From NCBI RefSeq assembly GCF_024298965.1, contig NZ_CP085193.1, forward strand, positions 7,564,001-7,628,000: 64,000 nt of DNA. Direction: 5' to 3'. Made by a program: the position numbers and the translations under genes. Positions 1-64,000 of this stretch are shown piece after piece. The notes under the pieces were generated by a model. That model was not told the origin of the DNA. It was given only the letters and a program-made list of their open reading frames with translations, and searched no databases. The stretch comes from Streptomyces rapamycinicus NRRL 5491. GTDB taxonomy: Bacteria > Actinomycetota > Actinomycetes > Streptomycetales > Streptomycetaceae. Each line of letters starts with the position of its first letter. The stretch's first letter is position 1.

Positions 1-1800
1 GGCGGCGGCAGGAGTCGGTGCGTTCGGTGGTGGATGGCTGGCGTTATCGGGTGTTGTGGCGGCCGGTGTCGGAGCGGTTGGCGGCCGGGGTGTTGGGTGG
101 TTGCTGGGTGGTTGTGGTGCCTGCCGGTGAGGCCGGAGGCGTGTGGGCCTCGGGTGTGGTGCGGGTGCTGGCCGGGCGTGGTGTGGATGTGCGGGTGGTC
201 GAGTCGGACGCGGTGGATCGTGCCGGGCTGGCGGAGGAGCTGCGTACGGCGGTCGTGGGCGGTTCGGTGGCAGGGGTGTTCTCCCTGCTGGCGATGGTCG
301 ACGATGAGACGGGTCCGCTGCGGACGGCCGCGTTGGTGCAGGCATTGGGTGATGCGGGTGTGGGTGCGCCGTTGTGGGTGGCGACGCGGGGTGCGGTGTC
401 GGTGGGGCGTTCGGACGGTGCCGTGAGCCCGCGTCAGGCCCTGGTGTGGGGTCTGGGCCGGGTGGCGGCGCTGGAGCTGCCCGAGCGGTGGGGCGGTCTG
501 GTCGACCTTCCCGAGACGGCCGACGAGCGTGCGCTCGGACGGTTGGCGGGCGTGCTGGCCGGGGCCGGTGGCGAGGACCAGGTCGCCGTTCGCGGTTCGG
601 GCGTCTTCGGCCGTCGGCTGACGGAGGCTTCCGGGACGCGGACGCGGACGCGGGCTCGGACGTCCGGCGATGAGGGCTGGCGCGCCTCCGGTTCGGTGCT
701 GGTGACGGGCGGTACGGGTGCGCTGGGTGCGCATGTGGCGCGCTGGCTGCTGGCGAACGGTGCCGAGCATGTCGTTCTCACCAGCCGTCGTGGGCTGGAG
801 GCTCCGGGCGCGGTGGAGCTGCGGGATGAGCTGGCGGCTTCGGGTGCTCGGGTGACGGTTGCCGCGTGTGATGTGGCGGACCGGGACGCGCTCGCCGAGC
901 TGCTGGCGTCCATACCGGCCGAGTTCCCGCTGACCGCCGTCGTGCACGCCGCCGGTGTGCTGGACGACGGTCTGGTGGACACGCTGGACGCCGAGCGTCT
1001 GGAGCGGGTGGTGTGCGCCAAGGCCACCTCCGCGCAGAACCTCCATGAGCTCACCCGCGACCTGGACCTTTCGGCGTTCGTGCTCTTCTCCTCGCTCGCC
1101 GGGTCGGTGGGCGCCGCCGGACAGGGCAACTACGCGGCGGCGAACGCCTATCTCGACGCGCTGGCCGAGCTGCGCCGCGCCCAGGGCTTGCCGGCCACCT
1201 CGATCGCCTGGGGCCCGTGGGCCGAGGGCGGCATGGCCGCCGATGAGGCGCTGGAGCGCCGGATGCGCCGCGACGGAGTGCCGCCGATGGCGCCCGAGTC
1301 GGCGCTCACCGCGCTGGGGCAGGCGCTGGACCTCGATGACACCGCCGTGACGGTCGCGGACCTCGACTGGAACCGGTTCCTCGCCGAGTTCACCGCCGTA
1401 CGGCCGAGCGCGCTGTTCGGCGAGGTGCGGGCCGCGCGTCCGGCGCCGGCCGCCGAGGGCGCGCCGCGCCCGGCCGCCACCGCCGGGACCGGCACCGGCA
1501 CACTCGCGGAGCGGCTGTCCGGGCTGACGGAGAACGAACGCGCACAGACCCTGCTGGAGCTCGTGCGTACGCAGGTCGCGTCCGTGCTGGGGCACGGCGG
1601 GGCCGATGCGGTGGAGGCCGGGCGTGCCTTCAAGGAGCTGGGCTTCGACTCGCTCACCGCCGTTGAACTCCGCAACCGGCTCAACGCGGCGACCGGCCTG
1701 CGGCTGCCCGCCACGCTCATCTACGACTACCCGAACGCCACCGCGCTCGCCGACCACCTGCGCGCCGAACTGCTGGGCGCGGACGCGGCGGTGAGTGGTG
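1..1800 (+). other. Module a (partial): B-type KR and ACP
   Basis: Only the end of this module is in the window. The KR has the nucleotide motif VTGGTGALG from about 700, LDD (VLDDGLVD), and intact Ser and Tyr in [16 protein letters not shown], so a hydroxyl set by a B-type KR is expected. ACP serine codon at 1650-1652 in GFDSL. The KS and AT lie upstream, so the extender unit is unknown. The residues at the very left edge look like the end of a KR dimerization element, which suggests no DH. Confidence 0.9.
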
Positions 1801-4800
1801 GTGTGGTGGCTCCGGGCGTCGCGGTGGCCGACGATCCGATCGCGATTGTGGCGATGAGTTGCCGTTTTCCGGGTGGGGTGCGGTCGCCGGAGGAGCTGTG
1901 GGCGCTGCTGACGTCGGGTGGGGACGCGATTGCGGAGTTCCCGTCTGACCGTGGTTGGGATCTGGCGGGGCTGTATGACCCGGATCCGGATCGTCAGGGG
2001 ACGTCGTATGCGCGTGAGGGTGGTTTCCTTTACGACGCGGGGGACTTCGACGCGTCGTTCTTCGGGATTTCGCCGCGTGAGGCTCTCGCGATGGATCCGC
2101 AGCAGCGGTTGCTGCTGGAGACCTCCTGGGAGGCGTTCGAGCGCGCGGGCATCGACCCGGGTGCGCTGCGCGGTCAGCAGGTCGGTGTCTTCGCCGGGAC
2201 CAACGGCCAGGACTATCTGTCGCTGCTGATGCAGGCGCCCGAGGGTCTGGAGGGCCATCTGGGCACGGGCAACGCGGCGAGCGTGGTGTCCGGGCGGGTG
2301 GCGTACACCTTCGGTCTCGAAGGCCCGGCCGTCACGGTCGACACGGCCTGCTCGTCCTCGCTGGTGGCGCTGCATCTGGCGGTGCAGGCGCTGCGGCAGG
2401 GCGAGTGCACGATGGCGCTCGCGGGTGGCGTCACGGTGATGTCCACCCCCGAGAACTTCATCGACTTCAGCCGTCAGCGCGGCCTGGCCGCGGATGGCCG
2501 GATCAAGGCGTTCGCGGCCGGTGCGGATGGCACCGGCTGGGGCGAGGGCGTGGGCATGCTGCTCGTGGAGCGGCTGTCGGACGCGCGGCGCAACGGCCAC
2601 CCGGTGCTCGCGGTGGTCCGGGGCTCGGCGATCAACCAGGACGGTGCGTCCAATGGTCTGACGGCGCCGAACGGCCCGTCCCAGCAGCGCGTCATCCGGC
2701 AGGCGCTGACCAGCGCCGGGCTGACGACCGGCGATGTCGATGTCGTCGAGGCACATGGCACGGGGACGACGCTGGGTGACCCGATCGAGGCGCAGGCGCT
2801 GCTGGCCACGTACGGGCAGCAGCGGGAGGCCGAGCGGCCGTTGTGGCTGGGGTCCATCAAGTCCAACATCGGTCACACGCAGGCCGCCGCCGGTGTCGCG
2901 GGCATCATCAAGATGGTGCTGGCCATGCGGCACGGTGTGTTGCCGCAGACGCTGCACGTGGACGCGCCGTCACCCCATGTGGACTGGTCGGCGGGGGCCG
3001 TTTCGCTGCTGAGCGAGCGGGTGGAGTGGCCGGAGACCGGCCGTCCGCGCCGCGCCGGTATCTCCTCGTTCGGCATCAGCGGCACCAACGCGCACACCAT
3101 CATCGAGCAGGCCCCGGCGGTCGACGCACCGGCCGAGGCACCCGAGAAGCGGAACGGCCTCGGCGGACTTCTGCCGTTCGCCCTGTCGGCCAAGAACGCC
3201 GAAGCGCTGCGGGAGCAGGCCGCGCGGCTGCACACTCACATCGCGTCGCGGCCCGAGTCGGCGCCGCTCGACCTCGCCCACGCCCTGGCCGTCGGCCGCG
3301 CCGCCCTGGAGCGGCGTGCGGTGCTGAGCGTCCGCGACCGGGACGAACTGCTGCGGACACTCGATGCGCTGGCCCGGGGCGAGTCCGCCCCGGATGTGGT
3401 TGAGGGGACGGTCGCTGAGGGCAAGTTGGCGTTCCTGTTTACGGGGCAGGGGAGCCAGCGGCTGGGGATGGGGCGTGAGCTGTACGACGCCTTCCCGGTG
3501 TTCGCGGATGCGTTGGATGAGGTGTGTGCGCATCTGGATCTGTATCTGGAGCGGCCGCTGCGGGATGTGTTGTTCGGGGGCGATGCGGCGGTACTGGGTC
3601 AGACGGGGTTCACTCAGCCTGCGTTGTTCGCGGTTGAGGTGGCGTTGTTCCGGCTGGTTTCGGAGGCGTGGGGGCTGCGGCCCGATTTCCTCTCCGGTCA
3701 TTCGATCGGTGAGTTGGCTGCCGCGCATGTGGCGGGTGTGCTGTCGCTGGCGGACGCGGCGAAGTTGGTGGCGGCTCGTGGCCGGTTGATGCAGGAGCTT
3801 CCGGCCGGTGGCGCGATGATCGCGCTGCAGGCGTCCGAGGACGAGGTGGCGTCGCTGCTGACCGAGCGGGTTTCGATCGCCGCCCTCAATGGTCCGACTT
3901 CCGTCGTCGTCGCGGGTGATGAGGACGCGGCGCTGGAGATCGCTTCCGGTTTCGAGGCCGAGGGCCGTAAGACCAAGCGGCTCACGGTCAGCCATGCGTT
4001 CCACTCGCCGCGTATGGACGGGATGCTGGAGGCGTTCCGTGAGGTGGCGCAGGAGCTGACCTACGAGGCCCCGCGCATCCCGATCGTCTCCAACCTCACC
4101 GGGAACGTCGTCTCCGCAGAGGAGATCACGACGGCCGACTTCTGGGTGCGCCACGTCCGCGAGGCCGTGCGCTTCCTCGACGGTGTCCGGACCTTGGAGG
4201 CCCAGGGCGTCACCACCTACCTCGAACTCGGCCCCGATGGCGTCCTGTCCGCGATGGCGCAGGAGTGCGTGGCCGACTCCGCGTCCGACTCCGACTCCGC
4301 GTCCGGCTCCGCCTTCGCCGCCGCCCTGCGCAAGGACCGTCCCGAGCCCGAGGCGCTGCTCGCGGCCGTCGCACGCGCGCATGTCCGTGGTGTGACGCCC
4401 GACTGGGCGGCCGTGTTCGCCGGTGCGGGGGCCGCCCCCGTGGACCCGGCCGAGCTGCCCACCTACGCCTTCCAGCGCACCCGGTACTGGCCCAGCGCCG
4501 CCGCCCTCGCGGCGGGTGACCCCGAGTCGATCGGGCTGGGCGACATCGACCATCCGCTCCTCGGCGCAGCCGTCGCGCTCGCGGACGCCGACGGCCTCCT
4601 GCTCACCGGGGTCCTCTCCACCCGTACCCACCCCTGGCTGGCCGACCACGCGGTCATGGACACCGTGCTGCTGCCCGGCACGGCCTTCGTCGAGCTGGCG
4701 AGCACGGCGGGCGCCCAGGTCGGCTGTGAGCGGCTGGACGAACTGACCCTCGAAGCACCGCTCGTGCTGCCCGAGCACACCGGGGTACGGGTGCAGCTCG

Positions 4801-7800
4801 TCGTGGACGGGCCGGACGAGTCCGGCCGCCGCTCCTTCAGCCTGCACTCGCGCCGTCAGGACGCGCTCGGCACCGAGCCGTGGACACGCCACGCCACCGG
4901 TGTGCTCGCCCCCGGTGTCCGGGTGTCCGAGTCGGACCAGACCGATGAACTGGCCGTATGGCCGCCGCAGGGCGCGACGCCGATCGCGGTCGAGGGGCTG
5001 TACGAGGAGCTGGCGGGGGCGGGCCTCGGCTACGGGCCGGTGTTCCAGGGGCTCAAGGGCGCCTGGCGGCTCGGCGAGAACCTCTACGCCGAGGTGGGCT
5101 TCCCCGAGGGCGCGCCGCTGACGTCGGGCGCCGAGGCCGAGCGGTTCGGGCTGCACCCGGCCCTGCTCGACGCCGCGCTGCACGTCATCGGCCTCGACAG
5201 CGCCGACCGCGAGTCGGCGCCGGCCGAGGGCGCGCTGCTGCCGTTCGCGTGGAACGGCGTACAGCTGCACGCGGCCGGTGCCGGTGCGCTGCGGGTGCGG
5301 CTGTCCGAGCGGTCGTCGAACGCGGTTTCGCTGCTGGTGGCAGACGGCACGGGCCGTCCGGTGGCCACGGTCGAGTCCGTGGCGCTGCGGGCGGCCTCGG
5401 CCGACCAGGTGCGCGCGGCGCGCGGCGGGCTGCACGAGTCGCTGTTCCGGCTGGACTGGACGGCGGTTCCGGCGCCCGCGACCGGCGCGGTCACGGGCGA
5501 CTGGGCGGTGCTCGGCGCTGACGCCGCCGAACTGGCCGTGCTGGAGGGCGCGTTCGGGCCCGGGGCGCGGCTCGCCGCGTACCGCGATCTGGCGGTGCTG
5601 CGGACGGCCGTGGAGTCCGGGGCACCCGCGCCCGACACCGTCCTGCTGAGCGCCACCGGTGGCGACGGCGGCGCACCGGCCGTGCACGAGGCCACGCGGA
5701 CCGTGCTCGCCCTGCTCCAGGAGTGGCTGGCCGATGAGCGGTTCGCCGGGTCGCGGCTGGTGCTGCTGACCCGGGGCGCGGTGGAGACCGAGCCGGGCAC
5801 GGGTGTGGCGGATCTGCCGTACGCCGCCGTGCGCGGTCTGTTCCGCTCCGCGCAGTCGGAGAACCCGGGGCGGCTGGCGCTGCTGGACGTGGACGGCGAG
5901 GAGGGCTCGTACCGTACGGTGCCCGCCGCGCTCGGCGTGGACGAGGCGGAGCTGGCGCTGCGCGCGGGCGTGGCGCTCGCACCACGGCTGGCGCGGGTGC
6001 CGGTCACGGCTGACGCGGACGGCGAAAACAGCGCGGAAACCGTCGCCGTCCCGTCGTACGACCCCAACGGCACCGTATTGATCACCGGTGCCACCGGAAC
6101 CCTCGGCGGCCTCTTCGCCCGCCACCTCGTCACCGTCCACGGCGTACGCCACCTGCTGCTGGTCAGCCGGCGTGGCGCCGACGCCGAGGGCGCCGAGGAG
6201 CTGGGCGCCGGGCTCACGGCGGCCGGTGCCACCGTCACCTGGGCGGCCTGCGATGTGGCCGACCGCGACGCGCTCGCCGCGACCCTGGCCGCCATCCCGG
6301 CCGAGCATCCGCTGACCGCCGTGGTGCACACGGCGGGCGTGCTGGACGACGGCGTCCTCGGCTCGCTGACGCCCGAGCGGGTGGCACACGTGCTGCGCCC
6401 CAAGGTGGACGCGGCGCTCAACCTGCACGAGCTGACGCTCGACCACGAGCTGTCCGCGTTCGTGCTGTTCTCCGGTGCCGCCGCTGTGTTCGGCGCGCCT
6501 GGGCAGGCGAGCTACGCCGCCGCCAACTCCTTCCTGGAGGCCCTTGCCGGGCACCGGGTCGCCCAGGGACTCCCGGCCACCGCGCTGGCCTGGGGCCTGT
6601 GGGCCGGTGCGGGCATGGGCAGCGAGCTGGACGAGGTGGACCTGCGGCGCATCGCACGCGGCGGGGTCGCCCCGATCGCCGCCGACGAGGGGCTCGCGCT
6701 CTTCGACGCGGCCCGCGCCGACGGTTCCGCCGTGTTGTTCCCGATGCGGCTCGACTACGCGGGGCTGCGCACCGAGGCCACGGTGGCCGGGACCGTACCG
6801 GCCCTGTTCCGGGGCCTGGTGCGGACTCCGGTCCGGCGGGCCGCCGCCACGGCCGCCACCGCCGACGGCTCCTCGCTCGCCCAGCGCCTCGCCGGGCTCG
6901 CGCGGCCCGAACAGGACCGTGAGCTTCTGGAGTTGGTGTGCGGCCGGGTCGCCGCGGTGCTCGGTTACGCGGGCCCGGACGCGGTCGAGGCCGGGCGGGC
7001 GTTCAAGGAGCTGGGCTTCGACTCGCTCACCGCCGTCGAACTCCGTAACGACCTCAAGACCGTCACCGGGCTGCGGCTCCCGGCGACGCTCGTCTTCGAC
7101 TACCCGACCCCCACCGCCCTCGCCGGCCATCTGCGCGAGGAACTGCTGGGCGCCGAGGAGACCACCGCGCCGCAGGTCCCCGTACGGACCGGGGCGGCCC
7201 CGGCGCTCGACGACGACCCGATCGTCATCGTCGGCATGAGCTGCCGCTACCCGGGCGGGGTGCGCACCCCGGAGGAGCTGTGGGAGCTCGTCGCCACCGG
7301 TGGCGACGGCATCTCCGGCTTCCCCGTGGACCGTGGCTGGGACCTCGACGGCCTCTACCACCCGGACCCCGACCACACGGGCACCTCGTACACCCGCGAG
7401 GGCGGCTTCCTGCACGACGCGGCCGACTTCGACCCCGACTTCTTCGGGATCTCGCCGCGTGAGGCGCTGGCGATGGACCCGCAGCAGCGGCTGCTGCTGG
7501 AGACGTCTTGGGAGGCGTTCGAGCGCGCGGGCATCGACCCGGCGCGGGTGCGCGGCAGCCGTGTCGGCGTCTTCGCGGGCGTCATGTACCACGACTACGT
7601 GACCGGCCTCGACGGCATCCCCGACGGTGTCGAGGGCTACATCGGCACCGGCAACGCGGGCTCCATCGCCTCCGGCCGGGTGGCGTACACCCTCGGCCTC
7701 GAAGGCCCGGCGGTCACCGTGGACACGGCGTGCTCGTCGTCGCTGGTGGCGCTGCACTGGGCGATCCAGGCGCTGCGCGCGGGCGAGTGCACGATGGCGC

Positions 7801-10800
7801 TGGCCGGTGGTGTGGCGGTCATGGCCACGCCCGAGACGTTCATCGACTTCAGCCGTCAGCGCGGCCTGGCCACGGACGGCCGCTGCAAGTCGTTCGCGGC
7901 CGGTGCGGACGGCACGGGCTGGGCCGAGGGCGCGGGCATGCTGCTCGTGGAGCGGCTGTCGGACGCGCGGCGCAACGGCCACCCGGTGCTGGCGGTCGTC
8001 CGGGGCTCCGCCATCAACCAGGACGGTGCGTCCAATGGTCTGACGGCGCCGAACGGCCCGTCCCAGCAGCGCGTCATCCGGCAGGCGCTGACCAGCGCCG
8101 GGCTGACGACCGGCGATGTCGATGTCGTCGAGGCGCATGGCACGGGTACGACGCTGGGCGACCCCATCGAGGCGCAGGCGCTGCTGGCCACGTACGGGCA
8201 GCAGCGGGAGGCCGAGCGGCCGTTGTGGCTGGGATCCATCAAGTCCAACATCGGTCACACGCAGGCCGCCGCCGGTGTCGCGGGCATCATCAAGATGGTG
8301 ATGGCCATGCGGCACGGTGTGCTGCCGCAGACGCTGCACGTGGACGCGCCCTCGCCGAACGTCGACTGGGAGGACGGCGCGGTCTCGCTGCTGACCGAGC
8401 GGGTGGAGTGGCCGGAGACCGGCCGTCCGCGCCGCGCCGGTGTGTCGTCATTCGGCATCAGCGGCACCAACGCGCACACCATCATCGAGCAGCCGCCGGC
8501 CGTCGAGGAGCGCGAGGACGCGGCGGCGCGGCCGTCCGCCGTACCGCCGGTGCTGCCGTGGCCGCTGTCGGCCGTGGGCGGCGACGCGCTGCGCGACCAG
8601 GCCCGCCGCCTGCGCGACGGGCTGCACGACCGGCTCCGCGCCGCCGACGAGGACGTGGACCTGGCCGCCATCGGCTACACCCTCGCCGCCGGGCGCACCG
8701 CCTTCGAGGACCGCGCGGTGCTGGTGGCCGACGGCAGCGACGGCTTCCTGCGCGCCCTGGACGCGCTGGCCTCCGGCGAACCGGCCACGGGCCTGGTGCA
8801 GGGCTCGCCGGTGGCCGGGAAGCTGGCCTTCCTGTTCACCGGGCAGGGGAGTCAGCGGCTGGGGATGGGGCGTGAGCTGTACGACGCCTACCCGGTGTTC
8901 GCGGAGGCCTTGGACGCGGTCTGCGATGAGCTGGACGGGCACCTTGAGCGGCCGTTGCGGGATGTGTTGTTCGGGGGCGATGCGGCGGTATTGGATCAGA
9001 CGGGGTTCACTCAGCCTGCGTTGTTCGCGGTTGAGGTGGCGTTGTTCCGGTTGGTTTCGGAGGCGTGGGGGCTGCGGCCTGACTTCCTTTCCGGGCATTC
9101 GATTGGTGAGTTGGCTGCCGCGCATGTGGCGGGTGTGTTGTCGCTGGCGGATGCGGCGCGGTTGGTGGCTGCGCGTGGGCGTTTGATGCAGGAGCTTCCG
9201 GTCGGTGGCGCGATGGTCGCGGTGCAGGCGTCGGAGGACGAGGTGGCGCCGCTGCTGACGGAGCGGGTGTCGATCGCGGCGCTCAATGGGCCGTCGTCGG
9301 TGGTCATCGCGGGTGATGAGGACGCGGCTCTGGAGATCGCGGCTGGTTTCGAGGCGCGGGGTCGTAAGACCAAGCGGCTCACCGTGAGCCATGCGTTCCA
9401 TTCGCCGCGTATGGACGGGATGCTGGAGGCGTTCCGCGAGGTGGCCGAGGGGTTGTCGTACGAGGCTCCGCGCATCCCGATCGTCTCCAACCTCACCGGG
9501 AACGTCGTCTCCGCAGAGGAGATCACGACCCCCGACTTCTGGGTGCGCCACGTCCGCGAGGCCGTGCGCTTCCTCGATGGTGTCCGGACGATGGAGGCCC
9601 AGGGCGTCACCACCTACCTCGAACTCGGCCCCGACGGTGTCCTCACCGCCATGGGCCAGGACTGCCTGGCCGAGGGCGGCACGGCAGCGGGCTTCGTCGC
9701 CGCCCTGCGTGGTGGCCGACCCGAGGCCGAGGCCGTCACCACCGCCCTCGCCGCCCTGCACACCCGAGGGCTCGCCCTGGACTGGGAGGCGTTCTACGCC
9801 GGAACCGGCGCACGGCGCGTGGAGCTGCCGACGTACGCCTTCCAGCGGCGGCGCTACTGGCTTGACGTACGGACCGCCACCGCCACCCCCGGCGCCACGC
9901 CTCAGGACGCGGTCGACGCCCGCTTCTGGGAGGCCGTCGAGCGCGCGGACCTGGCTTCGCTCGCCGAGACCCTGAACCTCGGCACCGAGGACAACGGCGC
10001 GCTGGAGGCCCTGCTGCCCTCGCTGTCGTCGTGGCGGCGGCAGCAGTCGGAGCGTTCGACGGTGGACGGCTGGCGCTACCGGGTGTCGTGGAAGCCGGTC
10101 ACCGACCGTTCCGCCGCGTCGTCGCTGAGCGGCGGCTGGCTCGTGGTGGTACCGGCCGAGGCGGCCGAGGACGCCTGGGCCGCGGCTGCCGTACGGATGC
10201 TGAACGACCGTGGCCTCGACGTACGCCACGTCGAGCTGACCGCCGACGACGACCGCGCCACGGTGGCCGAACGGCTGGCCGGGGCCGTCGGCGACGCGCC
10301 CGTGACCGGCGGTGTGCTCTCCCTGCTGGCCTTCGCAGACAGTGATGGCAATGGCAATGGCGACGGCGATGTGCTGCTGCGGACGGCCGCGCTGACACAG
10401 GCCCTGGGTGATACGGGCATCGGCGCGCCGCTGTGGGTGGCCACGCGGGGAGCGGTGGCCGTGGGCCGTTCGGACGGAACGGTCAGCCCCGCTCAGGCGC
10501 GGCTGTGGGGTCTGGGCCGGGTGGCCGCGCTGGAGGTGCCCGAGCGCTGGGGCGGTCTGGTCGACCTCCCCGAGACGGCCGACGAGCGTGCGCTGGGACG
10601 GCTGGCGGAGGTGCTGGCCGGTGCCGGTGCCGGTGCCGGTGTCGGTGCCGGGGTTGGCGGCGGTGCCGCTGCCGGTGGCGAGGACCAGGTGGCGGTGCGG
10701 GCGTCGGGCGTGTTCGGACGCCGCCTCGTCCGGGCCTCCGCGCCCGCGTCCGTGCTCGCGCCCGCGTCCGCGTCCGGCAGTGGCTCCTGGACACCGGGCC

Positions 10801-13800
10801 CCGGTACGACCCTGGTCACCGGCGGTACGGGCGCGCTGGGCGCGCGGGTGGCCCGCTGGCTGGTCGCGGGCGGTGCCGAGCATGTGCTGCTCACCAGCCG
10901 CCGTGGCCTCGACGCCCCAGGCGCCGCCGAGCTGCGCGATGAACTCGCCGCCTCCGGCGCGCGGGTGACGGTGGCCGCGTGCGATGTGGCCGACCGGGAC
11001 GCGCTCGCGCGTCTCCTCGCCGGTGTCCCGGCCGAGCTGCCGCTGACGGCCGTGGTGCACACGGCCGGGGTGCTGGACGACGGCGTACTGGACTCGCTCA
11101 CCCCCGAGCGCTTCACGAGCGTCCTGCGTGCCAAGGCGGCCGCCGCGGCCCATCTCGACGAGCTGACGCGCGATCGGGAGCTGTCGGCCTTTGTGCTGTT
11201 CTCCTCGATCAGCGGCACGTTCGGCGCCGCAGGACAGGGCAACTACGCGGCCGCCAACGCCTATGTGGACGCGCTCGCCGAGCGGCGGCGCGCCGAGGGC
11301 CTGCCGGCCACCTCGATCGCCTGGGGCCCGTGGGCCGAGGGCGGGATGGCCACGGACGGGGCACTGGAGCAGCGTCTGCGGCGCGGTGGACTGCCGCCGC
11401 TGGACGCCGAGTTGGCGCTCGGCGCGCTTCAGCGGGCGCTCGACCTCGACGACACGGTGGTCACCGTCGCGGACATCGACTGGGACCGGTTCGCACCGGA
11501 CTTCACCGCCGGGCGGCCCAGCCGTCTGCTCGCGGACCTCCCGGAGATCCGCGCGGCGGCGGAGGCCACCGCCACCGCCACCACGCCCGCCGCCGACGGC
11601 TCCTCGCTCGCCGCCCGGCTGGCCGGGCTGGGCGAGGCGGAGCGGGACCGGCTGCTGCTGGACCTGGTCCGTGCGCAGGTGGCCGCGGTGCTCGGGCACG
11701 ACGGCTCGGAGTCCATCGGCGCCGACCGGGCCTTCGGCGAGCTGGGCTTCGACTCGCTGACCGCCGTCGAGCTGCGCAACCGGCTCGGTGCCGCCAGCGG
11801 TGTCCAGCTGCCCGCGACCCTGGTCTTCGACTACCCGACGGCCTCCGCCCTCGCGGGCTATCTGCGCGGCGAGCTCATCGGGACCGGCACCGCCGCCGAC
11901 GCCTCCCGCCCGGCTTCAGTGATGGCCGCCGCCGATGACGACCCGATCGCCATCGTCGCCATGAGCTGCCGCTTCCCGGGCGGGGTGCGGTCGCCCGAGG
12001 AGCTGTGGCAGCTGCTCGCCGGGGGCGGGGACGCCATCGCCGAGTTCCCGGCCGACCGCGGCTGGGACCTGGACGCGCTCTACGACCCGGACCCGGACGC
12101 GCGCGGCACCTTCTACGCCCGCGAGGGCGGATTCCTCTACGACGCGGGCCACTTCGACGCCGCGTTCTTCGGGATCTCGCCGCGTGAGGCGCTGGCCATG
12201 GACCCGCAGCAGCGGCTGCTGCTGGAGACCTCGTGGGAGGCGTTCGAGCGCGCGGGCATCGACCCGGCCACGCTGCGCGGTACCTCCGCCGGGGTGTTCG
12301 TCGGCTCCAACGGGCAGGACTACGACGCCTCGCTGCACACCGTCCCCGAGGGGGTCGAGGGCTACCTGGGCACGGGCAACGCGGCCAGCGTGGTCTCCGG
12401 CCGGCTCGCCTACACCTTCGGCCTTGAGGGCCCGGCGGTCACCGTCGACACGGCGTGCTCGTCGTCGCTGGTGGCGCTGCACTGGGCGATCCAGGCGCTG
12501 CGCCAGGGCGAGTGCTCGCTCGCGCTCGCGGGCGGTGTGACGGTCATGTCCAGCCCCGGTGCGTACATCGAGTTCAGCCGTCAGCGCGGGCTGGCCCCGG
12601 ACGGCCGCTGCAAGGCGTTCGCGGCGGGCGCCGATGGCACCGGCTGGGGCGAGGGCGTGGGCATGCTGCTCGTGGAGCGGCTGTCGGACGCGCGGCGCAA
12701 CGGCCACCCGGTGCTGGCGCTCGTCCGTGGCTCCGCCATCAACCAGGACGGCGCCTCCAACGGTCTGACCGCGCCCAACGGCCCCGCCCAGCAGCGGGTC
12801 ATCCGTCAGGCGCTGGCCGGTGCGGGCCTGTCCGCCGCCGAGGTGGACGCGGTCGAGGCCCATGGCACCGGCACCCGGCTGGGCGACCCGATCGAGGCGC
12901 AGGCGCTGCTCGCCACCTACGGCCAGGAGCGGGACGCGGAGCGGCCGCTGTGGCTGGGCGCCATCAAGTCCAACATCGGCCACACCCAGGCCGCGGCGGG
13001 TGTCGCGGGCGTCATCAAGATGGTGCTGGCGATGCGCCACGGGGTGCTGCCGCGCACCCTGCACGTGGACGAGCCGTCGTCGCATGTGGACTGGTCTGCG
13101 GGCGCGGTCTCGCTGCTGACGGAGCAGGTGGAGTGGCCGGAGACCGGCCGTCCGCGCCGCGCCGGGGTCTCCTCGTTCGGCTTCAGCGGCACCAACGCCC
13201 ATACGGTCCTGGAGCAGGCACCGGTCCACGACGAGACCGCCCAGGCACCGGTCCACGACGAGGCGGATGACAGCGCACCGCGGCGCCCGCTCGTCCGCCC
13301 CGATGTGGTGGCCTGGCCGCTGTCGGCCAAGGGCGAGGACGCGCTGCGGGCCCAGGCCGAGCGGCTCCGCGCCCACCTCCAGGCCGACACCGGGCTCGAC
13401 GCGCGGGACGTGGCGTACTCGCTGGCCACCACCCGCTCCACCCTGGAGCACCGCGCGGTGGTCCTCGGGCCGGACCGGGACCGGCTGCTCGCCGGGCTGA
13501 CCGCCCTCGCGCGCGGCGAGTCCGCGGCGCAGCTGGTCCGGGGCGTGCCCGCGGAGGGCCGCACCGCCGTGCTCTTCACCGGGCAGGGCAGCCAGCGGCT
13601 CGGCATGGGCCGTGAGCTGTACGAGGCCAGCCCGGTCTTCGCGGAGGCGCTGGACGCGGTCTGCGCCGAGCTGGACCGGCACCTGGAACGGCCGCTGTAC
13701 GACGTGCTGTTCGGGGCCGACGAGGAACCGCTGGGCCGGACCGGGTTCACCCAGCCCGCGCTGTTCGCCGTCGAGGTGGCGCTGTTCCGGCTGGCCGAGG

Positions 13801-16800
13801 CCGCCGGGCTGCGGCCGGACGTCCTGACCGGGCACTCCATCGGTGAGCTGGCCGCCGCCCATGTGGCCGGGGTGCTGTCGCTGGAGGACGCCGCCACGCT
13901 GGTGGCCGCGCGCGGCCGGCTGATGCAGGAACTGCCCTCCGGCGGCGCGATGATCGCGCTCCAGGCGGCGGAGGACGAGGTCGAGCCGCTGCTCACCGAG
14001 CGTGTCGGTCTCGCCGCGCTCAACGGGCCCACGTCGGTGGTCGTCGCGGGCGACGAGGACGCGGCTGTCGCGATCGCGGCGTCGTTCCAGGAGCGGGGCC
14101 GCAAGACCAAGCGGCTCACCGTGAGCCACGCGTTCCACTCCCCGCTGATGGACGGCATGCTCGCCGAGTTCCGCAAGGTCGCCGAGGGGCTGACCTACAA
14201 CGCGCCGCGCATCCCGATCGTCTCCACCGTCACCGGACAGCAGATCTCCGACGAGCTGGGCATGGCCGCCGACTACTGGGTGCGCCACGTCCGCCACGCC
14301 GTCCGCTTCCTCGACGGGGTCCGCGCCCTGGAGGCCCAGGGCGTCACCACGTACGTCGAACTGGGCCCGGACGGGGTGCTGTCCGCCATGGCGCAGGACT
14401 GCGTCACCACCGGGGACGAGGGTGCCGGGGGCGAGGGCGCCGGGGACGTGGCCTTCGTGCCCGTGCTGCGCGCCGGGCGCCCGGAGCCGGAGACGCTGAC
14501 CGGCGCCCTCGCCACACTGCACGTCCGGGGCGCGGCGCTGGACTGGGAGGCGCTGTTCGCCGGGACCGGCGCCCGCCGCGTCGAGCTGCCCACGTACGCG
14601 TTCCAGCGGCGGCGGTACTGGCTCGATGGCACCCCGCGGCACACGCCCGGCCGGGAGGCCACGGACCTCGACACGGCCGGTGCCAGGTTCTGGGAGGCGG
14701 TCGAGAGCGACGACCTCGCCTCGCTGTCGGACGCGGTGGGCATCGACGTGGACCAGCCGCTCAGCGCGCTGCTTCCGGCGCTGTCCGCGTGGCGGCGCCG
14801 CGAACGCGAGCGGTCCGTGCTCGACGGCTGGCGCTACCGCGTCACCTGGAAGCCGCTGGAGGAGCCCCGGCTCGCCGCCGTCCCCGGCGTCTGGCTGGTC
14901 GCCGAACCGGCCGGGGCCGCGGGCCACGCCGACACCGTGCGGCGTGTCGTGGCCGCGCTGGCCGACCGGGGTGCCGACATCCGGCGCGTCGCGGCCGATG
15001 GTGGCGACCTCGACCGGGACGCGCTGGCCGAGCGGATCCGCCGGGCCGCCGCCGACGAGCCCGTGCACGGGGTGCTCTCGCTGCTCGCGCTGGACGAGCG
15101 TGCGCACCCCGACCACCCCGCCGTGCCCACCGGGCTGCTGCGCACCGGAGTGCTGGTGCAGGCGCTCGGGGACGCGGGCCTGGCCGCCCCGCTGTGGTGC
15201 GCCACCACCGGCGCCGTCGCCACCGCAGCATCGGAGCCGGTCGGCAGCGCCGCACAGGCGCAGATCTGGGGCCTGGGCCGGGTGGTCGCGCTGGAGCACC
15301 CCGAGCGCTGGGGCGGTCTGATCGACCTGCCCGCGACGCTCGACGAACGGGCCGCCGACCGGCTGGCCGGTGTGCTCGGCGGACACGGTGACGGCAACGG
15401 CGACGAGGACCAGCTGGCGATCCGTACGGCGGGAGTCCTGGCCCGCCGCCTCGCCCACGCCGAGCGCGCGCACGCCACGCGCGCCGACGCCGACCGTGCC
15501 CACGCCAAGGGCGCCCCGGCCACCGGCGCGCCGTGGCGGCCGCGTGGCACGGTCCTGGTCACGGGTGGCACCGGCGCGCTGGGCGCCCATGTGGCCCGCT
15601 GGCTGGCGGAGAACGGCGCCGAGCATCTCGTGCTCACCAGCCGCCGTGGCCCCGACGCCCCCGGCGCCACCGAACTGCGCGAAGAACTCGCCACGTCCGG
15701 CGCCCGGGTGACCGTCGTCGCCTGCGATGTGACCGACCGGGACGCGGTGGCCGGGCTGCTGGCCCGGATCCGCGACGACCACCCGCGGCACCCGCTCACG
15801 GCGGTCGTGCACACGGCGGGGGCCGGGCAGTTCGCACCGCTCGCGGAGACCACCCCGGCCGATGTCGCCGATGTGGTCGCCGCCAAGGTGGCGGGCGCGG
15901 CCCATCTGGACGCGCTGCTCGGCGACACCGAGCTGGACGCCTTCGTGCTCTTCTCCTCGATCGCCGCCGTGTGGGGCAGTGGCGGCCAGGGCGCCTACGC
16001 GGCCGGAAACGCCTTCCTCGACGCACTGGCCGAACAGCGCCGGGCCCGCGGCCTCACCGCCACCTCCGTGGCCTGGGGCCCGTGGGCGGACGGCGGGCTC
16101 GTCGCCGACGACGAGACGGCCGAGCAACTGCGCCGCCGTGGCCTGCCGGTGATGGCCCCGCACTCCGCCGTCGCCGCACTCCAACAGGCGCTGGACCGGG
16201 ACGAGACCGCCGTGGCCGTGGCCGACGTCGACTGGGGCCGCTTCGCCCCCGCCTTCGCCGCGGCCCGCCCCCGTCCGCTCATCGCCGATCTGCCCGAGGT
16301 GCGTGCCGCCTTCGCGGCGGACCCGGCGGAGGGCCCGGGCGGCGGCGGTTCGGCCGACGCACCGGCGGAGTCCCTGCGGCAGCGGCTCGCCGGGCTCACC
16401 GGGCCCGAGGCCGAGAAGGCCCTGCTCGACCTCGTCCGTACGGAGGTCGCCGCCGTCCTCGGACACGACGACACCACGGCCGTCCAGGCGGGCCGGGCCT
16501 TCAAGGAACTGGGCTTCGACTCCCTCACCGCCGTCGAACTCCGCAACCGGCTCAACGCGGCCACCGGACTCCAGCTCACCGCCACCCTGGTCTTCGACCA
16601 TCCGACGCCCAGCGCGCTCGCCGGTGTGCTGCGCGCCGACCTCCTCGGCCAGGACACCACACCCGGGCTCCCCGTCCTCGCCGAAATCGACAAGCTGGAA
16701 TTCACCCTTTCCAACGTCTCCGACGACGCGACAGAACGCGAGCGGGTCACCGCGCGCCTCGAAGCGCTGTTGCGGACCTGGAACGAGAACGAGAGCGCGG

Positions 16801-16898
16801 CGGGCGCCGACGGCGCCGACGACGATGAACTCGATCTCGACGCCGCCTCCGCCGAAGACATCTTCGACATCATCAACAATGAATTCGGAAGGTCCTGA
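1..16898 (+). CDS. Modular type I polyketide synthase, gene 1 (5' partial): KR-ACP / KS-AT-DH-KR-ACP / KS-AT-KR-ACP / KS-AT-KR-ACP
   Basis: Cytosolic multimodular PKS that extends an ACP-bound polyketide by malonyl units. The frame is open from base 3 and the first residues (RRQESV then VDGWRYRV) match the segment before a KR in sister modules, so the true start lies upstream and the GTG at 18 is internal. Counting from that GTG: ACP serine 545, KS cysteine 778, AT serine 1229, DH His 1544 and Asp 1718, KR around 2020-2170, ACP serine 2336; KS cysteine 2572, AT serine 3028, KR around 3600, ACP serine 3913; KS cysteine 4147, AT serine 4607, KR around 5180-5330, ACP serine 5502; then an acidic C-terminal docking tail. 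All three visible ATs are malonyl type. The second KR has Gly at its catalytic Ser position. Gene 2 follows after 47 bp. The PKS assignment is certain; the final product is not known. Confidence 0.97.
1830..7155 (+). other. Module b: KS-AT(malonyl)-DH-KR-ACP
   Basis: KS Cys codon 2349; AT Ser codon 3702 and HAFH at 3993-4004; DH from 4551 with His codon 4647 ([10 protein letters not shown], Asp where Gly is usual), YGPVFQGL, and Asp codon 5169 in [11 protein letters not shown] nucleotide motif near 6080 with LDD; ACP Ser codon 7023. The KR catalytic Ser position is Gly (codon 6474), exactly 13 residues before Tyr (codon 6513). The domain set predicts an alkene; actual reduction depends on whether the KR still works. 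Confidence 0.9.
2639..2968 (+). repeat. KS tract of module b nearly identical to module c (8021-8350)
   Basis: Offset 5382; I counted seven differences in about 330 bp, including several at synonymous positions. Divergence increases sharply on both sides. Confidence 0.8.
9204..9340 (+). repeat. AT tract of module c identical to module e (19058-19194)
   Basis: 137 bp without a difference by eye, offset 9854, within a longer nearly identical AT block with TTG and GTT codons. Confidence 0.8.
10617..10680 (+). repeat. GCCGGT-type microsatellite in the module c KR linker
   Basis: Repeats of GCCGGT and variants encode an [18 protein letters not shown] stretch between KR subdomains. Similar low-complexity runs occur near 4270-4315 (Ser/Asp/Ala), 20406-20435 (DGDGDGD) and 46140-46190 ([11 protein letters not shown]). 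Confidence 0.8.
11934..16640 (+). other. Module d: KS-AT(malonyl)-KR(A)-ACP
   Basis: KS Cys codon 12456; AT Ser codon 13836 with HAFH at 14127-14138; dimerization element 14664-14805; KR lacks LDD ([14 protein letters not shown]) and has Trp (codon 15972) 8 residues before the catalytic Tyr, the pattern of A-type KRs, so the hydroxyl should have the opposite configuration to the B-type modules. ACP Ser codon 16521. Last module of its protein. Confidence 0.9.
13215..13262 (+). repeat. Short tandem repeat in the module d KS-AT linker
   Basis: A 21-bp sequence (13215-13235) recurs exactly at 13242-13262, period 27 bp, giving [17 protein letters not shown]. In frame; probably replication slippage. 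Confidence 0.85.
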
Positions 16899-16899
16899 C

Positions 16900-16938
16900 G
16901 TGATGACCGCCCTCAATTCAACCGACCTCAGGAGGTGA
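16900..16938 (+). other. Possible mini-ORF between genes 1 and 2
   Basis: GTG ATG immediately after the gene 1 stop opens a 12-codon frame ([12 protein letters not shown]) that stops at the TGA inside the gene 2 SD site. A terminating ribosome would sit on the gene 2 start region. No SD of its own was seen; probably incidental. Confidence 0.2.
16930..16938 (+). promoter_or_regulatory. Ribosome binding site of gene 2
   Basis: AGGAGGTGA, near-perfect complement of the 16S rRNA 3' end, 7 nt before GTG 16946. It decides for the GTG start and suggests strong re-initiation after gene 1. Confidence 0.85.
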
Positions 16939-16945
16939 CGTTTCC

Positions 16946-19900
16946 GTGGCTAGCGCGAACGAAGAGAAGCTTCTCGACAATCTGAAGTGGATGACCACTG
17001 AGCTGCGCCGGGCCCGTCGCCGCCTGACCGAGGTGGAGGCGGACGCGCAGGAACCGATCGCCATTGTGGCGATGAGCTGCCGTTTCCCCGGTGGCGTCGG
17101 TTCACCCGAGGATCTGTGGCAACTGGTCGCGGAGGGCGGCGACGCCATTTCCGGATTCCCCGCCGACCGCGGCTGGGACATCGAGGGACTGGCCGATCCG
17201 GACCCCGACCGCAAGGGCACCTTTTACAACAGCGGCGGCGGATTCCTCGACGGCGCCGCCGAATTCGACCCCGGATTCTTCGGCATTTCGCCGCGCGAGG
17301 CCCTTGCCATGGACCCGCAGCAGCGGCTGCTGCTGGAGACGTCGTGGGAGGCGTTCGAGCGCGCGGGAATCGACCCGACGTCCGTCAAGGGCAGCCGCAC
17401 CGGTGTGTATGTGGGCGCCTCGGCCATGGGCTACGGCTCCGATGTCCAGGGCGCGCCGGAGGAACTGGAGGGCCTGCTGCTCACCGGCGGTGCCACCAGC
17501 GTGCTGTCCGGCCGTATCGCCTACACCTTCGGCCTCGAGGGCCCGGCCGCCACGATCGACACCGCGTGCTCGTCGTCGCTGGTCGCGCTGCACTGGGCGG
17601 CCCAGGCGCTGCGGCAGCGCGAATGCTCGCTCGCCCTCGTCGGCGGCGTCACCGTGATGCCCAACCCCGATGTCTTCGTGGAGTTCAGCCGCCAGCGCGG
17701 CCTCGCCCCCGACGGACGCTGCAAGTCCTTCGCCGCGTCGGCGGACGGCACCGGCTGGTCCGAGGGCGTCGGCGTACTGCTGGTCGAGCGGCTGTCGGAC
17801 GCGCGCCGACACGGCCACCAGGTGCTGGCCGTCGTGCGCGGCAGCGCCGTGAACCAGGACGGCGCGTCGAACGGTCTGACGGCGCCGAACGGCCCGTCCC
17901 AGCGGCGTGTCATCCGCCAGGCGCTGGAGAACGCCCGGCTGTCAGCCGCCGAGATCGACGTCGTCGAGGCGCACGGCACGGGCACCACGCTGGGCGACCC
18001 CATCGAGGCGCAGGCGCTGCTCGCCACCTACGGCCAGGAGCGGCCCGAGGGGCGGCCCCTGTGGCTGGGCTCGCTCAAGTCCAACCTGGGCCACGCCCAG
18101 GCGGCGGCGGGCGTCGCGGGCGTCATCAAGATGGTCATGGCCATACGCCACGGCCTCATGCCCAAGACCCTCCACGTCGATGAGCCCTCCCCGACCGTCG
18201 ACTGGACGGCGGGCGAGGTGTCCCTGCTGACCGAGGCCCGTCCCTGGGACGAGACCGGCAGGCCGCGCCGAGCCGGTGTCTCGGCCTTCGGCGTGAGCGG
18301 CACCAACGCCCACACCATCCTGGAGCAGGCCCCCGAGCAGGAGGAGGCTCGGGAAGATTCTCCGGAGCCGGACGGGGACGCCACCCCGGCCGCGAACGCC
18401 GCGCCGGTCACCGCCACCGTGCTGCCGTGGCTCCTCTCCGCCAGGAACGCGGCGGCGCTGCGCGACAACGCCCGGCGCCTCGCCTCCCACCTCGACCGCG
18501 AACCCGCCCTCGGCACCGTCGACGTGGGCCACTCACTGGCCACCGGCCGGGCGGCCCTGGAGCACCGCGCGGTGCACGTGGGCGAGGACCGCGCCGGGCT
18601 GGCGGCGGGCCTGGAGGCGCTGGCGCGGGGGGAGTCCGCGCCGGGGCTGGTCGAGGGCACGGTCGTCGAGGGCGAGACGGCGTTCCTGTTTGCGGGGCAG
18701 GGGAGTCAGCGGCTGGGGATGGGGCGTGAGTTGTATGGCGCCTATCCGGTGTTCGCGGAGGCGTTGGATGAGGTGTGTGCGGAGCTGGATCCGCATCTTG
18801 AGCGGCCGCTGAAGGATGTCCTGTTCGGGGGCGATGCCGAGGCGCTGGGTCAGACGGGGTTCACTCAGCCTGCGTTGTTCGCGGTTGAGGTGGCGTTGTT
18901 CCGGCTGGTTTCGGAGGCGTGGGGTCTGCGGCCCGATTTCCTTTCCGGGCATTCGATTGGTGAGTTGGCCGCCGCGCATGTGGCGGGCGTGTTGTCGCTG
19001 GCGGATGCGGCGCGGTTGGTGGCGGCGCGTGGGCGTTTGATGCAGGAGCTTCCGACCGGTGGCGCGATGGTCGCGGTGCAGGCGTCGGAGGACGAGGTGG
19101 CGCCGCTGCTGACGGAGCGGGTGTCGATCGCGGCGCTCAATGGGCCGTCGTCGGTGGTCATCGCGGGTGATGAGGACGCGGCTCTGGAGATCGCTTCCGG
19201 TTTCGAGGCGCGGGGTCGTAAGACCAAGCGGCTCACCGTGAGCCACGCGTTCCATTCGCCGCGTATGGACGGGATGCTGGAGGCGTTCCGCGAGGTGGCG
19301 CAGGGGCTGTCGTACGAGGCTCCGAAGATTCCGATCGTGTCGAATCTGACCGGTGGCGTGGTGTCCGCCGAGGAGATCACGACTCCCGACTTCTGGGTGC
19401 GCCACGTCCGCGAGGCCGTCCGCTTCCTGGATGGCATCCGCACCCTCGAAGCGCGCAACGTCACCACGTACATCGAGCTGGGCCCGGACGGGGTCCTGAC
19501 CGCGATGGCGCAGGACTGCGTGACCGACGCCACGTCCGACGCCGCGTTCATCTCGGCGCTGCGCAAGGACCGTCCCGAGGCCGAGGCGCTGACCACGGCC
19601 GTCGCGCGTGCCCATGTGCGCGGTGTGGCGGTGGACTGGGCCGGATACTTCGCCGGTAGGGACGCCCAGCACGTCGATCTGCCGACGTATGCCTTCCAGC
19701 ACGAGCGGTTCTGGCTGGAGCCGGGTGCGGCGTCCGTAGGCGATGTGGCGTCCGTGGGCCTGGAGCTGGCCGGGCATCCGCTGCTCGGCGCCGCCGTGCC
19801 GCTGGCGGAGACCGATGGGCTGGTGTTCACGGGACGGCTGGGTGTGGATACGCATCCGTGGCTGGCCGATCATGTGGTGCAGGGCGCGGTGGTGCTGCCC

Positions 19901-22900
19901 GGTACGGCGTTCGTGGAGCTTGCCGTTCGCGCCGGTGACCAGGTCGGCTGCGACCTGCTCGACGAGCTGACCCTGCACGCCCCGCTGGTGCTGCCGGAAC
20001 GCGGTGGCGTCCGGCTTCAGCTCACCGTCGGCGCGCCCGATGGCGCCGGACGGCGGTCGCTGACCGTGCTGTCCCGCGCGGAGGACGCCCCGGCCGAGCA
20101 GCCTTGGACGCGACACGCCGACGGTGTGCTCGCCACGGGCGCGCCCCGGCCGTCGTTCGCGCTGACCGCGTGGCCGCCGCAGGGCGCCGAGGCGGCCCGT
20201 ACCGAGGAGCTGTACGCGGCGCTCGCGGACGGCGGGCTGCGGTACGGCCCGGTGTTCCAGGGGCTCACGGCCGCCTGGCGGCGCGGGGACGAACTCTTCG
20301 CCGAGGTCCGGCTGGACGAGTCCGCCGCCTCCGACGCGCAGGCGTACGGCCTGCACCCGGCGCTGCTCGACTCGGCGCTGCACGCGCTCGGCCTGGACGG
20401 CCTGGGCGACGGTGATGGCGACGGCGACGGCCAGGGGCGGCTGCCGTTCGCCTGGAGCGGTGTGTCGCTGTACGCGAGCGGCGCGCCCGCGCTGCGGGTA
20501 CGGCTTGAGCCGCGTGGCGCGGACGGTGTCCGGCTGGAGATCGCGGACGCGGCCGGTGCGCCGGTCGCGGCCGTGGACTCACTGGTGCTGCGCGCCGTGT
20601 CGGCCGAGCAGGTGCGGGCCGCGCGGGCGGCATACCACGAGTCGCTGTTCCGCGTGGAGTGGACCGAGCTCCCGGCCGGGGCGGGCGCCGGCGCGCCCGG
20701 CGGCGGTCGCTGGGCGGTGCTGGGCACGGATGCGTTCGGGTTGGGTGCCACGGCATACGCGGACCTCGCGGAGCTGGGCGAGGCCGTCGATTCCGGAACG
20801 GCCCTGCCGGACCAGGTCGTGGTTTCCCTGACGTGGGATGGTGCGGCACTCGAATGCCCGGGTGCGGCATCTCCGGCCCGTCCGGCGTTTGAGGACCGGG
20901 GCCTTGGGTCGGAGCCTCAAGTTTCGGGAAGGGGCGGGGTGGGGGAATCGCCCGCCACCACGGCGCACCAGGCCACCACCCAGGTGCTGGGCCTGCTGCA
21001 GCAGTGGCTGGCCGACGACCGCTTCACGGACTCACGTCTGGTCCTGCTGACCTCGGGGGCCGTGGCCACCGAGGCCGGAGAGCCGGTGGCGGACCTCGCG
21101 GGCGCCGCCGTCCACGGTCTGCTGCGCACGGCGCAGGCCGAGAACCCGGACCGCTTCGTCCTCCTGGACGTCGACGGCCAGGACGCGTCGCTCGCGGCGC
21201 TTCCGGCCGCGCTGGCGGCGGGCGAGGAGCAGCTGACCGTACGTGCGGGCGTGGCCCGCATCCCGAGGCTGGCCAGGGTGCCGGTCGCGGAAGAGACGAC
21301 CACCGAGAACACCTTCGACCCCGAGGGCACGGTGCTGGTGACCGGCGCGTCCGGTTCGCTGGGCGGGCTGGTGGCGCGGCATCTGGTGGCCGAGCGTGGC
21401 GTACGGCATCTGCTGCTGGTGAGCCGCCGTGGCGAACAGGCCCCCGGTGCGGCCGAACTCGGCTCCGAGCTGGCCGGGTTGGGCGCCGAGGTGGCCTGGG
21501 CGGCGTGTGATGTGGCGGACCGGGACGCGCTCGTCGCGGCCCTCGCCACCGTTCCCGCCGAGCATCCGCTGACCGCCGTGGTCCACACCGCCGGTGTGCT
21601 GGACGACGGTGTGATCGGCTCGCTGACGCCTGAGCGCATAACGCACGTCATGCGCCCGAAGGTGGACGCGGCCTGGAACCTCCACGAGCTCACCCGCGAG
21701 CTGGACCTGACCGCCTTCGTGCTGTTCTCCTCCGCCTCGGGCGTGTTCGGCACCCCCGGCCAGGGCAACTACGCGGCCGCCAACGCCTTCCTGGACGCCC
21801 TGGCCGCACACCGCCGCGCCGAGGGTCTGCCCGCCGTCTCGCCGGCCTGGGGCCCCTGGGCGGGCGCCGGGATGGCCGGTGGCCTGGACGAGGCCGACAT
21901 CAGCCGGATGCGGCGCGCCGGACTGCCGCCGCTGTCCCCGGCGGAGGGCCTGGCGCTCCTGGACGCCGCGCTCACCACGGACGAGGTGGCACCGGTCCCG
22001 ATGCGCGTGGACGCCGTGGCGCTGCGCGCCCAGGCCGCGGCGGGCGCGCTGGCGCCGCTGCTGCGCGGGCTGGTGCGGGTCCCGGTGCGCCGCGCGGTGG
22101 ACACCGCCGCGGGCGGCGGTTCCGCGCTGGCGGAGCGGCTGGCCGGGCTGGGCGAGGCGGAGCGGGACCGGGTGCTGCTGGACCTGGTGCGTACGCAGGT
22201 GGCGGCCGTCCTCGGCTATGCGGGCCCGCAGGCCGTCGAGGAGGGCCGGGCGTTCAAGGACCTGGGCTTCGACTCCCTGACCGCCGTCGAACTGCGCAAC
22301 CTGCTGCGCGAGGCCACCGGGCTGCGGCTGCCGCCGACGCTCGTCTTCGACTACCCCACCTCGACCGCCCTGGCGGGCCATCTGCGCCAGGAGATCGTGG
22401 GGGACCCGGCCGACGCCATCGTCCCCGACCGGGTGATCAGCGCGGTGGACCGCGACGACCCGATCGCGATCGTCGCCATGAGCTGCCGCTTCCCCGGCGG
22501 GGTGCACTCGCCCGAGGAGCTGTGGCAGTTGCTGGTGGCGGGTGACGACGCCATCACGCCGTTCCCGGCCGACCGCGGCTGGGACCTCGCCACCCTCTAC
22601 AGCGACGACCCCGACCTCGAGGGCACCAGCTACACCCGCGAGGGCGGCTTCCTGCACGACGTGGCCGACTTCGACGCCTCGTTCTTCGGCATCTCGCCGC
22701 GCGAGGCCCTCGCCATGGACCCGCAGCAGCGGCTGCTGATGGAGACCACCTGGGAGGCGTTCGAGCGGGCCGGGATCGACCCGGCCGCGCTGCGCGGCAG
22801 CCGTACCGGCGTCTACATCGGCTCCAACGACCAGGACTACCTGACCCTGTGGCTGAACGAGCCGCAGGGCCTCGAAGGCCACCTCGGCACCGGCAACTCC

Positions 22901-25900
22901 TCCAGCGTGGCCTCCGGCCGCCTCTCCTACGCCTTCGGGCTCGAAGGCCCGGCGGTCACCATCGACACCGCCTGCTCGTCCTCGGTGGTGGCGCTGCACC
23001 TGGCGGCGCAGGCGCTGCGCAACGGCGAATGCTCGCTCGCGCTGGCCGGTGCCGTCACCGTCATGTCCACCCCGGGCGCCTTCCTGGAGTTCAGCCGGCA
23101 GCGCGGACTGGCCGCCGACGGCCGGATCAAGGCGTTCTCCGGTGACGCGGACGGCACCAACTGGTCCGAGGGCGTCGGCCTGTTCCTGGTGGAGCGGCTC
23201 TCCGACGCCCGCAGGAACGGTCACCCGGTGCTCGCCGTCCTGCGCTCCACCGCCATCAACCAGGACGGCGCGTCCAACGGCTTGACGGCGCCCAACGGCC
23301 CGTCCCAGCAGCGCGTCATCCGGCAGGCCCTCGCCAACGCCGGGCTGTCGGCCACGGACATCGACGTCGTGGAGGCCCACGGCACCGGCACGACGCTCGG
23401 CGACCCGATCGAGGCGCAGGCGCTGCTCGCCACCTACGGCCAGGACCGGCCCGAGGACCGCCCGCTGTGGCTGGGCTCGGTGAAGTCCAACATCGGCCAC
23501 ACCCAGGCCGTGGCGGGCGCCGCCGGCATCATGAAGATGGTCATGGCGATGCGCCACGGTGTGCTGCCGCGGACCCTGCACGTCAGCGAGCCGACCCCGC
23601 ACGTCGACTGGACGGCGGGGGACATCGAGCTGCTGACCGAGGCCCGGCCCTGGCCGGAGACCGGCCGTCCGCGCCGCGCGGGCGTGTCGTCGTTCGGCTT
23701 CAGCGGCACCAACTCGCACGCCATTATCGAGCAGGCCCCGGCCATGGATGCGGTCCCCGCGCCCGCCCCGGAGCGGTCCCTGCCCGTCCTCGCCTGGCCG
23801 GTCTCGGCCCGCACCGAGGACGCGCTACGGGCCCAGGCCGCCCGGCTGCGCCGCTCCGTGGCCGCAGCCGGGGCCGACGGTCCGCGCCCGCTCGACCTCG
23901 CGTACTCCCTGGCCACTTCGCGCGCCGCCCTGGAACACCGGGCCGTGCTGCTCGGCCGGGACGGCGACCTCCTCGGCGACCAGCTGGCGGCGCTGGCCGA
24001 GGGGCGTGGCACGGCGGGGCTCGTCGCGGGCTCGGTGGCCGGTGGCAAGGTGGCGTTCCTGTTCACCGGTCAGGGCAGCCAGCGGCTGGGGATGGGGCGT
24101 GAGCTGTACGACGCCCACCCGGTGTTCGCGGAGGCTCTGGACGCGGTGTGTGCTGAGCTGGACGGGCACCTTGAGCGGCCGTTGAAGGACGTCCTGTTCG
24201 GGGATGACGCCGAGGCGCTGGACCGGACGGGGTTCACTCAGCCCGCGCTGTTCGCGGTCGAGGTGGCGCTGTTCCGGCTGGTCTCGGAGGCGTGGGGGCT
24301 GAAGGCGGACTTCCTGTCCGGGCATTCGATCGGTGAGCTGGCCGCCGCGCATGTGGCGGGTGTGCTGTCGCTCGCCGACGCCGCGAAGTTGGTGGCCGCC
24401 CGTGGGCGTCTGATGCAGGAGCTGCCCACCGGTGGCGCGATGATCGCGATCCAGGCGTCCGAAGACGAGGTGACGCCGCTGCTCACCGAGCGCGTCTCGA
24501 TCGCCGCGCTCAACGGGCCCACCTCCGTGGTCATCGCGGGCGATGAGGACGCGGCGCTGGAGATCGCTTCCGGTTTCGAGGCTCAGGGCCGTAAGACCAA
24601 GCGGCTCACGGTCAGCCACGCCTTCCACTCCCCGCGCATGGACGGCATGCTGGACGCGTTCCGCGAGGTGGCGCGGGGGCTCACCTACGAATCCCCGCGC
24701 ATCCCCATCGTGTCCAACCTGACGGGCGAGCTGGTCTCCGCCGAGGAGATCACCAGCCCCGACTTCTGGGTGCGCCACGTCCGCGAGGCGGTTCGCTTCC
24801 TGGACGGCGTACGGACGTTGGAAGCCCAAGGCGTCACCACCTACGTCGAGCTGGGCCCCGACGGTGTCCTCACCGCCATGGCCCAGGACTGCGTGACCGA
24901 CGCCGACACGGCCGCCTTCGCCACCGCGCTGCGCAAGGGCCGCCCCGAGGCGGAGACCGTCACCACCGCGCTCGCCCAGGCGTATGTCCGGGGCGCCGAG
25001 GTGGACTGGGCCGGGTACTTCGCCGGGACCGGCGCGCACCGCGTGGACCTGCCGACGTACGCGTTCCAGCGCCGCCGCTACTGGCCGGACACCGCCCCGG
25101 CGGCCGGGACCCCGGCCGAGGGTGCCATGGACGCGGTGGACGCGCGGTTCTGGGAGGCGGTCGAGCGCGAGGACTGGGAGTCGCTCGCCGGTGAGCTGCG
25201 GGTCGAGGGCGACCAGCCGCTCAGCGCGGTGCTGCCCGCCCTGTCGTCGTGGCGCCGCGCCCAGCGTGAGCGGTCCGCCGCCGACGGCCACCTCTACAAC
25301 GTGATGTGGAAGCCGCGTCCGCGGGGCGGCCCGTCGGGCGCCCCGGCCCCGTCCGGCACCTGGCTGACCGTCGTCCCGGCGAGCCACGCCGACGACCCGC
25401 GGCTCACCGCCGTGGCCGAGGATCTGACGCGGCGCGGCGTGCACGTCGTCACGCTCGAACTGGACACCGTGGACACCGACCCCGCCGCCGTGGCCGACCG
25501 CCTCGCCGCGGCGACGGTCGACGGCCCGGTGGCCGGGGTGCTGTCCCTGCTGGCGCTGGACGAGCGGCCGCACCCCGAGCATCCGGCGGTGCCGGTCGGC
25601 CTCGCGCTGACCGGTGCGCTGGCCGAGGCGCTGGCGCGGCGGGGCGGCGACGCCCCGGCGCGGCTGTGGTGCGCCACCCGGGGCGCGGTCTCGACCGGCG
25701 GCGCCGACCGGCTGGACAGCGCCACCCAGGCCCAGGTCTGGGGCTACGGCCGCGTGGTCGCCCTGGAACAGCCCGAGCGCTGGGGCGGTCTGGTCGATCT
25801 GCCGGAGACCGTGGACGAGCGGGCGCTGGACCGGCTCGCGGCCGTACTCGCCGGGTCGGACGACGAGGACCAGGTGGCCATCCGCGCCACCGGGGTCTTC

Positions 25901-27331
25901 GTACGCCGTCTCGTCCCGGCCCCGCGCACCGCGGCCACCGCGGCCGCCGAGCCCTGGACGCCGCGCGGCACCGTGCTGGTGACCGGTGGCACGGGCGCCC
26001 TGGGGCGGCATGTGGCCCGCTGGCTGGCCGACCACGGCGCGGAGCGGCTGGTGCTGCTCAGCCGCCGTGGCCCCGACGCGCCGGGCGCGGCCGAGATCAT
26101 GGCCGAACTGTCCGGCACCGACACCGCCGTGACCGTCGAGGCGTGCGATGTGGCCGACCGCCAGGCACTCGCCGCGCTGGTGGAGAAGCTGGCCGTGGGC
26201 GGCACCCCGGTCCGGGCCGTGGTGCACTCGGCCGGGATCTCCCAGGAGCCCGGCACCGGCACCGAACTCCCCGAGTTCGCCCGGATCGTGGCGGCCAAGA
26301 CGACCGGTGCGGTCCACCTCGACGCACTCTTCGGCGCGGACGCCGACCCGCTGGACGCCTTCGTGCTCTTCTCCTCGATCGCCGGGGTGTGGGGCAGTGG
26401 CGGCCAGGGCGCGTACGCGGCCGGAAACGCGTTCCTCGACGCGCTGGCCGAACAGCGCCGGGCCCGTGGCCTGCCCGCCACCTCCGTGGCCTGGGGCCCG
26501 TGGGCGGAGGGCGGCATGGCCGCCGAGGGCGACGCCGGGGAGCAGCTGCGCCGCCGTGGACTGCCGCCCATGGCACCGGAGTTGAACATGGTCGCCTTCC
26601 AGCGGGTGCTCTCCCGCGAGGAGACCGCCGTGACGGTTGCCGATGTCGACTGGGAGCGTTTCGCCCCGGCCTTCACCGCCGCCCGCCCCCGCCCGCTGAT
26701 CGACGATCTGCCGCAGGTGGCCAAGGCCCTGCGCGGCGACGTCGAGCCGGCGGACACGGTGGCGGCCGACGGCGCGTCGGGCCTGCGCGAGCGGCTCGCC
26801 GGGCGGTCCGCGGCCGAGCGCGAGGACGCGGTGCTCGAGCTGGTCCGCACCCATGTGGCCAGCGCCCTCGGCCACGCCTCCGCCGACGAGGTCGAGGCCG
26901 GACGCGCCTTCAACGAACTGGGCTTCGACTCGCTCACCGCGGTCGAACTGCGCACCCGGCTCGGCGCCGCCACCGGCCTCAAGCTGCCCGCGAGCCTGGT
27001 CTACGACTACCCGACACCGGCCGCGCTCGCCGAGCACCTGCTGACCGAGCTGGTCCCGGACGGACCGGGCCACGGCCCCGGCCACGCCCTGCCCGATGTG
27101 GACCTCGACCCGCAGGACGCCGAGCTGCGCCGCACCCTGGCCACCATCCCGATGAGCCGGATCCGGGAGGCCGGGCTGCTGGACACGCTGCTCAGGCTGG
27201 CCGATCCACAAGCCGCCACTTCCGACCCCAGCCGCGCCGAGGACGAGGCGGAGTCCATCGACGAGATGGACGTCCAGCACCTCATCGACATGGCACTCGA
27301 CCTCGACAGCCTCGACGGCAACGATTCCTGA
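16946..27331 (+). CDS. Modular type I polyketide synthase, gene 2: KS-AT-DH-KR-ACP / KS-AT-KR-ACP
   Basis: Two-module PKS of 3461 residues. The GTG start is chosen because AGGAGGTGA lies 7 nt upstream and the first 34 residues form the charged helix of an N-terminal docking domain, directly before the first KS. Module e: KS Cys208, AT Ser670 with HAFH (malonyl), DH His976 in a canonical HxxxGxxxxP motif with Asp1142, B-type KR, ACP Ser1777. Module f: KS Cys2010, AT Ser2461 (malonyl), A-type KR with Trp3149 and no LDD, ACP Ser3329. The C-terminus is a different docking class from genes 1, 3 and 4 ([19 protein letters not shown] then [11 protein letters not shown]). Residues about 1299-1336 in the DH-KR linker are encoded by a sequence that looks like a dispersed intergenic repeat. 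Predicted outcome: one alkene and one hydroxyl. Confidence 0.97.
17048..22400 (+). other. Module e: KS-AT(malonyl)-DH-KR(B)-ACP
   Basis: KS Cys codon 17567; AT Ser codon 18953 and HAFH to 19255; DH from 19775 with His codon 19871 in [10 protein letters not shown], the only DH here with the full HxxxGxxxxP motif, and Asp codon 20369; KR motif near 21335, LDD, intact [19 protein letters not shown] Ser codon 22274. Alkene predicted with good confidence. The DH-KR linker holds the repeat-like insertion at 20839-20955. Confidence 0.92.
20839..20955 (+). repeat. Dispersed-repeat-like sequence read in frame in the module e DH-KR linker
   Basis: The core (about 20873-20948) contains CCCGTCCGGCGTTTGAGGAC, then an imperfect stem CTTGGGTC/GCCTCAAG, then GGGAAGGGGCGGGGTGGGGG. 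I recognise this order from short repeats common in Streptomyces intergenic regions. A second copy lies at 40999-41160 at the same place in module i. The encoded peptide ([20 protein letters not shown]) has no match in other linkers of the window. Confidence 0.7.
22454..27060 (+). other. Module f: KS-AT(malonyl)-KR(A)-ACP
   Basis: KS Cys codon 22973; AT Ser codon 24326 with HAFH to 24628; dimerization element about 25129-25264; KR without LDD ([16 protein letters not shown]) and with Trp (codon 26390) 8 residues before Tyr, so A-type; ACP Ser codon 26930. Predicted hydroxyl. Its KR core resembles that of module d closely ([16 protein letters not shown] in both). Confidence 0.9.
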
Positions 27332-27458
27332 CGCGGGCCCAAGCACGGAGTACACGATGACAACCCCCAACGAAAAGCTCGTTGACGCGCTGCGGGCCTC
27401 GCTGAAGGAAACCGAGCGGCTGCGGAAACAGAACCAGCAGCTCACCGACGCCTCCCGG
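27070..27458 (+). other. Docking interface gene 2 C-terminus / gene 3 N-terminus (second class)
   Basis: The gene 2 C-terminus reads [19 protein letters not shown], then [14 protein letters not shown], unlike the other C-termini. The gene 3 N-terminus ([20 protein letters not shown]) is of the classical coiled-coil type. A distinct class here should prevent mispairing with the other junctions. Confidence 0.8.
27347..27350 (+). promoter_or_regulatory. Ribosome binding site of gene 3
   Basis: GGAG 6 nt before ATG 27357, in the 25-bp gap after gene 2. Confidence 0.7.
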
Positions 27459-30400
27459 GAACCGATCGCGATCGTCGGCATGAGCTGCCGGTTCCCCGGC
27501 GGCGTCGGCAGCCCCGAGGAGCTGTGGCGGCTCGTCGCGGACGGCCAGGACGCCATCTCCGGCTTCCCCGACGACCGCGGCTGGGACATCGAGTCGCTGT
27601 ACGACCCGGACCCGGAGCGCGAGGGCACCTTCTACGCCCGCGGGGGCGGCTTCCTGTACGACGCGAGCCGGTTCGACCCGGGCTTCTTCGGGATCTCGCC
27701 GCGCGAGGCGCTGGCGATGGACCCGCAGCAGCGGCTGCTGCTGGAGACGTCGTGGGAGGCGTTCGAGCGGGCCGGGATCGACCCGGCGACGACGCGGGGT
27801 TCGCGTACCGGTGTGTTCGTCGGCGCGTCCACGCAGGCGTACGGGGCGGGGGAGTACGACCTGCCGGAGGGTGTCGAGGGCCATCTGCTCACCGGCACCG
27901 CCTCCAGCGTCGCGTCCGGGCGGCTCTCCTACGCCTTCGGTCTCGAGGGCCCGGCGGCCACCATCGACACCGCCTGCTCCTCGTCCTCGGTCGCGCTGCA
28001 TCTGGCGGTCCAGGCGCTGCGGCAGAGCGAATGCTCGCTGGCGGTGGCGGCGGGCGCGACCGTGCTGTCATCCCCGGATGTGTTCGTGGAGTTCAGCCGC
28101 CAGCGCGGACTCTCCGCCGACGGCCGCTGCAAGTCCTTCGCGGCCTCGGCGGATGGCACGGGCTGGTCCGAAGGCGTCGCCGTGCTGCTGGTCGAGCGGC
28201 TGTCGGACGCGCGGCGGAACGGCCACCCGGTGCTTGCGGTGGTGCGCGGCAGCGCCGTGAACCAGGATGGTGCGTCCAATGGTCTGACGGCGCCGAACGG
28301 CCCGTCCCAGCGGCGTGTCATCCGGCAAGCACTGGAGAACGCCCGGCTCGCCCCCTCCGACGTGGACGCGGTGGAGGCGCACGGCACGGGCACGACGCTC
28401 GGCGACCCCATCGAGGCGCAGGCGCTGCTCGCCACGTACGGCCAGGAGCGGCCGGAGGGCCGGCCGCTGTGGCTCGGTTCGCTGAAGTCGAACATCGGCC
28501 ACACCCAGAACGTCGCCGGTATCGGCGGCGTCATCAAGATGGTCATGGCGATGCGGCACGGGGTGCTGCCGCGGACGCTGCACGTGGACGAGCCCACCCC
28601 GCATGTCGACTGGTCGGCGGGAGAGGTGTCCCTGCTGACCGAGGCGCGGCCGTGGCCCGAGACCGGCCGGCCGCGCCGGGCGGGCATCTCGTCGTTCGGT
28701 GTGAGCGGCACGAATGTGCACACCATCATCGAGCAGGCGCCGGAGGCGGAGGTCGCGGAGGTGGCTGAGGCGCCTTCGGGTGCTGTGGCCCCGGGTGTGG
28801 TGCCGTGGGTGCTCTCGGGTCGGGGTGCGGATGCGCTGCGTGCTCAGGCGGAGCGGCTGGTGGTGCATGTGGAGGCTCGGCCCGAGCTGCGGCCGGTGGA
28901 TGTGGGGTTCTCGCTCGCGACCGGGCGGTCGGCCTTTGAGCGTCGTGCGGTGGTGGTGGCTGAGGGCCGGGATGGGCTGCTGGCCGGGTTGGGTGCGCTG
29001 GCGCGAGAGGAATCCGCGCCCGGGCTGGTCGAAGGTTCGGTGGCCGGTGGCAAGGTGGCGTTCCTGTTCACCGGTCAGGGCAGCCAGCGGCTGGGGATGG
29101 GGCGTGAGTTGTATGACGCCTATCCGGTGTTCGCGGAGGCTCTGGACGCGGTGTGTGCGGAGCTGGATCCGCATCTTGAGCGGCCGCTGCGGGATGTGTT
29201 GTTCGGGGATGACGTCGAGGCGCTGGATCAGACGGGGTTCACTCAGCCTGCGTTGTTCGCGGTTGAGGTGGCGTTGTTCCGGCTGGTCTCGGAGGCGTGG
29301 GGGCTGAAGGCGGACTTCCTGTCCGGGCACTCGATCGGTGAGCTTGCCGCCGCGCATGTGGCGGGTGTGCTGTCTTTGGCGGACGCGGCGAAGTTGGTGG
29401 CGGCGCGTGGGCGGTTGATGCAGGAGCTTCCGGCGGGTGGCGCGATGGTCGCGGTGCAGGCGTCGGAGGATGAGGTGGCGCCGCTGTTGACCGAGCGGGT
29501 GTCGATCGCGGCGCTCAATGGGCCGTCGTCGGTGGTCATCGCGGGTGATGAGGACGCGGCGGCTGAGATCGCGGCCGTATTCGAGGCGCGGGGCCGTAAG
29601 GCCAAGCGGCTCACGGTCAGCCACGCGTTCCACTCGCCGCGCATGGACGGCATGTTGGACGCCTTCCGCGAGGTGGTGGAGGGGCTGTCGTACGAGGCCC
29701 CGCGGATCCCGATCGTCTCCAACCTGACCGGTGCCGTCGTCTCCGCCGAGGAGATCACGACCCCCGACTTCTGGGTGCGCCATGTCCGCGAGGCCGTGCG
29801 CTTCCTGGACGGGGTGCGGACCCTTGAGGCGCAGAACGTCGCCACTTTCATCGAGTTGGGCCCGGACGGTGTGCTCACCGCGATGGCCCAGGACTGCGTG
29901 ACCGACGCCGCGTCCGACGCCGCGTTCATCTCGGCGCTGCGCAAGGACCGTCCCGAGGCCGAGGCGCTGACCACGGCCGTCGCACGTGCCCATGTGCGCG
30001 GCGTGGCACCGGACTGGGCCGCGTACTTCGCCGGTACGGGCGCGCACCGCGTGGACCTGCCCACGTACGCCTTCCAGCGCGAGCGGTTCTGGCTGGAGCC
30101 GGGCGCGGCGTCCGTGGGTGATGTGGCGTCCGTGGGCCTGGAGTTGGCCGGGCATCCGCTGCTGGGCGCCGCGGTGCCGCTGGCGGAGACCGATGGGCTG
30201 GTGTTCACGGGACGGCTGGGTGTGGATACCCATCCGTGGCTGGCCGAGCACACGATCCGGGACGCGGCGGTGGTGCCGGGCTCGGCGTTCGTGGAGCTTG
30301 CCGTCCGGGCCGGTGACCAGCTCGGCTGTGACCTCCTTGACGAGCTGACCCCGCACACCCCGCTGGTGCTGCCCGTACGCGGTGGCGTCCGGCTCCAGGT

Positions 30401-33400
30401 CACGGTCGGCGCGCCGGACGACGCCGGGCGCCGCTCGTTCACCGTCTCCTCCCGCGCGGAGGACGCCGCCGCCGACACGGCATGGGTGCGCAACGCGAGC
30501 GGAGTGCTCGCCTCCGGCGCCCCCAGCCCGTCGTTCGACCTCGCCGAGTGGCCACCGAACGCCGCCGAGACCATCGAGCCCGAGGCGCTTTATGCCCGGC
30601 TGGCCGAGGACGGGCTGCGGTACGGCCCGGCGTTCCAGGGGCTCACGGCTGCCTGGCGGCGCGGGGACGAACTCTTCGCCGAGATCCGGCTGGACGACGA
30701 CGCCAAGCCCGGCGCCGAGGAGTTCGCCGTCCACCCGGCGCTGCTGGACGCCGCCCTGCACGCCCTCCACGGCCGCGACGGCGCCCAGCTGACCGATGGC
30801 TGGCAGGGCGTCTCCCTGTACGCGGAGGGCGCGTCCGCGCTGCGCGTACGCATCGCACCCGCCGGAGCCGACACGGTCTCCCTGGCGCTGGCCGACGCCA
30901 CGGGCGAACCGGTCGCCGCCGTGGACGGCCTGCGCCGCCGTCCGCTGCCCGACGACCTCACCGGTGACGCGGACGTGGCGCGGCAGAGCCTGTTCCGGCT
31001 GGACTGGGTGGCCCCGCAGACCGCCTCCGCCGGTCCGGACGCCGCCGCGCGCCGTATCGTCCTGGGCGAGGACCCGTTCGGGCTGGTCGCCGCCGGAGCG
31101 GCCGCCGACTCCGCCCCCGATCTGGCCGCGCTGGGCGCGTCCGTCGAGGCGGGCGACACCGCCGCCCCCGAGCTGGTCCTCGCGTCCTTCGCCCCCATAT
31201 GCGGCGACGCGAACGAGAACGTGGCCGAGGCCGCGCACCGGGAGGCGCGGCGTGCGCTGGCCCTGGTGCAGGGTTGGCTGGCCGATGAGCGGTTCGCCGC
31301 CGCGCGCCTGGTGCTCGTCACCCGGGGCGCGATGGCCACTGATGCCGAGGAGGGCGTCACCGACCTGGCGCACGCGCCCCTGTGGGGTCTGGTGCGCTCC
31401 GCCGAGACCGAGAACCCGGGGCGTTTCGTCCTCGTCGACCTCGACGAGACCTCCACCGACGCGCTCTCCGACGCCCTGGCCACCGAGGAGCCGGAACTCG
31501 CCCTGCGCACGGGCCGCCCGCTGGCCCCCCGACTGACCCGCGCCTCGGCCCCGGGCCTGGACTCCACCTCGGCCCCGGACCCGGCCTCGGCCCCGGGCAA
31601 CAACTCCGCGTCCCCTGCCCCCGCGTTCGGCGCCGACGGCACCGTGCTCATCACGGGCGGAACCGGCGCCCTCGGCCAGTTGCTCGCCCGCCACCTGGTG
31701 GCCGAGCACGGCGTACGCCATCTGCTGCTGACCAGCCGCCGTGGTGCGGACGCCGACGGGGCCGCCGAGTTGGCCGCCGAACTCCGTGCCCGGGGCGCCG
31801 AGGTCACCTTCGCCGCCTGCGACGCCGCGGACCGCGACGCGCTCGCCGCGACCCTGGCCGCCGTTCCGGCCGAGTATCCGCTGACGGCCGTCGTGCACAC
31901 CGCCGGTGTGCTGGACGACGGCACGGCCGCCGCCCTGACGCCCGAGCAGCTGGAGCGGGTGCTGCGTCCGAAGGTGGACGCGGCGTGGAATCTGCACGAG
32001 CTGACGCGTGATCTCGACCTGTCCGCGTTCGTGCTGTTCTCCGCCATCGCGGGCACGCTGGGCGGCGCGGGCCAGGCCAACTACGCCGCGGCCAACGTCT
32101 TCCTCGACGCGCTCGCCGCCCACCGCCACGCGGCGGGCCTGCCCGCCACCTCGCTGGTGTGGGGCCTGTGGGCCCAGTCCGGCGGGATCACCGGCGGGCT
32201 GACCGAGACCGATCTGCTGCGGCTGGCCCGCAGCGGCATGGGCGCCCTCAGCGACGACGAGGGGATGGCGCTCTTCGACGCCGCTCACCGCACGCGCCGT
32301 ACCCTGCTGATCCCGGCCCGCCTCGACCTCGCCGCGCTGCGTACCGCCGCCGGATCCGGCCCGGTCCCGGCGCTGCTGCGGGGGCTGATCCGGTCCACCG
32401 GCCGGCGTACCGCCGCGGGTGCGCTCGCCGCTGGTTCGTCCCTGGCCGAGCGGCTGCGAGCGCTCTCCCCGAACGAGCGCCGCCGGACGCTGCTGGACCT
32501 CGTACGCGGCCATGTGGCCACGGCCCTCGGCCACGCCTCCGCCGACGCCATCGAGGCGCGCCGGGCCTTCAAGGAGCTGGGCTTCGACTCGCTCACCGCC
32601 GTCGAACTGCGCAACCGGCTCTCCGCCGCCACCGGGCTCAAGCTGCCCACCACGATCGTCTTCGACCACCCCAACCCCATCGTTCTCGCCGACCATCTGC
32701 GCGTCGAACTCCTCGGCCCGGACGGGAACGAGACCGAGGCCGGGCCGGCGGACCCGGCACTCGCCACCGCCACCGCCGCCTCCCTCGCCGACGACCCGAT
32801 CGCCATCGTCGCGATGGGCTGCCGCTACCCCGGCGAGGTCCGCTCGCCCGAGGAGCTGTGGCAGCTCGTGGCCACGGGCTCGGACGCCATCACCGGATTC
32901 CCCGTCAACCGCAACTGGGAGAGCCAGTGGGCGGCGGACGGCGACGAGGCCGACGCGGGCCCGCCCGCCTACGCCCGCGCCGGTGGCTTCCTGCACGAAG
33001 CGGACCTCTTCGACGCGGCCTTCTTCGGGATCTCGCCGCGTGAGGCGCTGGCCATGGACCCGCAGCAGCGGCTGCTGCTGGAGACGTCCTGGGAGGTGTT
33101 CGAGCGCGCCGGGATCGATCCGGACGCGCTGCGCGGCCGCTCGGTCGGCGTGTTCGTGGGCGCGGCCTACAGCGGCTACGACGCGGGTCTGGAGCAGGCC
33201 GGTTCGGAGGTCGCGGGCCATGTGATGACGGGCAACGCGGGCAGTGTCATGTCCGGCCGTATCGCCTACGCCCTCGGTCTGGAGGGCCCGGCGGTCACCG
33301 TGGACACGGCCTGTTCGTCGTCGCTGGTGGCGCTGCACTGGGCCATCCAGGCGCTGCGCCAGGGCGAGTGCGCGATGGCGCTCGCGGGTGGTGTCACCGT

Positions 33401-36400
33401 GATGACGACGCCCGGCCACTTCACCGAGTTCGGCCGCCAGGGCGGCCTGGCCGCCGACGGCCGCTGCAAGCCGTTCGCGGCGGGTGCGGACGGCACCGGC
33501 TGGGGCGAGGGCGTGGGCATGCTGCTCGTGGAGCGGCTGTCGGACGCGCGGCGCAACGGCCACCAGGTGCTGGCCGTGGTGCGCGGCTCGGCCGTCAACC
33601 AGGACGGTGCCAGCAACGGCCTCACCGCGCCGAACGGCCCGTCCCAGCAGCGCGTCATCCGCAAGGCGCTGACCAGCGCCGGGCTGACCAGCGGCGATGT
33701 GGACGTGGTCGAGGCGCACGGCACGGGTACGACGCTGGGCGACCCGATCGAGGCGCAGGCGCTGCTGGCCACCTACGGGCAGGAGCGGGCCGAGGGGCAG
33801 CCGCTGTGGCTGGGCTCCATCAAGTCCAACATAGGCCACGCCCAGGCGGCGGCCGGTGTCGCGGGCATCATCAAGATGGTGATGGCCATGCGGCACGGTG
33901 TGCTGCCGCAGACGCTGCACGTGGACGAGCCGTCGCCGCATGTCGACTGGACGGCCGGTGACATCGCGCTGCTGACGGAGCGGATGGCGTGGCCGGAGAC
34001 CGGTCGCGCGCGGCGGGCCGCGGTGTCCTCGTTCGGCATCAGCGGCACCAACGCGCACACCATCATCGAGCAGGCCCCGGCCATCGCCGCCGAGCCGGTG
34101 GCGGACGCCGAGCGGGACGGCTCCGGTGTGCTGCCGTACGCGCTCTCCGCCAAGGGCACCGTCGCCCTGCGCGCCCAGGCCGAGCGGTTGTACGCCCATC
34201 TGACCGCCCAGCCCGACCTCGAACCGGCCGACATCGCCCACACCCTGGCCACCGGCCGCGCCGCGCTGGACGCACGCGCGGTGCTGGTCGCGGACGGCAG
34301 GGACGACCTGCTGGCCGGTCTCGACGCGCTGGCGCGGGGGGAGTCCGCGCCGGGGCTGGTCGAGGGCGCGGTCGCCGAGGGCGAGACGGCGTTCCTGTTC
34401 ACGGGGCAGGGGAGCCAGCGGCCGGGGATGGGCCGCGAGCTGTACCACGCCCATCCGGTGTTCGCGGAGGCGTTGGACGCGGTCTGCGATGAGCTGGACG
34501 TACACCTCGAACGGCCCTTGAAGACGGTGCTGTTCGGGGACGACGCCGAGGCGCTGGACCGGACGGGGTTCACTCAGCCCGCGCTGTTCGCGGTTGAGGT
34601 GGCGTTGTTCCGCCTGGTCTCGGAGGCGTGGGGTCTGACGCCGGACTTCCTCTCCGGGCACTCGATCGGTGAGCTTGCCGCCGCACATGTGGCGGGTGTG
34701 CTTTCGCTCGCCGACGCCGCCAAGCTGGTGGCGGCGCGTGGGCGGTTGATGCAGGAGCTCCCGGCCGGTGGCGCGATGATCGCCGTCCAGGCGTCGGAGG
34801 ACGAGGTGGCGCCGCTGCTGACCGAGCGGGTCTCGATCGCCGCGCTCAACGGCCCGACGGCAGTGGTCATCGCGGGTGATGAGGACGCGGCTGTCGCGAT
34901 CGCGGCTGGTTTCGAGGCGCAGGGCCGTAAGACCAAGCGGCTCACCGTGAGCCACGCGTTCCACTCGCCGCGGATGGACGGCATGTTGGACGCCTTCCGC
35001 GAGGTGGCCGAGGGGCTGACCTACGAGGCCCCGCGCATCCCGATCGTGTCCAACCTGACCGGCACCGTGGTCTCGCCCGAGGAGATCACAACGGCCGACT
35101 TCTGGGTGCGCCACGTCCGCGAGGCGGTCCGCTTCCTCGATGGCATCCGGACCCTCGAGGCCCAGGGCGTCACCACCTTCATCGAACTCGGCCCCGACGG
35201 TGTCCTGACCGCCATGGCCCAGGAGTGCGTCACCGACGCCGACGCGGCTGGATTCGCCGCCGCGCTGCGCAAGGACCGTCCCGAGGCCGAGGCGCTGACC
35301 ACGGCCGTCGCCCGCGCGTATGTGCGTGGCGTGGCACCGGACTGGGCCGGGTACTTCGCCGGGACCGGCGCGCACCGGGTCGACCTGCCGACGTACGCCT
35401 TCCAGCACCGCCGCTACTGGCCCGAGGAGCCGGTGGCCGGCCTGGCCGCCGCCGCGGGTGTCGACGGCTGGCGGTACCAGGTGGCGTGGAAGCCCCTGTC
35501 GCTGGGCTCCGCGGCCCGGCTGTCCGGGGTGTGGCTCGTCGTCGCGCCCGCCGAGGACGCCGCCGCCGACGCGTGGGCGGACGGTGTCGTCCGTACGCTG
35601 ACCGAGCGGGGTGCCGAGGTGCGGCGGCTCGACCTGGCGGACGGTGTCAACGACGCCGCCGAGGACCGCGCGTCCATCGCCGAGCGGCTGCGTACGGCCG
35701 CCGACGGCGGCGCCGTGGCCGGCGTGCTCTCGCTGCTGGCCGCCGGGGACGCCGACGGCCTGCTGCCCACGGCCGCCCTCGTGCAGGCCATGGGCGACGC
35801 CGCGATCGACGCGCCGCTGTGGTGTGCCACCCGGGGCGCGGTCTCGACGGGGCGTCAGGGCGAGCTGGTGGACCCGGCCCGCGCCCAGGTCTGGGGCCTG
35901 GGCCGGGTGGCGGCCCTGGAGCTGCCCGACCGCTGGGGCGGTCTCATCGACCTCCCCGAGACGATGACCGACCGGGTGCTCTCGCGGCTCGCGGTGGTGC
36001 TCGCCGCGGCCGGGGACGAGGACCAGATCGCCGTCCGCGCCTCCGGGGTGTTCGGCCGCCGGCTGGCGCGGGCGACCGCACGGCAGATGGCGGAGTCCGA
36101 GGGCTGGAGCGCGCACGGCACGGTGCTGGTGACGGGCGGTACGGGCGCGCTGGGCGGCCAGGTGGCCCGTTGGCTGATCGACAAGGGCGCCGAGCATGTG
36201 ATGCTCACGAGCCGCCGTGGCCTGGATGCCCCGGGCGCGGCCGAACTGCGCGATGAACTCGCCGCGTCCGGCGCCCGGATCACGGTCGCCGCGTGCGATG
36301 TGGCCGACCGGGAGGCGCTGGCCGGGCTGCTGGCCGACCTTCCCGCCGAGCTCCCGCTGACGGCGGTGGTGCACGCGGCCGGGGTGCTGGACGACGGCGT

Positions 36401-39400
36401 CCTGGAGTCGCTGACCCCCGAGCGCTTCGCCACCGTCCTGCGCGCCAAGGCCGACACCGCGCTCGCGCTGGACGAGCTGACGCGCGATCTCGACCTGTCC
36501 GCGTTCGTGCTGTTCTCCTCGACCAGCGGCACCGTGGGCGCCGCGGGCCAGGCCAACTACGCCGCCGCGAACGCCTTCCTGGACGCGCTCGCCGAGCGGC
36601 GGCGCGCCGATGGCCTGCCCGCCACCTCGATCGCCTGGGGCCCGTGGGCCGCGGGCGGCATGGCCGCCGACGAGGCGCTGGAGCAGCGCATGCGCCGCGC
36701 CGGGATGCCGCCGATGGACGCCGATCTCGCGATCGACGCCCTGGAGCGCGCCCTCGACCTGGGCGACGCGGCCGTGACCGTGGCGGACGTCGACTGGGAC
36801 CGGTTCGCGCCGGGCTTCACCGCGGGCCGCCCCAGCCCCCTGCTGGCCGACCTGCCCGAGGTGCGCCGGGCCGCCGTCACCGCGACCAGTGAGGCCGCAC
36901 CCGCCGAGACGGCCTCCGCGCTCGCGCGGCGCCTCCTCGGCCTGCCCGAGGCGGAGCGCCACCGGGCGCTGCTGGATCTCGTACGGACCCATGTGGCGGA
37001 TGTCCTCGGCCACGCCGATGTGTCCGACATCAGCGCCGAACGGGCCTTCCGCGAGATCGGCTTCGACTCCCTCACCGCCGTCGAACTGCGCAACGGCCTC
37101 AACGCCGCCACCGATCTGCGGCTGCCCGCCACCCTCGTCTACGACTACCCGACACCGCTCGCCCTCGCCGACCACCTCTTCGCCGAACTGCTCGGCGGGC
37201 AGGTGGCGACCACGGGCGACGTCTCGCCGGTGGCGGGCGTGGCGGCCGACGACGATCCGATCGCGATCGTCGCGATGAGCTGCCGCTTCCCGGGTGGTGT
37301 CCGCACCCCCGAGGAGCTGTGGCGGCTGCTGGTGTCCGGCACGGACGTCATCTCGGACATGCCCGCCGACCGAGGCTGGGACCTCCACACGCTCTACAAC
37401 CCGGACCCGGACGTCGAGGGCACCTCGTACGTCCGCGAGGGCGGCTTCCTGCGGGACGCGGCCGACTTCGACCCGGCGTTCTTCGGCATCTCGCCGCGTG
37501 AGGCGCTGGCCATGGACCCGCAGCAGCGGCTGCTGCTGGAGACGTCGTGGGAGGCGTTCGAACGCGCGGGCATCGACCCGGCGACGCTGCGCGGCTCCAC
37601 CGCCGGTGTCTTCGTCGGCACCAACGGCCAGGACTACCTCTCCCTGCTGCTGGGCGACTCGCAGGGCCTCGAAGGCCACATGGGCACGGGTAACGCGGCC
37701 AGCGTGATCTCGGGTCGGCTCGCCTACACCTTCGGCCTCGAAGGTCCCGCGGTCACCATCGACACCGCCTGCTCCTCGTCGCTGGTCGCCCTCCACTCGG
37801 CGATCCAGGCGCTGCGCGGCGGCGAGTGCTCGATCGCGCTCGCGGGCGGTGTGACCGTGATGTCCACGCCCGGTGTGTTCGTGGACTTCAGCCGTCAGCG
37901 CGGACTCGCGGAGGACGGCCGGATCAAGGCGTTCGCGGCCGAGGCGGACGGCACCGGCTGGGGCGAGGGCGTCGGCATGCTGCTCGTGGAGCGGCTGTCG
38001 GACGCGCGGCGCAACGGCCACCCGGTGCTCGCGCTCGTGCGCGGCACGGCGGTCAACCAGGACGGTGCGTCGAATGGTCTGACGGCGCCGAACGGTCCGT
38101 CCCAGCAGCGGGTGATCCGTCAGGCGCTGGCGGGTGCGGGGTTGTCGGCGTCCGAGGTGGACGCGGTCGAGGCCCATGGCACGGGCACTCGACTGGGCGA
38201 CCCCATCGAGGCGCAGGCGCTGCTCGCCACGTACGGCCAGGGCCGGGCGGAGGGGCAGCCGCTGCTGCTCGGCTCCATCAAGTCCAACATCGGCCATACG
38301 CAGGCCGCCGCCGGTGTCGCCGGTGTGATGAAGATGGTCCTCGCCATGCGGCACGGGGTGTTGCCGCAGACGTTGCATGTGGACGAGCCCACCCCGCATG
38401 TCGACTGGTCGGCGGGCGACATCAGCCTGCTGACGGAGGCGCGGGAGTGGCCGGAGACCGGCCATCCGCGCCGTGCGGGCATCTCCTCGTTCGGCTTCAG
38501 CGGCACCAACGCCCACGCCGTGGTGGAAGAGGCCCCGGCGGCCGACGTCGCCGAGGCTGTCGCGGACACCGATGAGGGCGCGTCGGCCCTGCCGGTGCTG
38601 CTCTCGGCCCGTACGGAAGACGGGCTGCGCGCCCAGGCCGGGCAACTGCACGGCCACCTGACCGCGCGGACCGATCTCCGCACGGCCGACCTCGGCTACG
38701 CACTCGCCGTGGGCCGCTCGGCCTTCGAGGAGCGCGCGGCGCTGGTCGCCGAGGACCGGGACGGGCTGCTGTCCGCTCTGGAAGCGCTCGCCGAGGGGCG
38801 TACGGCGACCGGGCTCGTACAGGGCTCGGTGGCCGCTGGCCGGGTGGCGTTCCTGTTCACGGGGCAGGGCAGCCAGCGCCTGGGGATGGGCCGTGAGCTG
38901 TACTACGCGTACCCGGCCTTCGCGGAGGCGTTGGACGCGGTCTGTGATGAGCTGGACGGGCACCTTGAGCGGCCGTTGAAGACGGTGCTGTTCGGGGACG
39001 AGTCGGCGGTACTGGACCGGACGGGGTTCACTCAGCCTGCGTTGTTCGCGGTTGAGGTGGCGCTGTTCCGGCTGGTCGAGGCGTGGGGGCTGCGGCCCGA
39101 TTTCCTCTCCGGGCATTCGATCGGTGAGCTGGCTGCCGCGCATGTGGCGGGTGTGCTGTCGCTCGCGGATGCGGCGAAGCTGGTGGCGGCGCGTGGGCGT
39201 TTGATGCAGGAGCTTCCGGCGGGTGGCGCGATGGTCGCGGTGCAGGCGTCGGAGGATGAGGTGGCGCCGCTGCTGACCGAGCGGGTCTCGATCGCCGCGC
39301 TCAACGGCCCGACGGCAGTGGTCATCGCGGGCGACGAGGACGCGGCGCTGGAGATCGCTTCCGGTTTCGAGGCGCAGGGCCGTAAGACCAAGCGGCTCAC

Positions 39401-42400
39401 CGTGAGCCACGCGTTCCACTCGCCCCGCATGGACGGGATGCTGGAGGCGTTCCGCGAGGTGGCCGAGAGCCTGACGTACGAGGCCCCGCGCATTCCGATC
39501 GTGTCCAACCTGACCGGCACCGTGGTCTCCGCCGAGGAGATCACGACGGCTGACTTCTGGGTGCGCCACGTCCGTGAAGCCGTGCGTTTCCTGGACGGCA
39601 TTCGCACTCTCGAAGCGCGCGGCGTCACCACGTTCATCGAGCTGGGCCCGGACGGGGTCCTGACCGCGATGGCGCAGGACTGCGTGACCGACGTCGCGTC
39701 GGAGGCCGCGTTCGTCTCGGCGCTGCGCAAGGACCGTCCCGAGGCCGAGGCGCTGACCACGGCCGTGGCACGGGCGCATGTCCGTGGCGTGGCGGTGGAC
39801 TGGGCGGCCTGCTACGCCGGGTCCGGCGCCGTCCGGCTGGCGCCGGACGAGCTGGCCGAGCTGCCCACGTACGCCTTCCAGCGGCAGCGCTACTGGCCGA
39901 AGGTCTCGTCGCTGTTCCTCGGCGACGTGGCCGCGGTCGGACTCGGCCAGGCCGGGCATCCGCTGCTCGGTGCGAGCGCCGAACTGCCCAGCGCCGACGG
40001 GATGTTGTTCACGGGACGGCTGGCGCTGTCCACGCATCCGTGGCTCGCCGATCACACGATCATGGACACGGTGCTGCTGCCCGGCACCGCGTTCGTGGAG
40101 CTCGCGGTCCGCGCCGGTGACCAGGTGGGCTGCGAGGTGCTGGAGGAGCTGACCCTCGAGGCCCCGCTGGTCCTGCCCGCGGACGGCGGGGTCCAGCTGC
40201 GGCTGTGGGTCGGCGCGGCCGATGACACCGGCCGCCGCCCGCTGGAACTGCACTCCCGGGCCGAGCACCTGTCGGCCGAGGAGCCGTGGACCCGGCACGC
40301 GTCCGGTGTGCTGGCGTCCGGCGGTGCGCCGGAGGCGTCGTTCGAGCTGACCGCGTGGCCTCCGGCGGACGCCGCCGAGGTCGAGGTCGGCGACCGTTAC
40401 GCCGAGCTGCGGGACGTCGGTTTCGCTTACGGGCCCGCGTTCCAGGGGCTTCGTAAGGCGTGGCGGCGAGGCGGCGAGGTGTTCGCCGAGGTGACGCTGG
40501 ACGAGGGCACGGCCGAGGAGGCCGCCGCGTTCGGGTTGCACCCGGCGCTGCTGGACGCCGCACTGCACGCGCTCGGCCTGGCCGGACTCGGCGGCACCGA
40601 GACCGAGGGGCGGCTGCCGTTCGCCTGGACCGGGGTGTCGCTGTACGCGAGCGGCGCGGCCACGCTGCGGGTGCGGATGGCCGCCGTGGGCGGCGACGGC
40701 GTCCGGCTGGAGATCGCGGACGCCACCGGCGCCCCGGTCGCGGCCGTGGACTCGCTGGTGCTGCGCCCGGTCTCGGCCGAACAGTTGGAGAGCGCGCGCA
40801 CGGCCTACCACGAGTCGCTGTACCGCGTGGAGTGGACGACGACGCCCGCACCCGCGGACGCGGCCGACGGCCGTTGGGCGGTGCTGGGCACGGACGCGTT
40901 CGGGCTGGACGCCACGGCATACGCGGACCTGGCGGAGCTGGGCGAGGCCGTCGATTCCGGAACGGCGCCGCCGGACCAGATCGTGGTGGACCTGACGCAT
41001 CAAGCCCGTCCGGCCGCGCACGCGGACGGCGCGGCATCTGATGGCCGGGGGGCGGCACTTGAGGGCCCGGGTGCGGCAAATCAAGCCCGTCCGGCGTTTG
41101 AGGACCCGGGCCTTGGGGCGGAGCCCCAAGTTGCGGGAAGGGGCGGGATAGGGGAGAACCCCACCCAAGCCGCACACGCCACCACCACCCAAGCCCTCCA
41201 CCTCCTCCAGACCTGGCTGGCCGACGACCGCTTCACGGACTCACGTCTGGTCCTGCTGACCTCCGGCGCCGTGGCCACCGAGACCGGTGAGCCGGTGACG
41301 GACCTGGCGGGCGCCGCCGTACGCGGTCTGCTGCGCTCCGCGCAGTCCGAGAACCCGGACCGCTTCGTCCTGATCGACCTCGACGGCCACGACGACTCGC
41401 GGGCCGCGCTGCCCGCCGTACTCGCGAGCGGCGAGGCCGAGGTCGCGGTGCGGGAGGGCGTCCTCAAGACGCCGCGCCTGGCCCGTGCCGCATCGGCGGC
41501 CGACAGCGAGAGCCCGGAGTGGAACCCGGACGGCACGGTACTGGTCACCGGCGCGTCCGGCTCGCTGGGCGGCCTGTTCGCCCGCCACTTGGTGGCCGAG
41601 CGCGGCGTACGGCATCTGCTGCTGGTCAGCCGCCGTGGCGACCAGGCACCGGGTGCGGCCGAACTCAGCACCGAGCTGGTCGAGTTGGGCGCGAGCGTGC
41701 GCTGGGCGGCCTGTGACGTGGCGGACCGGGACGCGCTCGCCGCGACCCTCGCCGCCATCCCCGCCGAACATCCGCTCACGGCGGTCGTGCACACGGCCGG
41801 TGTGCTGGACGACGGGGTGATCGGCTCACTCACCCCCGACCGCATGGCGCACGTCCTGCGCCCGAAGGCGGACGCGGCCTGGAACCTCCACGAGCTCACC
41901 CGCGACCTCGACCTGTCGGCGTTCCTGCTCTTCTCCTCGGCCGCCGGTGTCTTCGGCGGCCCGGGCCAGGGCAACTACGCGGCCGCCAACGTCTTCCTGG
42001 ACGCCCTCGCCCAGCACCGCGCCGCCCAGGGCCTGCCGGCCACCGCGCTGGCGTGGGGCCTGTGGGCCGGTGGCGGTATGGGCGACACCCTGGACGAGGC
42101 CGACATCACCCGCATGCGGCGGGCCGGAGTGCCCCCGCTGCCGGTGGCGGAGGGGTTGCGGCTCTTCGACGCCGCGCTGACCGTCGACGAGGCGTCGCTG
42201 GTGCCGATGCGCCTGGATCTCGCCGCGCTGCGCAACCAGCCCGCGATCTCGCCGCTGCTGCGCGGCCTGGTGCGGGGCCCGGCGCGGCGCGCGGTGGACG
42301 CGGTCGCGGCGGGCGGCGAGTCCGGCCTGGCCGGGCGGCTCGCCGGGCTGGGCACGGCGGAGCAGGAGCGGCTGCTGCTGGACCTGGTCCGGGCGCAGGT

Positions 42401-45400
42401 GGCCACCGTGCTCGGCTACGCGGGCGCGGAGACCATCGGCTCCGGGCGGGCGTTCAAGGACTTGGGCTTCGACTCGCTGACGGCCGTTGAGCTGCGCAAT
42501 CAGCTCAACGCGGTCACCGGGCTGCGGCTGCCCGCGACGCTCATCTTCGACTACCCGGACCCGCAGGTGCTGGCCCGCTATCTGCGGACCGAGCTGGTGG
42601 GCGAGGAGCCGGCGGAGGTGCACACCCCGGTCCCGGTGGCGGCCGTCACCGAGGACGAGCCGATCGCCATCGTCGGTATGAGCTGCCGCTACCCGGGCGG
42701 GGTCACCACGCCCGAGGAGCTGTGGCAGCTCGTCATCGGCGCCACCGACGCCATCTCCGACTTCCCCGTCGACCGTGGCTGGGACCTCGACGCGCTCTAC
42801 AGCGACGACCCCGACCAGGTGGGCACCAGCTACACCCGCGAGGGCGGCTTCCTGCACGACGCCGCCGACTTCGACCCGGACTTCTTCGGGATCAACCCGC
42901 GCGAGGCCATGGCGATGGACCCGCAGCAGCGGCTGCTGCTGGAGACGTCGTGGGAGGCGTTCGAGCGCGCGGGCATCGACCCGGCGGCCGTACGCGGCAG
43001 CAAGACCGGTGTGTTCGCGGGCGTCATGTACCACGACTATCTGACCCGGCTCACCGCCGTCCCCGAGGGGCTCGAGGGCTACCTCGGCACGGGTGGCGCG
43101 GGCAGCATCGCCTCGGGCCGGGTGGCCTACACCTTCGGTCTGGAGGGCCCGGCGGTCACCATCGACACGGCGTGCTCGTCGTCGCTGGTGGCGCTGCACC
43201 TCGCCGCGCAGGCGCTGCGCAACGGCGAGTGCTCGCTGGCGCTGGCCGGTGGTGTGACCGTCATGGCCACCCCGGACACGTTCATCGACTTCAGCCGCCA
43301 GCAGGGGCTGTCCACGGACGGCCGCTGCAAGTCCTTCTCGGCCTCGGCGGACGGCACCGGCTGGGCCGAGGGCGCGGGCATGCTGCTGGTCGAGCGGCTG
43401 TCGGACGCCCGGCGCAACGGCCACCGCGTGCTGGCGATCGTGCGGGGCTCCGCCATCAACCAGGACGGCGCCTCCAACGGTCTGACGGCACCCAACGGCC
43501 CGTCCCAGCAGCGCGTCATCCGCGACGCGCTCACCAGCGCCCGGCTCACCACCGCCGACGTCGATGTGGTGGAGGCGCACGGCACGGGTACGACGCTGGG
43601 CGACCCGATCGAGGCCCAGGCCCTGCTCGCCACCTACGGCCGCAACCGGCCGGAGGGGCAGCCGCTGTGGCTGGGCTCGCTGAAGTCCAACATCGGCCAC
43701 ACGCAGGCCGCCGCGGGTGTCGCGGGCATCATCAAGATGATCATGGCGATGCGCCACGGGGTGCTTCCGCGGACCCTGCACATCGACGAGCCCACCCCGC
43801 ATGTGGACTGGTCCGCGGGCGACCTCGAGCTGCTGACCGAGGCCCGGCCGTGGCCGGAGCTCGACCGGCCGCGCCGGGCGGCCATCTCGTCGTTCGGTGT
43901 GAGCGGTACGAACGCCCACACCATCCTGGAGCAGCCCCCGGCCCCCGCGCCCGCCCCCGAGGAGGCCCCCGCGACCGGTCGTCGGGTGGCGGAGCCGCCG
44001 ACGGTGCCGTGGGTGCTCTCGGGCAAGTCCGAGGCCGCCCTGCGCGGCCAGGCCGAACGGCTCCTCGCCCACCTCGCCACCCACCCCGAGCTGGATACCA
44101 CGGACGTCGGCCACTCGCTGGCCACGGGCCGGGCGGCGCTGGAGCGGCGCGCGGTGGTCATCGGCGAGGACCGCGCCGGACTGCTGTCCGGCCTGGAGGC
44201 GCTCGCGCGTGGCGAGTCGGCGGCCGGGCTGGTCCAGGGAACGGTGGCCGAGGGCGGCAAGGTGGCGTTCCTGTTCACGGGGCAGGGGAGCCAGCGGCTG
44301 GGGATGGGGCGTGAGCTCTACGACGCCTATCCGGTGTTCGCGGAGGCGTTGGACGCGGTCTGCGATGAGTTGGACGGGCACCTTGAGCGGCCGTTGAGGA
44401 CGGTGCTGTTCGGGGATGACGCCGAGGCGCTGGACCAGACCGGGTTCACTCAGCCCGCGTTGTTCGCCGTCGAGGTGGCGTTGTTCCGGCTGGTTTCGGA
44501 GGCGTGGGGGCTGCGGCCTGACTTCCTCTCCGGGCATTCGATTGGTGAGTTGGCCGCCGCGCATGTGGCGGGTGTGCTGTCGTTGGCGGACGCGGCGCGG
44601 TTGGTGGCGGCGCGTGGGCGGTTGATGCAGGAGCTTCCGGCGGGTGGCGCGATGGTCGCGGTGCAGGCGGCGGAGGATGAGGTGGCGCCGCTGCTGACGG
44701 AGCGGGTGTCGATCGCGGCGCTCAATGGGCCGTCGTCGGTGGTCATCGCGGGTGATGAGGACGCGGCTCTGGAGATCGCTTCCGGTTTCGAGGCTCAGGG
44801 CCGTAAGACCAAGCGGCTCACGGTCAGCCATGCGTTCCACTCCCCGCGTATGGACGGGATGCTGGAGGCGTTCCGCGAGGTGGCCGAGGGGCTCACGTAC
44901 GAGGCCCCGCGCGTCCCGATCGTCTCCAACCTCACCGGGGACGTGGTCTCCGCAGAGGAGATCACCAGCCCCGGCTTCTGGGTGCGCCACGTCCGCGAGG
45001 CCGTCCGTTTCCTCGACGGCGTCCGGACGATGGACGCCCAGGGCGTCACCACCTACCTCGAACTCGGTCCCGACGGTGTGCTCACCGCCATGGCCCAGGA
45101 GTGCGTGTCCGGCGATGCCGCCGCCTTCGTCCCGGCGCTCCGCAAGGGGCGTACCGAGCCGGTGGCGCTGACGGCGGCGCTCGCCGCGCTGCACGCCCGG
45201 GGGCTCGCCCTGGACTGGGCGGCGTTCTTCGCCGGTACGGGGGCCCGCGCGGTCGAGCTGCCGACCTACGCCTTCCAGCGGCAGCGCTTCTGGGTCGAGA
45301 ACCCGGAGGAGGTCCGCGAGGCCGTCGCGGCCATGGATTCCGTGGACGCGCGGTTCTGGGAGGCCGTCGAGCGCGAGGACTTGGAGGCCCTGGCCGGGAC

Positions 45401-48400
45401 GCTCCGGTCCGAGGACGCGGACGCCGACGCCGACGCGCTCTCCTCGCTGGGCGCCGTCCTGCCGATGCTGTCCTCCTGGCGGCGCCGCCAGGGCGAGCGG
45501 TCCACCGTGGACGCCTGGCGCTACCAGGTGACCTGGAAGCCGGTGGCCGCACGCGCCGAGGGGACGCTGACCGGCCGCTGGCTGGTCGTGGCCCCGGCCG
45601 ACGTGACGGACGGCGCGGCGGACGCCGGGGCGGACGGCGCGCTGGCCGAGGGCGTCGTACGGGCGCTGTCCGCACGCGGCGCCGAGGTGCGGACGGTCGA
45701 GTTGGCCGCCGAGGACCGTACGGGCATGGCCGAGCTGCTGCGCGAGGCGATCGCCGACGCGCCGGTGGCCGGGGTGTTCGCCCTCCCGTCCCACGCGGAC
45801 GGCGCCGACGGGCTGCTCCGCACCGCCGCCCTGGCACAGGCCCTGGGCGACCTGGCCGTGGACGCGCCGCTGTGGGTCGCCACGCGCGGCGCGGTCTCGA
45901 CCGGCCGGGCGGACGGCCCGGTGGACCCGTGGCAGGCGCGGGTCTGGGGCCTGGGCCGGGTCGCGGCCCTGGAACTGGCCGAGCGGTGGGGCGGTCTGGT
46001 CGATCTGCCGGAGACGGTGGACGACCGTGCGCTGTCGCGGCTCGCGGGTGTGCTGGCCGGTGGCGACGGTGGCGACGGCGAGGACCAGGTGGCGGTGCGT
46101 GCCACGGGTGTCTTCGGCCGCCGGCTGACCCGGGCCGCCGAGACCGCCGTCAAGACTGCCAAGACTGCCAAGGCCGCCGAGACCGCCAGGCCCGAGCGTG
46201 GCCGCGAGTGGCGGCCGGGCGCGGGCTCGGTGCTGGTGACCGGCGGTACGGGCGCCCTGGGCGCGCATGTGGCCCGCTGGCTGATCGACAAGGGCGCCGA
46301 ACACGTGGTGCTCACCAGCCGCCGTGGCCTCGACGCCCCCGGCGCGGCCGGGTTGCGGGACGAACTCGCCGCCTCGGGCGCCCGGGTCACCGTCGCCGCG
46401 TGTGACGTCGCCGACCGTGAGGCGCTGGCCGCTCTGGTGGCCGGGCTCCCGGCCGAACTGCCCCTGACGGCCGTGGTGCACGCGGCCGGAGTGCTGGACG
46501 ACGGCGTGCTCGAGTCGCTGACCCCCGAGCGCTTCGCCACCGTCCTGCGCGCCAAAGCCGACGCCGCGGCCAACCTGCACGAGCTGACCCGGGACCTGGA
46601 ACTGACGGCCTTCGTCCTGTTCTCCTCGTTCGCGGGCTCGATCGGCGCCGCGGGTCAGGCCAACTACGCTGCCGCCAACGCCTTCCTGGACGCGCTCGCC
46701 GAGCGCCGCCGGGCCGAGGGCCTGCCCGCCACCTCGGTGGCCTGGGGCCCGTGGGCCGAGGGCGGGATGGCCGCGGACGACGCGCTGGAGCAGCGCATGC
46801 GCCGCGCCGGGGTGCCGCCGATGGCGGCGGACCTGGCCATCGCCGCGCTGCAACGCGCCCTGGACCTGGACGAGACCGCGGTGACGGTCGCGGACATCGA
46901 CTGGGAGCGGCTGGCCCCCGGCTTCACCGCCGCCCGGCCGAGCCCGCTGCTGCGGGAGCTGCCCGAGGCGCGTACCGCGCTGCGGGCCGAGGGCGGCCGT
47001 ACGGCCCGTACGGCCGGTGGCGGCGCGGACGAGTCCTCGCTGGCCCAGCGGCTCGCGGGGGTCCCGGCGGCGGAGCGTGAGCCGCTGCTGCTGGACCTGG
47101 TGCGCTCGGCCGTGGCCGATGTGCTGGGCCACGCCGACGCGGAGGCCGTCGAGGCGGACCGGGCCTTCCGGGACCTGGGCTTCGACTCGCTGACGGCGGT
47201 GGAGCTGCGCAACCGGCTGAACACCGTCACCGGGCTCAAGCTGCCGCCCACGCTGGTATACGACTACCCGTCGTCCTCGGCGCTCGCCGCCCACCTCCGT
47301 ACGGAGATCCTGGGCGAGGCGAGCGCGGCCGACACGGTGGCCGGTGTGCCGTCCACGGCGGTGGCCGTCGCCGACGATCCGATCGCGATCGTCGGGATGA
47401 GCTGCCGCTTCCCGGGCGGTGTGCGGTCGCCGGAGGAGCTGTGGCGGCTCCTGGTCTCCGGGCAGGACGCGGTGACGGGCTTCCCGGCCGACCGCGGCTG
47501 GGACCTGGAGGCGCTGTACGACCCGGACTCGGCCACCGACAACACCAGCTATGTCCGCGAGGGCGGATTCCTGGCGGACGCCGGGGAGTTCGACGCGGCG
47601 TTCTTCGGCATCTCGCCGCGTGAGGCCCTGGCCATGGACCCGCAGCAGCGGATGCTGCTGGAGACGTCGTGGGAGGCGTTCGAGCGGGCCGGGATCGATC
47701 CGACCACGCTGCGCGGCCAGCAGGTCGGCGTGTTCGCGGGCACCAACGGCCAGGACTACATGTCGCTCGTCCTCCACTCGCCGGACGGCGGCGACGGCTT
47801 CATGGGGACGGGTAACGCGGCCAGTGTGATGTCGGGTCGGGTGTCGTACGCGTTGGGGTTGGAAGGTCCGGCGGTGACGGTGGACACGGCGTGTTCGTCG
47901 TCGTTGGTGGCGTTGCACTGGGCGATTCAGGCGTTGCGGGCGGGTGAGTGCTCGTTGGCGTTGGCCGGTGGTGTGACGGTGATGTCGACGCCGGGTTCGT
48001 TTGTGGACTTCAGTCGTCAGCGTGGGCTTGCGGCGGACGGTCGGATCAAGGCGTTCGCGGCGGGTGCGGATGGCACGGGCTGGGGTGAGGGTGTGGGCAT
48101 GCTGCTCGTGGAGCGGCTGTCGGACGCCCGGCGCAACGGCCATGGGGTGCTGGCGGTCGTACGCGGCTCCGCCATCAACCAGGACGGCGCCAGCAACGGC
48201 CTCACCGCGCCGAATGGTCCGTCGCAGCAGCGGGTGATCCGGCAGGCGCTGGCCGGTGCGGGGTTGTCGGCGTCCGAGGTGGACGCGGTCGAGGCCCACG
48301 GCACCGGTACGACGCTGGGCGACCCGATCGAGGCGCAGGCGCTGCTGGCCACCTACGGCCAGGACCGCGAGGAGGGCCGACCGCTGTGGCTGGGCTCCAT

Positions 48401-51400
48401 CAAGTCCAACATCGGGCATACGCAGGCCGCGGCCGGTGTCGCCGGTGTGATGAAGATGGTGCTGGCGCTGCGCCACGGGGTGCTGCCGCCGACGCTGCAC
48501 GTGGACGAGCCGACCCCGCATGTCGACTGGTCCGCGGGTGAGCTGGAGCTGTTGACCGAGGCGCGTGAGTGGCCGGAGACCGGCCGTCCGCGCCGGGCCG
48601 CGGTGTCGGCGTTCGGCATCAGCGGCACCAACGCGCACACCCTGCTGGAGCAGGCCCCGGAGCCGGAGGCGACTCCCGCCGCCACCCCGGCGGTGGAGCT
48701 GCCGACGGTGCCGTGGGTGCTGTCGGGCAAGTCCCCGGCCGCCGTACGCGGTCAGGCCGAACGGCTCCTGGCCCACCTCGGCGGCGAAACCGCACCGGCC
48801 GCCACCGATGTGGCCTACTCGCTGGCCACGACCCGTGCCGCCCTCGACCACCGGGCCGTGCTCACCGCGGACAAAGGGGAGGGGCTGTCGGCCGGTCTCG
48901 CGGCGCTGGCGCGGGGCGAGTCCGAGGTGCCGGGCCTGGTCGAGGGCTCGGTGGCCGGTGGCAAGGTGGCGTTCCTGTTCACGGGGCAGGGGAGTCAGCG
49001 GCTGGGGATGGGGCGTGAGCTGTACGACGCGTTCCCGGTGTTCGCGGACGCGCTGGACGAGGTGTGCGCTCACCTGGACGGGCACCTGGAGCGGCCGCTG
49101 CGGGATGTGTTGTTCGGGGATGACGCCGAGGCGCTGGATCAGACGGGGTTCACTCAGCCCGCGCTGTTCGCGGTCGAGGTGGCGCTGTTCCGGCTGGTCT
49201 CGGAGGCGTGGGGGCTGAAGGCGGACTTCCTGTCCGGCCACTCCATCGGTGAGCTGGCGGCGGCCCATGTGGCGGGTGTGCTGTCGCTCGCCGACGCCGC
49301 GAAGTTGGTCGCGGCGCGTGGCCGACTGATGCAGGAACTCCCGGCCGGTGGCGCGATGATCGCGGTGCAGGCGTCGGAGGACGAGGTCGCGCCGCTGCTC
49401 ACCGAGCGCGTCTCGATCGCCGCCCTCAACGGCCCGGCCTCCGTGGTCATCGCGGGTGACGAGGACGCGGCGGCTGAGATCGCGGCCGTATTCGAGGCGC
49501 GGGGCCGTAAGACCAAGCGGCTCACGGTCAGCCACGCGTTCCACTCGCCGCGTATGGACGGCATGTTGGACGCGTTCCGCGAGGTGGCCGAGGGGCTCAC
49601 GTACGAGGCCCCGCGCATCCCGATCGTCTCCAACCTCACCGGCGCGGTCGCCTCCGCAGAGGAGGTCACCAGCCCCGAGTTCTGGGTGCGCCACGTCCGC
49701 GAGGCGGTCCGCTTCCTCGACGGTGTCCGTACCCTCGAAGCCCGAGGCGTCACCACGTACGTCGAACTCGGACCCGACGGTGTCCTCACCGCCATGGCGC
49801 AGGACTGCCTGGCCGAACCCGACGCGGCCGAGCTGCTGCCCGCGCTGCGCAAGGGCAGGCCGGAGACCGAGGCGGTGACGGGCGCGCTGGCCCGGCTCTA
49901 CGTCCGGGGCCTGGCCCCGGACTGGGAGGCGTTCTTCGCCGGTACGGGCGCGCGGAAGGTGGCGCTGCCGACGTACGCCTTCCAGCGCGGCCGCTACTGG
50001 GTCGACGCCCAGCTGAGCCTGGACGAGGTGGCCTCGGCGGGGCTCGGCTCGGCCGATCACCCGCTGCTGGGCGCGGCGGTGGAACTGCCCGACGCGGACG
50101 CGTATGTGTTCTCCGGTCGGCTGTCGCTCGCCTCGCACGCGTGGCTGGCGGATCACACGGTGGCGGACACGGCCGTGCTGCCCGGCTCCGCGTTCGTTGA
50201 GCTGGCGGTGCGCGCCGGGGACCATGTGGGCTGTGCGCTGCTGGAGGAGCTGACCCTGGACGAGCCGCTGGTCCTGCCGCAGCGCGGCGGGGTGCGGCTG
50301 CGGGTCTCGGTCGGCGAGCCGGACCGTGATGGCCGCCGCCCGCTGGCCGTGTACGGGCGTGACGAGCGCTCGGACACGGACCGGCGGTGGACCCGGCACG
50401 CCGCCGGTGTCCTCGCGTCCGAGGCCCCGGCGGGTGGCGGCGCCGAGTCGCTGTCCGTCTGGCCGCCCGCCGACGCGGAGCCGGTCGACACGGATGAGCT
50501 GTACGCGAGCATGGCGCGCGCCGGGCTGTTGCACGGCCCGGCGTTCCAGAGCCTGCGCCGCGTCTGGCGGCGTGGCGAGGAGGTGTTCGCGGAGGTGCGC
50601 ATCGCGGAGGAGCGGCAGCCCGAGGCGGCCCGCTTCGCCCTGCACCCGGCCCTGCTGGACGGTGCGCTGCAGCCGCTGGCGCTCGGCGTGGGCGGTGCCG
50701 CGGTGGCGCGCTCCTGGCGTGGGCTGAGCCTGTACGCGGTGGGCGCCGAGGCGCTGCGCGTACGGCTCGCGCTGACCGAGGACGGCGCGGTGTCGATGGT
50801 GGCGGCCGATGAGTCGGGCGCGCCGGTGGCGTCGGTGGACGCGCTGGTGACCGGGGCGCTGGAGGTGGACCGGATCGCCGGTGCGGCCGCGTCCGACCGC
50901 CATGAGTCGCTGTTCCGCATCGACTGGGCGCCGGTGGCGGCGCCGTCCGAGGCCGCGCCGGCGGGCTTCGCCGTCATCGGCGGCGACGAGCTCAAGCTGA
51001 GCGTGGCCCTGGAGACGGCCGGGTTCCGTGCCACGGTCCACGACGACCTCGTATCGCTGAACGCGGCGGTCGAGGCGGGCGGGCCCGCGCCGGACACCGT
51101 GCTGGTGCCGTTCCCGTCCGAGCCGGGCGCCGCGGAGGGCGGCCTCGCCGCCGGTGCGCACACGGCCACCCACCGCGTCCTGGCCCTGGTCCAGGAGTGG
51201 CTGAACGGCGGTCGGCCCGGTGCGGCCCGGCTGGTGGTGGTCACCCGTGGCGCGGTCGCCGCGGTCGGTGACACGGCGGTGGCGGACCTGGCGCACGCCC
51301 CGGCGTGGGGTCTGCTGAGGTCCGCGCAGACGGAGAACCCGGGCCAGTTCGTCCTGCTGGACGTGGACGGCGAGGTGTCGTACCCGGCGATCGCGGCGGC

Positions 51401-52913
51401 GCTGGACTCGGACGAGCCCGAGCTGGCACTGCGCGCCGGGACGGCGTACGCGCCCCGCCTGGCCAGGATCGAGGCGGCCCCGGCCACCGAGGCCGTCGTC
51501 CCGGCCGGGGCCGCCAAGGCCGTCGACCCGGACGGTACGGTGCTGATCACCGGTGCCACCGGCGGTCTGGGCAGGCTCTTCGCCCGCCATCTGGCCGCCG
51601 CGCACGGCGCCCGCCATCTGCTGCTGACCAGCCGCAGTGGCCCCGCCGCCGACGGGATGGCCGAACTGGTCGCGGATCTCGAAGAGTTGGGCGCGCGGGC
51701 CACCGTCGCCGCGTGTGACGCGGCCGACCGGGAGGCGCTGGCCGGGCTGCTGGCCGGGATTCCGGCCGACCGTCCGCTGACGGCCGTGGTGCACACCGCG
51801 GGCGTCCTCGACGACGGTGTCATCGACATGCTGACGCCCGAGCGGGTGGACGCGGTGCTGCGGCCCAAGGTCGACGCGGCGGTCAACCTCCACGAGCTGA
51901 CCCGCGATCTGGACCTGTCCGCCTTCGTGCTCTTCTCGGCCGCGGCCGGCACGCTGGGCGGCGCGGGCCAGGGTGGCTACGCGGCGGCGAACGTCTTCCT
52001 CGACGCCCTCGCCGGTCACCGCCGCGCCACCGGCCGTACCGCGCTGTCCCTGGTGTGGGGCATGTGGGCCGAGGAGCGGGGCATGGGCGGCAGGCTCGGG
52101 GAGGCCGACCAGAAGCGGGCGGCGCGCGGCGGGGTGCTGCCGCTGTCCGCGGAGGAGGGGCTCGCCCTGTTCGACGCGGCCCACGCCGTGGCCGACGAGG
52201 CGGTCCTGGTGCCCGTACGGCTGGAGATGGCGACGCTGCGCGCCGCCGCCGCCACCGGGGAACTGCCGCCGCTCTACCGCGGTCTGGTGCGTACGCCGGT
52301 GCGCCGTGCCGCGGCCGGTGGCCCCGCCGCCCCGGAGGCCGTGGCGGACACCGGCGAGGGCACCCTGGCCCAGCGGCTGGCCGGGCAGTCGGAGGCCCAG
52401 CGGCAGCGGACCGTGCTGGACCTGGTCCGCCGTCAGGTGGCCGCCGTGCTGGGCTACGCCTCGAAGGACCAGGTGGGCGCCGAGCAGGCGTTCAAGGAGC
52501 TGGGCTTCGACTCGTTGACCGCCGTGGAGCTGCGCAACCGGCTCAACGCGGCCACCGGGCTGAAGCTCACGGCCACGCTGGTCTACGACTACCCGACGCC
52601 GGTGGCGCTCGCGCGCCATCTGCGCCAGGAAGTGGCGCCGGACGCCGAGGGCCCCGGAGTGCCCGTACTGGAGGAGCTGGAGCGGTTGGAGAACAGCCTG
52701 TCCTCGCTGACGCCGGAGGAGCTGGTCTCGGTGACGGAGGACGAGGCCGCGCATGCGAACATCGCCGTGCGCCTGCAGACGCTGCTGGCGAAGTGGAACG
52801 ACGTGCGTCGCACCGCGGACGACGCCGGGGCGGACGCCGAGGCGGAAGCGTTCGAAGAGGTCAGTGACGACGAGCTCTTCGACTTCATCGACAAGAGGTT
52901 CGGTAACGGCTGA
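27357..52913 (+). CDS. Giant five-module type I polyketide synthase, gene 3
   Basis: 8518-residue PKS with strictly alternating modules: g KS-AT-DH-KR-ACP, h KS-AT-KR-ACP, i KS-AT-DH-KR-ACP, j KS-AT-KR-ACP, k KS-AT-DH-KR-ACP. KS cysteines are 207, 1986, 3472, 5273 and 6846; AT serines 659, 2436, 3921, 5728 and 7296, all with GHSIGE and HAFH (malonyl); ACP serines 1745, 3238, 5040, 6611 and 8386. DH His/Asp pairs are 965/1131, 4233/4400 and 7600/7768. All KRs have LDD (B-type), but the KRs of g and k have Ala at the catalytic Ser position (1563 and 8195). The ATG follows GGAG by 6 nt. The N-terminal docking helix ([18 protein letters not shown]) fits the special C-terminus of gene 2; the C-terminus ([12 protein letters not shown]) fits gene 4. 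Predicted product segment: three repeats of a hydroxyl/alkene four-carbon unit, counting the hydroxyl from module f. Confidence 0.97.
27459..32720 (+). other. Module g: KS-AT(malonyl)-DH-KR-ACP
   Basis: KS Cys codon 27975; AT Ser codon 29331, HAFH to 29633; DH from 30153 with His codon 30249 ([10 protein letters not shown], Asp for Gly) and Asp codon 30747; KR motif near 31647 with LDD; catalytic Ser position is Ala (codon 32043), Tyr codon 32082 intact; ACP Ser codon 32589. Its AT and first part of the DH are nearly the same as in module e. Confidence 0.9.
32790..37195 (+). other. Module h: KS-AT(malonyl)-KR(B)-ACP, no dimerization element
   Basis: KS Cys codon 33312; AT Ser codon 34662, HAFH to 34964; KR with LDD and intact [19 protein letters not shown] Ser codon 37068. 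Unlike the other KR-only modules, the AT end ([10 protein letters not shown]) joins the KR start (VDGWRYQV) after about a dozen residues, so the FWEAVE...SSWRR element is missing. The KS also has an atypical loop (VNRNWESQW in place of the DRGWD motif). Confidence 0.9.
37248..42600 (+). other. Module i: KS-AT(malonyl)-DH-KR(B)-ACP
   Basis: KS Cys codon 37770; AT Ser codon 39117 (one residue shorter before the active site: RLVEAWG against RLVSEAWG in sisters); HAFH to 39419; DH from 39957 with His codon 40053 ([10 protein letters not shown]) and Asp codon 40554; KR with LDD and intact [19 protein letters not shown] Ser codon 42474. Alkene predicted. A repeat-like insertion sits in the DH-KR linker at 40999-41160. 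Confidence 0.92.
40999..41160 (+). repeat. Dispersed-repeat-like sequence read in frame in the module i DH-KR linker, with internal duplication
   Basis: Core 41080-41157 matches the module e copy and has a perfect 8-bp stem with 3-nt loop (CTTGGGGC 41112-41119, GCCCCAAG 41123-41130). ATCAAGCCCGTCCGGC occurs twice, at 40999-41014 and 41080-41095, showing a partial duplication or second insertion. The frame stays open throughout. Confidence 0.72.
42651..47310 (+). other. Module j: KS-AT(malonyl)-KR(B)-ACP
   Basis: KS Cys codon 43173; AT Ser codon 44538, HAFH to 44840; dimerization element 45336-45488; KR with LDD and intact [19 protein letters not shown] Ser codon 47187. Predicted hydroxyl. 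The KS has FGINPREAM where sisters have FGISPREAL. Confidence 0.92.
47373..52640 (+). other. Module k: KS-AT(malonyl)-DH-KR-ACP, with divergent DH and KR motifs
   Basis: KS Cys codon 47892; AT Ser codon 49242, HAFH to 49544; DH from 50058 with His codon 50154 ([10 protein letters not shown]) and Asp codon 50658 in HPALLDGAL, but with HGPAFQ in place of YGPxFQ and HAWL in place of HPWL; KR with LDD but Ala (codon 51939) at the catalytic Ser position, Tyr codon 51978; ACP Ser codon 52512. Alkene or hydroxyl remains open. Confidence 0.88.
47602..48297 (+). repeat. KS tract of module k nearly identical to module n (63253-63948)
   Basis: Offset 15651. From 47796 to about 48165 I counted only a handful of differences against 63447-63816, mostly silent; similarity resumes after a short divergent patch near 48190. 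Both share TTG/GTT-rich codon use unlike the flanks. Confidence 0.8.
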
Positions 52914-52965
52914 AGCGCGGCAGCACCCTCATCCGGACCCCCCGACGATCAAGAGCATTGCGAAT

Positions 52966-52971
52966 AGGTGA
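52966..52971 (+). promoter_or_regulatory. Ribosome binding site of gene 4
   Basis: AGGTGA 6 nt before ATG 52978, in the 64-bp gap after gene 3. Confidence 0.6.
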
Positions 52972-52977
52972 ACGTCC

Positions 52978-57975
<4,998 letters not shown>

Positions 57976-58055
57976 CGAGAATTTCGCTATTGACGTCGAA
58001 TCCAATGTCGGCCAGGATTTTCTCTATCCTTCAATAGAGTTTCGAAATACCGGGT

Positions 58056-58099
58056 TGCCCCCTATCGCTCCTTGGGTCTCCAGGGGGTCATAGGGGGCA
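58056..58099. repeat. 10-bp inverted repeat with 24-nt spacer in the gene 5 upstream region
   Basis: TGCCCCCTAT (58056-58065) and ATAGGGGGCA (58090-58099) are perfect reverse complements. It could be a regulator operator or an RNA hairpin. Confidence 0.6.
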
Positions 58100-58107
58100 G
58101 CTAGGGG
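58082..58107 (+). promoter_or_regulatory. Phased AGGGG direct repeats, candidate activator site
   Basis: AGGGGG at 58082, AGGGGG at 58092 and AGGGG at 58103 are 10 and 11 bp apart, about one helical turn, and sit immediately upstream of the second candidate -35. Such an arrangement suits a pathway activator; the regulator is unknown. Confidence 0.4.
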
Positions 58108-58206
58108 TTGTTATGAGGGTTAGTTCTTACGTAGCCTCTCAGCGAGAAGTCGACTGATTTGGTTGTTGGTTACCGGCTCCCGTTGAGGATCTGTGGAGCA
58201 TTTCCG

Positions 58207-58278
58207 ATGCCGTCTGCCGTAATTGGATTGCGTAAATGGCGAATGAAGAGACGCTGCGGGACTACCTCAAGCTGGTAA
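58207..58278 (+). other. Possible short upstream ORF overlapping the start of gene 5 (23 codons)
   Basis: ATG at 58207 lies 8 nt after GGAG (58195-58198), a better SD than that of gene 5. It would encode [17 protein letters not shown] and a few more residues, ending in TAA at 58276-58278, out of frame with and overlapping the first 14 codons of gene 5. It may couple or dampen gene 5 translation, or be chance. Confidence 0.3.
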
Positions 58279-61200
58279 CGGCGGATCTGCACCAGACTCG
58301 CCTCCGCCTGCAAGAGGCCGAGGCGAAGAACCACGACCCCATCGCCATCGTGGGGATCGGCTGCCGTTATCCCGGGGGCGTGTCGTCGCCCGAGGACCTG
58401 TGGCGCATCGTCAGCGAGGGCGTCGACGCGGTCAGCGAATTCCCGCTGGACCGCGGGTGGAATGTCGACACGATGTACCACCCGGACCCGGACCACCCCG
58501 GCACCAGCTATGTGCACGAGGGCGGATTCGTCGACGGCATAGCCGATTTCGACCCCTCCCTGTTCGGCATCAGCCCCCGGGAAGCGCTCGGTATGGACCC
58601 GCAGCAGCGGATGCTGCTGGAGACCTCCTGGGAGGCGTTCGAGCGCGCCGGAATCGACCCGGTCGCGGTGCGCGGCCGGCAGATCGGCGTCTTCGTCGGC
58701 ACCAGCAATCACGATTACCTGGGCGCGATCCTCAGTTCCAACGAGAACTTCGAGGGCTACTTCGGCACCGGTAACGCCGCGAGCGTCGCCTCCGGCCGCC
58801 TTTCCTACACCTTCGGCTTCGAGGGCCCGGCCGTCACGGTCGACACCGCCTGCTCCTCCTCGCTGGTGGCGCTCCACCTCGCCGTCCAGGCGCTGCGCAA
58901 CGGCGAATGCTCGCTCGCCCTCGCCGGCGGCGCCACCCTGATGTGCGCGCCCGGCGTCTTCGTCGACTACAGCAAGATGCGCGGACTGGCCCTCGACGGC
59001 CGCTCCAAGCCCTTCGCCCCGGAGGCCGACGGCTTCTGCCTGGGCGAGGGCGTCGGCATGCTGCTCGTCGAGCGGCTGTCGGACGCCCAGCGCAAGGGCC
59101 ACCCGGTGCTCGCCGTGGTCCGCGGCTCCGCCGTCAACCAGGATGGCGCCAGCAACGGCCTCACCTCGCCCAACGGCCCCTCGCAGCAGCGCGTCATCCT
59201 CCAGGCGCTGGCCAACGCCCGGCTCACCCCCGACCAGGTGGACGCCGTCGAGGCCCATGGCACCGGCACCGCCCTCGGCGACCCGATCGAGGCGCAGGCG
59301 CTGCTCGCCACGTACGGCCAGGACAGGCCCGAGGGCAAACCGCTGCTCATCGGCTCCATCAAGTCCAACATCGGCCACGCCCAGGCGGGCGCCGGTGTCG
59401 GCGGCATCATCAAGATGGTCATGGCGATGCGGCACGGTGTGCTGCCCCAGACCCTCCATCTCACCGAGCCCACCCCGCACGTCGACTGGACGGCCGGGGA
59501 CGTCGAACTGCTCACCGCCCCCCGCGAATGGGGCAAGGACCCCGAGGGCGCCACCCCGCGCCGCGCGGGCGTCTCGTCGTTCGGCATGAGCGGCACCAAC
59601 GTGCACACCATCCTCGAGGAGGCCCCGGCCCTCGCCGCCCCCGCCGAAAGTGGTGAGGACGGCAAGCCGGAGCGGGCCGAGATGCCCCTGGTCCCGGTCG
59701 TGCTGTCCGGCAAGAACGAACAGGCGCTGCGCGCCCAGGCGCTCCGGCTGCGGACCCATCTGGCCACCCACCCCGGCCACCGCCTCGCCGACATCGGCTA
59801 CTCCCAGGCCGCCACCCGCGCCGCCCTCGACCGCCGCGCCGCGGTCGTCGCCGCCGGCCACGACGAGCTCCTCGCGGGCCTCGACGCGCTCGCCGAGGGC
59901 CGCCACCACCCCGAGGTGGCCGAGGGTCTCGCCGCCGAGGGCAAGGTCGCGTTCCTGTTCACCGGGCAGGGCAGCCAGCGCCTCGGCATGGGCCGTGAGC
60001 TCTACGCGACGTACCCGGTGTTCGCCGAGGCGCTGGACGCGGTCTGCGCCCAGCTCGACCGCTTCCTCGACCGGCCGCTGAAGGACGTGCTGTTCGGCGA
60101 CGACGCCGCCACGCTCGACCGGACCGGCTACACCCAGCCCGCGCTGTTCGCCGTCGAGGTGGCCCTCTTCCGCCTCGTCGAATCCTGGGGACTGCGACCC
60201 GACTTCCTCTCCGGCCACTCCATCGGCGAGCTCACCGCCGCCCACGTCGCCGGGGTGCTCTCGCTCACCCACGCCTCCGCCCTGGTGGCCGCGCGCAGCC
60301 AGCTGATGCAGCAACTCCCCACCGGCGGCGCGATGATCGCGGTGCAGGCGGCGGAGGACGAGGTGACGCCGCTGCTGACCGAGCGGGTGTCCATCGCCGC
60401 CATCAACGGCCCGACGTCGGTCGTCATCGCCGGTGACGAGGGCGCGGCGCTGGAGATCGCGGCGGGCTTCGAGGCGCAGGGCCGCAAGACCAAGCGGCTC
60501 ACCGTCAGCCACGCCTTCCACTCCCCGCACATGGACGGGATGCTGGCGAACTTCCGTCAGGTGGCCGAGCGGCTGACCTACGAGGCTCCGAAGATCCCGA
60601 TCGTCTCCAACCTCACCGGCACCCTGGTGAGCGCCGACGAGATCACCACGCCCGAGTTCTGGGTCCGCCACGTCCGGGAGGCCGTCCGCTTCCTCGACGG
60701 CGTGCGCCGCCTCGAGGACCACGGCGTGACCACCTATCTGGAGCTCGGCCCCGACGGGGTGCTCTCCGCCATGGCCCAGGAGTGCGTGAGCGGCGACCGG
60801 AACCGCACGTTCGCCTTCCTGCCCGCCCTGCGCCCCGGCCGCCCCGAGCCCCGCACCCTGAGCAACGCGCTCGCCCAGGCCCACGTCCGCGGCCTGCCCG
60901 TGGACTGGGCCACGTACTACGCGGGCACCGGCGCCCGCCGCGTCGAACTGCCCACCTACGCCTTCCAGCGGCAGCGCTACTGGCCCGCCAACCCCTTCTC
61001 GTACGGCGTCGACTCCGCCGCCGCCGAGGCCGCCGCCCCGGCCGTGGCCGACGCCCGGTTCTGGGAGGTCGTACACAGCGAGGACCTGCCCGCCCTGGTC
61101 GAAACCCTCGGCCTCGACGGCGACCAGCCCCTCAGCGAGGTGCTGCCCGTCCTGTCCGCGTGGCGCCGCCAGAGCCACGTCGACACCACCGTGGACCGCT

Positions 61201-64000
61201 GGCGCTACCGCGTCACCTGGACACCGCTGCCGCAGACCCCGGACAAGCCGCTCACCGGCACCTGGCTCGTGGTCACCCCCGAGGGACACGCCGACGACCC
61301 CTGGGTGGCGGAGCCGCTGCGGCTGCTGGCCGAACGCGGCGTCACCGTCCACCGGATCGACGTCGACGGCGCCACCGCCGACCGCACCGCCCTCGCCGAG
61401 CGGATCCGCACCGCCCTCAGCCCGGACCCGGCACTCCAGGCCCCGTCCTTCGACGGGGTGCTCTCCCTGCTCGGCCTCGACGAGCGCCCGCACGACCGGC
61501 ACCCCTCGCTCACCGCCGGACTCGCGGGCACCCTCACCCTCGTCCAGGCCCTCGGCGACGCCGACCTCGACGCCCCGCTGTGGGCCGCCACCCGCGGCGC
61601 GGTCTCCGTCGGCCGCTCCGACCGGCTCACCAGCCCCGAACAGGCCCAGATCTGGGGCCTGGGCCGCACCGCCGCCCTCGAACACCCCGAGCGCTGGGGC
61701 GGTCTGATCGACCTGCCCGAGACCGCCGACGACCGCGCCCTCGGACGGCTCGCCGACATCCTCGCCGGGCCCGACGGCATCAGCGGCGAGGACCACCTCG
61801 CCATCCGCCCGCAGGGCATCCACGCCCGCCGCCTGGCCCGCGCACCGCACCACGAGACCACCGACGACGGCTGGACCACCCACGGCACCGCGCTGATCAC
61901 CGGCGGCACCGGCGCCCTCGGCGGCCATGTCGCCCGCTGGCTCGTGGCCCACGGCGCCCAGCACATCCTGCTCACCGGCCGTCGCGGCCCCGACGCGCCC
62001 GGTGCCGCCGAACTGCGCGACGAACTCACCGCCCTCGGCGCCCAGGTGACCGTCGCCGCCTGCGACGTGGCCGACCGCGGCGCCCTCGCCGGGCTGCTGG
62101 CGACCGTCCCCGCTGACCTCCCGCTGACCACGGTCGTGCACGCCGCCGGAGTGCTGGACGACGGGGTGCTCGACGCCCAGACCCCGCGTCGCATGGCCGA
62201 CGTGCTGCGGGCCAAGGCCGACTCCGCCCGCCATCTGCACGAGCTCACCCGCGGCCTCGACCTGTCCGCCTTCGTGCTCTTCTCCTCCATGGCCGCCACC
62301 TTCGGCGCCGCCGGACAGGCCAACTACGTGGCCGCCAACGCCTACCTCGACGCGCTCGCCGAACAGCGCCGCGCCGAGGGCCTGCCCGCCACCTCGATGG
62401 CCTGGGGCGCCTGGGCCGACGGCGGCATGGCCACCGACGAGCTGGTGGCCGAGCGGCTCCGGCAGTCCGGGCTGCCCGCCCTCGCCACCGGACCGGCCAC
62501 CGCCGCGCTGGGCGCCGCGCTCGACCTCGACGAGACCTTCTCCCTCGTCGTGGACATCGAATGGAACCGCTTCGCGCCCGGCCTCGCCGGCCACCGCCCG
62601 AACCCGCTGCTCGCCGACCTCTCAGAGGCGAAGCGCGCGATCGAGGTGGCACGCACCGCCACCGGCGGCCCCGCCATCCCCGGCCGGCCCACATCGCCGG
62701 CCCAGCGGCTGACCGACGCCGGAACCGACGAGGAACGCGACCAGATCGCCCTGGACTTCGTCCGCACCCAGGTGGCCGTCGTCCTCGGCCACCCCGGGCC
62801 GGACTCGGTGGAGCCCAGCCGCGCCTTCCGCGACCTCGGCTTCGACTCGCTGACCGCGGTCGAGATCCGCAACCTGCTGGCCACGCTCACCGGGCTCAAG
62901 CTGCCCGCCACCATCATCTTCGACTACCCCACCCCGATCGCCCTCGCCGACCACCTCAAGGCCGAACTCATCGGCTCGCGCCCGGCCGTGCCCGGAGCGT
63001 CGTCGGTGGGCGTGGCCCTGGACGACGACCCCATCGCGATCGTCGGCATGAGCTGCCGCTTCCCCGGCGGTGTGCGGTCGCCGGAGGAACTGTGGCGGCT
63101 CCTGGCGTCCGGCCAGGACGCGGTGGTCGACTTCCCCGCCGACCGCGGCTGGGACCTGGAGACGCTGTACGACCCGGAGGGCACGGGCGAGCACACCAGC
63201 TACGTCCGCGAGGGCGGATTCCTCGCCGACGCAGCCGAGTTCGACCCCGTCTTCTTCGGCATCTCGCCGCGTGAGGCCCTGGCCATGGATCCGCAGCAGC
63301 GGATGCTGCTGGAGACGTCGTGGGAGGCGTTCGAGCGGGCCGGGATCGATCCGACCACGCTGCGCGGCCAGCAGGTCGGCGTGTTCGCCGGTACCAACGG
63401 CCAGGACTATCTGCCCGTGATCCTCTCCGCCCCCGATGGCTCGGAAGGCTTCATGGGGACGGGTAACGCGGCCAGTGTGATGTCGGGTCGGGTGTCGTAC
63501 GCGTTGGGGTTGGAGGGTCCGGCGGTGACGGTGGACACGGCGTGTTCGTCGTCGTTGGTGGCGTTGCACTGGGCGATTCAGGCGTTGCGGGCGGGTGAGT
63601 GCTCGTTGGCGTTGGCCGGTGGTGTGACGGTGATGTCGACGCCGGGTTCGTTTGTGGACTTCAGTCGTCAGCGTGGGCTTGCGGCGGATGGCCGTATCAA
63701 GGCGTTCGCGGCGGGTGCGGATGGCACGGGCTGGGGTGAGGGTGTGGGCATGCTGCTCGTGGAGCGGCTGTCGGACGCCCGGCGCAACGGCCATGAGGTG
63801 CTGGCGGTCGTACGCGGCTCGGCGATCAATCAGGACGGCGCGTCGAATGGTCTGACGGCGCCGAATGGTCCGTCGCAGCAGCGGGTGATCCGGCAGGCGC
63901 TGGCCGGTGCGGGGTTGTCGGCGTCCGAGGTGGACGCGGTCGAGGCCCATGGCACGGGCACCAAACTGGGCGACCCGATCGAGGCGCAGGCGCTGCTGGC
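58236..64000 (+). CDS. Modular type I polyketide synthase, gene 5 (3' partial): KS-AT-KR-ACP / KS...
   Basis: No stop codon is reached before the window edge. The ATG at 58236 is directly preceded by an in-frame TAA, so it is the first possible start, and it opens the expected docking helix ([18 protein letters not shown]) before the KS. Module m: KS Cys206, AT Ser662 with HAFH at 759 (malonyl), KR with nucleotide motif near 1220 and LDD (B-type, Ser and Tyr intact), ACP Ser1538. Module n: KS from about residue 1596 with Cys1770 and the EAHGTGT histidine region present; the rest lies beyond 64000. The SD site is poor (GGA 8 nt before the ATG), while a better SD serves an overlapping out-of-frame ATG at 58207. 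It probably continues the assembly line after gene 4. Confidence 0.96.
58335..62970 (+). other. Module m: KS-AT(malonyl)-KR(B)-ACP
   Basis: KS Cys codon 58851; AT Ser codon 60219, HAFH at 60510-60521; dimerization element about 61050-61172; KR motif near 61893 with LDD and intact [19 protein letters not shown] Ser codon 62847. Predicted hydroxyl. The KS has some unusual positions ([19 protein letters not shown]) against [12 protein letters not shown] in sisters. Confidence 0.92.
63021..64000 (+). other. Module n: KS (partial at window edge)
   Basis: KS with Cys codon 63543 and the first catalytic His region ([11 protein letters not shown]); the second His region is beyond the window. The nucleotide sequence is nearly the same as the module k KS. 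Confidence 0.9.

What the first reader, a model, noticed from the sequence alone, without database searches (positions are those of the whole stretch)
20839..20955. A Streptomyces intergenic-type repeat used as coding sequence in a PKS linker (module e)
The DH-KR linker of module e contains a segment whose DNA looks like a dispersed intergenic repeat (CCCGTCCGGCGTTTGAGGAC, stem, GGGAAGGGGCGGG), yet the frame stays open across it. Linkers in modules b, g and k lack it. If confirmed, it is a mobile or spreading repeat domesticated inside a megasynthase without breaking it.
Basis: partly seen in the sequence, partly recalled or inferred. Interest (0 to 1): 0.72.

Follow-up and report, generated by a model that had tools for sequence, protein, structure and literature searches.

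The report
Intergenic DNA repeat inside polyketide synthases
A short hairpin-forming DNA repeat that Streptomyces bacteria normally carry between genes also lies, in frame, inside a floppy loop of giant antibiotic-making enzymes and of a few other proteins, where its DNA letters, not just its amino acids, have stayed almost unchanged.

Summary
The segment at 20873-20958 is a copy of a dispersed hairpin repeat. In 420 kb fetched around its matches in this genome a profile finds 72 repeat loci: 63 of 65 outside the PKS cluster are intergenic, most often between convergent genes; the other two are ORF 3' ends. AlphaFold2 gives the loop pLDDT about 30. Related PKSs carry it too: all 61 bearing linkers of a 151-row tree fall in one KR subtree. 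Unexpectedly, 51 PKS core copies hold one synonymous change (0.6% of same-residue codon pairs differ, against 37.6% in flanking codons) and keep rare codons, so what is conserved is the DNA. In other Streptomycetaceae the repeat also lies in frame in unrelated proteins (CobB, PTS EIIAB, PfkB kinase, ABC proteins). It behaves like intragenic REPs and Rickettsia palindromic elements; I found no description of it in the open-access library searched. "Domesticated" is not shown: a tolerated, still-turning-over passenger fits better.

The parts
16946..27331 (+). type I PKS gene (3461 aa) that holds copy 1 in the DH-KR linker of its first module
20873..20958 (+). repeat copy 1 (profile positions 2-84 of 88), in frame as [26 protein letters not shown]
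   Evidence: nhmmer hit 7584873-7584958, E 1.9e-14; blastn
20878..20896 (+). core CCGTCCGGCGTTTGAGGAC; its arms GTCC/GGAC form stem 1
20926..20938 (+). tail GGGAAGGGGCGGG (codons GGA AGG GGC GGG)
20837..20944 (+). codons of the loop predicted disordered (pLDDT about 30) between strand 59-63 and helix 105-125 of the KR structural subdomain
   Evidence: AlphaFold2 model residues 67-102
27357..52913 (+). second PKS gene (8518 aa), which holds copy 2
   Evidence: nhmmer hit 7605082-7605164, E 1.8e-14
41000..41014 (+). partial extra left end of a repeat unit (TCAAGCCCGTCCGGC) upstream of copy 2, in the same frame; seen by eye
   Evidence: sequence; translation

Best explanation
The segment is one copy of a dispersed hairpin repeat of Streptomycetaceae (stem 1 about CCCSTCC...GGASCGGG, stem 2 about CTGGGGCGGAGCCCCAG, then GGGAAGGGGCGGG) that normally sits in intergenic 3' regions, singly or as arrays of roughly 50-bp units. 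In an ancestor of this clade a copy of the G..C subtype landed in frame in a naturally loose loop of the KR structural subdomain of one module type. One orientation and frame is free of stops, so it reads as a disordered insert ([NS][QP]ARPA[FIL]ED...GRGGxGE). It then reached many linkers by duplication and recombination of modules. Inside the loops the units are still gained, lost and copied, which keeps their DNA nearly identical while the flanks diverge. The same repeat has also entered other proteins at inter-domain linkers and loops. The cell tolerates the insert because the loop is permissive; no benefit is needed. Shown: dispersal, intergenic preference, frame, predicted loop position, stem covariation, synonymous freezing, single KR subtree, a unit difference between close relatives. 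Inferred: the founder event, the copying mechanism (recombination or gene conversion, or mobilisation in trans by an unknown transposase), and neutrality for the enzyme.
For: Own genome: 63 of 65 non-PKS repeat loci intergenic although 80% of the same fetched non-PKS DNA is called coding; the two exceptions are ORF 3' ends with negative coding score; 34 of 63 lie between convergent genes, against 10 of 96 gaps without a repeat in the same stretches; 7 of 7 PKS loci coding. Same loop and frame in 7 linkers. Core motif in 61 of 121 PKS proteins examined. Tree of 151 DH-KR-type KRs: all 61 bearers in one subtree (support 96), 11 changes against about 48 for shuffled labels. 51 core copies in 32 linkers: 49 of 7937 same-residue codon pairs differ (all from one GCC to GCT), against 12040 of 32044 in flanks; lowest 7-codon flank window 15.5%; a looser pattern adds four copies with a changed residue and one more synonymous change. 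Usage of the frozen codons in three PKS genes of the window: TTT 1.6%, CTT 2.1%, ATT 3.9%, AGG 2.2%, GGA 3.7%. Stems: 98.1% of cells paired and 9 two-sided changes, 0 of 500 shuffles as high on either; C-G or G-C at the covarying pair in 136 of 137 distinct non-PKS copies. The closest counterpart compared with module e (92% aa identity, 5 of 91 synonymous differences) differs by a whole unit in the loop. Loop pLDDT 29-33. Other proteins.
Against: The PKS copies are all of the G..C subtype, while 61 of 74 own non-PKS copies are C..G: constant re-seeding from random local intergenic copies does not fit, so copying must be mostly among PKS loops, or selection must act on the DNA. Synonymous freezing can also mean purifying selection on DNA or RNA, which I cannot separate from copying. 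No transposase was tied to the repeat: Y1_Tnp (PF01797) is in 99 of 295 genomes; of the 12 genomes with over 100 first-look candidates, 8 have it and 4 do not, so it is not required, though over-represented. RNA folding energy of four single copies is not clearly lower than that of shuffles (z -0.07 to -1.64), and the count of further pair types is not unusual (118 of 500 shuffles). Gaps used as control come from stretches centred on repeats. Neutrality for the enzyme is untested.
Confidence: 0.72

Rival explanations
1. Selection on the DNA or RNA itself: the repeat is a functional site (hairpin bound by a protein, RNA-stability or recombination signal) whose sequence is kept by purifying selection wherever it lies, the PKS copies included.
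For: Near-zero synonymous change in the core and in the first four tail codons while one site varies among A, C and T as it does between genes of this genome; compensatory stem changes; exact core in 66 of 200 genomes of the family.
Against: A unit is gained or lost even between close relatives, 65 of 295 genus genomes gave no translated match at E 0.5, and no function or binding protein is known to me.
Confidence: 0.2
2. Peptide-level domestication: the encoded ARPA[FIL]ED...GRGG segment is a useful linker of the KR and is kept by selection on the protein.
For: Same loop and same frame in the bearers, and few linkers of the subtree lack it.
Against: 7 of 14 DH-KR linkers of the same cluster lack it; the loop is predicted disordered; conservation is at synonymous sites, with amino-acid changes allowed at the free site; copy number and order vary between related linkers.
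Confidence: 0.06
3. Ordinary homologous PKS linker sequence, or low-complexity high-GC coincidence, with intergenic look-alikes by chance.
For: Streptomyces DNA is GC-rich, and KR loops of this cluster do collect other coding tandem repeats.
Against: 53 matches at E <= 0.001 in the genome; 103 against 20 in the backward control; 63 intergenic loci.
Confidence: 0.01
4. Several independent insertions by an active mobile element (MITE or REP type, moved in trans) into the same hot-spot loop, rather than one founder spread by module duplication.
For: In-frame insertions in five other protein families, and a sixth case at a gene junction, show that the repeat can enter coding DNA; composition differs between neighbouring modules; near-identical cores fit recent arrival.
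Against: All 61 bearers are in one KR subtree, and the 51 cores are G..C subtype, one orientation, one frame.
Confidence: 0.2

Closest known systems
Rickettsia palindromic elements (RPE)
   Same: Palindromic repeat found both between genes and in frame inside unrelated proteins (described in the passages seen of PMC10969869, which cites Ogata 2000).
   Different: Other taxon; sequences not compared. Here one megasynthase loop is a hot spot with up to 3 core units per linker, and the core is frozen at synonymous sites.
Intragenic REPs (GTAG and CGTC families, PMC3733652)
   Same: Small palindromic repeats, mostly intergenic, favouring convergent and unidirectional gaps near gene 3' ends, some inside ORFs, CGTC type without a dedicated transposase (passages seen).
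   Different: The passages place CGTC repeats in Proteobacteria, Chlorobi, Bacteroidetes, Spirochaetes and Thermotogae; the words Streptomyces and Actinobacteria do not occur in the main text. Our core contains CGTC but was not matched to those consensus sequences.
MITEs
   Same: Short, and intergenic arrays often end in opposed copies of the tail; MITEs can fuse in frame with genes (passages of PMC10969869).
   Different: No parent transposase and no target-site duplication demonstrated here.

Membership tests
REP (repetitive extragenic palindrome) | palindromic repeat with a conserved stem | tested here: met
   98.1% of cells paired, two-sided changes at 3 pairs, slid controls 41-68% paired
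REP (repetitive extragenic palindrome) | many dispersed copies, mainly between genes | tested here: met
   63 of 65 non-PKS loci intergenic
REP (repetitive extragenic palindrome) | association with a RAYT / Y1 tyrosine transposase (GTAG class) | tested here: inconclusive
   PF01797 in 99 of 295 genomes, and in 8 of the 12 with over 100 first-look candidates; absent from G074, G089, G096, G173; linkage of gene and repeat not examined
REP (repetitive extragenic palindrome) | GTAG or CGTC tag at one end of the stem as in PMC3733652 | not tested
   core holds CGTC, but it was not compared with the published consensus sequences
Rickettsia palindromic element | same element in frame in unrelated proteins as well as between genes | tested here: met
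   PKS, CobB, PTS EIIAB, PfkB kinase, two ABC proteins; SoxD/SoxA junction less certain
Rickettsia palindromic element | sequence homology to an RPE family of Rickettsia | not tested
   not compared; different taxon, so not filed as an RPE
MITE | terminal inverted repeats | tested here: inconclusive
   opposed tails at the ends of many intergenic arrays; exact ends not fixed
MITE | target-site duplication and a parent transposase | not tested
   no intergenic empty site was compared

The most novel reading that the evidence does not exclude
The PKS copies are live DNA elements: sequences embedded in coding DNA whose letters are maintained by a process blind to the protein (recurrent copying between loops or selection for the hairpin), so that they act as short identical handles which promote recombination and shuffling of modules within and between giant PKS clusters.
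Probability: 0.25. Interest if true: 0.85.

Novelty: new variant of a known kind. Interest (0 to 1): 0.63.

Why it matters
In-frame palindromic repeats are known in Rickettsia and some other bacteria, but I found no account of them in Streptomyces or in modular megasynthases in the library searched. If right, it shows a natural site where a KR tolerates a long disordered insert (useful for PKS engineering), may explain why some PKS records end inside the array, and offers a testable case in which identical short DNA segments inside modules could guide module exchange. The frozen synonymous sites make the question of copying versus selection directly testable.

Tried and rejected
Two own-genome pattern searches were badly written (one search found nothing; one search had a letter missing, and its 13 places against 9 in the control are not used). 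Six two-mismatch places (112209, 1092318, 3515901, 4250093, 4673109, 8436040) were fetched but not confirmed by the profile and are not among the 72 loci; one search lists only the first places of 103. A first regex extraction of modules missed many and was replaced by a profile. Rfam: no family at gathering score on 10 loci. Phage collection: no match; plasmid collection: one record, Streptomyces sp. NBC_01351, no annotated feature under it in an incomplete gene table. RNA folding z-scores of four single copies were unremarkable, so the case for the stems rests on covariation. Y1_Tnp as mobilising enzyme: not required, see evidence against. The 36 extra stretches from other genomes were chosen for long open frames and are a biased sample: 6 of 36 had a called gene spanning the repeat; L201 is an ORF end and L183 a weak partial match in a low-complexity stretch, so four are counted. 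A search for further coding insertions with the CobB insert returned one protein at E 1e-3, a 98%-identical match named as CobB. In the tree, 11 rows inside the bearing subtree were labelled without the element; four (P0072, P0037_1, P0100, P0059) are truncated at the linker and cannot be scored, seven lack the motif. My first count of other-genome copies (74) included places fetched twice; the distinct count is 63. The core count of 51 left out four PKS copies with a changed residue. Strand-to-helix distances came from a loose regex and are not used.

Full report
What is there. The window is bases 7564001-7628000 of a one-contig 12.47-Mb genome and lies in a large type I PKS cluster. The core CCGTCCGGCGTTTGAGGAC is at 20878-20896 and the tail GGGAAGGGGCGGG at 20926-20938. 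A profile built from 27 copies outside the PKS cluster, run on the 72 stretches fetched around the matches and the cluster (419,945 bases, not the whole genome), gives 144 hits, which group into 72 loci, among them 20873-20958 and 41082-41164 of the window.

Is it a dispersed intergenic repeat? Yes. The query has at least 53 matches in its own genome. With genes called by a codon-usage model trained on this genome, 63 of 65 non-PKS loci are intergenic, although 80.4% of the same non-PKS DNA is called coding; the two exceptions are 3' ends of ORFs where the coding score turns negative. Of the 63, 34 lie between convergent genes, 27 between co-directional and 2 between divergent ones; gaps without a repeat in the same stretches are convergent in 10 of 96, a control limited by the stretches being centred on repeats. 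Many loci are arrays of units about 50 bp apart, often with opposed tails at both ends. The exact 19-mer core is found in 66 of 200 genomes of the family, up to 278 copies in one; a translated core matches in 230 of 295 genus genomes at a loose E of 0.5.

How widespread is it in PKSs? Of 121 proteins examined, 61 carry the core motif, 92 times (one search listed 120 of 124 hits); named sources of bearers include S. iranensis, javensis, malaysiensis, himastatinicus, asiaticus, antioxidans, violaceusniger and melanosporofaciens. In a FastTree tree of 151 DH-KR-type KR regions (the region starts after the insert) all 61 bearing linkers are in one subtree of 72 rows, with 11 label changes against about 48 in shuffles; 7 rows of that subtree lack the motif and 4 cannot be scored. 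Many inner forks are weak (58 of 148 open), but the subtree itself has support 96. This argues for one founder, or very few, followed by duplication and recombination of modules.

DNA, not protein, is conserved. In 32 distinct linkers from this and other genomes I found 51 core copies: GCC CGT CCG GCG nTT GAG GAC, with n = T 21, A 17, C 13, and one GCC to GCT change. Same-residue codon pairs differ in 49 of 7937 comparisons in the core, against 12040 of 32044 in the next 110 codons; the lowest 7-codon flank window is 15.5%. In the seven tail codons 144 of 2883 differ; the first four are GGA AGG GGC GGG in 30 of 31, and the changes are at the later, variable codons. A looser pattern adds four copies with one changed residue, one of which also has CTC for CTT: two synonymous changes in 55 copies. 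The pair comparisons are not independent and some source genomes may be close relatives, but two synonymous changes in 55 copies is plain. The frozen codons include rare ones (TTT 1.6% of Phe, ATT 3.9% of Ile, CTT 2.1% of Leu, AGG 2.2% of Arg, GGA 3.7% of Gly in three PKS genes of the window). A per-codon table shows the same across the unit, with synonymous variation mainly at a few sites. The copies were found by protein patterns, so synonymous invariance was not selected for. Yet the loop is not static: between module e here and the closest counterpart compared, from S. violaceusniger (92% aa identity, 5 of 91 synonymous differences downstream), a whole unit is gained or lost. The free base is A 35, C 23, T 16 in own non-PKS copies and mostly T (57 of 63) in other genomes, so the PKS copies resemble their clade in this.

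Structure. Stem 1 (C/G)TCC...GGA(G/C) with flanking CCC/GGG, and stem 2 CTGGGGC-GGA-GCCCCAG, pair in 98.1% of cells over 23 copies (21 non-PKS, 2 PKS), with nine two-sided changes; slid controls pair in 41-68%. The first covarying pair is C-G or G-C in 136 of 137 distinct non-PKS copies (own 61 and 13; other genomes 17 and 45, one C/A; the pattern there fixes TTGAGGA by construction). The PKS cores are all G-C. Folding energy alone does not stand out.

Other proteins. In other Streptomycetaceae the repeat lies in frame in the linker between the two domains of CobB (L093; domains at 10-195 and 338-520, element from codon 295), between EIIA and EIIB of a PTS permease (L176; 5-143 and 197-288), between permease and ATPase parts of a branched-chain-type ABC protein (L185), before the ATPase domain of another ABC protein (L190; Pfam found only the ATPase, the membrane part is my reading), and in a loop of a PfkB-type kinase (L208, L100, and by eye a relative, L232). 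At SoxD/SoxA one open frame runs through it (L096), but SoxA may have its own start, so translation of the element is not shown there. For the kinase, relatives L236 and L237 have the empty site, and for the PTS protein a 92%-identical relative lacks the GRGG part. Some cases use another frame (L190, L208, L100). None of the 65 non-PKS loci of the window's own genome is a convincing coding case.

Mechanism. I favour a tolerated passenger: a founder insertion in a permissive loop, spread with modules, and unit turnover or copying that keeps the DNA uniform. Selection on the hairpin as DNA or RNA is the main rival. Peptide-level domestication is unlikely, because the protein-level free site varies while silent sites hardly do, and because sister linkers do without it.

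What is known. Intragenic REPs and Rickettsia palindromic elements are the closest kinds (passages seen of PMC3733652 and PMC10969869). PMC4681348 mentions the REP elements of E. coli in a study that includes Streptomyces transcripts (passages). Searches (listings only) showed no paper that from its title or abstract start describes this repeat; the library holds only openly licensed papers and long lists were cut, so prior description elsewhere is possible.

Noticed in passing
L034:10602-10787 (genome about 7658602-7658787): Another KR linker of the cluster carries an unrelated in-frame 15/30-bp coding tandem repeat (GDPATGVPTHG...-like) in a different loop of the structural subdomain.
   Followed up: partly
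L033:8092-8292 (genome about 7636092-7636292): The KR linker at 7636336 holds unrelated 18-bp and 27-bp coding tandem repeats just before the same helix, so this loop may be a general hot spot for repeat expansion.
   Followed up: no
genome 7642504 and 7647949: Two neighbouring modules are near-identical over the KR linker, element included: probably a recent module duplication.
   Followed up: no
P0052, P0057, P0073, P0077, P0080: These PKS protein records end inside or just after the repeat array, as if assemblies break there.
   Followed up: no
P0090 (S. antimycoticus), residue about 4532: The protein leaves the expected frame just after the element core; frameshift in the repeat or sequencing error.
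   Followed up: no
P0017 modules at 1297 and 3086: Sister KR domains in one protein, one with and one without the element, suggesting recombination between linker and KR.
   Followed up: no
G428, G389, G306 and others: Copy number of the exact core varies from 0 to 278 between the 200 Streptomycetaceae genomes searched; no cause found.
   Followed up: partly
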